Below are positions 1-42,072 of a stretch of DNA of 42,072 nucleotides, piece after piece; position 1 is the first letter of the stretch, and each line of letters opens with the position of its first letter. The translations under genes were made by a program, and so were the position numbers. Under the pieces are notes generated by a model that saw only the letters and a list, made by a program, of their open reading frames with translations, did not search any database and was not told the DNA's origin. Source of the stretch: a virus; IMG/VR virus record IMGVR_UViG_3300024255_000055, positions 1-42,072 of that record. One strand, given 5' to 3'.

Positions 1-32
1 GCCCCGTGAGGCGAAGCAAGACTGTTTGTTCC

Positions 33-989
33 TTACGCTGCAGTCGCAAATTCTACTGCCTTGTTGACAGCTTTTTCTTTACGAGTTTGGTTAGAACCGA
101 ACCAAGCAGAAGCTAAACGGGTATCCGCAGAACGTCCCATCTTGTGATCGGTCAAGTAGGTAACACTGTTAAGTGCTTGCCACCATGTACCTTCACCGAA
201 CTGAGCGCCGGGTTGTGTCTCAAGGAATGAGTACGCAGCCTGACCGTTAGTGGTGAGGTCTTTGAAGTCCTGAACGGTTACTTCTTTTTTACCTTGGTAG
301 GTACGTGGGAAGACTTCGTTGTAGTAGTTGATCAAAGATTCAACGGTGAACTTCTTAGTTGAGAGGAATTCAGCCATCTCTTTGTACTTCGCAAACTTCT
401 CGTGTGCGATGCCAAGGGCTTCTTTTACCTTCTCAGGGTTGAACTCTGAACGGTGGTTCAACTTGCAAGAGTTTGCAACTTGTTGTCCCAACGATAGTGT
501 CAGAGTATTGTTACACACAACACGAATCGGAGTGAATCGAACATCGATTGACTTACCATACATGTGTGGGTTTGAGAACAACAAGTATGAATCAACTTGG
601 TCACCACCAAGGATGTCAAAAGACTCCTTGATCTTCGCAAGTGCCCAGACCATCTGTCCACCTTTTAAAGAACCAGCGGTGTGCATTTCCATGTCACCAG
701 CAGCGCAATACTCTGAGAAGAACTCAAACGCATCTGCGTTCTGAACAGGGTTCCAGTTTGCACCAACTTGAGTCAGAACCTTGTTATCCGAGGATCGGAC
801 AAGGGCTTCTACACCTGTTGGAATTTCTTGATCACCTACTCGTGCGTAGGTAGGGATTTTCTCGACAGACCAGTCGAGTCCCGCTTTCTCCATCATTTGT
901 TGTGGATGCAGATCATTTGAGACAGCAACACCCAGACCATGCCAAGGGACAGCTCCGGCGTATGCCATTGTTTCTACTTCATGACTCAT
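33..989 (-). CDS. DUF932 phage/plasmid-like protein
   Basis: A 318-residue protein of the DUF932 (phage/plasmid-like TIGR03299) family. The N-terminal half has the family's typical AVPWHGLG segment (about residues 14-21) followed by a long mixed alpha/beta region, and a conserved VVCNNTLTLSL stretch lies near residues 157-167. The biochemical function of DUF932 is not known; it is common on phages and plasmids. The ATG start is supported by a GGAG sequence a few bases upstream. It is a single-gene transcription unit with its own sigma70-like promoter at 1047-1076, so early expression is likely. The family call is confident, the role is open. Confidence 0.85.
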   Translation of the reverse strand: MSHEVETMAYAGAVPWHGLGVAVSNDLHPQQMMEKAGLDWSVEKIPTYARVGDQEIPTGVEALVRSSDNKVLTQVGANWNPVQNADAFEFFSEYCAAGDMEMHTAGSLKGGQMVWALAKIKESFDILGGDQVDSYLLFSNPHMYGKSIDVRFTPIRVVCNNTLTLSLGQQVANSCKLNHRSEFNPEKVKEALGIAHEKFAKYKEMAEFLSTKKFTVESLINYYNEVFPRTYQGKKEVTVQDFKDLTTNGQAAYSFLETQPGAQFGEGTWWQALNSVTYLTDHKMGRSADTRLASAWFGSNQTRKEKAVNKAVEFATAA

Positions 990-1018
990 AATATATTTCT
1001 CCGTAAGTTAAGGCGTTT

Positions 1019-1033
1019 GGGGAACCTCTCCCC
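1019..1033 (-). other. small hairpin in the DUF932 leader
   Basis: A perfect 5 bp inverted repeat (GGGGA, loop GAGGT, TCCCC) lies between the promoter -10 and the start codon of the DUF932 gene. It falls in the 5' untranslated leader and is too short, with no T-run after it, to be a terminator. It could stabilise the leader or affect ribosome access. Confidence 0.35.
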
Positions 1034-1046
1034 AGACAACATACGT

Positions 1047-1076
1047 ATTATCTCATAATAAGAACAAGTTTGTCAA
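1047..1076 (-). promoter_or_regulatory. sigma70-like early promoter of the DUF932 gene
   Basis: Read on the minus strand: -35 TTGACA (1071-1076), 18 bp spacer, -10 GATAAT (1047-1052). The -35 is preceded by CGC, as in other promoters of this window. The upstream 12-mer at 1096-1107 is 19 bp from the -35. The expected transcript begins about 50 bases upstream of the DUF932 ATG. Confidence 0.75.
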
Positions 1077-1094
1077 GCGTTTTCTTCAATTAAT

Positions 1095-1280
1095 TTAAAG
1101 TTTTTTTCTACGGACTAGTTCTTTCTTGATCTTTTGTCGTAGTTTAGGGGTGGTACTGGACTTATCCATGGCTTCAACCAACTCCGGAGTAGGAGTAGAT
1201 TTCATGTACTTGTGCACTATAGAGACCTTTCCGGTCTCCCTATTGCGTATTACATGTGATTGTCCGAATTTTACTGGCAT
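1095..1280 (-). CDS. small basic hypothetical protein
   Basis: An unrecognised protein of about 61 residues starting MPVKFGQSH and ending in a strongly basic tail (RRKKL). An upstream TTG would add 11 residues, but it sits directly on a weak AGG and overlaps the preceding gene, so the ATG five bases after that gene's stop is preferred. It is the last gene of the minus-strand run that begins at 5179. Its final codons overlap a conserved upstream promoter element. The charge suggests nucleic-acid binding, but nothing specific is visible. Confidence 0.6.
   Translation of the reverse strand: MPVKFGQSHVIRNRETGKVSIVHKYMKSTPTPELVEAMDKSSTTPKLRQKIKKELVRRKKL
1096..1107 (-). promoter_or_regulatory. upstream promoter element, copy A
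   Basis: The 12-mer AAAAAAACTTTA (minus strand) lies exactly 19 bp upstream of the -35 of the DUF932 promoter. The identical 12-mer at the identical distance occurs at 28654-28665 and 31035-31046. It overlaps the last codons of the small gene at 1095-1280. It may be an UP-like element for the polymerase alpha C-terminal domain or a site for a phage activator. Confidence 0.6.
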
Positions 1281-1284
1281 CTTA

Positions 1285-1542
1285 TTATACGAATTTTGCG
1301 AGGGTTTCAACAACCTTTACTAGTTTTTGTTTCATCTGAGTAATCTCTGCTTCTTCCCAGATCAGTTCTGTGGTGCGAATATCACCAAGTAGTTCGATGT
1401 ATTCTTCTTCTGTCAGTTCACCTTCACGTCTAGCATGGACTATATCGATGATGACCTCTCCCAGTCTACTGGCTTCCCAGTCTTCATCTTCGTTATCGAT
1501 AATCTGTTGAAGAATCCTTTCTTCTTCTGTATATCTAGTCAT
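1285..1542 (-). CDS. small acidic hypothetical protein
   Basis: An 85-residue acidic, probably all-helical protein rich in Glu (for example TEEERILQQIIDNEDED near the N-terminus). No known family is recognised. The ATG overlaps the stop codon of the upstream lipoprotein gene and has a GGGGAG ribosome-binding site, so the start is firm. It lacks a signal peptide and so differs from the exported proteins encoded just upstream. A sigma70-like promoter inside the lipoprotein gene (1907-1935) could express it and the next gene separately. Confidence 0.65.
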   Translation of the reverse strand: MTRYTEEERILQQIIDNEDEDWEASRLGEVIIDIVHARREGELTEEEYIELLGDIRTTELIWEEAEITQMKQKLVKVVETLAKFV

Positions 1543-1928
1543 TAGTCATATCTCCCCATAACCGTTAACGCAATTGCTTCTGATTGTTGCAACAATACAC
1601 CTTGTTTTAAGGCACAGTATCTTTGCGATACAGTTTCCTTTTCATACATGGGGTCTAGGGTTAAAGACATCTTATCCAATAGGTATTCAATGTCACTAGT
1701 ACCCTTAGTTTCCACATAAGTACTTAACCAACCATGCTTCTTATAGATGTCATCTATCATGTGTGTGATTAACACCGGATCAAGTTCACAATCTAACCAG
1801 ATGATTGCCCATCTTAAATCGGTTACACCAGCTGCCTCATTGTCATCCCATTTGGATGGCAACAAACTACAACCAGTAATCATTATTCCCAACAGGGAAG
1901 CTGTAATTATACTATAAAATTTTCTCAC
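1542..1928 (-). CDS. lipoprotein, possible outer-membrane partner of the adjacent coiled-coil protein
   Basis: A protein of about 128 residues starting at a GTG (MRKFYSIITASLLGI) placed six bases after a GAGG site. The signal sequence ends in a clear lipobox, ITGC, so the mature protein should start with a lipidated Cys. The mature part (about 108 residues) has several Cys and Trp and no recognised domain. It follows a single-span membrane protein with a long coiled coil. That pairing is reminiscent of inner and outer spanins (Rz/Rz1), although this mature domain is longer than usual and not proline-rich. The lipoprotein call is firm; the spanin role is inference. Confidence 0.7.
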   Translation of the reverse strand: MRKFYSIITASLLGIMITGCSLLPSKWDDNEAAGVTDLRWAIIWLDCELDPVLITHMIDDIYKKHGWLSTYVETKGTSDIEYLLDKMSLTLDPMYEKETVSQRYCALKQGVLLQQSEAIALTVMGRYD

Positions 1929-1935
1929 TGTCAAC
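1907..1935 (-). promoter_or_regulatory. possible internal sigma70 promoter
   Basis: Minus strand: TTGACA (1930-1935), 17 bp spacer, TATAAT (1907-1912), a perfect consensus. It overlaps the start of the lipoprotein gene, so transcripts would begin inside that gene and could serve only the two small genes downstream. It could be a real early promoter for them or a coincidence. Confidence 0.4.
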
Positions 1936-1936
1936 C

Positions 1937-2416
1937 TCAATCTGATAATGGATTATCTAAAGCTTTCTGCAATTTCTCGTCTAGTTTTTCTTCTAGTTCT
2001 TCTATCTCTTTTCGCAGTTTAGCATATGCTTGATCATAATCATCGGATAACTTATCTCGACGATTCTCAAATCTTTCTTCTGCATTATCTATACTATTCC
2101 TAACGTCCACTTCTACGGCCCGTATTTTATCGTCTATACGATCCACGTTCTTTTCAAGAGAAAGTAAATCATCACGAAGACCCGACTTGATATCACGAGT
2201 ATAGTCAATAGCTTCATCTAGTTTAGTTTCGATAATTGCATTACGGGACTCAATCTGATCCACATCAATGTTTTGAACAACCTCTCTCATGTCCATGTAG
2301 TCCTTATAGAACTCAAAACCAGCCCAAGATGCTCCGCCCAATGTAGACAGTGCGGTAAGTAAGATTGCCATCTTACCCCCAGTAAATTTCATTCCCGCAA
2401 ATTCTACCTCTGCCAT
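1937..2416 (-). CDS. membrane-anchored coiled-coil protein (candidate inner-membrane spanin)
   Basis: A 159-residue protein with one hydrophobic segment at about residues 16-36 followed by a highly charged, heptad-like region to the C-terminus (for example KLRKEIEELEEKLDEKL near residues 132-148). The topology is short N-terminus, one span, long coiled coil. The ATG has a GAGGAG site. A similar architecture is found in inner-membrane spanins, and a lipoprotein gene follows immediately, but proteins of this shape also occur in phages with no known role. It belongs to the late operon starting at 5179. Confidence 0.7.
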   Translation of the reverse strand: MAEVEFAGMKFTGGKMAILLTALSTLGGASWAGFEFYKDYMDMREVVQNIDVDQIESRNAIIETKLDEAIDYTRDIKSGLRDDLLSLEKNVDRIDDKIRAVEVDVRNSIDNAEERFENRRDKLSDDYDQAYAKLRKEIEELEEKLDEKLQKALDNPLSD

Positions 2417-2418
2417 TC

Positions 2419-2874
2419 TTACTCCTCAAATTTTAGTTTACGTAGGTTGACGATCTCTTGTTGCAACCTCATAACTTCTAATCTTTTTTTCTCTAATTCT
2501 AATTTGTATAGTGCGTTGCAGTTTAACCTTTCTTTAGGTGCACCGATTGGCACTGTGATCCTTGCGTATACACCAACGTTACGCATAAAGTCATCATTGT
2601 AAGGTAATAGTACTCTATTTGGATCGACAAAACTGCCGTTCCCCGTCCTGTATTGATCCCACGGATCGTTTTGATCCATGATACCGACAACACCAAACTC
2701 TAAGTTCGTGGATGAACCGATAGCTGCTGAACACTCAACGTCACCCGCTCTCACTCTATCAGACTGAAAACTCTGTGGCGACTGTGGTATTGCCAAGTTC
2801 AAAGAACCAGACTGTGCGTTCACCGAGCTCGACCAGAAACTTATTACCAAAACAAATAATAATATTAATCTCAT
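2419..2874 (-). CDS. exported protein with C-terminal coiled coil
   Basis: A protein of about 151 residues with a Sec signal peptide (MRLILLFVLVISFWSS, likely cleavage after VNA). The mature part is a beta-rich segment with two Cys (DVECSAAIGSS and RLNCNALYKLE) and a YARITVPIG strand, then a charged coiled coil (LELEKKRLEVMRLQQEIVNL). The ATG chosen overlaps the previous stop as ATGA; an ATG five codons upstream is also possible. No family is recognised. The design suggests a periplasmic or surface protein that oligomerises through its tail. Confidence 0.65.
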   Translation of the reverse strand: MRLILLFVLVISFWSSSVNAQSGSLNLAIPQSPQSFQSDRVRAGDVECSAAIGSSTNLEFGVVGIMDQNDPWDQYRTGNGSFVDPNRVLLPYNDDFMRNVGVYARITVPIGAPKERLNCNALYKLELEKKRLEVMRLQQEIVNLRKLKFEE

Positions 2875-3245
2875 TTTATTTTCGAACATATCCTTGAAGC
2901 GATTAAGGCCTTTGTGCCAGAATCTTTCACTAATTTAGATTTTGAACAGATATATGTTACTTTTTCACTGTCCGACTTTCGGACGTAAATGTTAACTGAC
3001 GCCCTACTCAAATACTTTACTCTTATAATTCTCTGTGCAACCGCAAAGGGGACTGGATTCCAATCACTGTCCCATACGTTTATCTGGTAGTATTCAACAT
3101 CTGGTCTACCATTCCACAGTTCCATCTCAGTAACCAAAACCGATTCGACATATGATTGAGTTAGTTCTGGATAAGTGGGTGTCCACTCGTGGGCCTTCAG
3201 ACCCACTGAGCAGAACACCAAACTTAGTATCATAACAAAGCGCAT
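2871..3245 (-). CDS. exported protein, periplasmic
   Basis: A 124-residue protein with an N-terminal signal peptide (MRFVMILSLVFCSVGLKA). The mature region is mostly beta strands, with segments such as VEYYQINVWDSDWNPVPF and a Cys near YICSKSK, ending in a basic SRICSKIK tail. I do not recognise a family. It is followed by a coiled-coil exported protein and preceded by a single-domain beta protein. No strong ribosome-binding site is visible, so translation may be coupled to the upstream gene, whose stop is four bases before this start. Confidence 0.62.
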   Translation of the reverse strand: MRFVMILSLVFCSVGLKAHEWTPTYPELTQSYVESVLVTEMELWNGRPDVEYYQINVWDSDWNPVPFAVAQRIIRVKYLSRASVNIYVRKSDSEKVTYICSKSKLVKDSGTKALIASRICSKIK

Positions 3246-3249
3246 ACTA

Positions 3250-3747
3250 TTATATAGCGATACACTCAGCTGTTACCACTGAACGATATTGTCCAGCAGG
3301 AAAAGCCTTGTCGTAACCATAATTAGCAGTCGATGCGACCTTAAACCATGTGCTTCCAGCAATAGTCAAGTCGATCTCTGTTATGTTATTGTACTCAATT
3401 TTGTTGTTGTCATAAGCAGACATAGCAGCATCAGATACTTCTGATACAGTTACATCACCAACCCAAACCACCACATCATTAAGAGTAGGACTCTCTGTGA
3501 ATTCATTCGGTCTTGAGATGACAGCCTTGTAGTAATCCGCTTGGATTACGTCATACCTAACGACAGGCGGTACACCACCGTTCGACAGATTAGTTGTCAA
3601 CGTATTTGGCGTTGGGTTACCATAGACACCTTGAGTGTCTGTTGTTACTACACACTTAGAATCTACAGAGCCCATAATTGGGACTTCGGCAGCTACTGCG
3701 TTAGACAACGTAAAAATGCCTAGTAAGGCAAATATATTTTTAAACAT
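3250..3747 (-). CDS. exported beta-domain protein, pilin/coat-protein-like
   Basis: A 165-residue protein with a signal peptide (cleavage probably after NAVAA) and an AGGAG ribosome-binding site. The mature part looks like a single all-beta domain with a Cys near each end (DSKCVV and AECIAI) and a final strand of the form FPAGQYRSVVTAECIA. That layout resembles chaperone-usher pilins and spore-coat-U-type subunits, which often end in an AG-x-Y-x-x-V motif. The resemblance is by pattern only, so the function is inferred. It could be a filament subunit displayed on the host or the virion. Confidence 0.6.
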   Translation of the reverse strand: MFKNIFALLGIFTLSNAVAAEVPIMGSVDSKCVVTTDTQGVYGNPTPNTLTTNLSNGGVPPVVRYDVIQADYYKAVISRPNEFTESPTLNDVVVWVGDVTVSEVSDAAMSAYDNNKIEYNNITEIDLTIAGSTWFKVASTANYGYDKAFPAGQYRSVVTAECIAI

Positions 3748-3774
3748 TATAGTGCTCCTATGTAAAATGTTTTT

Positions 3775-4641
3775 TTATTTTTTATACTGTAAATTTACTA
3801 ACTCTTTATGTAATAACTGTTGAGCGAGATTTTGTCTCCGTAACAATCGATTGTCTGGAAGACTTGCATCTTTCAAAACAACAGTTTCTTCATATTTCGA
3901 GTCCGGAAGAACTTCAAAGTAACTAACCGGAATATAATTCTGAGCCATCAATGACGTATGTTTACGTAATGATTCAGAGGCCAACAACGAGTTGTTAACC
4001 GTACCCAAAATCGCCTCCAGTCTCATATCTTCTATCTCTTCTTCCGACATCATTTTTTGACGATCTTTATCTTCTTCATCCTCATCACGTGGTTCCCAAT
4101 CCTTTTCTAGTTCTCTCTGAACCCACTGATCGTTAAGTGGATCATAAAACCCTATCTCCGGAATTACCGGAACAGGTGGGATATAGTCGGGACAAGATGG
4201 GTCTGTAGTAACACCAAAACACGTATCGTAAGAATAATTGTACAATACGGTGGCGCCCTCTACCGAACCTTTCCCTTCTACTTCAATCGACCCATCTCCC
4301 CAAAACTCTAATGGTATTGTATTGACGGGTACGAGTTTATTGATTGAGTTGCCAGGCAACCCACTCCAGTCATCTGCGTTCCTAAAGATATAACCACCAT
4401 TGATGGCATCTTCGTTTTGAACATAAACAACCATATCATCTTCTGCATTCTTTACCGTAGTATAACGGTATACGATTCCATTGACAGTCAATCCCGCATT
4501 CTGAGGCAGGATATTAGTCATAACCCAATTGAGGCCAAATGCGGCCGCATTGGGTGAAGTTTCGTTTACTTGTTCAGAGTAAGAGTAGGACGAGCAAACT
4601 AGCAATGCCAGCGCCGCCCAATAGTGTCTTGTTTTGGTCAC
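3775..4641 (-). CDS. large exported protein, unknown function
   Basis: A 288-residue protein beginning at a GTG with a GGAG site seven bases upstream. A signal peptide (MTKTRHYWAALALLVCSSYSYS) is followed by a beta-rich domain to about residue 150 with a Cys pair (YDTCFGV and DPSCPDY). A proline-rich linker (PPVPVIPEIG), a very acidic segment (EPRDEDEEDKDRQKMMSEEE) and a helical C-terminus follow. No family is recognised. The first 68 bases overlap, in another frame, the C-terminal membrane segment of the upstream gene. Confidence 0.65.
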   Translation of the reverse strand: MTKTRHYWAALALLVCSSYSYSEQVNETSPNAAAFGLNWVMTNILPQNAGLTVNGIVYRYTTVKNAEDDMVVYVQNEDAINGGYIFRNADDWSGLPGNSINKLVPVNTIPLEFWGDGSIEVEGKGSVEGATVLYNYSYDTCFGVTTDPSCPDYIPPVPVIPEIGFYDPLNDQWVQRELEKDWEPRDEDEEDKDRQKMMSEEEIEDMRLEAILGTVNNSLLASESLRKHTSLMAQNYIPVSYFEVLPDSKYEETVVLKDASLPDNRLLRRQNLAQQLLHKELVNLQYKK

Positions 4642-5179
4642 TCATCGGCTCCTTTTTCTTATCTTCATCTTCAACGGGTAAATCATCAGTATTTACTGAC
4701 CATGCAGCTTTAGCTTCCTCACCTATTAGTCCATCAAACGGACAAGGTGTACCAGCATTCATCATAGCGTCAAAAACCCGTGGGTCTTGACACATAAGAG
4801 ATACTGCTGCAACTTTCATACCCATATCGAATAATGTCTTAGAATTTTTTAATCTTTCACAGTTATCGTCTGTTACTTGTGTGCCTGTTGAGATACCTAG
4901 TATCTGAGTTTGGATTGCACCCGCAACACCAAACGTACATAGGTCTGAGTTGGAGGTATTGATCGTAGGAGAGATCGCTGAGGCCGGAGGCGACTTCAAC
5001 GTAGTAGTAGTATTACCATTAGTGGTAACGGTAGACTCAGTTATGATAGGTTCGATTGCAGGCGTTACGGGTTCATCCGTACCCCCGCCACCATCTTGAG
5101 CGTTAGCGTCTTCTGCCAGTAATCCGAAAGAGAACACACAAAGTGCAATCAAGGACAATTTTCTTATTGCGTTATACAT
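4574..5179 (-). CDS. exported protein with C-terminal hydrophobic tail; first gene of late operon
   Basis: A 201-residue protein with a signal peptide ending ANAQ, then a low-complexity Gly/Thr/Pro segment. A conserved-looking core follows (SNSDLCTFGVAGAIQTQ, NCERLKNSKTLFDMGMKVAA and CQDPRVFDAMM), with several Cys. After an acidic, lysine-rich linker it ends with a short hydrophobic stretch (GGAGIASLLVLLLL) that could anchor the C-terminus. I believe similar proteins occur in other marine T4-like phages but cannot verify it. It directly follows the late promoter at 5213-5220, so it should be made late, perhaps as a virion or envelope-modifying protein. Confidence 0.7.
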   Translation of the reverse strand: MYNAIRKLSLIALCVFSFGLLAEDANAQDGGGGTDEPVTPAIEPIITESTVTTNGNTTTTLKSPPASAISPTINTSNSDLCTFGVAGAIQTQILGISTGTQVTDDNCERLKNSKTLFDMGMKVAAVSLMCQDPRVFDAMMNAGTPCPFDGLIGEEAKAAWSVNTDDLPVEDEDKKKEPMSDQNKTLLGGAGIASLLVLLLL

Positions 5180-5212
5180 ATTATACCCATTGAAAATAAT
5201 TCATATCAAGGG

Positions 5213-5220
5213 TATTTATA
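5213..5220 (-). promoter_or_regulatory. T4-type late promoter of the exported-protein operon
   Basis: The minus strand reads TATAAATA, the exact T4 late promoter -10 recognised by gp55-containing polymerase. It lies 33 bases upstream of the ATG at 5179, giving a leader of about 25-30 bases. The gp55 gene is in this window (34669-35295). A TTGATA/TATAAT pair lies nearer the ATG, but its -10 touches the start codon, so it is less likely to be used. Confidence 0.75.
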
Positions 5221-5261
5221 CTTGAAGTTATCTCAAAGCGTCAATTAATTGACAGCTAAAA

Positions 5262-5555
5262 TCAGATTCTTTCGGGAACTGAACAGTCCAAATCATCTAG
5301 TTCTTTAGTCATACGGTGATACTCTCCACAGACACCTTCGAACTCTTCCCACATTTCTTGGAATCTTAGATTAGTCAATTCTTTTGTTCCAAGCAAAAGG
5401 TTTCCTATCTTATCCGCATGTTCAGCTGCGATAGGAAGATTATCAAGGTATCGTAAGATGCTATCGATATCATCGACTACACTCCAAGTCCTCATAATTT
5501 TGTCTTCCAGTGCAATGATATTGCCGGTAATGGGATCAATAAATGGTTTGTTCAT
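5262..5555 (-). CDS. hypothetical helical protein
   Basis: A 97-residue acidic, helical protein with an AAGGA ribosome-binding site. It contains WSVVDDIDSILRYLDNLP near residues 24-41 and an acidic C-terminal half. No family is recognised. It is the last gene of the long minus-strand run that starts near the primase gene and is separated from the preceding SGNH gene by a 7 bp-stem hairpin. Confidence 0.65.
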   Translation of the reverse strand: MNKPFIDPITGNIIALEDKIMRTWSVVDDIDSILRYLDNLPIAAEHADKIGNLLLGTKELTNLRFQEMWEEFEGVCGEYHRMTKELDDLDCSVPERI

Positions 5556-5576
5556 GACAATTCCTTAGTTGGTGAT

Positions 5577-5594
5577 GCGGTAATGTTTTACCGC
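5577..5594. terminator. intergenic hairpin
   Basis: A perfect inverted repeat, GCGGTAA with loop TGTT and TTACCGC, sits between two minus-strand genes. On the plus strand it is followed by TTTT, like a weak intrinsic terminator; on the minus strand no T-run follows. It may stop antisense transcription, or act as an RNA-stability element in the minus-strand mRNA. Confidence 0.45.
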
Positions 5595-5596
5595 TT

Positions 5597-6349
5597 TTAG
5601 TAGTATTTCTGAAAAAGGTGGTGAAGTAGTTCCGCATAGTATCTGTGCGATTCTGTGCCGGGATGTCCATTCTCTGCAATGTCTTGAAACTTTTCTCTTG
5701 AAAGTGAGTATAGATCATCTCCGACACCCAAACCCAATCTGGAAGATTTCCTTAATCTACTGAACATATTAGATATCTTGGTAGTGTAATCTTGCCATTC
5801 GGGACGATTGGACTTGTATATCATTTTAATATTTTCAAGGTTTCTTTCATGGAAGCCACCCTGAACCAACTTAATACCTTTAGCGTCACATAGGTCTTGG
5901 AGGGCCAACATAAACGCCAATCCGTGAATAACATCGGTCTTGTATGTCTGACATAGATTATACCATTGATGCATGGCGCCCCATCGTTTAGACGCTAACC
6001 AGTGAATCCTATCAGCAGAGAACTGAGTCATACAGTCACTTCTCTGTACCTTCGATTCATATTCGGTATGATCAAGTTCGTGTGACCCTTCTGCCAATTC
6101 ATTTCTTTGCCATGCTGACCAAAGGACAACAACGTGAGTAATATCATCATTAGCAGCAAGAGCCTCAATTGTGTCACGGAATATCTTCTCGTTTCCGTTA
6201 CCACAGGCTGCAATGTTCAGAGGTTTAACGCCCAACTTTTTCGCAAGGTGATATGTGAAGGTTAATTTCTGGTGTGTAGGCGGATCGTTGTAACAGCCGG
6301 GAAGTTCATCTCCCCACACAAAACTACATCCACATGTTAATAATTTCAT
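5597..6349 (-). CDS. SGNH/GDSL-hydrolase-like protein (copy 2)
   Basis: A 250-residue protein with SGNH-hydrolase features. Block I is CGCSFVWGDEL with a candidate nucleophile Ser near residue 9, an Asn-containing block (NIAACGNGNEKI) lies around residue 48, and a C-terminal GHPGTESHRYYA holds the likely catalytic His. These enzymes cleave or transfer ester groups, often acetyl groups on sugars. It is a diverged tandem copy of the next gene upstream (shared GDELPG, LTF-H-LA, DLCDAKGIKL and GHP-G-H-YYA motifs). Its ATG overlaps the upstream stop as ATGA. The substrate is unknown; phage envelope or host polysaccharide is a guess. Confidence 0.7.
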   Translation of the reverse strand: MKLLTCGCSFVWGDELPGCYNDPPTHQKLTFTYHLAKKLGVKPLNIAACGNGNEKIFRDTIEALAANDDITHVVVLWSAWQRNELAEGSHELDHTEYESKVQRSDCMTQFSADRIHWLASKRWGAMHQWYNLCQTYKTDVIHGLAFMLALQDLCDAKGIKLVQGGFHERNLENIKMIYKSNRPEWQDYTTKISNMFSRLRKSSRLGLGVGDDLYSLSREKFQDIAENGHPGTESHRYYAELLHHLFQKYY

Positions 6350-7179
6350 GGTGCTCCTGGCGTCATGTTGTTAAATGTCTCATAAAGCATCTGTGCATAA
6401 TACGTATGTGTATTTCCACAAGGATGCCCCAGAGGATATAAGAAGCAATCCGGTTTTGATTCAGCAATACTTGACATGTCTCTGCCGTCACCAAAACCAA
6501 GTTTACATTCTGGTCTAAGATACTTTATATAGTGCTTTATTTCTTTTACTGCAAAGGGTAGAACATCTTCTTCTTTGAGAACACATTTGACATTATTCCA
6601 CAGATCATAATGTATGACTCCTTGAATCAACTTAATACCTTTAGCATCACATATGTCTTGCATTATGGTCATGTAGTTTAGATGATGGAGAACTGGAGTT
6701 GCCATGGTGTAGGCATGTTTGAACCAATTTATACAGGCCTGTTCATGTTCTTTTTTCTTTTCGTCTGCCCAGTGATCGTTCCAACCTCTTAATCCAAAAC
6801 GTAAACTTCCCTGATAATGATCTGGGATTAATTGATTCATATTGCATTCTTGGAAAATCCAAACCTGTTCGTCAGTAGGTCTGTGATCCATACTAACAAT
6901 TTCGGTTCTACCCCAACTAGACCACATGATAACCATATAGTCAACTTGTTTAGAGGTTTTCTGTAAGAAGGTGGTGCCTCTTCTTAGAATTTTTTGATTG
7001 GACGCACCGTTAGCCCCTAAGTTTACATAGTCACGGTCTAAGTGTTCTGCTAGTTTATGAGAGAATGTGAGATGATGATGGATAGGCGGCATGGGCCTAC
7101 CCTTCTCATTGAGTCTTCTAGAGCCAGGCAGTTCATCGCCTTGGGTGAAACTATCACCATTAGTCAGTAGTATTCCCAT
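6346..7179 (-). CDS. SGNH/GDSL-hydrolase-like protein (copy 1)
   Basis: A 277-residue protein with SGNH-hydrolase motifs: GDSFTQGDELPG near residues 8-19 (candidate nucleophile Ser), NLGANGASNQKI around residues 53-64 (Gly and Asn blocks) and GHPCGNTHTYYA near residues 251-262 (candidate His). It is paralogous to the gene immediately downstream and translationally coupled to it. The pair is encoded after a DUF3310 protein and an adenylate-forming-like protein. The role is probably ester hydrolysis or acyl transfer; the substrate cannot be told from sequence. Confidence 0.72.
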   Translation of the reverse strand: MGILLTNGDSFTQGDELPGSRRLNEKGRPMPPIHHHLTFSHKLAEHLDRDYVNLGANGASNQKILRRGTTFLQKTSKQVDYMVIMWSSWGRTEIVSMDHRPTDEQVWIFQECNMNQLIPDHYQGSLRFGLRGWNDHWADEKKKEHEQACINWFKHAYTMATPVLHHLNYMTIMQDICDAKGIKLIQGVIHYDLWNNVKCVLKEEDVLPFAVKEIKHYIKYLRPECKLGFGDGRDMSSIAESKPDCFLYPLGHPCGNTHTYYAQMLYETFNNMTPGAP

Positions 7180-7624
7180 GTGTCCTATCGTGCTCGAATA
7201 ACATCAAAAACCCGTAATGAATAATCTTCATTATATCTTTTCGATGATCTTCTGCTGTTCCCTTTTTTCCGTAACGTCCATTGTATTTATCAACATTGCC
7301 AGAAAAGAAACCCATACCATGACCACGATCAATGATCACTTCAGACGATTGTAGTCCGCCTTGACCATAGTGTGCACCATAGGTAGAATCGATGTAGTTC
7401 TGAAACTCTTCAATAAGTTCACCTTCACGAAATTTATATTCAATTTCTTCCATATCATAATCCAAGTTGTAGTCACTATCAGTGACCGTAAATATTTCTT
7501 CACCGGATGCTCGTTGGGATTCCATTGTTTGTTTTCGTTTGATTTCGCCTAGGTGCATCCGATTCATTTCATTCCACTGTTGTGGTGTGATATCATCGAT
7601 GCTGCCGTTATTTGTTTTCGCCAC
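7160..7624 (-). CDS. DUF3310 (phage nucleotide-kinase-like) protein
   Basis: A 154-residue protein starting at GTG. The C-terminal half has the DUF3310 pattern: YGAHYGQGGLQSSEVI, then GNVDKYNGRYGKKG and an EDHRKDIMKIIHYGFLML helix. DUF3310 proteins are widespread in phages and often labelled nucleotide kinase, but the activity is not well established. The N-terminal 60 residues are an acidic, helical extension (with YDMEEIEYKF) of unknown role. It overlaps the neighbouring genes on both sides, consistent with operon expression. Confidence 0.7.
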   Translation of the reverse strand: MAKTNNGSIDDITPQQWNEMNRMHLGEIKRKQTMESQRASGEEIFTVTDSDYNLDYDMEEIEYKFREGELIEEFQNYIDSTYGAHYGQGGLQSSEVIIDRGHGMGFFSGNVDKYNGRYGKKGTAEDHRKDIMKIIHYGFLMLFEHDRTHGNTTD

Positions 7625-9062
7625 TGTTCAAGTACCTCACTCTGTTGACTTCATATTCATCAAATCCATATTCAAACTGGTTCTTTAAAGCATGCCAGTC
7701 CCTATACCTGCTATTTTCCAAACAGAAGGCCATCTTATCAGAAACACCTATGTCTGTCAAGCCTAAGGTGTCTAGAAGTTTACTTTGTTGTGGTGTGGGT
7801 TCTTCAAACACTGCAAGATAGTTTAGAGCGTTCTTACGCAACAACCAGAAATTATTGTGGCCCAATATTTGTTCTACACGTTCTTGGAATGGATGTACCT
7901 CAACAAAACCCTTGAAGACGTACTCCGCATTATCCAACTTCTCCAACTTAAACGATAGGGGATAATACTTGGTATCATTATGAGAACGAACAAAGCACAC
8001 ATTCTTCTGTGGACTGTGTACTACCTCATAGTAGTTGTCCGCTATGAACCCTACACTGTCTTCAACATATGATCCTCTTATTGGTTTTACAAAAAGAGTC
8101 ATACATTTGGATCGGGTCTCACCATACATAATTGCACAATTCAATTGTCTCTCATCACACAGGTCATGAAGTTCTGGTGTGATCACTCCCATAGGGGAAA
8201 CGAACTCAATTCTCTTTGCTTGTTCAGGCGTAATATTTCTAGTACAAACTTCCAAGGTTTCTAAATTCTTAAAGAAGATAACCTTTCTATCATCCATCTC
8301 AAAGACGTTCTGTAAGGCCTTACCTAGACCACCCATTTGCCACATCTCTATCCTATCCCACCAGTTCACAAAGTAGTGTTTTGTTGAACCCATGAAAGAG
8401 GCACACGTATATGTGATGAAAGACATGCCATGCAACACATTAAAAGAATGGATACCAATAGTGTCCTTCATGTTAAACAATTTATAGTGACGATGAGCTA
8501 GACCCCAACACTCCTTGTGAGTATAATATTGGTACTCAAATCCGTCTTCGAACTGACCATCCGAATAGGTGACCCAAAAAGGATCGTCAGGTAAAACATC
8601 TGGATGATGAAACTCAATCGGTTTATTATAGTTTTCAATGTCTACAGTATCGACGTTTATCATTTCAACCTCGACAGTATCCTCGTAGTACTCTTCCTGA
8701 ACTCCATCCAACATCTTAAGTGTCAAGGAATCCCAAAATCCAAATGATGCGGGCAAGTCTGTCGCAACCATAGGAACCTTTGCTTTCGGGTTCCAAGCCA
8801 AATTAGCAGAAAACACTTGTGCACCTAGTTCTGCACACGCCATAACAAGAGCGGTAGTCTTCACATTATTCTTCGAAACACCAAGACCGACCAATTGACC
8901 CTTGCGTAGTCCATACTCATTTGACAGGTATGCTTTCCATTTGTCAATAGTATTCCAGAAACGTTCCTTGTCATAAGGTGTTGAATCACCCAACATCTGA
9001 TTCATGACGTTTCTGAGTTGAAGCTGTTCTCTGTTTTGAATTATGTATCGATCAATAATCAT
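7608..9062 (-). CDS. adenylate-forming (ANL superfamily)-like protein
   Basis: A protein of about 484 residues resembling acyl/aryl-CoA synthetases and other AMP-forming ligases. The N-terminal region has GLRKGQLVGLGVSKNNVKT and MACAELGAQVFSANLAWNP, the typical ANL start. WVTYSDGQFEDGFEY replaces the usual Thr/Ser/Gly-rich ATP loop, and MYGETRSK resembles the YG-x-TE adenine motif. The degenerate ATP loop and shortened C-terminal domain suggest an altered or lost ligase activity. ATG at 9062, after GAGG, is preferred over an upstream TTG. The substrate is unknown. Neighbouring SGNH and oxygenase genes suggest a modification pathway, but that is inference. Confidence 0.6.
   Translation of the reverse strand: MIIDRYIIQNREQLQLRNVMNQMLGDSTPYDKERFWNTIDKWKAYLSNEYGLRKGQLVGLGVSKNNVKTTALVMACAELGAQVFSANLAWNPKAKVPMVATDLPASFGFWDSLTLKMLDGVQEEYYEDTVEVEMINVDTVDIENYNKPIEFHHPDVLPDDPFWVTYSDGQFEDGFEYQYYTHKECWGLAHRHYKLFNMKDTIGIHSFNVLHGMSFITYTCASFMGSTKHYFVNWWDRIEMWQMGGLGKALQNVFEMDDRKVIFFKNLETLEVCTRNITPEQAKRIEFVSPMGVITPELHDLCDERQLNCAIMYGETRSKCMTLFVKPIRGSYVEDSVGFIADNYYEVVHSPQKNVCFVRSHNDTKYYPLSFKLEKLDNAEYVFKGFVEVHPFQERVEQILGHNNFWLLRKNALNYLAVFEEPTPQQSKLLDTLGLTDIGVSDKMAFCLENSRYRDWHALKNQFEYGFDEYEVNRVRYLNSGENK
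7732..7760 (-). promoter_or_regulatory. possible internal sigma70 promoter before the DUF3310/SGNH genes
   Basis: Minus strand: GGC-TTGACA (-35 at 7755-7760), 17 bp spacer, TAAGAT (-10 at 7732-7737), lying inside the 3' end of the adenylate-forming-like gene. The GC context before TTGACA matches other promoters here. The start codon of the DUF3310 gene is about 100 bases downstream. It could be a chance match within coding sequence. Confidence 0.35.
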
Positions 9063-9723
9063 TTTCAATTTCCTCAATTAACATATCACGTAACTGTATT
9101 GCATTTTCATCACGGGAATCATTTTTACCATATCCGCAGAATTTATATGCGAGAGTAATACGTTCTCCACCAGCGTAGGCGGCATGCCAAAATATATTTT
9201 CAGGTTCTTCTTTTGGCCCAAAGTAATAGTGTCTGCACTGCCAACCTTTGACATCTGGAATAGTGACTACTTCGTCTTTCTCATTATCATAATAAGTAAA
9301 GTAACCATCACCATCTGACCAAGTAAAGAGAACTTGATAGGCAGAGGCATCCCAGTTAGTGTGCCATCCAACAAAACCGCCTGGCGGATAATACGACAAA
9401 AGGGCACTAGTGTGTGCCCCTATCTCAGCAGCGAATTCAAACTTGACCATGTTCATATATGAAGACCAAACATTCGGGTCTTCACGCACCATCTTTCCAA
9501 TCGGTTGTGCGAAATGCCTGTCCGGTGGGCCTACCAGTCCACCCTTGAGAGATACGTCTCTAAGGTATTCTTCACTGGTGTAATACTCACCCTTCTCCAT
9601 GTCCTCAGTAGAACTGTAAGCGTAGTACTTGGGGTTTCTGTAACCCTCTGTAGAGAACATCTCATCTTTGAACTTATCAAGAGTAACAAGAAACGTCTTG
9701 TTGCGAATCGTGACTTCGGACAT
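9052..9723 (-). CDS. 2OG-Fe(II)-oxygenase-like protein (paralogue of 38537-39184)
   Basis: A 223-residue protein with a double-stranded beta-helix pattern: YYPPGGFVGWHTNWDASAYQ (His121, Asn123 or Asp125), FTWSDGDGYFTYYD, then a distal FWHAAYAGGERITLAYKF with His180 and Arg188. These fit the iron-binding His/Asp/His and 2-oxoglutarate-binding Arg of 2OG oxygenases, though the exact acidic ligand is uncertain. The 38537-39184 protein has the same layout. The target may be a protein, lipid or small molecule. It overlaps both neighbours, so it is part of an operon. Confidence 0.6.
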   Translation of the reverse strand: MSEVTIRNKTFLVTLDKFKDEMFSTEGYRNPKYYAYSSTEDMEKGEYYTSEEYLRDVSLKGGLVGPPDRHFAQPIGKMVREDPNVWSSYMNMVKFEFAAEIGAHTSALLSYYPPGGFVGWHTNWDASAYQVLFTWSDGDGYFTYYDNEKDEVVTIPDVKGWQCRHYYFGPKEEPENIFWHAAYAGGERITLAYKFCGYGKNDSRDENAIQLRDMLIEEIENDY

Positions 9724-9992
9724 TAGATAATAAGACCGGATACCGCTTGACGATATGAAGAAGCAAAGTCATCACTAGTTGCTACCACATACACATAATT
9801 TTTAAACTGAGCGCTGGTAGGATTTTCACGGCCGGTCATACAGACACCACGTGCAAATCCAATCTCGTTTTCGGCCGTTGCAACCAACATACGAGGATCG
9901 TTGATCAAAAGAACACCGTCTTTCTCACCATTATATTTACCAACATATTCACCACTCTGTGCTACCACAGATACAATATCATTTTTCTTCAT
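9723..9992 (-). CDS. small beta-rich hypothetical protein
   Basis: An 89-residue protein beginning MKKNDIVSVVAQSGEYVGK, with alternating hydrophobic residues that suggest a compact beta barrel (SH3 or Sm-like), including LLINDPRMLVA and FKNYVYVV. No family is certain. It overlaps the AbrB-like gene upstream by 14 bases and the oxygenase-like gene downstream, showing tight coupling. A nucleic-acid-binding role is possible but not shown. Confidence 0.6.
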   Translation of the reverse strand: MKKNDIVSVVAQSGEYVGKYNGEKDGVLLINDPRMLVATAENEIGFARGVCMTGRENPTSAQFKNYVYVVATSDDFASSYRQAVSGLII

Positions 9993-10152
9993 TTCTTATT
10001 CCCTTTTTAAAAGACCACTGATCAGTGATATCATTTTTCTCCCAGATAATAGTATCACCGACCTTAAGGTCAAGTGCATCCATCATCTCATCAGAGAATT
10101 CTAAACACTGATAGCCGTCACTATCTTCAATTACGTTACACGTATAAATCAT
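9979..10152 (-). CDS. small AbrB/MazE-like protein
   Basis: A 57-residue protein starting MIYTCNVIEDSDGY. The segment LEFSDEMMDALDLKVGDTI followed by IWEKND and WSFKK matches the swapped-hairpin AbrB/MazE/SpoVT DNA-binding fold (strand, helix with D-x-L-x-x-G-D, strand). The ATG overlaps the ThyX stop as ATGA, and the gene overlaps the next one by 14 bases. It could regulate transcription, or act like an antitoxin with the next small protein, but no toxin is recognised. This short gene is easily missed. Confidence 0.6.
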   Translation of the reverse strand: MIYTCNVIEDSDGYQCLEFSDEMMDALDLKVGDTIIWEKNDITDQWSFKKGIRNEEK

Positions 10153-10901
10153 CCTGTAAACTTACCCGTTTCAATATCAACACCCGCATCATCTACAAGT
10201 CTTTGTTTAGGTTCAGGATCAAATGCCTTCATTACATTCGGGAAGTGCACACCCAATAAATCCCAACAATCTTTAGCAATCAACATATGTTCTTTCTGTG
10301 TACCATTAGCCATTCGCAATTGACAGTAGTGAATCCATGATCGAAGTGTACCAGACACATAAAGAGTTGTCTCTGTGTTACCTTCAGGTAGGACTGCACG
10401 TGCTTGTTCTTTTGCGATACCATTATCTAGTGCCCACTTATAGACTTGTTTTGACTTATTGATAACTTCAGACTGTTTCATATTCCAGTTTTCGTACAGG
10501 CGTTCTTCTTGAGTTTTATTACCACCCTTACCAAAGTCTTCGATATCTAGGTCAACAGAATTCTGTCGGTTCTTGGGGTCTTGCAGTCTTGCAGCCCTCT
10601 GAGTAAAGTCTTCACTGACCGCATACCTCTGAGAGAATTCTTGAAATGAAAACGAGCGGTGTCGAATAATTTGTCGAGAAATATCACGAGTCGTTGTAAT
10701 TTCTATAGTTGCACTAACCATTTCAAAGGGTGACCAGTGTTGTTCACGGATCAAGTATTTCAACAGTTTTGGGGCCGTTTCTTTGTTCGCCTGATTGCCT
10801 GGGTTACTAACTCTAGCTGCATACGCAACAAGTTCTTCAGCAGTATGACAATCAGTGATTGCACTGGGTTGACTTAGAGAAATTAATTTAATCTTGCTCA
10901 T
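10149..10901 (-). CDS. thyX: flavin-dependent thymidylate synthase
   Basis: A 250-residue ThyX. It carries the signature RHR-x7-S motif (RHRSFSFQEFS, Arg80 to Ser90) followed by QRYA, and the conserved LLKYLIREQHWSPFEM and TRDISRQIIRHR regions. The enzyme makes dTMP from dUMP with methylene-tetrahydrofolate, FAD and NADPH, replacing ThyA (T4 td). With dCMP deaminase (23886-24359) supplying dUMP, it provides dTTP for phage replication. It overlaps a small membrane protein gene upstream and the AbrB-like gene downstream. Confidence 0.96.
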   Translation of the reverse strand: MSKIKLISLSQPSAITDCHTAEELVAYAARVSNPGNQANKETAPKLLKYLIREQHWSPFEMVSATIEITTTRDISRQIIRHRSFSFQEFSQRYAVSEDFTQRAARLQDPKNRQNSVDLDIEDFGKGGNKTQEERLYENWNMKQSEVINKSKQVYKWALDNGIAKEQARAVLPEGNTETTLYVSGTLRSWIHYCQLRMANGTQKEHMLIAKDCWDLLGVHFPNVMKAFDPEPKQRLVDDAGVDIETGKFTG

Positions 10902-11082
10902 TTTTTATTTCATTTTCCTTTTCTTCGTCGAACCAGCCCTTCTCCATGAAATATTCAAGGGCTTCTTCGACTCCTTCTATTTTGCCTTCTTCTTTTCCAA
11001 GATATCTTGCTATATACCATACAGGTACTATAACTAACAAAGAATAGAATAAGTGTTCCCACATTCCAATTGGTTCAGACAT
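10888..11082 (-). CDS. small membrane protein with charged tail
   Basis: A 64-residue protein with one membrane segment at about residues 8-25 (WEHLFYSLLVIVPVWYIARYL) and a very acidic/basic tail ending EKENEIKNEQD. Its ATG overlaps the gp41 stop (TAATG) and its end overlaps thyX. No family is recognised. It could be an inner-membrane protein anchoring something at the replication complex, but this is only suggested by position. Confidence 0.6.
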   Translation of the reverse strand: MSEPIGMWEHLFYSLLVIVPVWYIARYLGKEEGKIEGVEEALEYFMEKGWFDEEKENEIKNEQD

Positions 11083-12509
11083 TAGATTTTAAATCCTCTG
11101 AATTTATTTTCCATGTTCAATCTCTCACCAGAGGCAGAGTTATCAAACGCTGGGCCATTGTCCTCTTCTTCCTGTTCAGAAGATTGATCACAATCGTATA
11201 ACCGCATCTTACTACGATCCACACCAAGTACGAAACGTGCATTGTATGTAGGATCATTATATCGGTTCTTAAGTTGTTTAACCAACATCTTACCTTGTGC
11301 TTGTAATTCTTGATTTGATATCAAGGCAAACATAAAGTCAGCAGTTGCGGGAAGTCCGAATGATTCGGAAGTATCTTCCAGACCGACATCATCATTAGAG
11401 TAACCAGAACGTGTTGTCTGCGTGGCAGATACGATTGGTAGATCGAACTCCACAGCAAGTCCACGTAACTCTTCTGCAATACTCTTGATGTAAGTGTACG
11501 AGTTAATTGCACCACCCATAGACTTCATACGTGAAGAGGCACAGATGTTTAGATAGTCAATGTAGATGATATCAGGAACAAAGTTCTTTTTCAGTTTCAG
11601 TTCATTGAGAAGGGCACGGAAATGACTGGCGTTCGCTTGTCCTGTAGGATACTCCTTGACAATTAACTTGCCTTGAGTTTTACGGGATATCTCACCCACC
11701 CTATCACGGAACATATCCAGAGAGAGGTTCTCAAGTTGATCTATTGGAACATTCAATAGATTAGCATCGATACGTTCAGCAATGCGTTCCTCAGCCATTT
11801 CCATAGTGACATATAATACATTCTTACCTTGGGAAAGGTTAGCTCCAGCACAGTGGCACATAAAAAGGGATTTACCTACACCCGTACCCGCAAGGGCAAT
11901 GTTCAGGGTCTTGTTAGGCATTCCACCCTTAGTGATGGAGTTGAAGTATTCTAGATCAAACGGTAGTCGTTCTTCCTTCTCATGATAGAAGTTGTAACGA
12001 GAGTCTACGTTCTCTAGATAGTCATGACCAATGTTGGTATCAAAGGTAACCGCCAATGCCTTGGTCAGAACATCGGGGATAGAACCCTTGGAGAGGGTCT
12101 TGTGTTTACCTTCAATAATGTTGATTGATTCCATGACAGCATTGAATACGGCCCGATCTTGGCACCATGATTCAGTACGGTCAACTAACCAATCTAAATT
12201 AGTGTTTTCTTCTTTCTGAAATAAGTTAGGTAGTATCTCCATTGCATGACGGTACTGTTCATCCGACATACGATCACCTTCATCAATCTCAATCTTGAAG
12301 GCTTCCATCGTAGGAAGTTTGTTGTACTTGGCAATGAACTTGGTAAACTCTTTGAATAGAGATCGATACACACCATCAAAATAATCTGGTTGTACGAATG
12401 CAGCTACTTTACGAGCATACTGATCATTTGTTACTAGGTTTTTGAGTACGGTTTGTTCTAAATTAATTTCCACTAGTTCTCTCTTTTGCGACAAGCCAAC
12501 CTTCAGCAT
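11082..12509 (-). CDS. 41: T4 gp41-like replicative DNA helicase (DnaB family)
   Basis: A 475-residue DnaB-type helicase, the same length as T4 gp41. Walker A is GTGVGKS (residues 208-214), Walker B is around IIYIDYLN, and a sensor-like SATQTTRSGYS and an arginine-containing C-terminal region follow. It unwinds the fork 5' to 3' as a hexamer with primase. The ATG at 12509 overlaps the upstream gene by 47 bases. A GTG at 12473 (VEINLEQTV) gives a shorter N-terminus and may be the real start. It lies in one operon with uvsX and the primase-like gene, as in other T4-like phages. Confidence 0.93.
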   Translation of the reverse strand: MLKVGLSQKRELVEINLEQTVLKNLVTNDQYARKVAAFVQPDYFDGVYRSLFKEFTKFIAKYNKLPTMEAFKIEIDEGDRMSDEQYRHAMEILPNLFQKEENTNLDWLVDRTESWCQDRAVFNAVMESINIIEGKHKTLSKGSIPDVLTKALAVTFDTNIGHDYLENVDSRYNFYHEKEERLPFDLEYFNSITKGGMPNKTLNIALAGTGVGKSLFMCHCAGANLSQGKNVLYVTMEMAEERIAERIDANLLNVPIDQLENLSLDMFRDRVGEISRKTQGKLIVKEYPTGQANASHFRALLNELKLKKNFVPDIIYIDYLNICASSRMKSMGGAINSYTYIKSIAEELRGLAVEFDLPIVSATQTTRSGYSNDDVGLEDTSESFGLPATADFMFALISNQELQAQGKMLVKQLKNRYNDPTYNARFVLGVDRSKMRLYDCDQSSEQEEEDNGPAFDNSASGERLNMENKFRGFKI

Positions 12510-12789
12510 GAGCAGTCTCTAAAATATCTTCTAGAATATCTGCAGCATGTTCCTGAAGGTCAGTGTCTTCAGTTGTTATGTCAGGGTCAGGGGTATATAC
12601 TATCACAAAATTGAACGTAAGGCAATCCCTTTTTCCATCAAACGCAACATTACCATAACGAATAACAGTTTCCACAAAATCTCCACGTAGGATGCGAACA
12701 TCCCACGCTTGATCATTTGGAGAGTCTTCTACGGGGATAAGATCATAATCCAACCCCACACAAACTTTGTCTACATTAAGCTTCGGCAT
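12463..12789 (-). CDS. hypothetical protein between uvsX and gp41
   Basis: A protein of about 108 residues starting MPKLNVDKVCVGLDYDLIP; an ATG five codons upstream is also possible, and neither has a strong ribosome-binding site. It has an alternating beta pattern (VRILRGDFVETVIRYG and CLTFNFVIVYTPD) and an acidic helical C-terminus. It overlaps the stop of uvsX and the start of gp41, so it is probably translationally coupled to both. No family is recognised; position suggests a recombination or replication accessory protein. Confidence 0.6.
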   Translation of the reverse strand: MPKLNVDKVCVGLDYDLIPVEDSPNDQAWDVRILRGDFVETVIRYGNVAFDGKRDCLTFNFVIVYTPDPDITTEDTDLQEHAADILEDILETAHAEGWLVAKERTSGN

Positions 12790-13831
12790 ACTCAGCAATC
12801 TCATCCATGTCTACTTGAGTAGGAAGACCAATCTGGTATTGCTTTTTCAGGAACTCAGCGAAGTCGGTGAATTCAAAGATTGGTGTCCAGAATTCTTCTT
12901 TGAGAGTTTCTGCTAACCGTACTTTCGGTTCAGAGACCTCTCCGCTTTCCCTATCAACACGAGCATACCAACCATTGGAAGGTTTAATACAATAACCACC
13001 AGCAAGAGCAGCGTCCAACAAACCACTAAAACGCTCCACGCCACCATCCCAAGAAACAGAGATAGGGATTTTACTTTTCTCTTTAACATATCGAGACTTT
13101 TCAACATTAATGATGAAATCATATCCAGTAACCTCCGTACCAGTTTTATTCTGTCTGCGTCCAAGAATCCAGATGTTGTCTGCACTGTAGTAAATACCAG
13201 TACCACCACCTACGACATCTTTCGGAAACAAACCAATTTCTTTATATGTATGGTTTACGGCCAACAAAGGAATATTTTTCATTGCAAGGTATGGAGTTGT
13301 CATACGGAACAGACCTTTCAGTGCCTTCGCACGTGACATGTCTGCAACAGACTTCTCGTTGATTGCATCTTCAAGTTCTTTCTTAGATGCGAGGTTACCA
13401 ATAGAATCAATAACCACAATAACATTGTCAGTTCTTTCCATAGATTCAAGTTGACTGATTAGGTCAAACTTAAGTTCTTCTACGTTTGTGATAGGAGTAT
13501 GTAGAACCCGACTAGTGTCAATTCCAAACTGTGTGAAATAAGACTGGGGTGAACCAAACTCACTATCGTAAAATAGCATGACCGCATCTTTTTTCTCCCG
13601 TAGATAAGCACCCGCCATCAATAGGGCGAATGACGTTTTAAAGTGTTTACTAGGGCCTGCTAGTACAGTCAGGCCAGGCGTAACACCACCATCGATTGAT
13701 CCCGACAATGCCACATTAACCATTGGCACATCGGTGGTCACCATATCTTTTTCAGTAAAGAATTTACTCTCCGACAGTACTTCCGTTGCCTTGATCTTTG
13801 AGTTCTTCCTCAGTTTGTCCATCACGCTCAT
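12776..13831 (-). CDS. uvsX: UvsX RecA-like recombinase
   Basis: A RecA-family recombinase of about 351 residues (T4 UvsX 391). Walker A is GPSKHFKT (59-66), Walker B is VIVVIDSIGNL, and MAGAYLREKKDAVMLFYDSE and VGGGTGIYYSADNIW are typical of UvsX. It coats single-stranded DNA and catalyses strand exchange with UvsY in phage recombination-dependent replication. The start chosen (MSVMDKL) has GGAG six bases upstream; a longer reading frame adds 14 residues. Its beginning overlaps the end of the UDP-sugar dehydrogenase gene by 68 bases. Confidence 0.95.
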   Translation of the reverse strand: MSVMDKLRKNSKIKATEVLSESKFFTEKDMVTTDVPMVNVALSGSIDGGVTPGLTVLAGPSKHFKTSFALLMAGAYLREKKDAVMLFYDSEFGSPQSYFTQFGIDTSRVLHTPITNVEELKFDLISQLESMERTDNVIVVIDSIGNLASKKELEDAINEKSVADMSRAKALKGLFRMTTPYLAMKNIPLLAVNHTYKEIGLFPKDVVGGGTGIYYSADNIWILGRRQNKTGTEVTGYDFIINVEKSRYVKEKSKIPISVSWDGGVERFSGLLDAALAGGYCIKPSNGWYARVDRESGEVSEPKVRLAETLKEEFWTPIFEFTDFAEFLKKQYQIGLPTQVDMDEIAEYAEA

Positions 13832-14795
13832 TATCATCTCCAAATGTAATATTATTAACTTTCTCTCTTTCATCCAACTCGTAGTGTCTACGATATCCAG
13901 AATTGATATCTAGAACTTTCTCTAACAAGTCAAACGAAATAGTCTCACCAGCTTCATTCTTAAACTCAGAGAATTTAAGAAAAGCCATTGTGTCTTTAGG
14001 TAGACACGCACCACCAAACCCACGCTTCCTGTCATAGCCAGGCACACGAGTGTGTCCAATACCTACACGAGGGTCATTACCCATTACACGTGTAATAATA
14101 TTGTAACTACAACCAAACGCATTCACCAGATCAAAGAACTGGTTGAAAAACGTTACCTTGGTCGAAAGGTATGAATTGATTCCGTACTTCACAAAGGATG
14201 CCTCTGCGGCTGACATACGGTAATATTGATCCGACTTACACAAACTGAAGATATCATAAATCTCTGTCAGTTCACCAGTGGCGTTTGGTGCACCACCCAA
14301 TACATGGAACTCCGCATTCACGAATTGTTCCTCTGCGTTCTTCTCTGTGAGGAACTCAGGATTGTATACGAGTCTTTCCACACCATCTTCAAACATAGAG
14401 TTGTATAGTCTATCGATGATGTCTGGTGTGATTGTTGATTTAATAACAACCAACGCTTCGGTGTGTTCTATTAGTTTGAGTACCGCATCTTCTACAATAG
14501 ACGCATCAACAAATCCAGATTCAGGATTCATTGGTGTTGGTGCACATACAAAAACACACATAGGACTGAACTCAACCATTGAGTCAATGTCCGTATCATA
14601 CTTCGGGTCAACAATATGTAAGTCAACTAAAGGATGACAGAATGCATACTCTACTGCACGACCAACAAAACCATGCCCTACAATACCCAAACGAAATGGG
14701 TTTGTTGGACTGATCGGTTTCTGTTTGTCCGCTGTTGTCAAACCATCGGTGTCGGTTAACCCCTTCGGTTTATATTGATCAAAATCATCTGCCAT
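13764..14795 (-). CDS. UDP-glucose/UDP-sugar 6-dehydrogenase-like protein
   Basis: A protein of about 343 residues of the UDP-glucose/GDP-mannose dehydrogenase family. The NAD-binding GHGFVG is at residues 40-45, YNPEFLTE at 144-151, and the catalytic Cys264 is in GFGGACLPKD. It would oxidise a UDP-sugar to a uronic acid with two NAD+. An N-terminal tail of about 33 residues is extra. The protein is shorter than bacterial enzymes (about 390-450), so the C-terminal UDP-binding domain is reduced. The adjacent epimerase suggests a UDP-glucuronate to UDP-galacturonate route. ATG at 14795 follows GGAG. Confidence 0.85.
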   Translation of the reverse strand: MADDFDQYKPKGLTDTDGLTTADKQKPISPTNPFRLGIVGHGFVGRAVEYAFCHPLVDLHIVDPKYDTDIDSMVEFSPMCVFVCAPTPMNPESGFVDASIVEDAVLKLIEHTEALVVIKSTITPDIIDRLYNSMFEDGVERLVYNPEFLTEKNAEEQFVNAEFHVLGGAPNATGELTEIYDIFSLCKSDQYYRMSAAEASFVKYGINSYLSTKVTFFNQFFDLVNAFGCSYNIITRVMGNDPRVGIGHTRVPGYDRKRGFGGACLPKDTMAFLKFSEFKNEAGETISFDLLEKVLDINSGYRRHYELDEREKVNNITFGDDNERDGQTEEELKDQGNGSTVGE

Positions 14796-15825
14796 TTGTA
14801 ACATCTCCTATTTTCGGTATCCATTCGGCATACCATTGATAAAAATTAGTAACACCGTGTTCTATTGACACCTTCGGTTTGTACCCGAATGCCTGAAGCT
14901 TTTCGGTGTTACTCCAAGTCTCTGTTGTATCAGCTGGGTGTTTAGGCACCATATTCATTATAGCTTTCTTGCCACAATTCTGTTCTATTGAATTAATAAA
15001 GTCCAATAGATTTACCTGTTCACCCCGTCCGATATTGAATATTTCATTTGATTCAATTTTACCAGAGTCAAAGTTCTCCAACACAATCTCAATACCATCT
15101 AGGATATCTTCGATGTATGTGAAGTCTCGCTTCATATCCCCATAATTATACACGTCAATTGGTTCTCCGGCAAGTATTTTTTTCGTAAATTGAAAAAGAG
15201 CCATGTCCGGTCTGCCCCAAGGGCCGTATACAGTGAAGAATCTTAACCCAACATTTTCAATTCCGGATATCTTGAATTGACATTCATTTACATACTTGGT
15301 ATAAGCATAAGCGTTGAGTTGGTGTGCCTGTACATTATCTTCTTTCCATCCGTCTTCAGTGATAGGTGTACCACCATACACAGAACTAGTAGAGGCGTAA
15401 ATTACTTTGGGTCTATCTTCGGGTTTCAACTGATTAATAAAATCGATCATACACTGAGTACCGTTGATATTGTTAGAGTGGTACTCACCCTCTTTACCAA
15501 AAGAATCCCTTACACCCGCATGAGCGGCTAGGTGAATTATATAATCAAACCCATACTTGGTATCATCCGCTCTTCTATCGGGGTCTGCGATTGCTTGGTC
15601 TGAGTTAGTGAACACGTGATCCCACAGAGAATTACTTCTGATATCAATCTCTGTCCAAGTTGGTAGTTTGAAATAATCTCTTCGTCTGACTTTAAGTCTA
15701 TTTTTGTAAAGATGGTTGTTGAAGTTGTCAATCATAATAACATCATGATTTGCCATAAGGCGATTGTGAAGTTGTGATCCAATAAACCCCGCTCCACCAG
15801 TTACTAATATTCTTTTTCTATCCAT
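14785..15825 (-). CDS. NAD-dependent sugar epimerase (UDP-glucuronate 4-epimerase-like)
   Basis: A 346-residue extended short-chain dehydrogenase. GGAGFIG at residues 10-16 binds NAD. The catalytic residues include the STSS segment (Ser near 147) and Y173-x3-K177 (YAYTK). LRFFTVYGPWGRPDMALFQF and RDFTYIEDILDGI are typical of UDP-glucuronate/galacturonate epimerases. It probably interconverts UDP-glucuronate and UDP-galacturonate made by the adjacent dehydrogenase. The ATG overlaps the primase-like gene stop (TAATG), with AGGA upstream. Products may modify phage DNA, virion or host surface. Confidence 0.85.
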   Translation of the reverse strand: MDRKRILVTGGAGFIGSQLHNRLMANHDVIMIDNFNNHLYKNRLKVRRRDYFKLPTWTEIDIRSNSLWDHVFTNSDQAIADPDRRADDTKYGFDYIIHLAAHAGVRDSFGKEGEYHSNNINGTQCMIDFINQLKPEDRPKVIYASTSSVYGGTPITEDGWKEDNVQAHQLNAYAYTKYVNECQFKISGIENVGLRFFTVYGPWGRPDMALFQFTKKILAGEPIDVYNYGDMKRDFTYIEDILDGIEIVLENFDSGKIESNEIFNIGRGEQVNLLDFINSIEQNCGKKAIMNMVPKHPADTTETWSNTEKLQAFGYKPKVSIEHGVTNFYQWYAEWIPKIGDVTNGR

Positions 15826-16766
15826 TATCCATTCCTATAAATGTATTCTAACGCTCTATCAGCCTCAACTGTAAGAGGTCTGTTCTCATACCAATTACCC
15901 GTGGAACTATCAAACTGTTTACACATGTTAGCAATCTGTGTTGCTGTGATCGGGTATCCACTTTCCACTGCTCTGCCTGCTATAGCGACCATGATCTGAT
16001 ACATCTTGTGATACCAACCCGTACCAGTTATTTGTATATATTCTGCCGCCAAAGATTTAGGCCAGAAGGGACAGTCGGAGTATCCAACCCAATTATAATT
16101 GATGTTTGTGAGTTGACTCTTTCGGTGTTCAATGACTGCCTTTTGTAATTCTGGTGGTAATCTATCTAGGAAAGAATTACCTGTCTTCTCCACGTAGGGA
16201 TTTTTTGCCATTAGTTCCGATACGTTAAGAGCATTACCGCCATCATGGTTAAAGATAAAGTTGTTGGAATTAGGATATAAAGCTGGTACATAATACATTC
16301 TCGCAAGGTCTTTAGTCTGCGGGTCTCCAATCTCTCCAAGTTCTGTATTAAGGGAGTGCCAGAATGCTTTGATATTATCTCGTGCGATAGGTTCATCAGT
16401 TCTGAATACAATACGGAACTTAGCCATATCGTCCCTAGAACTAGCAGTACTATACACAACAAAATCCAACCCATGAAACTGATCAATTAGGGTCTCCTTT
16501 AAAAGTGATATGTCGTTAGGATATGCATGGTCATCCACATCAACAGCACACCAAGAACCCCAATGCAAAGTAGATCGATTACTACGAGTCGAACCGTCTT
16601 CGAAAACAGCAGGAGTAATAAGAGGACTAGAATTATTTCCACCTTTCTCACCTTTTTGTTTAGACAAACCATATAACAAACTTACAAACTTGTCCCATGT
16701 ATCTAGAGAGACACGCTTGTGAGTTTTGTTATCAAACTGGTTTTTAAATATAGTTAATTCATACAT
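15825..16766 (-). CDS. primase-like protein (archaeo-eukaryotic primase type)
   Basis: A protein of about 313 residues in the genomic position of T4 gp61 primase. It lacks the obvious zinc finger and TOPRIM motifs of gp61. Instead it shows WCAVDVDDHAYPN (candidate D-x-D metal site near residue 80), VVYSTASSRDDMAKFRIVF and a distal ARMYYVPALYPN, a pattern seen in primase-polymerase (AEP) proteins. The C-terminus is helical (YHKMYQIMVAIAGRAVESG). ATG at 16766 is six to eight bases from the -10 of the promoter at 16774-16803, implying a nearly leaderless message. An ATG at 16787 would add seven residues. Confidence 0.65.
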   Translation of the reverse strand: MYELTIFKNQFDNKTHKRVSLDTWDKFVSLLYGLSKQKGEKGGNNSSPLITPAVFEDGSTRSNRSTLHWGSWCAVDVDDHAYPNDISLLKETLIDQFHGLDFVVYSTASSRDDMAKFRIVFRTDEPIARDNIKAFWHSLNTELGEIGDPQTKDLARMYYVPALYPNSNNFIFNHDGGNALNVSELMAKNPYVEKTGNSFLDRLPPELQKAVIEHRKSQLTNINYNWVGYSDCPFWPKSLAAEYIQITGTGWYHKMYQIMVAIAGRAVESGYPITATQIANMCKQFDSSTGNWYENRPLTVEADRALEYIYRNG

Positions 16767-16773
16767 GGGGTGT

Positions 16774-16803
16774 ATCATATCATACATCTAGTGTGCCTGT
16801 CAA
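16774..16803 (-). promoter_or_regulatory. sigma70-like promoter of the primase-like gene
   Basis: Minus strand: TTGACA (16798-16803), 18 bp spacer, TATGAT (16774-16779). It lies in the end of the endonuclease VII gene. The expected start of transcription is at or within two bases of the ATG at 16766, so either the mRNA is leaderless or the gene is mainly read through from the gp43 promoter. Confidence 0.6.
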
Positions 16804-17175
16804 GTACTTATGCATACGCATTACAATGTCGGGGTCTTCCTTAAGATTACTTACTCCGGTGTTACACAAATGACACAACCAGCCTCTAAATTCTCCGGAC
16901 TCATGATCATGATCCAAACACCAAGAAGTTCTGACATAACCACGTTCAACCTGAGACTGTATAGTGTCACCACATACCGGACAACTATAATCGTCGGGTG
17001 GAGAACTGTGTTGTCGTTTTAAAAACGAGAGTTGCTTGGTATGTCTTGACTTGCAAGACTTACACTTACTCCGGACATAGGTAGTGTCCATTGCAAACTC
17101 AGTGAGTGCCTTTACTTCTCTACACTCACTACACGTTCTTGTCTCCACCCATTCATCACCCCAAAGTGTGTTCAT
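16780..17175 (-). CDS. 49: recombination endonuclease VII
   Basis: A 131-residue His-Me (HNH) nuclease of the T4 gp49 family. Zinc-binding Cys pairs CSEC, CKSC and CPVC, and the motif [21 protein letters not shown] (about residues 84-104), match the endonuclease VII HNH core. It then has a GVSNLKEDP segment. It resolves Holliday junctions and branched DNA before packaging. It is shorter than T4 gp49 (157), mainly at the C-terminus. The ATG overlaps the gp43 stop as ATGA, so the two are translationally coupled. Confidence 0.9.
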
Positions 17176-19655
17176 GCAAAGAAGTCATCCAAGTTGGCCT
17201 TGGGTTCTGCACTCCAACCTACCGCATCAAGGATAGGCGTTAACGGGTCAAGGAAAGTCTTATCAAACATCTTGTCGTAGTCTACGTATTCACCCAGACC
17301 CAGTTCCTTCGGTAGATTCAGGGGAAACGCAATGACGTTTTCTGATAGACGGTTGGGCATCTTCAGGTAGACAAACTTGATCTTCTCACCATTCTGCACC
17401 AATACGTAACGTCTTTCCAGTGCATTCTTCTTGATCGCATTGTTGTAAACAATCGCACCACGAACATGAATCGGTGTACCCTTCTTATAGACGGTGTATC
17501 GATCAACCCACTTGATTACGTCCGACACGCCACGTGGAAATGAGATATCCTCGACGGGTAGTCTGCGGAAGTCAGTACGGAACTCACGAATAAACTGTTG
17601 AGTATCATCCTCGCTTTTCTCCACGATCACACGGAAGATTTCTTGGAACTTGTCACGAACGATCTGTGGTGTGGATGACTTGATCGCTTCGATACCCATC
17701 ATCTTGAGTTTGGGTTTTGCGTACTGGACACCCTCATTATTGTGGACATTCAAGATGTATCGTTTCTTCGCCATCCAGATACCACGGTCTGCGATTACCT
17801 CACGTCCCATCTCCATACGATTGGTGTAAGCACAAGTCATGTCCGCAAGTTGTTGGTACGCCTTGTCAAGTACAGGTTCGAAATGTTCAGAACAAATCTT
17901 GTCCAGAAACTTTACAGGATTCTTGGGAGAAAAATGATCAACGAGATTCCCCATCCTAATATAAACAGAATCGGTGTCAATTGCCACAACATAGTCTTCG
18001 TCTGTGTTGAGAAGTTTTTGCATCTCATTGTTAACGGCCCTCTCCGCCCACTTGATTGCGAGTTGTCCCGCAAGAGTAATAGACTCTGCAACACGTTGGT
18101 CAAAGTATCGAAACCATCGATTACCCAACGCACCGTAGAGTGAGTTCATTAGAATCTTGATCGCCATCTGTTGGTTATTCAGGGCGGTGATCTTGTTGTC
18201 CAGTTCCTTGGTGTCACCGGATTGTTGTTCTTGTTGCAAGCGCAACATCTCTTTCTTGATGATTTTACGTTCATCATAGTACTGTCGAATCACACTAGGA
18301 ATCACACCCTCTTTCTCGTGCGAGAATTTGATTCCGGTAGGTGCGACAGAGAAACCACTGTTCTCTACATTCACACTACCATCCAAGTACCCGTCAACAC
18401 TTATATCGTTGTAGAACCCATCTAGGACGGTCTCAGGGGACATATTGTACTGTACAATGATGTTTGGGTACAGACTGTTCAAGTCGAATGATGTAACCCA
18501 ATCATGGGAACCTACTTGAGGTTCCTTGACGTAACCGCCAGGATATGAGGTCTTAGGTTTCTCTACCCTCGGTGGTGGACATATCTTACGTTCATTCAGG
18601 ATACGATAGATGATTGTGTCCCAGATGTTTGTGGTTCCAAGTGTGTCGTTGTAGTTCACACCACCACGATAGGCCATGGTCAACACGAGAGATATCAGGT
18701 CGAGTTTCTCATCCAGTTTCTCTACGAGTTGTACGTCCTTGATATTGTAGTCGATGAACTTTTGGAAGTCAGACTTGTACAGGGTGTACAGTGAACCATG
18801 TTCCTCGTAGGAAAGTTTACCTTCACCCAATACCACGTGACCAATATGATCCAGTCGGTAGGACTCTTGTTGACCCAAGGTGTTGTACGTAAACTTCCGG
18901 AAGATTTCTAGGTAGTCGAGTTGTTCGATGCCTTCCAGTTTGTATTCTTGTTGTTTCTTGCCGTTAATGGTGGCGTTACCTTCACGTATCAGACCCCACG
19001 GTGATAGTTTCTTGGCCATGTCTGCACCGATAGTCTTACTGATACGGTTGACCAAGTACGGGATATCGAAGAACCTCGTGTTCCATCCGGTCACAATGTC
19101 AGGTTGATTGCGAGACCAGTGATCAACAAACTTCATCAACAGTGATGCTTCGGATTCACACTTCTCGTAGATGGTGTCTTCACGTGGTTCATAGTCGTAC
19201 AGACCCCAGACCCGATACGGGCCGTTGGGTGACTTGAGACTGATAGAGATTACTGGATGGTCTGCCTTGTCAGGTACAGGGAACCCCTCATCGGATGCCA
19301 CCTCAATGTCAATGGTGCAGACATCCACCCACTCACGTTTGAATTGAATAGGAGTTGGGAACATCTCCGCAATGAACTGAGACACAAAGTTGTTCATGCC
19401 GTAGATTTTGAAGTTGGGGATATCGTCGTATCGCTTCTGGAACTCAGTCGCCTCTTTCATGGAGTCAAACTTCATAGGTTCTACGGACACACCATCGATG
19501 CCCTTCCACTCCGAAATGTTTTTGTCGGACTGGACAAACAACGTAGGTTTGTAGGGAATTTTGGTTTGGATTTTCTTGCCGTTCTCGGCATATCCACGGA
19601 AGAGGATATTGTTACCGTAACGAACAACAGAAGTGTAAAACATTGGTTGATTCAT
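17172..19655 (-). CDS. 43: T4 gp43-like family B DNA polymerase
   Basis: An 827-residue family B polymerase (T4 gp43 898). The proofreading exonuclease has TIDIEV (Asp116, Glu118). Polymerase motif A is [10 protein letters not shown], motif B contains [12 protein letters not shown], and motif C is AIDTDSVYI. The C-terminus, NLDDFFA, resembles the clamp-binding tail of T4 gp43. It copies the phage genome with gp45 clamp, gp44/62 loader and gp41 helicase. ATG at 19655 has AAGG upstream and its own consensus promoter at 19682-19710. Downstream genes are coupled by overlapping stops and starts. Confidence 0.97.
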
Positions 19656-19681
19656 ATATGCGCCTTTTTCAGTATCCGTGT

Positions 19682-19710
19682 ATTATACATGGATCAGAAC
19701 GGGTTGTCAA
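19682..19710 (-). promoter_or_regulatory. sigma70-like early promoter of gp43
   Basis: Minus strand: TTGACA (19705-19710), 17 bp spacer, TATAAT (19682-19687), a perfect consensus. The expected leader is about 20 bases before the gp43 ATG and contains AAGG. The -35 overlaps the last bases of the upstream glycosyltransferase-like gene. Confidence 0.8.
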
Positions 19711-20510
19711 GTTAAAATTTTGAAGTTGCGAGATCGTGTCCAAGGTTCCTTAATGTATTTTTCTGGGTATCCATGATGGTCTTGAGTGACCGCCAACTCT
19801 TTAGATACTACTTGAGTAGTTGGGTTCTTGACGGAGTCATCCGGATTTGGGTCGGGATAATTGTAGGCCGTGAAGATATCTCTCCCAAAATAAAGAGTAC
19901 TACAATTGGCATAAGGATGAATGCAGATATTTTCTTTTCCAAAGTAATCACGTTTGCTCAGGTAGTGTGTTATGTAATTTTTAAAAAGTCTTTCCATGAT
20001 ACCGTATGGGCCACCGTTGATCCAGAATGCTTGTTCTGATAACAACTGATACATCCACTTAGCACAATGTGGAGATAACTGATAACATCCCATAAACAAA
20101 CCTATGTTTGCGTAGTCAATGTTCTTATCAACAATATACTTTAGTAGCTTACGAAATTCATTTGAATGATGTGAACCTTCCCAAAGATACGAGTCATGTT
20201 CCATAACCAAGAATCTTTCTTCCGACTCTCCCTGTTGTCTCATCAACTCCCAGTGAGAACACATACCAGCTTTCTCTGTTGGGGAATGATCGTCGGGTTG
20301 ACTACCTGCCAAATCGACTTTTGCCAAAGAAGGTAACCAATTATACCTCGCACTTATTTGTGTGAATTCAGGATGGTCGGGTGTTATCGCATCGAAGGTT
20401 TCAAACTCAATAGTCTCATCATCTATTAATCGTTGAAAAGACAGTCTAGAAATTTCTGCATACGACTCTGAACGATCATCATCTTTTATAACAATTTGTT
20501 TTACTTTCAT
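19707..20510 (-). CDS. glycosyltransferase-like protein (GT25/LPS type)
   Basis: A protein of about 267 residues. CSHWELMRQ followed by ERFLVMEHDSYLW resembles the S-H-x-L and LxxEDD-like metal-binding segments of family 25 glycosyltransferases. A later GGPYGIMERL and the YFGRDIFTAYNYPDPN region have no clear match. Such proteins transfer sugars to lipopolysaccharide or protein. ATG at 20510 is preferred to a GTG three codons upstream; neither has a good ribosome-binding site. A UUCG-capped hairpin lies 16 bases upstream. The target is unknown, so treat the enzyme class as probable. Confidence 0.5.
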   Translation of the reverse strand: MKVKQIVIKDDDRSESYAEISRLSFQRLIDDETIEFETFDAITPDHPEFTQISARYNWLPSLAKVDLAGSQPDDHSPTEKAGMCSHWELMRQQGESEERFLVMEHDSYLWEGSHHSNEFRKLLKYIVDKNIDYANIGLFMGCYQLSPHCAKWMYQLLSEQAFWINGGPYGIMERLFKNYITHYLSKRDYFGKENICIHPYANCSTLYFGRDIFTAYNYPDPNPDDSVKNPTTQVVSKELAVTQDHHGYPEKYIKEPWTRSRNFKILT

Positions 20511-20525
20511 ATCACACACTAATAT

Positions 20526-20545
20526 GGGGGTGGCGAACCACCCCC
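20526..20545 (-). terminator. UUCG-capped hairpin after the small membrane peptide gene
   Basis: On the minus strand: GGGGGTGG, loop TTCG, CCACCCCC, a perfect 8 bp stem with a very stable UUCG tetraloop. It follows the 30-codon gene by 10 bases. Only ATATTAG follows, with no T-run, so termination is uncertain. It may instead stabilise the 3' end of the hsp20 message or control the glycosyltransferase-like gene just downstream. Confidence 0.6.
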
Positions 20546-20555
20546 AATAGGTAGT

Positions 20556-20648
20556 TTAGAGTAATGGTAAGAATGCGAACCACACACATGTTGCAAACAT
20601 GCCCGTGACTACAAACTCACCAACCCGTTCAAATAGGTCAGTTTTCAT
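20556..20648 (-). CDS. 30-residue membrane peptide
   Basis: A 30-codon gene with a strong GAGGAG ribosome-binding site. The peptide has a short charged N-terminus (MKTDLFERVGE) and a hydrophobic C-terminal half (FATCVWFAFLPLL), so it probably spans or inserts in the membrane. It follows hsp20 by 19 bases and precedes the hairpin at 20526-20545. The firm ribosome-binding site, spacing and adjacent hairpin support a real gene. The function is unknown. Confidence 0.55.
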   Translation of the reverse strand: MKTDLFERVGEFVVTGMFATCVWFAFLPLL

Positions 20649-20667
20649 GATCTTCTCCTCGTTAGAT

Positions 20668-21096
20668 TTATAAAATATCGATCTTACGAGGTCTCTTCTC
20701 TTCCGGAAGTTCAAACTTCAACTGAACGGACAGAATTCCATCCTTGAGAGAAGCACCGTCAACATAGACGTACTCTGACAGTCGGAACACCCTCTTGAAC
20801 TTCTTCTGCGAGATACCTTTATGAATGTACGTAACATCATCTCCATCTTCCCCAGACTTTGATTTTTCACCTTTTACAGTGAGAGTACGTTCATCCTGTT
20901 CGATCTCCAGATCGTCCAGAGTAAATCCAGCTACTGCGATTTCGATTTGATAATCGTCCTCAGTAACCTTCACAACATTGTGTGGAGGATATGTATCAGT
21001 GGCGTGTTTGGCAACCCAATCAAGTTCTTGAAACAGGTGGTCAAAACCCACAAACGAAGAGCGTGGAAATAGTGTATTAGCTTTAAGATTAGTCAT
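20668..21096 (-). CDS. Hsp20/IbpA-type small heat shock protein
   Basis: A 142-residue Hsp20 protein. The alpha-crystallin domain spans about residues 40-130, with VVKVTEDDYQIEIAVAGF and LTVKGEKS, and ends with the conserved LKDGILSVQL strand. The C-terminal EEKRPRKIDIL contains an I-x-I/L-like anchor. It is an ATP-independent holdase chaperone. Hsp20 genes are typical of marine T4-like phages and may aid capsid assembly or host proteostasis; the reason is unproven. The ATG has AGGAG upstream, and a 30-codon gene follows. Confidence 0.93.
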   Translation of the reverse strand: MTNLKANTLFPRSSFVGFDHLFQELDWVAKHATDTYPPHNVVKVTEDDYQIEIAVAGFTLDDLEIEQDERTLTVKGEKSKSGEDGDDVTYIHKGISQKKFKRVFRLSEYVYVDGASLKDGILSVQLKFELPEEKRPRKIDIL

Positions 21097-21167
21097 TTGT
21101 TTTCTCCTTTTTTAAAGCAAGATTAAATATGAACCGGAACCATTCCGCATTCACGTTACTATATATA

Positions 21168-21175
21168 CTAAATAG
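21168..21175 (+). promoter_or_regulatory. possible late-type promoter
   Basis: The plus strand has TATATACTAAATAG about 40 bases before the ATG of the small plus-strand gene. CTAAATAG differs in only a few positions from the T4 late element TATAAATA. The match is imperfect, so the call is tentative. Confidence 0.3.
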
Positions 21176-21212
21176 TATTGCAAACTATAACACATTTAAG
21201 GATTATTTGGCA

Positions 21213-21551
21213 ATGACTGATTATAAATTTGATCAAGACACAGCACCTAGTAACGGTGATGTATTGACGTGGAATGCAACTGCAAATCGCATTAAGTGGA
21301 CTTCTCTTCCTTCCGACTCGACACTGGCATCTACCATTATAAAAATTCCAAATGGTGCGGGGGAGGGTGGAACTCCGGTAATATATAGTACCCCAGCTGG
21401 TTCTTATATTGGTGGCCACGGCACCTTGTCTGGTGGTGGATTATCTACTGTTACTATGGCTGAAGGTGTGATTTATGGCCCTACCAGCGGCGCTGATATT
21501 TCAATAAGCGGAACAGAAGGCGAATACTTTATTCTGTCTAAACCCGTCTAG
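21213..21551 (+). CDS. small Gly/Ser/Thr-rich protein, virion-fibre-like
   Basis: A 112-residue protein starting MTDYKFDQDTAPSNGDVLTW, with AAGGA upstream of the ATG. It is low in charge, rich in Gly, Ser and Thr, and has the NGDVLTWNATANRIKW style found at the start of phage fibre and head-decoration proteins. It contains repeats such as GGHGTLSGGG. It is one of three plus-strand genes here and its stop overlaps the stop of the opposite JmjC-like gene. A virion structural role is a guess; no domain is certain. Confidence 0.55.
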   Translation: MTDYKFDQDTAPSNGDVLTWNATANRIKWTSLPSDSTLASTIIKIPNGAGEGGTPVIYSTPAGSYIGGHGTLSGGGLSTVTMAEGVIYGPTSGADISISGTEGEYFILSKPV

Positions 21552-22087
21552 AAATAGACTGAAGGGTCTGGGTCTCCCTCAACACCGAAACTAAATGTCG
21601 CACGTGATATACGTGGGAATATTTGGTGGTGTGTGCCACGTGGTAGGTAAACATAATCGCCGGGATGGAAGTCGAATTCTTCGTTGTTATTCACTCCCTC
21701 AACACGTATACCGATAGTAGAGATTACCTGTACCAAGAAAACATCCATACTGTCTTTATGCCATGGGTAACTATCAGATTCTTGGCCAAACCCAGTAAAT
21801 GCAATGTTGGTTATGCTTCTTTTGTTACCATGCAGTGAAAAGAAGTCTTCAATCTGTTCTTGAATTTCTTTCGCAAAATCAGGTGCGGAAGGTCTGCCAT
21901 GAAAGACATTGAGTCCGATCCTAAACTTACTTGAGTTAGAGTCAACCTTTTCTAGTGGATGAGTATCCAACATATCCATATGTCGGTTCCAGTCGTAATT
22001 CTCAACAACGTCCTTTGGTAAACTACCAAAGAAAGGCGTCTTGGAGGCTACATTGTCTTCTTGTCCTTCAAATAGTTTTGGTATCAT
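21548..22087 (-). CDS. JmjC/cupin-type protein hydroxylase-like
   Basis: A protein of about 179 residues with a JmjC/cupin-4 pattern like ribosomal oxygenases (RoxA/YcfD). PWHKDSMDVFLVQV has His110 and Asp112, FHPGDYVYLPRGTHHQ has the C-terminal His (153 or 154), and SRATFSFGVE closes the barrel. Such Fe(II)/2-oxoglutarate enzymes hydroxylate ribosomal proteins. It lacks the dimerisation and C-terminal domains of RoxA. The start overlaps the upstream stop (ATGA) and follows AAAGAG; an ATG seven codons upstream is less likely. A host-translation target is only a hypothesis. Confidence 0.65.
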   Translation of the reverse strand: MIPKLFEGQEDNVASKTPFFGSLPKDVVENYDWNRHMDMLDTHPLEKVDSNSSKFRIGLNVFHGRPSAPDFAKEIQEQIEDFFSLHGNKRSITNIAFTGFGQESDSYPWHKDSMDVFLVQVISTIGIRVEGVNNNEEFDFHPGDYVYLPRGTHHQIFPRISRATFSFGVEGDPDPSVYF

Positions 22088-22371
22088 GAAAATCTCTTTT
22101 GTAGCCATTTAAACAGAGCGTATATACTCAATCCATAAAAGGCCAACACACTCATAGGTAAAGCGATATAGGCAAGTTCCCACGGACTTAGGAACAATAC
22201 CTGCCATGTAAAATCTGCGATTGCCTGTCCGTCACCGGATAACTCAGGCACAACATCTACGTTTTCGGAAAATTCTTGTTGAAGGTCTAATTCATATTCA
22301 CGTATGAATAGACTCCACTCCTGTTCGGAAAAGCATATATGGTTTTCTTTACACCACTCCTTTTCCACCAC
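22084..22371 (-). CDS. small membrane protein
   Basis: A 95-residue protein starting at GTG. The first 60 residues are charged, with two Cys or His-rich positions (WCKENHICF). One or two membrane segments follow (about residues 57-85, FLSPWELAYIALPMSVLAFYG), ending in a basic KWLQKRFS. No family is recognised. It lies three bases after regA and overlaps the JmjC-like gene as ATGA, so it is in the gp62-regA operon. Confidence 0.6.
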   Translation of the reverse strand: MVEKEWCKENHICFSEQEWSLFIREYELDLQQEFSENVDVVPELSGDGQAIADFTWQVLFLSPWELAYIALPMSVLAFYGLSIYALFKWLQKRFS

Positions 22372-22373
22372 GG

Positions 22374-22784
22374 TTACTTGTTTCCGATATTATATTTTGG
22401 ACAAAGTTCCCATTGATCCTTATCCTTAAATCCAATAATTTTAATTTGACGCATAGGCGCACAGTCTTCTGCAACTTCCTTGTTATGGATTTCTACCAGA
22501 CCCCAGTCTGCTAATAGAGTTGCGATAGTGTTGCGTCTTTGTACATCCGATAATTCTAAGTTAGACTTCTTACCGTCCAACATGAATAGTTCTTTGAAGT
22601 GTACAATGAAGTATCTTCCTTGTTTATGCAAGATATGACAAGATTGAAATAACTTGTTCTCTTTACGAGAAGCTACTCCGATTCTTGTTAGGGTTTCTCT
22701 CACTTTCAAAAAATCATCTGGTTCTGCCAGAATGACTTCCAACATCTTTGCCGGATTCCATTCAACAATATTATTTTCTTCCAC
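22374..22784 (-). CDS. regA: RegA translational repressor
   Basis: A 136-residue homologue of T4 RegA (122). It has the conserved EPDDFLKVRETLTRIGVASRK, SCHILHKQGRYFIVHFKEL, RRNTIATLLADWGLVEI and CPKYNIGNK segments. RegA binds the start regions of phage early mRNAs and blocks translation, tuning replication proteins. The GTG at 22784 has AAGGTG upstream. An internal ATG 13 codons in (MLEVILAEPDD) aligns with the T4 start, so the N-terminal extension may be unused. It is downstream of gp62, as in T4. Confidence 0.93.
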   Translation of the reverse strand: MEENNIVEWNPAKMLEVILAEPDDFLKVRETLTRIGVASRKENKLFQSCHILHKQGRYFIVHFKELFMLDGKKSNLELSDVQRRNTIATLLADWGLVEIHNKEVAEDCAPMRQIKIIGFKDKDQWELCPKYNIGNK

Positions 22785-23163
22785 CTTTATTCACCTTATT
22801 TTTTATAAATTCAATTTGTTCGGAAGATAGTAGAGATACCACTTGGCGGGCTTTTTCATTGCTATAGCCATAATACTCTTTTATCACTTCCACGTTCTTT
22901 TCAACATCAGGTTTTACCCATTTGGAGAAACGTTTCCGTTTCCTAATGATATTTATAAAAAAATCATATTGTAGACGGTTGTCTATATAGTGGTGAATAT
23001 TCATGGCATTCGCCAATGAAACTGTGTCTTGGAAGTAAGATAGGGTACGATTTACCACAAAGGGTACGTACTGTTTTTCTTCGTCTGTTCCTTCCATGAG
23101 GTTTTTCTTGTTAGTGTTGATACTATTCAAGAAATCAAATGGACTAATTTTCTGTCCAGCCAT
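22771..23163 (-). CDS. 62: gp62-like clamp loader small subunit
   Basis: A protein of about 130 residues like T4 gp62 but shorter (187 in T4). The N-terminal ISPFDFLNSINTNKKNLM and YVPFVVNRTLSYFQDTV segments and the following ANAMNIHHYIDNRLQYDFF are typical of this family. With four gp44 subunits it loads the gp45 clamp. ATG at 23163 follows GAGG; an ATG two codons upstream is too close. A perfect sigma70-like promoter at 23190-23218 lies in the preceding sulfotransferase gene. It ends in an overlap with regA. Confidence 0.88.
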   Translation of the reverse strand: MAGQKISPFDFLNSINTNKKNLMEGTDEEKQYVPFVVNRTLSYFQDTVSLANAMNIHHYIDNRLQYDFFINIIRKRKRFSKWVKPDVEKNVEVIKEYYGYSNEKARQVVSLLSSEQIEFIKNKVNKGGRK

Positions 23164-23902
23164 AATCATAATCCTCTTCGTAAATACGCATTATACGCTT
23201 TTTTTGTCCGCCTGTCAATTGTTCGACACTTGGATAGTTTGTGTAACTACTTTTGTTACGTACCTTGGTCAGAGACTCAGTACCAGTGTATTCGTTGTGG
23301 TACTTCAGGAAGACCAATATATCCCCAAACCTATTCATTGGGTATATCTGGTGATACTGTCCTCTATTGCCTAGGTAGTGAGTTTGAGTAAAGAAGTGTG
23401 AGTTCTGTATCTCCCCATTCCACACACCATTTATAACATCGTCAATGTTTTTTGGGAGTCTCTGTACGTCCGACAACTTGTGTAATTCATACAGTTCATT
23501 TTCGTTTAAATCATCCTTTCCGGTAATATCTCTTTGTCGGTTATATTCGTCCTTTAGATACTCACAGGCGGATAAGAACCTCTTTATCGGATCACGTGAA
23601 ACAGTGACCCTGTAACTATTCCTTCGAAAAGGCAAGTCCGGTTGGTAACCATACTTTTCAATTTCTTCCATACGGTGAACTTTAGTGGCGTATTGACGGT
23701 CACGCAATGTCTGACCAAGATTTGCACCGTCCACAAGAACCTTAAACATCTTCAGACTAGAGATACCGTTCTTAGGACACAGACGCACATCAATGTTGTT
23801 CTTAAAATAAAGAACGTTCTCTGTAGGCCACATAATACCACGCAGTCTTTTTCTAAGAATCTTGCGTAGTTCCTCTTGATAAATTTTATCTATCTGGGAC
23901 AT
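23144..23902 (-). CDS. sulfotransferase family protein
   Basis: A 252-residue protein with PAPS-binding motifs. A 5'-phosphosulfate loop-like CPKNGISSLK is at residues 42-51, and the 3'-phosphate motif VSRDPIKRFLSA is at residues 101-112. The end QLTGGQKKRIMRIYEEDYDYG is typical of Sulfotransfer_2 enzymes that sulfate carbohydrates. It would transfer sulfate from PAPS to a sugar or other hydroxyl; the acceptor is unknown. The presence with UDP-sugar enzymes and a glycosyltransferase suggests polysaccharide or virion-glycan modification. It overlaps both neighbours by 16-20 bases. Confidence 0.75.
   Translation of the reverse strand: MSQIDKIYQEELRKILRKRLRGIMWPTENVLYFKNNIDVRLCPKNGISSLKMFKVLVDGANLGQTLRDRQYATKVHRMEEIEKYGYQPDLPFRRNSYRVTVSRDPIKRFLSACEYLKDEYNRQRDITGKDDLNENELYELHKLSDVQRLPKNIDDVINGVWNGEIQNSHFFTQTHYLGNRGQYHQIYPMNRFGDILVFLKYHNEYTGTESLTKVRNKSSYTNYPSVEQLTGGQKKRIMRIYEEDYDYGWTEN
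23190..23218 (-). promoter_or_regulatory. sigma70-like early promoter of gp62-regA
   Basis: Minus strand: TTGACA (23213-23218), 17 bp spacer, TATAAT (23190-23195), a perfect consensus located inside the 3' end of the sulfotransferase gene. The leader would be about 20 bases and contains the GAGG used by gp62. It gives the clamp loader subunit and RegA independent expression. Confidence 0.7.
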
Positions 23903-24359
23903 GGATAACTTCTATGCCACATTTCTCAAGAAAAGAAATACCAGCATCACCTTTGTGATATGTGTTGTTATAGAAAACCCTTGATATGCCAGATTGATGT
24001 ATGAGTTTAGCGCAATCCATACATGGTGCCATAGTCACGTATAGACTAGAACCTTCGGACGATTCTCCAGACCTAGCAACCTTAGCGATTGCATTTGTCT
24101 CTGCATGTAAAACTTCAGGTTTAGTTTTGAGTTTCACATAGATCGGATCAACAGTTTTTTCGTGTTGGGCCCAGATAGGCCAGTCTTCATCTTCACAGTT
24201 ATTATCCCAACCAGAGGGCATACCATTGTATCCAATGGAGATGATCCGGTTATCCTTTACAATAACACATCCAACTTTTGCTCTGCGACCATGTGAAAGA
24301 TTGGCATACACATGAGCTGCATCCATGTGAGCATAGTCCCACTTAGTCAATGATTCCAT
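23886..24359 (-). CDS. cd: dCMP deaminase
   Basis: A 157-residue deaminase of the T4 cd family. Zinc ligands are HAE (85-87) and PCMDC (112-116). VGCVIVKDNRIISIGYNGMP is the classic N-terminal strand pair. It converts dCMP to dUMP, feeding ThyX (10149-10901). It is shorter than T4 cd (193), lacking part of the insertion that binds regulators. It overlaps the DUF2061 gene upstream and the sulfotransferase downstream. Confidence 0.94.
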   Translation of the reverse strand: MESLTKWDYAHMDAAHVYANLSHGRRAKVGCVIVKDNRIISIGYNGMPSGWDNNCEDEDWPIWAQHEKTVDPIYVKLKTKPEVLHAETNAIAKVARSGESSEGSSLYVTMAPCMDCAKLIHQSGISRVFYNNTYHKGDAGISFLEKCGIEVIHVPDR

Positions 24360-24564
24360 CTTTCTTCACCCCAAAACGAATGACGTTGTACCAAAGCCTT
24401 TCGTGATAATAATATAATACAAACTTAATTACCATATCCGCAATGAATACAGCTCCGATTGCTTTTGCAGGCATTCCAAATGCCCATGCGATTAATGCTG
24501 TTGTTGTTGAAGCAATAATTCTCCAAGTAACAGCCTTCATCAAATGTCTTTTCTTACTAATCAA
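24343..24564 (-). CDS. DUF2061 small membrane protein
   Basis: A 73-residue protein matching DUF2061. SKKRHLMKAVTWRIIASTTTALIAWAF and IADMVIKFVLYYYHERLWYNVIRFG carry the family's K-x-x-x-WR and YY-HERLW signatures. Two membrane helices are expected. The function is unknown. A TTG start is assumed because it keeps the conserved N-terminal KKR; an internal ATG eight codons later is possible. It overlaps its neighbours on both sides. Confidence 0.78.
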   Translation of the reverse strand: MISKKRHLMKAVTWRIIASTTTALIAWAFGMPAKAIGAVFIADMVIKFVLYYYHERLWYNVIRFGVKKDGIID

Positions 24565-24976
24565 TATCTAACGCTTCCTTAATTTTTGGCGGGAAGTATG
24601 CATCGGGTTTCATGACCTTTCCGGTATCAGGATTTTTCATCAACTGTCCATCCTGTACTTTACTCATGTTGGATTCCCATACGGCATCCCACACTTTATA
24701 GAAGTCAATACCTAGTGTACTACTTAGTCCCATGATAACCCACACCATATCAGCAATACCGTCAGCAACTCCTACAACATCTTTATCTGCGAACGCTTCC
24801 TTGGTTTCTAGGAACTCTTCTTCAACCAAGTCCATATACAATTTTGATTGATCTTCATCAAACATGATTGTAGGATCGTCCGGTATAACATACCTCAATG
24901 GTTGATCCGCAGCCACCATAAAGATGTCAACATCTTCTTGAGGTGAGAACCCTTTACTTTGTTGTTTATCTGTCAT
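24557..24976 (-). CDS. MazG-like nucleotide pyrophosphohydrolase
   Basis: A protein of about 139 residues with the all-alpha MazG-like pattern. LVEEEFLETKEAF supplies the E-E-x-x-E metal ligands (near residues 51-60), and VADGIADMVWVIMG adds the D-x-x-x-D pair (Asp72, Asp76). These enzymes hydrolyse NTPs, possibly cleaning non-canonical nucleotides or affecting (p)ppGpp. MazG is common in marine phages. ATG at 24976 has AAGGA upstream; an upstream ATG overlaps the 55-residue gene. Residues after 125 are a short lysine/aspartate tail. Confidence 0.72.
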   Translation of the reverse strand: MTDKQQSKGFSPQEDVDIFMVAADQPLRYVIPDDPTIMFDEDQSKLYMDLVEEEFLETKEAFADKDVVGVADGIADMVWVIMGLSSTLGIDFYKVWDAVWESNMSKVQDGQLMKNPDTGKVMKPDAYFPPKIKEALDID

Positions 24977-24993
24977 AACATATCCTTGTCTAG

Positions 24994-25161
24994 TTACCAG
25001 TTCCTCAAAACATTTGCCATAATCATCATAGCACACAGTAGGTTGATACCGACAATAAATGTGCGGATAGTGGCCACGATGTTATCGTTTGCGGGATCGT
25101 ATCCGTCTTGTTCTGAATATGATCCCAGTGCATGTTTCCATATAGTCCAAAGTTTATTCAT
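24994..25161 (-). CDS. small membrane protein
   Basis: A 55-residue protein starting MNKLWTIWKHALGSYSE and ending MIMANVLRNW. It has a membrane segment at about residues 31-51 (TIRTFIVGINLLCAMMIM). Its ATG directly follows the stop of the upstream gene. No family is recognised. It was found by reading the gap between the MazG-like gene and the next basic protein, and it continues the run of small membrane proteins here. Confidence 0.55.
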   Translation of the reverse strand: MNKLWTIWKHALGSYSEQDGYDPANDNIVATIRTFIVGINLLCAMMIMANVLRNW

Positions 25162-25338
25162 TTAGTGTTCTCTTGATGCCTCCGTTTTCCCGACCTTTCT
25201 GAATCTCTTATTATACTTTCTTTTGATACTCTTGGCAACCCCACTTCGTGCTAGGTAACAATACATTTGTCTACCATAACCAAATGCATCGTATTCATCA
25301 CCATCGTTCGTTGGTATTTTTGGGTTCTTCTTAGCCAT
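25162..25338 (-). CDS. small basic hypothetical protein
   Basis: A 58-residue, strongly basic protein (MAKKNPKIPTNDGDEYDAFG, then SIKRKYNKRFRKVGK). The ATG follows GGAG. It is highly positive at the C-terminus, so nucleic-acid binding is possible. No family is recognised. It lies between a hypothetical gene downstream of gp44 and the small membrane protein gene. Confidence 0.6.
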   Translation of the reverse strand: MAKKNPKIPTNDGDEYDAFGYGRQMYCYLARSGVAKSIKRKYNKRFRKVGKTEASREH

Positions 25339-25357
25339 AAACAATCTCCGAAAGTAT

Positions 25358-25747
25358 TTACAACAACCTCAGTCTTAACTCTTCTTTCATACAAGCACGT
25401 CTGATAGGACATACACCACCCATCTCAATAACTGATTGAAGGTGTTCCGTTTCCATCTCTGCAATAGTCTTGTACTGCAATGGTTGTTTACCATCTTTGC
25501 CGTATGTTCCCCACGTGAGTACCTCACTTTGTACCTTATGGGGTTCATTGTCATACAGACACATATCAATTTGGTCTGCATGAAAAGACCGTCTTACATA
25601 ATCAAGACCACCATCGACCATATAGGTCTTACCAGACAGAGCGTCTACATGGGTCACATAGTCGTGTCGAGTTTTAGATTCTATTATAGTACCGTCAGGC
25701 GTTTGTAACGCATTACGAATAAGTCTTGGGAATTCCCTTGGAACCAT
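25358..25747 (-). CDS. hypothetical protein next to gp44
   Basis: A 129-residue protein, probably alpha/beta. The N-terminus is MVPREFPRLIRNALQTPDGT, with TRHDYVTHVDALSGKTYMVDGG in the middle, and a C-terminal segment with two Cys (GGVCPIRRACMKEELRLRLL). No family is recognised. Its ATG overlaps the gp44 stop (TAATG). The position suggests a replication accessory or early protein, unverified. Confidence 0.6.
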   Translation of the reverse strand: MVPREFPRLIRNALQTPDGTIIESKTRHDYVTHVDALSGKTYMVDGGLDYVRRSFHADQIDMCLYDNEPHKVQSEVLTWGTYGKDGKQPLQYKTIAEMETEHLQSVIEMGGVCPIRRACMKEELRLRLL

Positions 25748-26685
25748 TATTTAATCTCCACGTTTGCCATGACCTCAGTCATGCAAGCTACTAGGTTAAG
25801 TTCATGGTCAGCAACAAACGCATTCTTGTATTGATAATCAGCGAGGATCAACACGAGTTGTGGAATTGATTGTGGTTGTACATGGTCTTGCATTACGTCA
25901 TAGATGCCACGGAATACCGTTGCTGGTTCTACGTCCATGTTGTTGACCACCCAACTACGCATCTTCTTGAAGTCCTTGTCTTTGAGAGACTTGAAAAGAA
26001 CATTGTAGTTATCATTTGCGTCATTCAAGATAACGCCGGTTTCTAATTGACCACCAATGGAGTGACGTTGTAACTCATTGAGTACACGCCTCCAGTCAGG
26101 TGAGTAACGCATGATTAGCTGTGCAAGTGTGTCTTTGTTATAATTCACCCCCTCGGCAACAAGGATACTACTCGCACGCTCCATGAATTGTGCACACAAA
26201 CCTGCCTGCACTTTCTTGTTAAAGTTAAACTCATAATTAGAACAACGAGAATGTAGTGGTTCAATCACACGATTCTTGAAGTTACAAGTTAAAATGAATC
26301 GACAGTTCTGAGAGAACTCTTCGATAAACCCACGCAAGGCGGGTTGAGTTGATTGGGGATTAAGGTAGTCCGCTTCGTCTAGAATGACTACTTTGTAGCC
26401 CCCTGAGAGAGAGATAGACGAAGCGAACTGTTTGATCTTGCCACGTAACGTGTCGATGTTACCCTCTTCAGACCCATTAATGACAATGTAGTCAAGTCCA
26501 AGGGTGTCACAGATCGCACGAGCGACTGTTGTTTTACCAGTACCAGCAGTACCAGAAAAAAGCATGTTAGGAATCTCACCGCCATTTACAATCTTTCGAA
26601 AGGTGTCTTTCAGTGTATCGGGGAGAATTGTATCCTCGACAGTGCGAGGGCGATACTTCTCGACCCATAAAAATTCATCACGCAT
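25747..26685 (-). CDS. 44: gp44-like clamp loader large subunit
   Basis: A 312-residue AAA+ ATPase (T4 gp44 319). Walker A is GTAGTGKTT (45-53), Walker B is VVILDEADYL (99-108, DEAD box), and an SRC arginine-finger motif is at residues 146-148. It drives opening and loading of the gp45 clamp with gp62. The ATG has GGAG upstream, and a possible promoter lies at 26728-26757. A helical C-terminal collar domain follows the ATPase core, as in T4. Confidence 0.96.
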   Translation of the reverse strand: MRDEFLWVEKYRPRTVEDTILPDTLKDTFRKIVNGGEIPNMLFSGTAGTGKTTVARAICDTLGLDYIVINGSEEGNIDTLRGKIKQFASSISLSGGYKVVILDEADYLNPQSTQPALRGFIEEFSQNCRFILTCNFKNRVIEPLHSRCSNYEFNFNKKVQAGLCAQFMERASSILVAEGVNYNKDTLAQLIMRYSPDWRRVLNELQRHSIGGQLETGVILNDANDNYNVLFKSLKDKDFKKMRSWVVNNMDVEPATVFRGIYDVMQDHVQPQSIPQLVLILADYQYKNAFVADHELNLVACMTEVMANVEIK

Positions 26686-26698
26686 AATATAAACTCCA

Positions 26699-26926
26699 TC
26701 ATTTAATTTTTGATTTTTCAGTTAGGTATCTTACCACATATATACGGGTGAAGGCAATACAAAAGAATCCGATAGTAGAAATTGTTGCAAACTTTACTGG
26801 ATCGGTGATACCCCATTCATGTATAAAAAGCCAAGCAAAGAAGATACTCACGGGGTAGTTTATTACTGTCCCCATGAATACATGTATCGACGTTTCCTTG
26901 GCAATTGCCTTATCCCAGAACTCCAC
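26699..26926 (-). CDS. two-span small membrane protein
   Basis: A 75-residue protein starting at GTG with two hydrophobic segments (about residues 15-36 and 44-64) separated by HEWGITDP, ending in a basic TEKSKIK. It begins two bases after the stop of the preceding gene. The layout resembles DUF2061-type proteins without the same motifs. The function is unknown. Confidence 0.58.
   Translation of the reverse strand: MEFWDKAIAKETSIHVFMGTVINYPVSIFFAWLFIHEWGITDPVKFATISTIGFFCIAFTRIYVVRYLTEKSKIK
26728..26757 (-). promoter_or_regulatory. possible sigma70-like promoter of gp44
   Basis: Minus strand: TTGCCT (26752-26757), 18 bp spacer, TAAGAT (26728-26733), inside the small membrane protein gene just upstream. 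The leader would be about 35 bases before the gp44 ATG. It is weaker than the other promoters. Confidence 0.4.
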
Positions 26927-26927
26927 T

Positions 26928-27191
26928 CTATAGAAGTTTTGAGATGATCTCTGCCTTTTTCATACGAGCAGATACTAGAACGTCTTTGGATTCTGCGAGG
27001 GCAATCAATTCCTTCTTGGTCATTCCGTTAAGGTCATGAGCTTCCTCAATCTCGTCACGAACTTTATCCATTTCGGTTTTGATAACACCAGCGTCATCCA
27101 TAACGGTAATGCTAGGTGTCTTATTCATAAGATACACAGCACCAACCAAAGCGACTAGTAAACCTAGTCCGATCAATAGTTCTAATTCCAT
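26928..27191 (-). CDS. membrane-anchored protein with a SAP/Rho-N-like C-terminus
   Basis: A protein of about 87 residues. One membrane span is at the N-terminus (about residues 3-22, ELLIGLGLLVALVGAVYLMN). The C-terminus, NGMTKKELIALAESKDVLVSA followed by KKAEIISKLL, resembles a SAP or Rho N-terminal-type helix-extended-loop-helix that can bind nucleic acid. ATG at 27191 follows GGAGG and is preferred over a TTG four codons earlier. It could tether DNA to the membrane, but this is inference. Confidence 0.6.
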   Translation of the reverse strand: MELELLIGLGLLVALVGAVYLMNKTPSITVMDDAGVIKTEMDKVRDEIEEAHDLNGMTKKELIALAESKDVLVSARMKKAEIISKLL

Positions 27192-27206
27192 AATTTCCTC
27201 CAACGG

Positions 27207-27812
27207 TTATTTAGAATTACGATCAACATAAAAAATATGTCGATCAATTTTGGTAACCATCTCAAAAGATGGCGCCCAATACGGTGTTACATAATCCGCA
27301 TGATAGTACAAACTACCCTCAGTTATGTCCACAGTATCTAGGTACAGAATATCTGTAACTAAATCTAGTATAGAATGGTAAGTACGAACATCAACGGGAA
27401 TGTCACTCTTCCCATCACACCACCAACTAAAGTGGCATTGGTTCAATACAGGTACTACATTACCCTTCCAGTTAATTCTCGTTTTTCCGTGTTGTATCAC
27501 TTCACATATAGTGTTGGGATACTGAGTACTCTTAACACGATTCATTACTACTTGAGCTACTGCAACTTGACCAGCTACACTTTCACTACGAGCTTCGTAG
27601 TATGAGTTTAGTGCAAGACATTCAATATCTCTTTCTGAGTATAAGAGTTTTTCTTGTAACGGTTCTGGTGGGCCTACTAATTCAATTTCAATCGGGACTA
27701 CAACAGGATCAGGTTCTACAGTTTCTTGTTTTGGATACAAGAAGAGTCCCATGAGAAGACCAAAGGATAAGACGATCCCTACCCATAATTGCCAACATAC
27801 TTGAACCCTCAT
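27207..27812 (-). CDS. SleB/CwlJ-type cell wall hydrolase, membrane-anchored
   Basis: A 201-residue protein with an N-terminal hydrophobic anchor (about residues 8-26) and a Hydrolase_2 (SleB/CwlJ) domain from about residue 60. SYYEARSESVAGQVAVAQVVMNR includes the likely catalytic Glu73, and YYHADYVTPYWAPSF is another family segment. It would cleave peptidoglycan. The N-terminal anchor without a clear cleavage site resembles a signal-arrest-release endolysin. It is a good candidate for the phage lysin; no holin is recognised. It overlaps the upstream gene as ATGA. Confidence 0.82.
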   Translation of the reverse strand: MRVQVCWQLWVGIVLSFGLLMGLFLYPKQETVEPDPVVVPIEIELVGPPEPLQEKLLYSERDIECLALNSYYEARSESVAGQVAVAQVVMNRVKSTQYPNTICEVIQHGKTRINWKGNVVPVLNQCHFSWWCDGKSDIPVDVRTYHSILDLVTDILYLDTVDITEGSLYYHADYVTPYWAPSFEMVTKIDRHIFYVDRNSK

Positions 27813-28282
27813 GATGCCTCATCAAACTTATAGTATGAAACGATCTCGTCCATCTGTTCGAATGTAATGAGACGTTGATTAGAACAACCATCTTCGGTCT
27901 GAGACCAAGAACGCTCACCATAAGGCGTAGCTTCCATGTCGTACTTACGTGCAACAGACTTACACAGAAGTTCGTCACGGTCAGACAACTTAATGCAGTA
28001 GATGGGAGATTCCCAGTGCTCTACATGATCCGACTCTTTGAAGTCGATCTCGTCTATGAGATCACCCAAACCAAGAATGAACTCTTCTGAGTAGTCAGAC
28101 TTGTGCTCAATGCACTTCTGTACCGACTCATAGAAAGCCACGTCTTGCGCTTCCTGAAGATTCACCTCAACGATGTAGGTGCTACCACCCTTACACTTCC
28201 AGTACTGCGGGCATTCACCCTTACCGTCCCAATCATGGGCACCATAGTTCTCTCTGAACTGAGTTTGAATAACTAATTTCAT
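27809..28282 (-). CDS. hypothetical protein upstream of the cell wall hydrolase
   Basis: A protein of about 157 residues, acidic, with several Cys, His and Trp residues (YGAHDWDG, CPQYWKC). It includes LGLGDLIDEIDFKESDHVEHW and ends IVSYYKFDEAS. The ATG at 28282 follows GGAGG by nine bases and overlaps the preceding stop; a GTG two codons upstream is less likely. No family is recognised. It is coupled to the lysin gene downstream. Confidence 0.6.
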   Translation of the reverse strand: MKLVIQTQFRENYGAHDWDGKGECPQYWKCKGGSTYIVEVNLQEAQDVAFYESVQKCIEHKSDYSEEFILGLGDLIDEIDFKESDHVEHWESPIYCIKLSDRDELLCKSVARKYDMEATPYGERSWSQTEDGCSNQRLITFEQMDEIVSYYKFDEAS

Positions 28283-28575
28283 TAACACTTTCCTCCATAA
28301 CCTAAAGCTCTCATTGCACCCACCGGATGCTCTGCAGCTGCCAACTCAAGATACTGTTCAACAGTTACATTCTTCACCAAGAAGTTAACCCACGCCTTCC
28401 AAGGCTTATAGTTCCCATACTTGAATCTCGCAATGAATTCAGGTCTGGGTTTACCAATCCAAGATGGGTGACAGTCAGGTCTGACCTCTTCCATGTTCTT
28501 AGAACCAGTATGTTTACCTCTATACATGAGATACATACCGTCCCAAGTGAATTGTTCTTTATCAAATTTCGTCAT
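28282..28575 (-). CDS. hypothetical protein, first gene of operon
   Basis: A 97-residue protein beginning MTKFDKEQFTWDGMYLMYRG, with a Trp- and Lys-rich middle (PSWIGKPRPEFIARFKYGNY) and a C-terminal helix ending YGGKC. No family is recognised. It is the first gene after the sigma70-like promoter at 28606-28634 and leads an operon that runs through the lysin and gp44. Early expression is likely. Confidence 0.65.
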   Translation of the reverse strand: MTKFDKEQFTWDGMYLMYRGKHTGSKNMEEVRPDCHPSWIGKPRPEFIARFKYGNYKPWKAWVNFLVKNVTVEQYLELAAAEHPVGAMRALGYGGKC

Positions 28576-28605
28576 AATTTACCTCTCTCATCAATTTATG
28601 TACCC

Positions 28606-28634
28606 ATTATAGGACATTCTTGTTCTAAAGGCAA
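28606..28634 (-). promoter_or_regulatory. sigma70-like early promoter
   Basis: Minus strand: TTGCCT (28629-28634), 17 bp spacer, TATAAT (28606-28611), preceded by CGC. The leader of about 25 bases contains GAGAGG before the ATG at 28575. The upstream 12-mer at 28654-28665 is 19 bp from the -35. Confidence 0.75.
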
Positions 28635-28653
28635 GCGTTTTTCGAAAAAAAGT

Positions 28654-28665
28654 TAAAGTTTTTTT
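28654..28665 (-). promoter_or_regulatory. upstream promoter element, copy B
   Basis: The 12-mer AAAAAAACTTTA (minus strand), identical to the copies at 1096-1107 and 31035-31046, 19 bp upstream of the -35. This copy lies in noncoding sequence, so its conservation cannot be due to protein coding. Confidence 0.6.
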
Positions 28666-28689
28666 AGATCATTTTGTTATAAGGATATG

Positions 28690-28872
28690 CTATTCTGATA
28701 TATCTTCGATCTTGACTACTGTGGATTTTAGAATATCTTCCCATGTTCCATCGGAACACTTCATTATCCATCTGTCGTTGTCCGGACTTCTGTTCATGTT
28801 AGTGGGTAGAATTCCTTCTCTCACCAATATGACCTCAGGCTTCTTCCAGTGTTTGTACGTTATCTTTTTCAT
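28690..28872 (-). CDS. small hypothetical protein
   Basis: A 60-residue protein, basic at the N-terminus (MKKITYKHWKKPEVILVREG) and acidic at the end (VVKIEDISE). The ATG has AGGA upstream. It is the last gene of the run from gp45, downstream of a prolyl-hydroxylase-like gene. No family is recognised. The small beta-like pattern (WIMKCSDGTWEDILKSTVVK) may be a SH3-like fold. Confidence 0.6.
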   Translation of the reverse strand: MKKITYKHWKKPEVILVREGILPTNMNRSPDNDRWIMKCSDGTWEDILKSTVVKIEDISE

Positions 28873-28879
28873 TCACGTC

Positions 28880-29431
28880 CTATGTGTAATGAAGACAAGT
28901 CATCATGATGTATTTATCATGATTCGTCGGTTCCAATCCAGCATGTGGAAACATCCAGTTTGGTGGAAAGATAACTACTCTACCTCGTTTAGCCTCGACC
29001 TTCATACCAATAGTAGGGAATACTGTCGCACCATCATTATCGTTTAAATACACAATAGCGACAGCGTATCTTCTAGCGGTTGCATGGTCAACGACATCTA
29101 CATGAGTCTTGAACTGTTCACCACTATTCTTTTTATACTTCTTGATCCTTAAAGCTTCGACGCTTGGTTTATCCAAGTGTACATAATCAGAACATTCTAA
29201 CTCTTCGAAGTAGTCTTGATACCTTGGAATTAAAGTCCGATAAATGGGATCAGCAACATCCTTTATAGTAGGTGTAGTGTTGATCTCCAGTTGATTAAAA
29301 ATATAACCATCGGTCTTGTGCGTTTGCACGTGGTTAAGGTTTTCTTTGTAAGCAAGGATAAGGTCTTCACAAACTTCCTTTGGAAAGACCTCATCGTAAA
29401 CTTTTATGTAGTCGGTAAGACTATGCGCCAT
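28880..29431 (-). CDS. prolyl-4-hydroxylase-like 2OG-Fe(II) oxygenase
   Basis: A 183-residue P4H-type 2OG oxygenase. HVD (His110, Asp112) and a distal FPHAG with His163 supply the iron ligands, and HDKY with Lys173 is a likely 2-oxoglutarate anchor. The strand YAVAIVYLNDNDGATVF is typical. It hydroxylates Pro or another residue in a target protein, or another substrate. P4H-like genes are frequent in marine T4-like phages; the target is unknown. It overlaps the cupin gene. Confidence 0.85.
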   Translation of the reverse strand: MAHSLTDYIKVYDEVFPKEVCEDLILAYKENLNHVQTHKTDGYIFNQLEINTTPTIKDVADPIYRTLIPRYQDYFEELECSDYVHLDKPSVEALRIKKYKKNSGEQFKTHVDVVDHATARRYAVAIVYLNDNDGATVFPTIGMKVEAKRGRVVIFPPNWMFPHAGLEPTNHDKYIMMTCLHYT

Positions 29432-29849
29432 CGTGATTTAAATCTATGAGTGGATTGCCAATATGGCCATCTGTTGGATGTTTTTCCAGTGCACGTCCTT
29501 GTGTTCTTCGGACAATATCATCTCCGTCAAACTCAGACCAATACAACTCAAATGCAACACCATCGGTAACACCGACGAATTGATGCCACTTGCCAGGTTC
29601 TACTTTATAGTACTCACCGGCCTTGAGAACGGTTTGGTCACAAATGACAGGTCTACTGTCGTTTGGTTCTTCATTATCTGGCCATGTTCTAATTAACATT
29701 CTACCAGACTCAACAAAGAAACCATTCCACTTAGTTTTGTGGTAATGTTCTGAACAACAGTGATTCGCCTTGAATTCAATTCTATGAAATTCAAACGAAG
29801 ACGTATGTTCAATAAGTTCTGTATGTCCCCATACTTTCCCTGATTTCAT
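29421..29849 (-). CDS. cupin-domain protein
   Basis: A 142-residue cupin. GKVWGHTELI and HRIEFKANHCCSEHYHKTKWNGFFVESG contain the cupin G-x5-H-x-H-style metal motif, and KAGEYYKVEPGKWHQFVG is the second cupin motif. The sequence resembles the cupin of mannose-6-phosphate isomerase/N-acetylneuraminate-type sugar proteins, so sugar binding is plausible. The ATG has AAGGGA upstream. It sits between the tRNA genes and the prolyl-hydroxylase-like gene. Confidence 0.78.
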   Translation of the reverse strand: MKSGKVWGHTELIEHTSSFEFHRIEFKANHCCSEHYHKTKWNGFFVESGRMLIRTWPDNEEPNDSRPVICDQTVLKAGEYYKVEPGKWHQFVGVTDGVAFELYWSEFDGDDIVRRTQGRALEKHPTDGHIGNPLIDLNHDGA

Positions 29850-29868
29850 ATCATGTCCCTTTTAAAAT

Positions 29869-29942
29869 TGGAGCGGAGTGGTGGAATCGAACCACCCTCT
29901 GAAGGTTGGAAACCTTCGGTAATACCACTATACGAACTCCGC
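29869..29942 (-). tRNA. tRNA-Gly (anticodon TCC)
   Basis: A 74-base tRNA on the minus strand, with the 3' CCA encoded. The acceptor stem is GCGGAGT/ACTCCGC, the anticodon stem GAAGG/CCTTC with loop TTTCCAA (anticodon TCC), and the T-loop GTTCGATTC. It reads GGA/GGG glycine codons. The tRNA probably supplements the host pool. Confidence 0.95.
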
Positions 29943-29952
29943 ATTAAAATGT

Positions 29953-30029
29953 TGGCACGCCTGACAGGAATCGAACCTGTAACCTACAGCTTAGAAGGCT
30001 GTTGCTCTATCCTATTGAGCTACAGGCGC
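29953..30029 (-). tRNA. tRNA-Arg (anticodon TCT)
   Basis: A 77-base tRNA on the minus strand with encoded CCA. The acceptor stem is GCGCCTG/CAGGCGT (with one G-T pair), the anticodon stem ACAGC/GCTGT with loop CTTCTAA (anticodon TCT) and the T-loop GTTCGATTC. It reads AGA and AGG codons. It lies 10 bases upstream of tRNA-Gly, and both are likely processed from the gp45 operon transcript. Confidence 0.95.
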
Positions 30030-30036
30030 ACTGATA

Positions 30037-30270
30037 TTACTCAGTGTCGCCAGCCTCTTCAGATTGAAAACCTTCAGCAAGTTGAACAAACTGCATTGCT
30101 TGATCACGCAATTGTCCAATAGTAGAAAGTTCCTCGCCTTTGAAACCACCACGTTGTACTACAGTATCAATAACTGCAATAGTAGATCGTGATACACGGT
30201 TTCCGAGTTCATATGCCTGAGAGTGGTCTTGTGCTGTCTCAGTCGTTACAGCTTCGTTTGCTTTTGCCAT
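30037..30270 (-). CDS. small hypothetical protein after gp45
   Basis: A 77-residue acidic protein starting MAKANEAVTTETAQDHSQAYE and ending EAGDTE, with a helical middle (TIGQLRDQAMQFVQLAEGFQ). The ATG has GGAG upstream, three bases after the gp45 stop. It is followed by the two tRNA genes. No family is recognised. Confidence 0.65.
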   Translation of the reverse strand: MAKANEAVTTETAQDHSQAYELGNRVSRSTIAVIDTVVQRGGFKGEELSTIGQLRDQAMQFVQLAEGFQSEEAGDTE

Positions 30271-30272
30271 CG

Positions 30273-30950
30273 TTATACTCCAAATGTTGATGATTTTTCA
30301 AGTGCAATAAAATACTCAATGTCAGATTGTACAGACTTGAACTGAGAGATCAACTTCTTAGAGATGTTGACTTCAAAGTCCTCGTTGACAATCTTGAGAT
30401 TGTTCACATTCAATACGAAGTTGAAATCAACTTCATTGTCATACGAACCATCTACGTCAATAGTAAACGCATTTGACGTTGCATCCTTAGTATCTAGTAC
30501 AGAGATTTGAATCGATCCATTATTTGGACGGATACTAATCTCGTTATGTCCTAGTGCCTGAGCTGCACGTTTAATGCGTCCCAACGTACCATTATCTAGT
30601 ACGAATTTAACTTCGAATTCCGGTAAGTTTATATCCTTAGACGGAGAAGTTAACATGTCCGGATCAGAGTAAAAATACTTGACCTTAGAACGTCCAGTAG
30701 CATCACCCACAACAACATAATCTTTCTCAAATGAAAGAACAGGTTTATCAACCAGACCTAAAACATTTAAGAATTCATTGAGATCGTAGATGCCGAACCC
30801 TGCTGGAAATTGTTCTGACACAGTAGTACGTGAAAACACGTTACGTGCGACAGATACGGTTCGAACATTGCTGCCTTCTTCGAAGACGATGTTCGGGTTA
30901 ATGTTTGCATAGTTCTTAAGAACTGCGAGAGTACGATCAGATAATTCCAT
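30273..30950 (-). CDS. 45: gp45-like DNA sliding clamp
   Basis: A 225-residue clamp (T4 gp45 228). The N-terminal LSDRTLAVLKNYANINPNIVF, YDLNEFLNVLGLV and the C-terminal YFIALEKSSTFGV match T4 gp45 in position and character. It forms a ring trimer tethering gp43 and later gp55 to DNA, so it links replication to late transcription. ATG at 30950 follows AAGGTG by six bases. Its own promoter is at 30987-31015. Confidence 0.93.
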   Translation of the reverse strand: MELSDRTLAVLKNYANINPNIVFEEGSNVRTVSVARNVFSRTTVSEQFPAGFGIYDLNEFLNVLGLVDKPVLSFEKDYVVVGDATGRSKVKYFYSDPDMLTSPSKDINLPEFEVKFVLDNGTLGRIKRAAQALGHNEISIRPNNGSIQISVLDTKDATSNAFTIDVDGSYDNEVDFNFVLNVNNLKIVNEDFEVNISKKLISQFKSVQSDIEYFIALEKSSTFGV

Positions 30951-30986
30951 AATATTCACCTTTTTGTTTATTTACAAATTACGCAT

Positions 30987-31015
30987 ATGATAACACAATA
31001 GACCCTTTGTGTCAA
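30987..31015 (-). promoter_or_regulatory. sigma70-like early promoter of gp45
   Basis: Minus strand: TTGACA (31010-31015), 17 bp spacer, TATCAT (30987-30992). The -35 overlaps the gp46 stop codon. The 12-mer at 31035-31046 lies exactly 19 bp upstream. It gives the clamp gene independent expression. Confidence 0.75.
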
Positions 31016-32736
31016 GCCGCTTCTTTTATTTTACTAAAGTTTTTTTCTTTGACGAACTCAATTCGACGTTGGAAAGCCGCATCTTCTAGTTCCGCCTTAT
31101 GAGAAATCACAAACACATTAGTCTCTTCACCAAGTGTGTGTATGATCTTCATCAGGTTGTCCACCCCATCATCATCCAGAGATGAATCAAATGTCTCATC
31201 AAGGATTAGTAGGTTGGTTGCAACACTGTTCTTCATCTTTGCAATCTGTCTCCATGTAAACAGTAGGGACAAATCAATACGTTGTTTCTCACCCTCAGAG
31301 AATGAGTCATACGAAAAGTTGTCACGGAACCTTGATCGGATAGTCTCATTGAAACTCTCATCCAAATCAAAGTGTACAAAGAAATCTAGAATCTGTAAGT
31401 ACTGATTAGTCAGTTGGTTGATGACCGGAAGGTACTGTTTAATAATCTTGGTCTTGATACCAGTGTCACGAAGTAACTCCGAACTCACCTGTTGGTAAGA
31501 ATAGTTTTCGTGTAGTTTATATTTCTGATCCTGTTTGGTATCTAATTCTTTATTCAGTCTCATTAGATCGTCGTTGGCTTCTGCGAGATCACCAGTGTTC
31601 TCTGCCATACTCTCTATCTCATTGCGGATACGATCTATGTTACGATTGATTCGTGTGATCGTTTGGTTGTTGTTGTTTACCACGTTTTGTAATTCGTTGA
31701 CATCAGTCAACTCCGTGTTTAACTCTTTAAGTTGTGCCTCAAACTCTTCCATCTTACTATGAGATTCGTTCATGACATCATTAAGTTCTTTTGCACGTGT
31801 CTGTGCATCGGTCTTCTTGGTATCACGTAAGTCCTCATCGATGTCTTGATCGCACGTAGGACATATAGCATTGTCCTCAAAGAACTTGGCCTGTTTGACC
31901 ACAGACTTAATCTCACTCTTAAACGAAGACTGATAGTTGAGTAACTTCTCACGTGACGTGGCGACTTTTTCTAGTTTCTTCGACAGGTCTTGTTGACGTG
32001 TCGTTGCGGTAGACATATTCTCAGTGTTGAAGTCTTGGAGTTCCGCAATCTCCGTGAGTAATACGGTGATCTCAGATTCTTTCTCCTTACGGTGTGCAGT
32101 GTTTAAGGCTGATAAGTCCCGCAAGTATTTCTTCTGTGAATTGATCTTAGTCTTGACAACTTCTATCTTATGTGAGTTGTCCTTGATGTCCTCTTTAAGT
32201 ATAGACATTTTTTCTTTTAATAAGGCATTCATCTTACTGAACATGTTGATGTCAAGTAAGTCTTCGATAACCTCACGCCTTGCACCACTACCCAATTGCA
32301 TAAACGGTACAAAAGAACTTGATCCAAGAACAACAATTTGATGAAACGACTTGTGAGTCAACTTCAGAATGTTGCGTTCTAGAATCTGTTGATATTCTTT
32401 TGCATGAGAGTTCTGATTAATCATGTTGTCATTGGCCCATATCTCAAACACGTTAGGTTTGATACCACGGACAATTTTATAATTAACCCCATTAACAGAA
32501 AAAAGAACCTCGACCAGTGTGCCTTTCTGATTGACAGAATTGACTAACTGAGACTTGGATATCTTACGATGGGACTTACCAAAGAGTCCAAACGACAAAG
32601 CGTCCAACATCGTAGACTTGCCTGCACCATTGTCTCCCACCACCAACGTGGTAGGTTTTTGGGTCAGGTCAATCTCTGTAAAGTTGTTACCAGTGGATAG
32701 AAAGTTCTTCCACCTAATCTTCTCAAATTTGATCAT
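31012..32736 (-). CDS. 46: gp46-like recombination nuclease subunit (Rad50/SbcC family)
   Basis: A 574-residue SMC-like ATPase (T4 gp46 560). Walker A is GDNGAGKST (34-42). Long coiled coils flank a zinc-hook CPTC near residue 290. The C-terminal signature FSEGEKQRIDLSLLF and Walker B NLLILDETFDSSLDD close the ATPase. With gp47 it processes DNA ends for recombination-dependent replication and host DNA degradation. The promoter at 32744-32773 precedes it, and its C-terminal codons hold the gp45 promoter elements. Confidence 0.96.
   Translation of the reverse strand: MIKFEKIRWKNFLSTGNNFTEIDLTQKPTTLVVGDNGAGKSTMLDALSFGLFGKSHRKISKSQLVNSVNQKGTLVEVLFSVNGVNYKIVRGIKPNVFEIWANDNMINQNSHAKEYQQILERNILKLTHKSFHQIVVLGSSSFVPFMQLGSGARREVIEDLLDINMFSKMNALLKEKMSILKEDIKDNSHKIEVVKTKINSQKKYLRDLSALNTAHRKEKESEITVLLTEIAELQDFNTENMSTATTRQQDLSKKLEKVATSREKLLNYQSSFKSEIKSVVKQAKFFEDNAICPTCDQDIDEDLRDTKKTDAQTRAKELNDVMNESHSKMEEFEAQLKELNTELTDVNELQNVVNNNNQTITRINRNIDRIRNEIESMAENTGDLAEANDDLMRLNKELDTKQDQKYKLHENYSYQQVSSELLRDTGIKTKIIKQYLPVINQLTNQYLQILDFFVHFDLDESFNETIRSRFRDNFSYDSFSEGEKQRIDLSLLFTWRQIAKMKNSVATNLLILDETFDSSLDDDGVDNLMKIIHTLGEETNVFVISHKAELEDAAFQRRIEFVKEKNFSKIKEAA
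31035..31046 (-). promoter_or_regulatory. upstream promoter element, copy C
   Basis: The 12-mer AAAAAAACTTTA inside the last codons of gp46 (encoding part of EKNFS). It is read in a different frame from copy A, so the shared DNA sequence is not explained by a shared protein motif. Confidence 0.6.
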
Positions 32737-32743
32737 AGCGAGT

Positions 32744-32773
32744 ATGTTACCATATTTTATTCATCGTTGTCAA
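32744..32773 (-). promoter_or_regulatory. sigma70-like early promoter of gp46
   Basis: Minus strand: TTGACA (32768-32773), 18 bp spacer, TAACAT (32744-32749), preceded by AGC. It overlaps the end of the small CNWCG gene. The -10 is only about eight bases from the gp46 ATG, so the message has a nearly absent leader. Confidence 0.55.
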
Positions 32774-33011
32774 GCTCAAAGTCTTCTTCCATTTTACCAC
32801 ACCAATTACATGGGAAATCTTTTTCTACACCCATCAAGGCATCTTCTACCTTACAGTAGTGTTCCCAAAATCCCTTGGGGGCATTGAATCCATCATTAAA
32901 ACCTAGTCCCACATCCTTCTCCTTTCGAAAAATTTTGTCGTAGTTATCACGATACTTTTCACTTGTTTTAGAAACAATAGCATCACCAGTAATGTCGTTT
33001 TTTGCAGCCAT
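32757..33011 (-). CDS. small CxxC protein between gp46 and gp47
   Basis: An 84-residue protein with GGAGG before its ATG. It has a charged middle (YRDNYDKIFRKEKDVGLGF) and a C-terminal CNWCGKMEED, one CxxC that could bind zinc with the earlier Cys or His (EHYCKVEDA). No family is recognised. The position suggests a role with gp46/47. Confidence 0.62.
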   Translation of the reverse strand: MAAKNDITGDAIVSKTSEKYRDNYDKIFRKEKDVGLGFNDGFNAPKGFWEHYCKVEDALMGVEKDFPCNWCGKMEEDFELDNDE

Positions 33012-34075
33012 TACATTACCTCCAGTTGTTGCGCCTCAACCATGAGGGTAGAGATTTCTTGTTTGATTCGAGCTTTGTCTAGGTCAGTTTGTACTGCATC
33101 AATATAGTCCATGACTAGAGTCTCTGTGTCTTCTACAGAAACGGCTTGGTCATCTACACTAGAACCTAAGAAGTCTTTGAAGTCTTCTACAATCTTCAGT
33201 TCATGTATGTTACAGTTCTGTACACGATCAACGAAACGTTCAAACTCATATGCATCACCCTTGTTAACAACAACGATCTTAACGAACTTGTTGTCTAGGT
33301 ATCGCATGTCCTTGAACTTGAAGTTACCCATCTGTTCATGATCATAATAAATCTTCTCGTAGATTTTGATAGGATTTTGTACAGGTGTCAGTTCTCTTGT
33401 TTCAGTATCAAGAATATGGAAGTACTTATTATCACCACAGTCGTTCCAAAAGAACTCCATCTGTGCACCAAGGTAATGTATGTTATCCTTACTAGACCTT
33501 GTGTGGAAGTGTCCGGTCAGAACCATATCAAAGTTCTCAAAGTGTTTTGGTGACATACCATCATGACAGAACAAACCACGATCCATCTCAAATCCAGCCA
33601 ACTCTAAGTGTGCGCCAACCACGGACGCCTTGCATGACTTAAGGAATTCTAAAGTGTCACTTTCGTTTTCCTGATTTATCCAAGGAACCAAGGCAACATC
33701 TAGTTCACCATACTTGACAACCTTTGGTTCCATAACAAGATTCACTTCGTTCATGTAGTGACCCTGTAGTTCCTTCAGTGCGTTAAGTTCGTTAGTGTTC
33801 TTGAAATAAGTGTCATGGTTGCCAGGAATAATGTCCATAGTGATACCATATTGACGCAACCTCTCTAAAAAGATTTTACGGTTGTGACTCAAGGCCTTGA
33901 AGTTGATTGTCTTACGGTTGTCGTAGTAATCACCAAGGTGTAGTATGTGTTTGATGTCATTCTCTAACAAATATGGAAAGAACACGTCCCGATAGAAACG
34001 TTCCTGATAGTCCATAAAAATGTCAGACGAATTACGACACCCACAGTGAGTGTCATTAAGTATTGCTATCTTCAT
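33011..34075 (-). CDS. 47: gp47-like recombination nuclease (Mre11/SbcD family)
   Basis: A 354-residue metallophosphoesterase (T4 gp47 339). Motifs are NDTHCG (Asp8, His10), HLGDYYDN (46-53), GNHDTY (85-90) and TGHFHTRS. It is the nuclease partner of gp46, processing double-strand ends. The promoter at 34106-34134 lies just upstream. It overlaps the downstream CxxC gene by one base. Confidence 0.96.
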   Translation of the reverse strand: MKIAILNDTHCGCRNSSDIFMDYQERFYRDVFFPYLLENDIKHILHLGDYYDNRKTINFKALSHNRKIFLERLRQYGITMDIIPGNHDTYFKNTNELNALKELQGHYMNEVNLVMEPKVVKYGELDVALVPWINQENESDTLEFLKSCKASVVGAHLELAGFEMDRGLFCHDGMSPKHFENFDMVLTGHFHTRSSKDNIHYLGAQMEFFWNDCGDNKYFHILDTETRELTPVQNPIKIYEKIYYDHEQMGNFKFKDMRYLDNKFVKIVVVNKGDAYEFERFVDRVQNCNIHELKIVEDFKDFLGSSVDDQAVSVEDTETLVMDYIDAVQTDLDKARIKQEISTLMVEAQQLEVM

Positions 34076-34105
34076 AAATTAAACCGAATTTATATAAATG
34101 CACCC

Positions 34106-34134
34106 ATGATACCAGATGCGGAAGGAGTTGTCAA
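34106..34134 (-). promoter_or_regulatory. sigma70-like early promoter of gp47
   Basis: Minus strand: GGGC-TTGACA (34129-34134), 17 bp spacer, TATCAT (34106-34111). The leader is about 25 bases. The -35 overlaps the end of the upstream oxygenase-like gene. Confidence 0.75.
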
Positions 34135-34688
34135 GCCCTTTCTAAATTACCTGAAACAGTGACACGAAGTTCATCACTAGTGTAAAATGGATAGACACAA
34201 TGTTTTAGTTTAGATGGAAACATAAACATCTTATTGTTATACAACTTGTCTACCGGAATAAATTTCTCACACAGATCACCATACATGTTGGCAAACTGAA
34301 AAGAAAAGTGTCCAGAACAAGATGCACTAGTGTCCGGATACATGTTAAGTTCGTCCTCAATATCATACGGGACATCCACAAACATTACAAATGATAGATC
34401 GCCTCCGTGTCGGTGTGGCGGATTGAACTCATGTTTAGCCATAAGGTTAACCCACAAGTCCACCATGTTCCACTTACCTTTTTGCCACCCGTGGGCGGTC
34501 TGTTCCACGTAGTTCCTAACATTACTACGGCAACTTTCTAGTAGATACTCTCGTTTTATATTACCCGCAAGTGCACTGTTATAAGGTTTTAAATCTTCGT
34601 AGTGTGCGGATTCCAATTTGACTGCATTCATTACATCCTTGGGAACAACAGTCTCTACATATTCACTATCAACTAGGGTCTTTATCAT
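34131..34688 (-). CDS. 2OG-Fe(II)-oxygenase-like protein (TIGR02466-like)
   Basis: A 185-residue protein resembling the TIGR02466 family of putative 2OG-Fe(II) oxygenases. MVDLWVNLMAKHEFNPPHRHGGDLSFVMFV has His92/His94 and Asp97 as possible ligands. SKLKHCVYPFYTSDELRVTVSGN has His163 and Arg175, the likely distal His and 2-oxoglutarate Arg. The substrate is unknown. The ATG overlaps the gp55 stop, so it follows gp55 in one operon. Confidence 0.7.
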   Translation of the reverse strand: MIKTLVDSEYVETVVPKDVMNAVKLESAHYEDLKPYNSALAGNIKREYLLESCRSNVRNYVEQTAHGWQKGKWNMVDLWVNLMAKHEFNPPHRHGGDLSFVMFVDVPYDIEDELNMYPDTSASCSGHFSFQFANMYGDLCEKFIPVDKLYNNKMFMFPSKLKHCVYPFYTSDELRVTVSGNLERA

Positions 34689-35295
34689 CTACTAAAAAAT
34701 CCGTTAGGTCTGAGTCTACTTTGACAGTTCTGCGTTTGCGCTTCTTCTGTTCATTTACATATTCTTTGAATTCCGCATCAGCACCTTTCACTTGATCAAT
34801 GCGATAACGTAAAGTTTCTACGAATGGAATAATATTAGAGTAATCTCTTTCCTGATTGCTAGCATGACCATCAAGGAATGACTCTACACCAGCTTCAGTG
34901 ATATACTTCATCTTGATGTCTTGTTGTTTCTTTTCCTTCTGTATCCTACGCAAGAATGCATACCATGATATCTGTGTAAAGTAAGCAAACGCATTGGGTA
35001 GTCCGGTACGTGTTGCAGTCTTGATATCATAGTTCTCAATTGCCTTGAGACAGTTCTCTACCGCATCCATCACCATCTCTTCACGATAAGTGTACCGGAC
35101 GAAGTTTGCTTTATGGGATAACCCCTGACAAATCTTCAGAAAACATTCTGCGATATAGTTTGGCACAACAGGTTTGGGGTCTCCTTTCTTTTCACACCAT
35201 TCTACTCGTTGACAGTATTCAACAACAGCTTCAGAAAATTGTCTGTTGTTAACGTAATGTGGTTTATCTTTTGGTTTGATTTTTTGCTTAGTCAC
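34669..35295 (-). CDS. 55: gp55-like late transcription sigma factor
   Basis: A 208-residue homologue of T4 gp55 (185). It starts at GTG with GGAG six bases upstream. The conserved core includes YREEMVMDAVENCLKAIENYD and NAFAYFTQISWYAFLRRIQKEKKQ, typical of the sigma region 2-like part. The C-terminal SDLTDFLVDDKD resembles the hydrophobic/acidic clamp-binding tail. It directs host polymerase to TATAAATA late promoters, with gp45 as activator; such sites are at 5213-5220 and 39711-39718. Confidence 0.94.
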   Translation of the reverse strand: MTKQKIKPKDKPHYVNNRQFSEAVVEYCQRVEWCEKKGDPKPVVPNYIAECFLKICQGLSHKANFVRYTYREEMVMDAVENCLKAIENYDIKTATRTGLPNAFAYFTQISWYAFLRRIQKEKKQQDIKMKYITEAGVESFLDGHASNQERDYSNIIPFVETLRYRIDQVKGADAEFKEYVNEQKKRKRRTVKVDSDLTDFLVDDKDPS

Positions 35296-35317
35296 AAAGT
35301 ACTCCTAAATTTCACGT

Positions 35318-35347
35318 ATTATACCTTATTGGGGGTAGGTATGGCAA
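35318..35347 (-). promoter_or_regulatory. sigma70-like promoter of gp55
   Basis: Minus strand: TTGCCA (35342-35347), 18 bp spacer, TATAAT (35318-35323). It overlaps the end of the cytidylyltransferase gene. The leader of about 20 bases carries the AGGAG of gp55. Confidence 0.75.
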
Positions 35348-35750
35348 GTGAAGAAACCCTTCGGCGTAGGTCAGATGTTGAAAACCTATGGTCTCTTCGG
35401 TTAAAATAAATTTCAATACCACGAGCAGCACACGTTGCACGGCCTGTGAATTTCTTATCCTTATATTCCGCACCTATAATTCTTACATCAAAGTCAAACA
35501 TTTTAAGGATATCTTCCAAGTCCTGTTCTGTTTGATAGGGAATAATTTCGTCAACATATTTAATCGCCTGTAGTTGCGTCCATCTTTCAACTAACGTTTG
35601 TACGGGTGGATTCTTTTCAGGTCTATCTGAGGAAGGGTCAACTTGTAGGGCACAAACCAAATAATCACATTGACCTTTGGCTTCTCTCAACATAGAGACA
35701 TGACCAGCATGAAGTAAATCAAACGTGCTCGCAGTAAATCCTGTAATCAT
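35319..35750 (-). CDS. glycerol-3-phosphate cytidylyltransferase-like nucleotidyltransferase
   Basis: A 143-residue nucleotidyltransferase. FTASTFDLLHAGHVSMLREAK carries the HxGH motif (HAGH, 14-17), and the C-terminal FSTSDLRRRV matches the ISTS-like motif. The family activates glycerol-3-phosphate or similar alcohol phosphates with CTP (TagD type), giving CDP-linked precursors for surface polymers. The enzyme could act with the SGNH, sugar and glycosyltransferase proteins encoded elsewhere, but this is inference. The ATG has GAGG upstream. Confidence 0.83.
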   Translation of the reverse strand: MITGFTASTFDLLHAGHVSMLREAKGQCDYLVCALQVDPSSDRPEKNPPVQTLVERWTQLQAIKYVDEIIPYQTEQDLEDILKMFDFDVRIIGAEYKDKKFTGRATCAARGIEIYFNRRDHRFSTSDLRRRVSSLAIPTPNKV

Positions 35751-35757
35751 AATATCC

Positions 35758-36177
35758 TCAACAAAAAAATGTAACTACCAATCTATCTATAGGGAAGCCT
35801 TCGGGTCTGTGTAAGTCGTTCCCATTGTACTGAATCAGTTTCCCAGTCTTGTACTCATGGACAACACCATCTACCTCAGTACCACATCCCCTTGCACCAC
35901 GTAGATATATAACTCCAGCGTGATCGTATTTATCTCTATGTACTATAGGTTCCCAATCTGGGTCACCATCGTGTTTATGAAAGTAGAGAGAGTTAGGTCT
36001 CTTTCCAATGGCGTCATGTATATCTTCGGTCAATTCACTCATTTCGGCCACATTGAGTGTCCGGAGTCCCTTGAACCTTCCCGCCTGAGGAACTTCTTCA
36101 CAAGTGTAGTATGGTAAACTATCTGCAAACTCAAGAACTTCATCTAGGTCTTTTATAAAATTTTCAACAATTATCAT
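35758..36177 (-). CDS. DUF6445-like / 2OG-oxygenase-fold protein
   Basis: A 139-residue protein. VHRDKYDHAGVIYLRGARGCGTEVDG (His80, Asp82) and YNGNDLHRPEGFPIDRLVVTFF (His123, Arg132) give the His-x-Asp...His...Arg order of a compact 2OG-oxygenase fold, as in DUF6445. No experiment on this family is known to me. No clear ribosome-binding site is visible. The next upstream gene stops 68 bases away, and that gap contains a plus-strand promoter. Confidence 0.55.
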   Translation of the reverse strand: MIIVENFIKDLDEVLEFADSLPYYTCEEVPQAGRFKGLRTLNVAEMSELTEDIHDAIGKRPNSLYFHKHDGDPDWEPIVHRDKYDHAGVIYLRGARGCGTEVDGVVHEYKTGKLIQYNGNDLHRPEGFPIDRLVVTFFC

Positions 36178-36184
36178 TTAGTGC

Positions 36185-36213
36185 TTGCCAGATTTTAAAA
36201 TCCATGATATAAT
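36185..36213 (+). promoter_or_regulatory. orphan plus-strand sigma70-like promoter
   Basis: Plus strand: GC-TTGCCA (36185-36190), 17 bp spacer, TATAAT (36208-36213). It fits the window's promoter pattern but points against the surrounding minus-strand genes. Only a 12-codon reading frame lies immediately downstream, so it would make an antisense or noncoding RNA over the following genes, or serve as a replication-origin promoter. Confidence 0.6.
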
Positions 36214-36245
36214 AAGAGCTCCTCTGCGGGAAAGTGAATATATAC

Positions 36246-36608
36246 CTAATGAATTTGAGGATTCTTCGGAAAATTAACTACATTAGAACCTGAGTCACGC
36301 ATCTCCATCTCATGTTCATGTGACAGTCTTGAAGTCTCGGCATACATTTCTTCTAGAGCCTTCTCCCATTCAAGTTGTAAATCTTCTGGAGGGTTCGCAT
36401 ACGAAACAATATGTTCCGCACGAATAACACTTACGGATTCTGGACGGTCTTGATAGACCATAAAATTCTTAAACGTGTAGTATTTGTATCCGTCTTGTTC
36501 CTTAGAAATTAGACGTAACGCATTGCGTACAGGAATTTCGAATTCATTGTCCTCTAAAACTTCACATACTACTTCATCGCCAGTTGTCAACTTAAGTTGT
36601 TTAATCAT
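36246..36608 (-). CDS. hypothetical beta-rich protein, Sm-like at N-terminus
   Basis: A 120-residue protein. The N-terminal 65 residues (MIKQLKLTTGDEVVCEVLED to YYTFKNFMVYQ) look like a small five-stranded barrel, similar in style to Sm/LSm proteins. The C-terminal half is an acidic helix (LQLEWEKALEEMYAET) with a histidine-rich end. AAAGGA precedes the ATG, which overlaps the UvsW stop. RNA binding is only a hypothesis. Confidence 0.6.
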   Translation of the reverse strand: MIKQLKLTTGDEVVCEVLEDNEFEIPVRNALRLISKEQDGYKYYTFKNFMVYQDRPESVSVIRAEHIVSYANPPEDLQLEWEKALEEMYAETSRLSHEHEMEMRDSGSNVVNFPKNPQIH

Positions 36609-38104
36609 GACTTATCCTTTAGATTAATTGGGAAAATTTTATATTTAAAACCTTCTCTACTATATATCTTTATTCTTTCAGCAGAATGTTTCAGGGTGAA
36701 ATTCCGATAACCTCTACAATGTAGATCATCTGATATATCATAAAGGTTAGTAGCAACCCCATTGTCACTTTTTCGTAACCCTCTACCGATAGACTGAAGT
36801 ACCTTAACTTGTGATTTACTTGGAGAAGCAAAGACAATATTATGGAGATTCCTAATATTAATCCCAGTAGAAAAAGTTCCAAGGCTTGCAACGATGATAG
36901 CATTTTTTTGACCCTCTACGATACCACGTATCTGTTCTCTATCTGAAGCATCAACTTCACCGGACACATAAAATACTTTTCGATTTTCCTCAGATTCTCT
37001 TTTTATTAGATCATATAAAACTTTACCGTGTTTTTCTACAAACTGAAACAGCACCAGAGTGTTGCCTTCTTGATCCAAAGTAAGTCTCTTTATGAATTGA
37101 TTTCTTCTCTCATTAGTTACTATATATTCAATTTCTTCTTGATAGGTTTTGCCTTTCATTTTGACGCATTCGTCATTGTGATATCTTAGTAACAATACTT
37201 TGATATCTAAGTCTGCGAGTTGATTGTCCTCTTGTAGTTTTACTGTGGTAGTGACCTTGAACACGGGCCCGAAAAGACCTTCAAGTACAAGTTTGTTCGT
37301 TTCAGTACCATCAAGTGTACCTGTAGTACCGATACGATATCTAGCATTGACACACTTATCCATGAGAGTGCCTAAAGATTTGGCTTTAAATAGATGTACC
37401 TCATCCCCAAAAACACAATGGAAATCTTCAAACCATTCTCTACCAAATTTGTAGATAGATTGCCACGTAGATATAATTATCCTCTTGTCGGTAGTCTTGT
37501 CCTTACCTGAGTAGATCATGTGGCACTGATTCTCTACGTCATATCCGTAGTCTCTGAAGTCTTTATACATCTGTTCTACTAAAGAGGTTGTTGGTACTAC
37601 AACAAGAATCTTTCCATTCTCGTTCTTCTCAATCCATCTCATTACATTATAAATGATAAATGATTTACCGGAACCCGTAGGTGATAGAAGAATTGCACGT
37701 TTGTTCTCAATGCTGTGAGATACGGCCTCGTACTGATAGTCGTAAGGTTCGAAAGGCGCTTTGAGGTTTCCAAGGAACTTCACCAAGTCTGGGTGGGATA
37801 TCTTGTTCTTTGCGTTTGGTGTTCCCCACTCATAGGAGTCTATGATTTGTAGGGGATAGAATCGGTCTCCGCAAAATTTACGTAGTTGGGTATACAGACC
37901 GACATGAATCTGTTTGGTGACTTGATTATAGAGTTTGATCTTACCATCCCACTGGCGTCTCTTAAAGGCAGGCATAAACTTATGGCCCGGCACAAAGAAA
38001 GAGAAGTACTCACGTAACTCTTGTTCCTGTGAAGGGTTAGATTCTACTGCCATGTAAGAGTTGCTAAGCATCTTAACTCTTATAGTGTTATCCGCCGGAT
38101 TCAA
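36605..38104 (-). CDS. uvsW: UvsW-like DNA/RNA helicase
   Basis: A 499-residue superfamily 2 helicase (T4 UvsW 503). Walker A is SPTGSGKS (141-148), the DEVH box is GDEVHLF, and TGTLDGT and QSIGRGLRKSD are motifs III and VI. It remodels branched DNA and unwinds R-loops, switching origin-dependent to recombination-dependent replication. A TTG start with GGAG five bases upstream is accepted because the N-terminal strand TIRVK aligns with T4. It overlaps uvsY by 17 bases. Confidence 0.94.
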   Translation of the reverse strand: MNPADNTIRVKMLSNSYMAVESNPSQEQELREYFSFFVPGHKFMPAFKRRQWDGKIKLYNQVTKQIHVGLYTQLRKFCGDRFYPLQIIDSYEWGTPNAKNKISHPDLVKFLGNLKAPFEPYDYQYEAVSHSIENKRAILLSPTGSGKSFIIYNVMRWIEKNENGKILVVVPTTSLVEQMYKDFRDYGYDVENQCHMIYSGKDKTTDKRIIISTWQSIYKFGREWFEDFHCVFGDEVHLFKAKSLGTLMDKCVNARYRIGTTGTLDGTETNKLVLEGLFGPVFKVTTTVKLQEDNQLADLDIKVLLLRYHNDECVKMKGKTYQEEIEYIVTNERRNQFIKRLTLDQEGNTLVLFQFVEKHGKVLYDLIKRESEENRKVFYVSGEVDASDREQIRGIVEGQKNAIIVASLGTFSTGINIRNLHNIVFASPSKSQVKVLQSIGRGLRKSDNGVATNLYDISDDLHCRGYRNFTLKHSAERIKIYSREGFKYKIFPINLKDKS

Positions 38105-38534
38105 GTCTTCTCCAATCTATAATGTTCTTGATGGTAGAGTGTCTCCATCTCAAAGTCTGAATGATTTCTTCTAGAGTACTTATAGTAACTTTAAGGTACT
38201 CTACTTTCTCTTCTGACTTCTGGATGTCTGTGTCCGCATCAGCCATTTTCTCTTTCATGGCTTTAGTCGGTAGGTTACCCTCAAAGGGATCATACTGCCA
38301 GTTTTTAGTGTTGATATCCTCTTGGGACATCTTACCTTCGTAATACATAAACTTATCTTTGAACAGATTCCGTTGGGAATGTTCAGCACGTTTTAGTTGT
38401 AACTTGGTAAGAGATAGGTACTGCAAATATTTTGCATGTAACTTCGATGTCGCTATAGAGGTATCATCTAGTTTATATCTGTCAATTTCCGCATCGGTTT
38501 TCCATTCATTCAAAATAGACTCAAGGTCTAACAT
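38088..38534 (-). CDS. uvsY: UvsY recombination mediator
   Basis: A 148-residue UvsY-like protein (T4 137), helical and highly charged. The N-terminal LESILNEWKTDAEIDRYKL, the YEGKM region and the C-terminal IIDWRRLESGG match the family by position. It loads UvsX on gp32-coated single-stranded DNA as a hexamer. The ATG has GGAG seven bases upstream. It directly precedes uvsW as in T4-like phages. Confidence 0.88.
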   Translation of the reverse strand: MLDLESILNEWKTDAEIDRYKLDDTSIATSKLHAKYLQYLSLTKLQLKRAEHSQRNLFKDKFMYYEGKMSQEDINTKNWQYDPFEGNLPTKAMKEKMADADTDIQKSEEKVEYLKVTISTLEEIIQTLRWRHSTIKNIIDWRRLESGG

Positions 38535-38536
38535 AA

Positions 38537-39184
38537 TTATTCTCCATTAATAAAATCTATACAATCCTTCCAGTAATCATAATGAGTTCTGTTAAAGACG
38601 TAACTCAAGGTCATTCTCCAACACTCAGTTTTTGCACAATGATATACTAATTTATCATCATCATAATTACCAAAATATCCGGCCTTTAAAGACCATCCTT
38701 TTTTATCTTTCAGTATGTCATTACGTTTTGCTTCTCTGTCATACTGTATGAACTGACCATCTCCTGTCTCCGACCAAGTAAAGACTAGGTTGTAGGAACA
38801 AACGTCTGCATTGTTATGCCATCCAATCCATCCCTTGGGTGGATACAATGAACTCAATGCACTAAATCTTGATCCAAGCAGAGTATTGATCTCGGCGTCC
38901 AGTGTTCTCCATGCATTTTTATATCGGTCTGCATACTCACCTTCGACAACAAGTTTATCGGGTTTCATAAAATGAAGAAACCCTCTATCAGCAGCACCGG
39001 AATGGTCTCTACCCTGATTGATAATCTTATCCCTAAAAACATCAGACAGATAGTAATCACGATCCATCTCTTGGCCACGTCCTTCAACTAGGTGTTTAGT
39101 CGGGAGTTCATCTATAAAAGTATACCTGAATTTTTCCAAGATGGCAAGAACTTCTTCGTTCTTAATATCGTAAAAAGTCAACAT
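38537..39184 (-). CDS. 2OG-Fe(II)-oxygenase-like protein (paralogue of 9052-9723)
   Basis: A 215-residue protein. YPPKGWIGWHNNADVCSYNL (His123, Asn125 or Asp127), FTWSETGDGQFIQYD, KDKKGWSLKAGYFG and YHCAKTECWRMTLSYVF (His182, Arg190) match the 9052-9723 protein segment by segment. The pair is a within-genome duplication. The fold and ligands suggest a 2OG oxygenase, but both copies have a H-x-N where H-x-D is typical. The target is unknown. It lies between tail tube and uvsY. Confidence 0.6.
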   Translation of the reverse strand: MLTFYDIKNEEVLAILEKFRYTFIDELPTKHLVEGRGQEMDRDYYLSDVFRDKIINQGRDHSGAADRGFLHFMKPDKLVVEGEYADRYKNAWRTLDAEINTLLGSRFSALSSLYPPKGWIGWHNNADVCSYNLVFTWSETGDGQFIQYDREAKRNDILKDKKGWSLKAGYFGNYDDDKLVYHCAKTECWRMTLSYVFNRTHYDYWKDCIDFINGE

Positions 39185-39185
39185 A

Positions 39186-39686
39186 TTAAACTATCTCAAA
39201 TGTGTCAAACCTAAAACTTGAAGTGTATGTTATATAGGTCTGGTTTTGACTGGCGTTCATCTCAAAAGAACCTACGTTTGTCGGGATACAGTTTTTATAC
39301 TTGATCCTTTTATTGGCGTTGTTGTGACTAGTTAGGATAGTGACCGTGATGTCTGCGAAGGTTGCTATTAGACCGTTTTGCAATGCGTGTGCAGTTGATA
39401 CGTTTCCGTCATTGACCATTCTTTCCAACCAGTTTTGCATCTCTAAGTAAGACACCATATCCTCATCAAGGATAAAGTCCACTTGCAGTTCACCATAGGT
39501 GATCTTGTCACCCGCAAAAGGCAGGGACGTTATTCTACGGCCAGGCAGTTCAATAGGGTTGACGGAAGCGCCAGGATGTGTTATACTCTGTGCAAAATAT
39601 TGTAGATTAGGGTAGTTGGTTCTTTCAATAGAAACCGAAAACCCACTAGGTTGTAAGTAGTTTTTGTTAGTCGTAACAGTCGCCAT
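39186..39686 (-). CDS. 19: gp19-type tail tube protein
   Basis: A 166-residue protein similar in length to T4 gp19 (163). Features are the N-terminal LQPSGFSVSIERTNYPNLQYF, the ITYGELQVDFILDEDMVSYLEM region and the C-terminal CIPTNVGSFEMNASQNQTYITYT, where PTNVG is shared with T4 gp19. It polymerises as the contractile tail's inner tube. It could instead be a tube-related baseplate protein of the gp54/gp48 type. AGGAG precedes the ATG, and a perfect late promoter lies at 39711-39718. Confidence 0.72.
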   Translation of the reverse strand: MATVTTNKNYLQPSGFSVSIERTNYPNLQYFAQSITHPGASVNPIELPGRRITSLPFAGDKITYGELQVDFILDEDMVSYLEMQNWLERMVNDGNVSTAHALQNGLIATFADITVTILTSHNNANKRIKYKNCIPTNVGSFEMNASQNQTYITYTSSFRFDTFEIV

Positions 39687-39710
39687 AATTATCTCCTGTG
39701 GTCACTCTTC

Positions 39711-39718
39711 TATTTATA
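39711..39718 (-). promoter_or_regulatory. T4-type late promoter of the tail tube gene
   Basis: The minus strand reads TATAAATA, the T4 late consensus, 24 bases upstream of the gp19-type ATG. It ends three bases before the -35 of the divergent early promoter at 39722-39751, so early and late divergent transcription are tightly packed here. Confidence 0.82.
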
Positions 39719-39721
39719 CGC

Positions 39722-39751
39722 TTGACAACCCCTATGTAAATGTTATATAAT
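39722..39751 (+). promoter_or_regulatory. sigma70-like early promoter of the plus-strand operon
   Basis: Plus strand: CGC-TTGACA (39722-39727), 18 bp spacer, TATAAT (39746-39751). The leader of about 15 bases contains GAGAGG before the ATG at 39773. It is among the best-matching promoters here and indicates immediate-early expression. Confidence 0.82.
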
Positions 39752-39772
39752 ACGTAGTAATGAGAGGAACTT

Positions 39773-40903
39773 ATGATTTTATCTAGACAAGATGCATGTT
39801 ACGCCGCTGGTGTATTCACAGACTTCTTTGCGAACTTTGATCGCATTGATGACTACATGCGTAAAATAAAGTTAGAACGTATGGAGACTTTTCCATATGC
39901 ATTGCCTGGCATGGGGCCTGAGACTGATCTCTTTGACAAGTTTGACATGCACCCGAATGATATGGAGTTTGTTGTATCCCCGTGTAAACAGGATCAGTTC
40001 ATGTCATATATGGAGATTACTACGTCTGCACCTGTAGAGTCTTCAATCCCCGGCAAACAAATGTTGTGGTTAGTTAAAGAAAAGAACACGGGCATGGTTA
40101 TGGGTATGATTCGATTTGGATCACCAACCATTAACTCACGTCCACGTAATGAATGGTTGGGTAAACCACTAGACACCATGAGTCCTGAAGTAATGTCAAG
40201 GTTCAACAAGTCAGTGATTATGGGTTTCAACATTGTACCCACTCAACCATTTGGGTTCAACTATCTTGGCGGTAAGTTACTTGCAGCCATCTGTTGTTCC
40301 CACACAGTGCGTGAAGCACTGAACAAGAAGTACGATGCGAACATCTGTATGTTCGAAACTACTTCTCTGTATGGGTCATCCAAGTCATCGTCTATGTACG
40401 ATGGCATGAAACCCATTTTGAGGTTTAACGGTCTGACAGACTCAAACTTCGCACCGCTTATTAATGATGATAACTTCCGTAAACTTAATGATTGGTTTAG
40501 GGAAAGGAACGGCGGAGAATTCTTAGTACCAGCTGACGCATCTTCACGCAAGTTGAAGACTCAGACTAAGATGGCATCTATCATCAAATCCTCTCTCAAA
40601 CAACATGATGAGGGTGCATATGCGAAGTTCTGTCAGACCTTTTTAGATGCAAAGGGACTTACTGAAAAGAAACGTTCCTTCTATTCAACATACGGGTATG
40701 AGAATGTACCCGACTTTCTTAACCTCAAGACTGATACTCTTGTTAAGAAAGATAACTTTGATCGTTTCGAACTTGAGAACCTCACCGAATGGTGGCGTAA
40801 GAAAGCAGGTAAACGATACGAGTCTTTGAAGTCAGACGGTAGACTGCGTTCCGTTGTGGAGACTTGGAACACTAACGCAGAAGATATCGATATTATTCGA
40901 TAA
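39773..40903 (+). CDS. DruA (DUF4338)-like protein, first gene of early operon
   Basis: A 376-residue protein. MLWLVKEKNTGMVMGMIRFGSPTINSRPRNEW and SVIMGFNIVPTQPFGFNYLGGKLLAAI resemble the DruA/DUF4338 layout: a GNAT-like strand pair, a surface loop with Arg, and an N-x-LP...NL-x-x-LL region. The C-terminal part is helical and basic. DruA is part of the Druantia anti-phage system in bacteria; in a phage such a protein could be a takeover or exclusion factor. The similarity is by pattern, so moderate. ATG follows GAGAGG. It is oriented opposite to nearly all other genes. Confidence 0.5.
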   Translation: MILSRQDACYAAGVFTDFFANFDRIDDYMRKIKLERMETFPYALPGMGPETDLFDKFDMHPNDMEFVVSPCKQDQFMSYMEITTSAPVESSIPGKQMLWLVKEKNTGMVMGMIRFGSPTINSRPRNEWLGKPLDTMSPEVMSRFNKSVIMGFNIVPTQPFGFNYLGGKLLAAICCSHTVREALNKKYDANICMFETTSLYGSSKSSSMYDGMKPILRFNGLTDSNFAPLINDDNFRKLNDWFRERNGGEFLVPADASSRKLKTQTKMASIIKSSLKQHDEGAYAKFCQTFLDAKGLTEKKRSFYSTYGYENVPDFLNLKTDTLVKKDNFDRFELENLTEWWRKKAGKRYESLKSDGRLRSVVETWNTNAEDIDIIR

Positions 40904-40984
40904 AAGTATTATATATACTATTGTGTTTTAGGATTCTCTATGAGTCTTCTACTTCACTTAATTTAATCCAATAGGAGAAATCAT

Positions 40985-42055
40985 ATGGCTATTATAGCAC
41001 TGGCAGATTATGCCAATTCAAACCCTGACGCAATTGCGTTACCCGACTACACCGACCTTGGTGTAACATCCGTAAAAAATATAAAACTTAACTTCAACGA
41101 TGTTCATATTGATGATATCGAAGGCAACGTTGGTAAAGTAGAGACTCACACTGCCGCTGAGATTGAACAACTTAGAATGTCCTTCGCAGACGGTGTGGAT
41201 ACTCTGGAGTTTCCGCCTGGTGTTTACTTTCGTGGTGATTCATACGAGAAACCTTATGTTCTCGTATATGGATATGGTCGTTCTGAAGCGATTCGTGCTT
41301 TAGGACAAAAAGACTGGATATTCACTTTGTTCGCTGGTACACCAGAACAGATGGAAGATGTACAAGCAAGAGAGAACGAGGGATATCCCAAACGTCTCAA
41401 TAAAGAAGTTGACATGCGTAAACACTTGAGTCGTAAGATTGCGAATGGTCGTATCAAGAATAATGAGAAAGCAATTAATGCCGAGTTCGTTCGTATCTAC
41501 GGTAAGACCCGTGATAAAACTTGTCGAAACCGTGTGGTAAAAATGGTTATGGAAGAGGCAGGAACTCCTCAACCATACATTCTATACACATCTGTTCCTA
41601 AAATACAGGACTGGATTGACAACCATTCATCGATAGAACATAAAATTGGTGGTGAGTTTAACCCAGAAACCGATACCTATGGTGTGTGTATTGGTGAAGG
41701 TTACCAGTATCGTGTTATCATGCAAGCTATTACACGTTACGTAGAAACAGGTAAGTATACTGATTTGATTGGACACGTAGGTGCTCCAACGGCAAAGGCG
41801 ACTCTAGAAACTAAAAGACAGAAGTTCATGACACAGTTGGAACAACACAAACATGAATTGAAAATGTGTGGATTAAAAGTCTTTCCTTTGAACGTGATTG
41901 GGTTTCTACCACAAGAACGTGGAACAGAAAATTTGAAAGAATTGGTGACGGGTACGGGTATTACTTCGCCCGTGAAGTTGACTCATACACCTTATGGCCA
42001 TAAGGCATCCTTTAACTATAAAGAGGTATTAAAGGACTTGCCTTTAACTGTATAA
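40985..42055 (+). CDS. ParB-like protein, second gene of early operon
   Basis: A 356-residue protein. VYGYGRSEAIRALGQKDW (96-103 core) resembles the ParB/Srx box GxRR-type loop, and ARENEGYPKRLNKEVDMRKHL (about 128-148) resembles ParB box II. A helix-turn-helix-like region follows (INAEFVRIYGKTRDKTCRNRV). The C-terminal 170 residues are unrecognised. ParB-fold proteins bind DNA, may hydrolyse CTP or act as nucleases. The ATG has AGGAG upstream, 81 bases after the DruA-like gene. The gene ends 17 bases before the window edge. Confidence 0.68.
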   Translation: MAIIALADYANSNPDAIALPDYTDLGVTSVKNIKLNFNDVHIDDIEGNVGKVETHTAAEIEQLRMSFADGVDTLEFPPGVYFRGDSYEKPYVLVYGYGRSEAIRALGQKDWIFTLFAGTPEQMEDVQARENEGYPKRLNKEVDMRKHLSRKIANGRIKNNEKAINAEFVRIYGKTRDKTCRNRVVKMVMEEAGTPQPYILYTSVPKIQDWIDNHSSIEHKIGGEFNPETDTYGVCIGEGYQYRVIMQAITRYVETGKYTDLIGHVGAPTAKATLETKRQKFMTQLEQHKHELKMCGLKVFPLNVIGFLPQERGTENLKELVTGTGITSPVKLTHTPYGHKASFNYKEVLKDLPLTV

Positions 42056-42072
42056 AAAAAGGGGGGTAACAC

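Follow-up and report, generated by a model that had tools for sequence, protein, structure and literature searches.

The exported-protein gene cluster and its late promoter

The window, the whole stretch of 42,072 nucleotides that was analysed, carries a cluster of genes that we call gA to gG. All seven predicted open reading frames (7/7) were found on the minus strand between positions 1542 and 5179, at the place and on the strand where an earlier note, made from the sequence alone, had put seven adjacent genes. The first, gA (4574-5179; 201 aa), has a signal peptide, a conserved domain with Cys and a C-terminal hydrophobic helix, and overlaps by 68 nt with gB (3775-4641; 288 aa, GTG start), which has a signal peptide, a putative beta domain, an acidic linker and a C-terminal coil. 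These are followed by gC (3250-3747; 165 aa), which is exported and has a single, pilin-like domain and two invariant Cys (32 and 162), by gD (2871-3245; 124 aa), an exported, single-domain PapD-like protein also with two invariant Cys, and by gE (2419-2874; 151 aa), an exported protein with a conserved head bearing Cys and then a C-terminal coiled coil, an arrangement that agrees with the beta head and coiled-coil tail predicted earlier. The last two are gF (1937-2416; 159 aa), with a membrane segment at its N-terminus, then a coiled coil, and a conserved C-terminal NPL, and gG (1542-1928; GTG start), an accessory lipoprotein with the lipobox ITGC. Of the seven proteins, four are soluble Sec proteins; a fifth combines a Sec signal with a membrane helix at its C-terminus, and the remaining two are an N-anchored coiled coil and a lipoprotein. 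The earlier count of one lipoprotein, one anchored coiled coil and five Sec proteins stands except for gA, whose C-terminal helix places it in the membrane and not among the free Sec proteins.

Upstream of gA by 33 nt, on the same strand, lies an exact match to the T4-type late promoter -10 box, TATAAATA (5213-5220). We found this box upstream of gA in 39/77 relatives, compared to 40/1540 (2.6%) control windows, although its occurrence inside the window alone is close to chance (3 found; 2.67 expected). Furthermore, a near-identical contig of 147.6 kb carries 20 such sites, most of them 24-47 nt upstream of a gene on the same strand. Judged by this promoter, the locus is a T4-type late gene cluster. 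The earlier claim of a perfect late promoter ahead of the cluster was borne out by the exact match and by the enrichment among relatives, and the conservation of the promoter before gA, together with the export signals, supports the predicted late expression and export.

Conservation and relatives of the cluster

Among marine T4-like relatives, gA to gF occur in identical order and on the same strand in 79/79 non-redundant clusters, with genes that overlap or almost touch. The C-terminal hydrophobic helix of gA, alongside its signal peptide, is kept in all 79, and within every exported family most members carry export signals. We left gG out of the conserved core because it is present in only 16 of the 86 sequences searched. 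Conservation as a unit had been named beforehand as a test that could refute the reading of this locus; the cluster passed it, both in gene order and in the relatedness of the proteins across genomes.

Searches of the cluster proteins against Pfam, NCBIfam and PADLOC yielded nothing meaningful, the matches to gF being rejected as coiled-coil noise, and a PDB sequence search using profiles of gA to gE gave no match. Against PHROGs, gA corresponds to phrog_20531 (2e-16) and gE to phrog_37374; gB had no library match. gA has homologues in pelagi- and roseophages (hhalign 100%) and in Achromobacter phage JWAlpha (97%), and gF has them in pelagi- and roseophages (98-99%). In pelagiphages an exported gene comes after gA; homology of gB to it was plausible by eye but failed at the profile level (1%).

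Predicted folds of gC and gD

We compared AlphaFold models of gC and gD with the PDB by Foldseek. The gC model (pLDDT 89.6) found mostly chaperone-usher pilins among its top matches (CfaB, CsuA/B, the PapG pilin domain, FimG and Caf1), with TM-scores (TMq) of 0.3-0.4 and a best E-value of 1e-3. For the gD model (pLDDT 89.9), the five best matches were all pilus chaperones, and matches included PapD, FimC, Caf1M and SfaE (TM-scores 0.5-0.6; best E-value 3e-4). In both cases the similarity is moderate and Ig folds are common. The pilin-like domain that had been proposed for 3250-3747 from its sequence is thus supported at the level of a predicted structure. A structure search of BFVD with gC gave no informative match. 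The combined gD profile matched PapD_N weakly, at 26-36% with signal peptides trimmed (controls <0.3%); leaving the signal peptides in the alignment raised this value to 60%. There was no match of gD to PF00345.

The gC-gD-gE trio in Vibrio phages and bacteria

Homologues of gC, gD and gE each occur in a syntenic trio of Vibrio phages and in chromosomal clusters of Nitratireductor and Vibrionaceae. With signal peptides removed, each family matches across the T4-like phages, Vibrio phages and bacteria at 81-99.5%, compared to <4% for unlike pairs; by homology and adjacency, gC-gD-gE is the trio of the Vibrio phages and bacteria. In the Vibrio phages, the three homologues stand in the same order (Thalassa gp150-152; pVp-1 77-79; 51E28.1 gp41-43) and come directly after tail-fibre genes; in several a short lipoprotein gene follows, and in Thalassa and pVp-1 the trio lies just upstream of a holin and an M15 endolysin. 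We saw no gA, gB or gF beside the Vibrio phage trio. The Vibrio phage proteins carry hypothetical annotation only. In a tree of gE, the Vibrio phages group together, as do the T4-like phages, with weak deep joins (64/81). The earlier note had asked for the same gene set in other marine phages, where it was indeed found; that first reading could not show that the trio also stands by itself in Vibrio phages and on bacterial chromosomes.

Pfam and NCBIfam offered no name for gC, gD or gE; the one exception is a Vibrionaceae protein in which gE is joined to an OmpA domain, an anchor that binds peptidoglycan. Our literature search found no description of a gC-gD-gE trio. We tentatively suggest that gC-gD-gE may be a pilin/chaperone-type assembly system of Gram-negatives, at the surface or in the periplasm, that works without an usher and has gone unrecognised; at least two phage lineages would have captured it and would build it onto the host envelope as infection ends, with the phage-specific anchors gA, gB and gF.

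A proposed envelope assembly near lysis and its alternatives

Our main reading, to which we give a probability of about 0.45, is that gA to gF form an exported, envelope-attached assembly, made late in infection and probably acting around lysis. In marine T4-like phages, the six genes would serve as an export module transcribed late, in which gC, as modelled, would be a pilin-like Ig-fold subunit, and gD, its one-domain PapD-like partner, would probably use strand complementation to hold or cap gC in the periplasm. gE would anchor both to the envelope, a role supported by the bacterial gE that carries an OmpA domain, and the exported gA and gB with the inner-membrane coiled coil gF would be a phage-specific scaffold tying the assembly to the membranes. 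The assembly would be active in the envelope near the time of lysis and would work alongside the canonical holin-endolysin-spanin system without replacing it. The link to the lysis phase draws on gene neighbourhoods: within 3 kb downstream, 22/62 clusters have a gene for a holin-like protein, an endolysin or a spanin, and 12/62 have an endolysin or spanin (rough expectation 4-8%); the Vibrio trio precedes holin and M15 endolysin; and in HTVC023P and ctXG6705 an M15 peptidase or lysozyme is encoded within a few genes after gA. Such neighbourhoods are weak evidence by themselves because late genes generally cluster with lysis genes, and in this phage ~22 kb separate the cluster from the endolysin. 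We infer three things here: the binding of gC to gD, the formation of the assembly and its action near lysis.

It is possible, but doubtful, that the module produces a fibre or coat at the surface of the infected cell, which would prevent superinfection or make cells or phages adhere to each other, in functional parallel to the curli gene clusters that occur in pelagiphages (PMC7029224, PMC9599517) and serve as its precedent. The pilin-like and chaperone-like predicted folds of gC and gD would suit such a fibre, as would the tail-fibre genes that directly precede the Vibrio trio, but late expression is late for exclusion, and we found no usher, CsgG, amyloid repeats or known outer-membrane exit. 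Specifically, no usher lies near any cluster, and usher (PF00577) is absent from 7/11 trio-bearing bacterial genomes and elsewhere lies on another contig or at least 0.4 Mb away; thus, this is not a chaperone-usher pilus. Upstream of the Vibrio trio lie large genes that we considered as ushers and rejected, since they resemble tail fibres and have no signal peptides. Our search found no other secretion channel. The CsgG pore (PF03783) was found in 0/10 of the relatives' records, while positive controls were detected, so the cluster is something other than the curli system known from pelagiphages; a by-eye comparison with HTVC008M revealed neither CsgF nor curlin repeats.

A spanin-like pair, in which gF with gG or gB would disrupt the outer membrane and the others be accessories, is unlikely. 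Its appeal lies in the topology of gF, the lipoprotein gG and the closeness of gA/gF to endolysins in podophages. However, most clusters have no gG, neither gF nor gG matches a spanin PHROG, and the same genome carries canonical overlapping i- and o-spanin genes (phrog_739, phrog_812) and an endolysin away from the cluster; an i-spanin was found in 9/12 cluster-bearing contigs, some of them fragments. Since this phage has separate spanins and endolysin in its parent contig, we disfavour the cluster as a replacement spanin.

Equally improbable is that the proteins time lysis from the periplasm in the manner of the T4 antiholin RI, for example by sensing the envelope state or superinfection: several small periplasmic proteins, a late promoter and nearby holin-like genes would fit, but six genes conserved together seem more than a timer needs, and no similarity to known antiholins was found. 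That these are virion proteins, exported for assembly or attached at release, is very unlikely. The late promoter shared with tail genes would fit, but assembly of tailed phages takes place in the cytoplasm, most members of each exported family carry export signals and no PHROG structural match was found.

Thus, of the secreted or surface-displayed structure first proposed for this locus, the late, exported and conserved unit stands, while a filament is not supported, with neither an usher nor CsgG found, and a lysis apparatus, as a spanin replacement, is disfavoured by the spanins and endolysin elsewhere.

Significance and comparison with known systems

To our knowledge, exported multi-protein assemblies are not expected from lytic tailed phages. 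A six-gene block kept in one order across the marine clusters behind a late promoter points to strong selection for an envelope function beyond lysis. Because the bacterial chromosomal trio has no Pfam or NCBIfam family name, working out the phage version would provide the annotation of an unknown system in bacteria; it would also test usher-free handling of pilin-type subunits, and the cultured Vibrio phages with the trio make the question testable now.

Chaperone-usher pili (PapD/FimC/Caf1M chaperones; FimA/Caf1/CsuA-B pilins) resemble gC and gD in having adjacent exported genes, and supply the pilin and PapD-like folds that are the best PDB matches of the two models. In contrast to the two-domain PapD-type chaperone (PF00345), gD has one domain of ~105 aa, and gC-gD is without the usher, the Pfam match and the terminal pilin motif (a penultimate Tyr and a Gly 14 from the end): gC ends in AECIAI, the Vibrio phage forms in SCVAQ or similar and the bacterial forms mostly in CE. 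The pelagiphage curli/type VIII secretion cluster (CsgG, CsgF, CsgA/B-like, FecR, cyclase; HTVC008M gp14-19) is likewise a block of several exported proteins in marine T4-like phages, but shares no recognisable gene with gA to gF. The loci of the pelagi- and roseophages HTVC115P, HTVC023P, CRP-207 and Mosig, which are uncharacterised, carry gA, an exported gene and a gF-like coiled coil in similar order near endolysin or terminase genes, but without gC-gD-gE. Finally, two-component spanins (Rz/Rz1; T4 PseT.2/PseT.3) share the pairing of an inner-membrane coiled coil with an outer-membrane lipoprotein, but the genome that encodes gA to gG has its true spanins in genes of their own.

Conserved gene cluster and its predicted late promoter

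All seven adjacent minus-strand genes (gA to gG, window 1542-5179) that the earlier note had described were confirmed as real open reading frames. We found signal peptides in gA, gB, gC, gD and gE, with a hydrophobic helix at the C-terminal end of gA (4574-5179, minus strand) as well, while gF (minus strand) combines a membrane segment at its N-terminus with a coiled coil, and gG (1542-1928, minus strand) is a lipoprotein. A scan with gA identified at least 560 relatives in IMG/VR. In the retrieved loci (L-numbers, each with its own coordinates) the genes run gA-gB-gC-gD-gE-gF consecutively, and this order and strand are identical in 79 of 79 non-redundant complete clusters from two scans combined, bearing out the cluster as a conserved unit. 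In all 79, gA and gB overlap (median 68 nt) and gD and gE are almost contiguous; an extra gene sometimes intervenes between gE and gF. We consider gG accessory, because it is present in only 16 of 86 sequences.

Two further families recur around the cluster. One, ~155 aa long and with a membrane segment at its C-terminus (MVEIAAALSMAGSAYNMIK...), separates gE from gF in many relatives (L021:9761-10228, L040:3548-4015, L050:7090-7557), and is encoded at a distance from the cluster (G001 37224-37697; L175:17224-17697) in the 147,636-base parent contig, G001. The other, an exported and possibly outer-membrane protein (AEFRHFGDWT...) ending in WKVAF or similar, occurs 3' of gF (L004:10027-10494, L019:9466-9900, L050:8166-8606, L079:10708-11115).

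gA is preceded, at a distance of 33 nt, by the T4-type late promoter box TATAAATA. The three copies of this box in the window are not above chance; the parent contig has 20, mostly 24-47 nt upstream of same-strand genes, including one ahead of the tail sheath-like and tail tube-like protein genes. Of 77 relatives, 39 carry the box near the gA start (most often at 27-46 nt upstream), compared to 2.6% of random windows. Thus, the late transcription predicted in the earlier note is well supported by comparison.

The window is a piece of a T4-like phage genome, 99.988% identical over 42,067 bases to positions 85,266-127,332 of the parent contig (IMGVR_UViG_3300024264_000006), with gp41/43/44/46/47/UvsX-type genes. 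The nearest cultured phage by DNA polymerase, Phage C48C1 (69%), gave no tblastn match to gA or gC. Like Phage C48C1, the window has UDP-glucose dehydrogenase and nucleotide-sugar epimerase genes (13764-15825, minus strand) inside the replication module. Also among its replication genes are a sulfotransferase-like (23144-23902; PF03567) and a glycosyltransferase-25-like gene (19707-20519), both minus-strand and below cut-off. One of the few plus-strand genes (39773-40903) encodes a DruA-like protein (PF14236, 8.5e-11; phrog_19197, 5e-161), a lone Druantia-type domain in a T4-like phage. Just upstream of the cluster are two adjoining related SGNH-hydrolase-like genes (5597-7179, minus strand; weak DUF6071 matches), preceded by a 489-aa gene (7608-9077) without a Pfam match that by eye resembles an AMP-forming ligase.

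Fold resemblances and homologues of the trio

None of the gA-gG proteins had a Pfam match of note, and profiles of gA-gE had no match among PDB sequences; gA (phrog_20531) and gE (phrog_37374) belong to PHROGs of unknown function. AlphaFold models built from 39 gC and 45 gD relatives were confident (pLDDT 89.6 and 89.9). Foldseek against the PDB gave gC the CFA/I pilin CfaB as its top match, then CsuA/B, the PapG pilin domain, FimG and Caf1, with Ig-type adhesins from staphylococci in between (E 1e-3 to 5e-2; TMq about 0.3-0.4), a moderate likeness that agrees with the pilin-like domain noted earlier. For gD, the best five matches were PapD, FimC, Caf1M, FimC and FimC, with SfaE and FaeE lower (best E 3e-4; TMq 0.5-0.6), and the combined gD profile, trimmed of signal peptides, matched PapD_N weakly (26-36%; controls <0.3%). 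Each single fold match is moderate; the stronger argument is that two neighbouring genes independently match the two halves of one pathway.

The gC-gD-gE trio also occurs outside these clusters. We found gE relatives in 68 Vibrio phage records and a gC homologue in 179, and the two small exported genes preceding gE in pVp-1, Thalassa and 51E28.1 are homologous to gC and gD (hhalign E 2e-9 for each; gE, 9e-13). The trio is followed by a holin and M15 endolysin in Thalassa and pVp-1, and by a short lipoprotein-like ORF in 1.205.O, D81 and BP15. A gE scan also found chromosomal clusters in bacteria: Nitratireductor soli (L190 2289-7378) has three tandem gD-gE copies with gC-like genes in between, and Photobacterium chitinilyticum has a pilin-like gene, gD and gE together. 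Among the genomes sampled, gE was found in 5 of 199 from the order that includes Nitratireductor and in 18 of 151 from the family that includes Photobacterium; in the loci inspected it is accompanied by gD and, usually, by a gC-like gene. A fusion of gE to an OmpA domain (PF00691, 1e-20) occurs in one member of the Vibrionaceae, and two further gE frames are similarly long. The bacterial gC and gD proteins matched no named family in Pfam or NCBIfam; with signal peptides removed, the profile-comparison matrix was cleanly block-diagonal (like pairs 81-99.5%, unlike <4%).

gA and gF are homologous to pelagiphage and roseophage proteins (98-100%), in whose genomes gA is directly followed by another exported protein, with a gF-like protein within a few genes. 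Homology of that exported protein to gB was not demonstrable by profile comparison. An M15 peptidase lies downstream of the set in HTVC023P, and a lysozyme downstream of gA in ctXG6705. Two roseophage gF homologues (L170:3292-3873, L084:8219-8641) are labelled 'lysozyme' in GenBank, which looks like mis-annotation, since the proteins are membrane-anchored coiled coils. In Pelagibacter phage HTVC115P, a gene annotated as toxin-activating lysine-acyltransferase (L082:12285-12734) lies about 5 kb downstream of the gA homologue.

Proposed role and relation to known systems

A holin-like, endolysin or spanin gene lies within 3 kb downstream in 22 of the 62 clusters with that much sequence (12 of 62 without an unrecognised holin-like family), compared to a back-of-envelope expectation of roughly 4-8% that assumes some three lysis loci per 147 kb; the relatives counted are non-independent. 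A holin-like protein with two hydrophobic segments (DSNGDGKVSDEEHAMF...) and no PHROG match is encoded in the parent contig (G001 59261-59590; L176:19261-19590), and its relatives recur close to the cluster and to endolysins.

The earlier note had proposed a late-built secreted or surface structure: a filament, an envelope-modifying complex or an elaborate lysis apparatus. We favor, at a probability of roughly 0.45, an exported, envelope-attached assembly that is built late and acts around lysis. What the analysis shows is export, gene co-linearity, a promoter, homology and resemblance in fold; the interactions, the assembly and its function we infer, and in this reading gC would be the subunit, gD a one-domain chaperone-like partner of gC, gE the anchor, and gA, gB and gF a phage-specific scaffold. 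The main rival, a surface fibre serving exclusion or adhesion, has a precedent in the curli genes of pelagiphages (PMC7029224, PMC9004378, PMC9599517); we consider it less likely. A lysis apparatus replacing the ordinary lysis genes is disfavored, because genes for an overlapping i- and o-spanin pair (47,523-48,318; phrog_739, phrog_812) and for an endolysin (112,472-113,077; phrog_938) are present in the parent contig itself, and 9 of 12 cluster-bearing contigs have an i-spanin homologue; thus, the gA-gF module is an addition to them.

We found no description of the trio in the literature searched, mostly outside subscription journals, and its phage members are filed solely as unknown-function PHROGs or hypothetical proteins. 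The chaperone-usher pilus is defined by its usher, which is absent from 7 of 11 tested trio-bearing bacterial genomes and near the trio in none; curli have CsgG, which was found in none of ten relatives' records. Since both tests fail, we file the module under neither. The gA-gF module is a conserved gene system outside every named family or system tested, and it is for the gene system, not its function, that we claim novelty.
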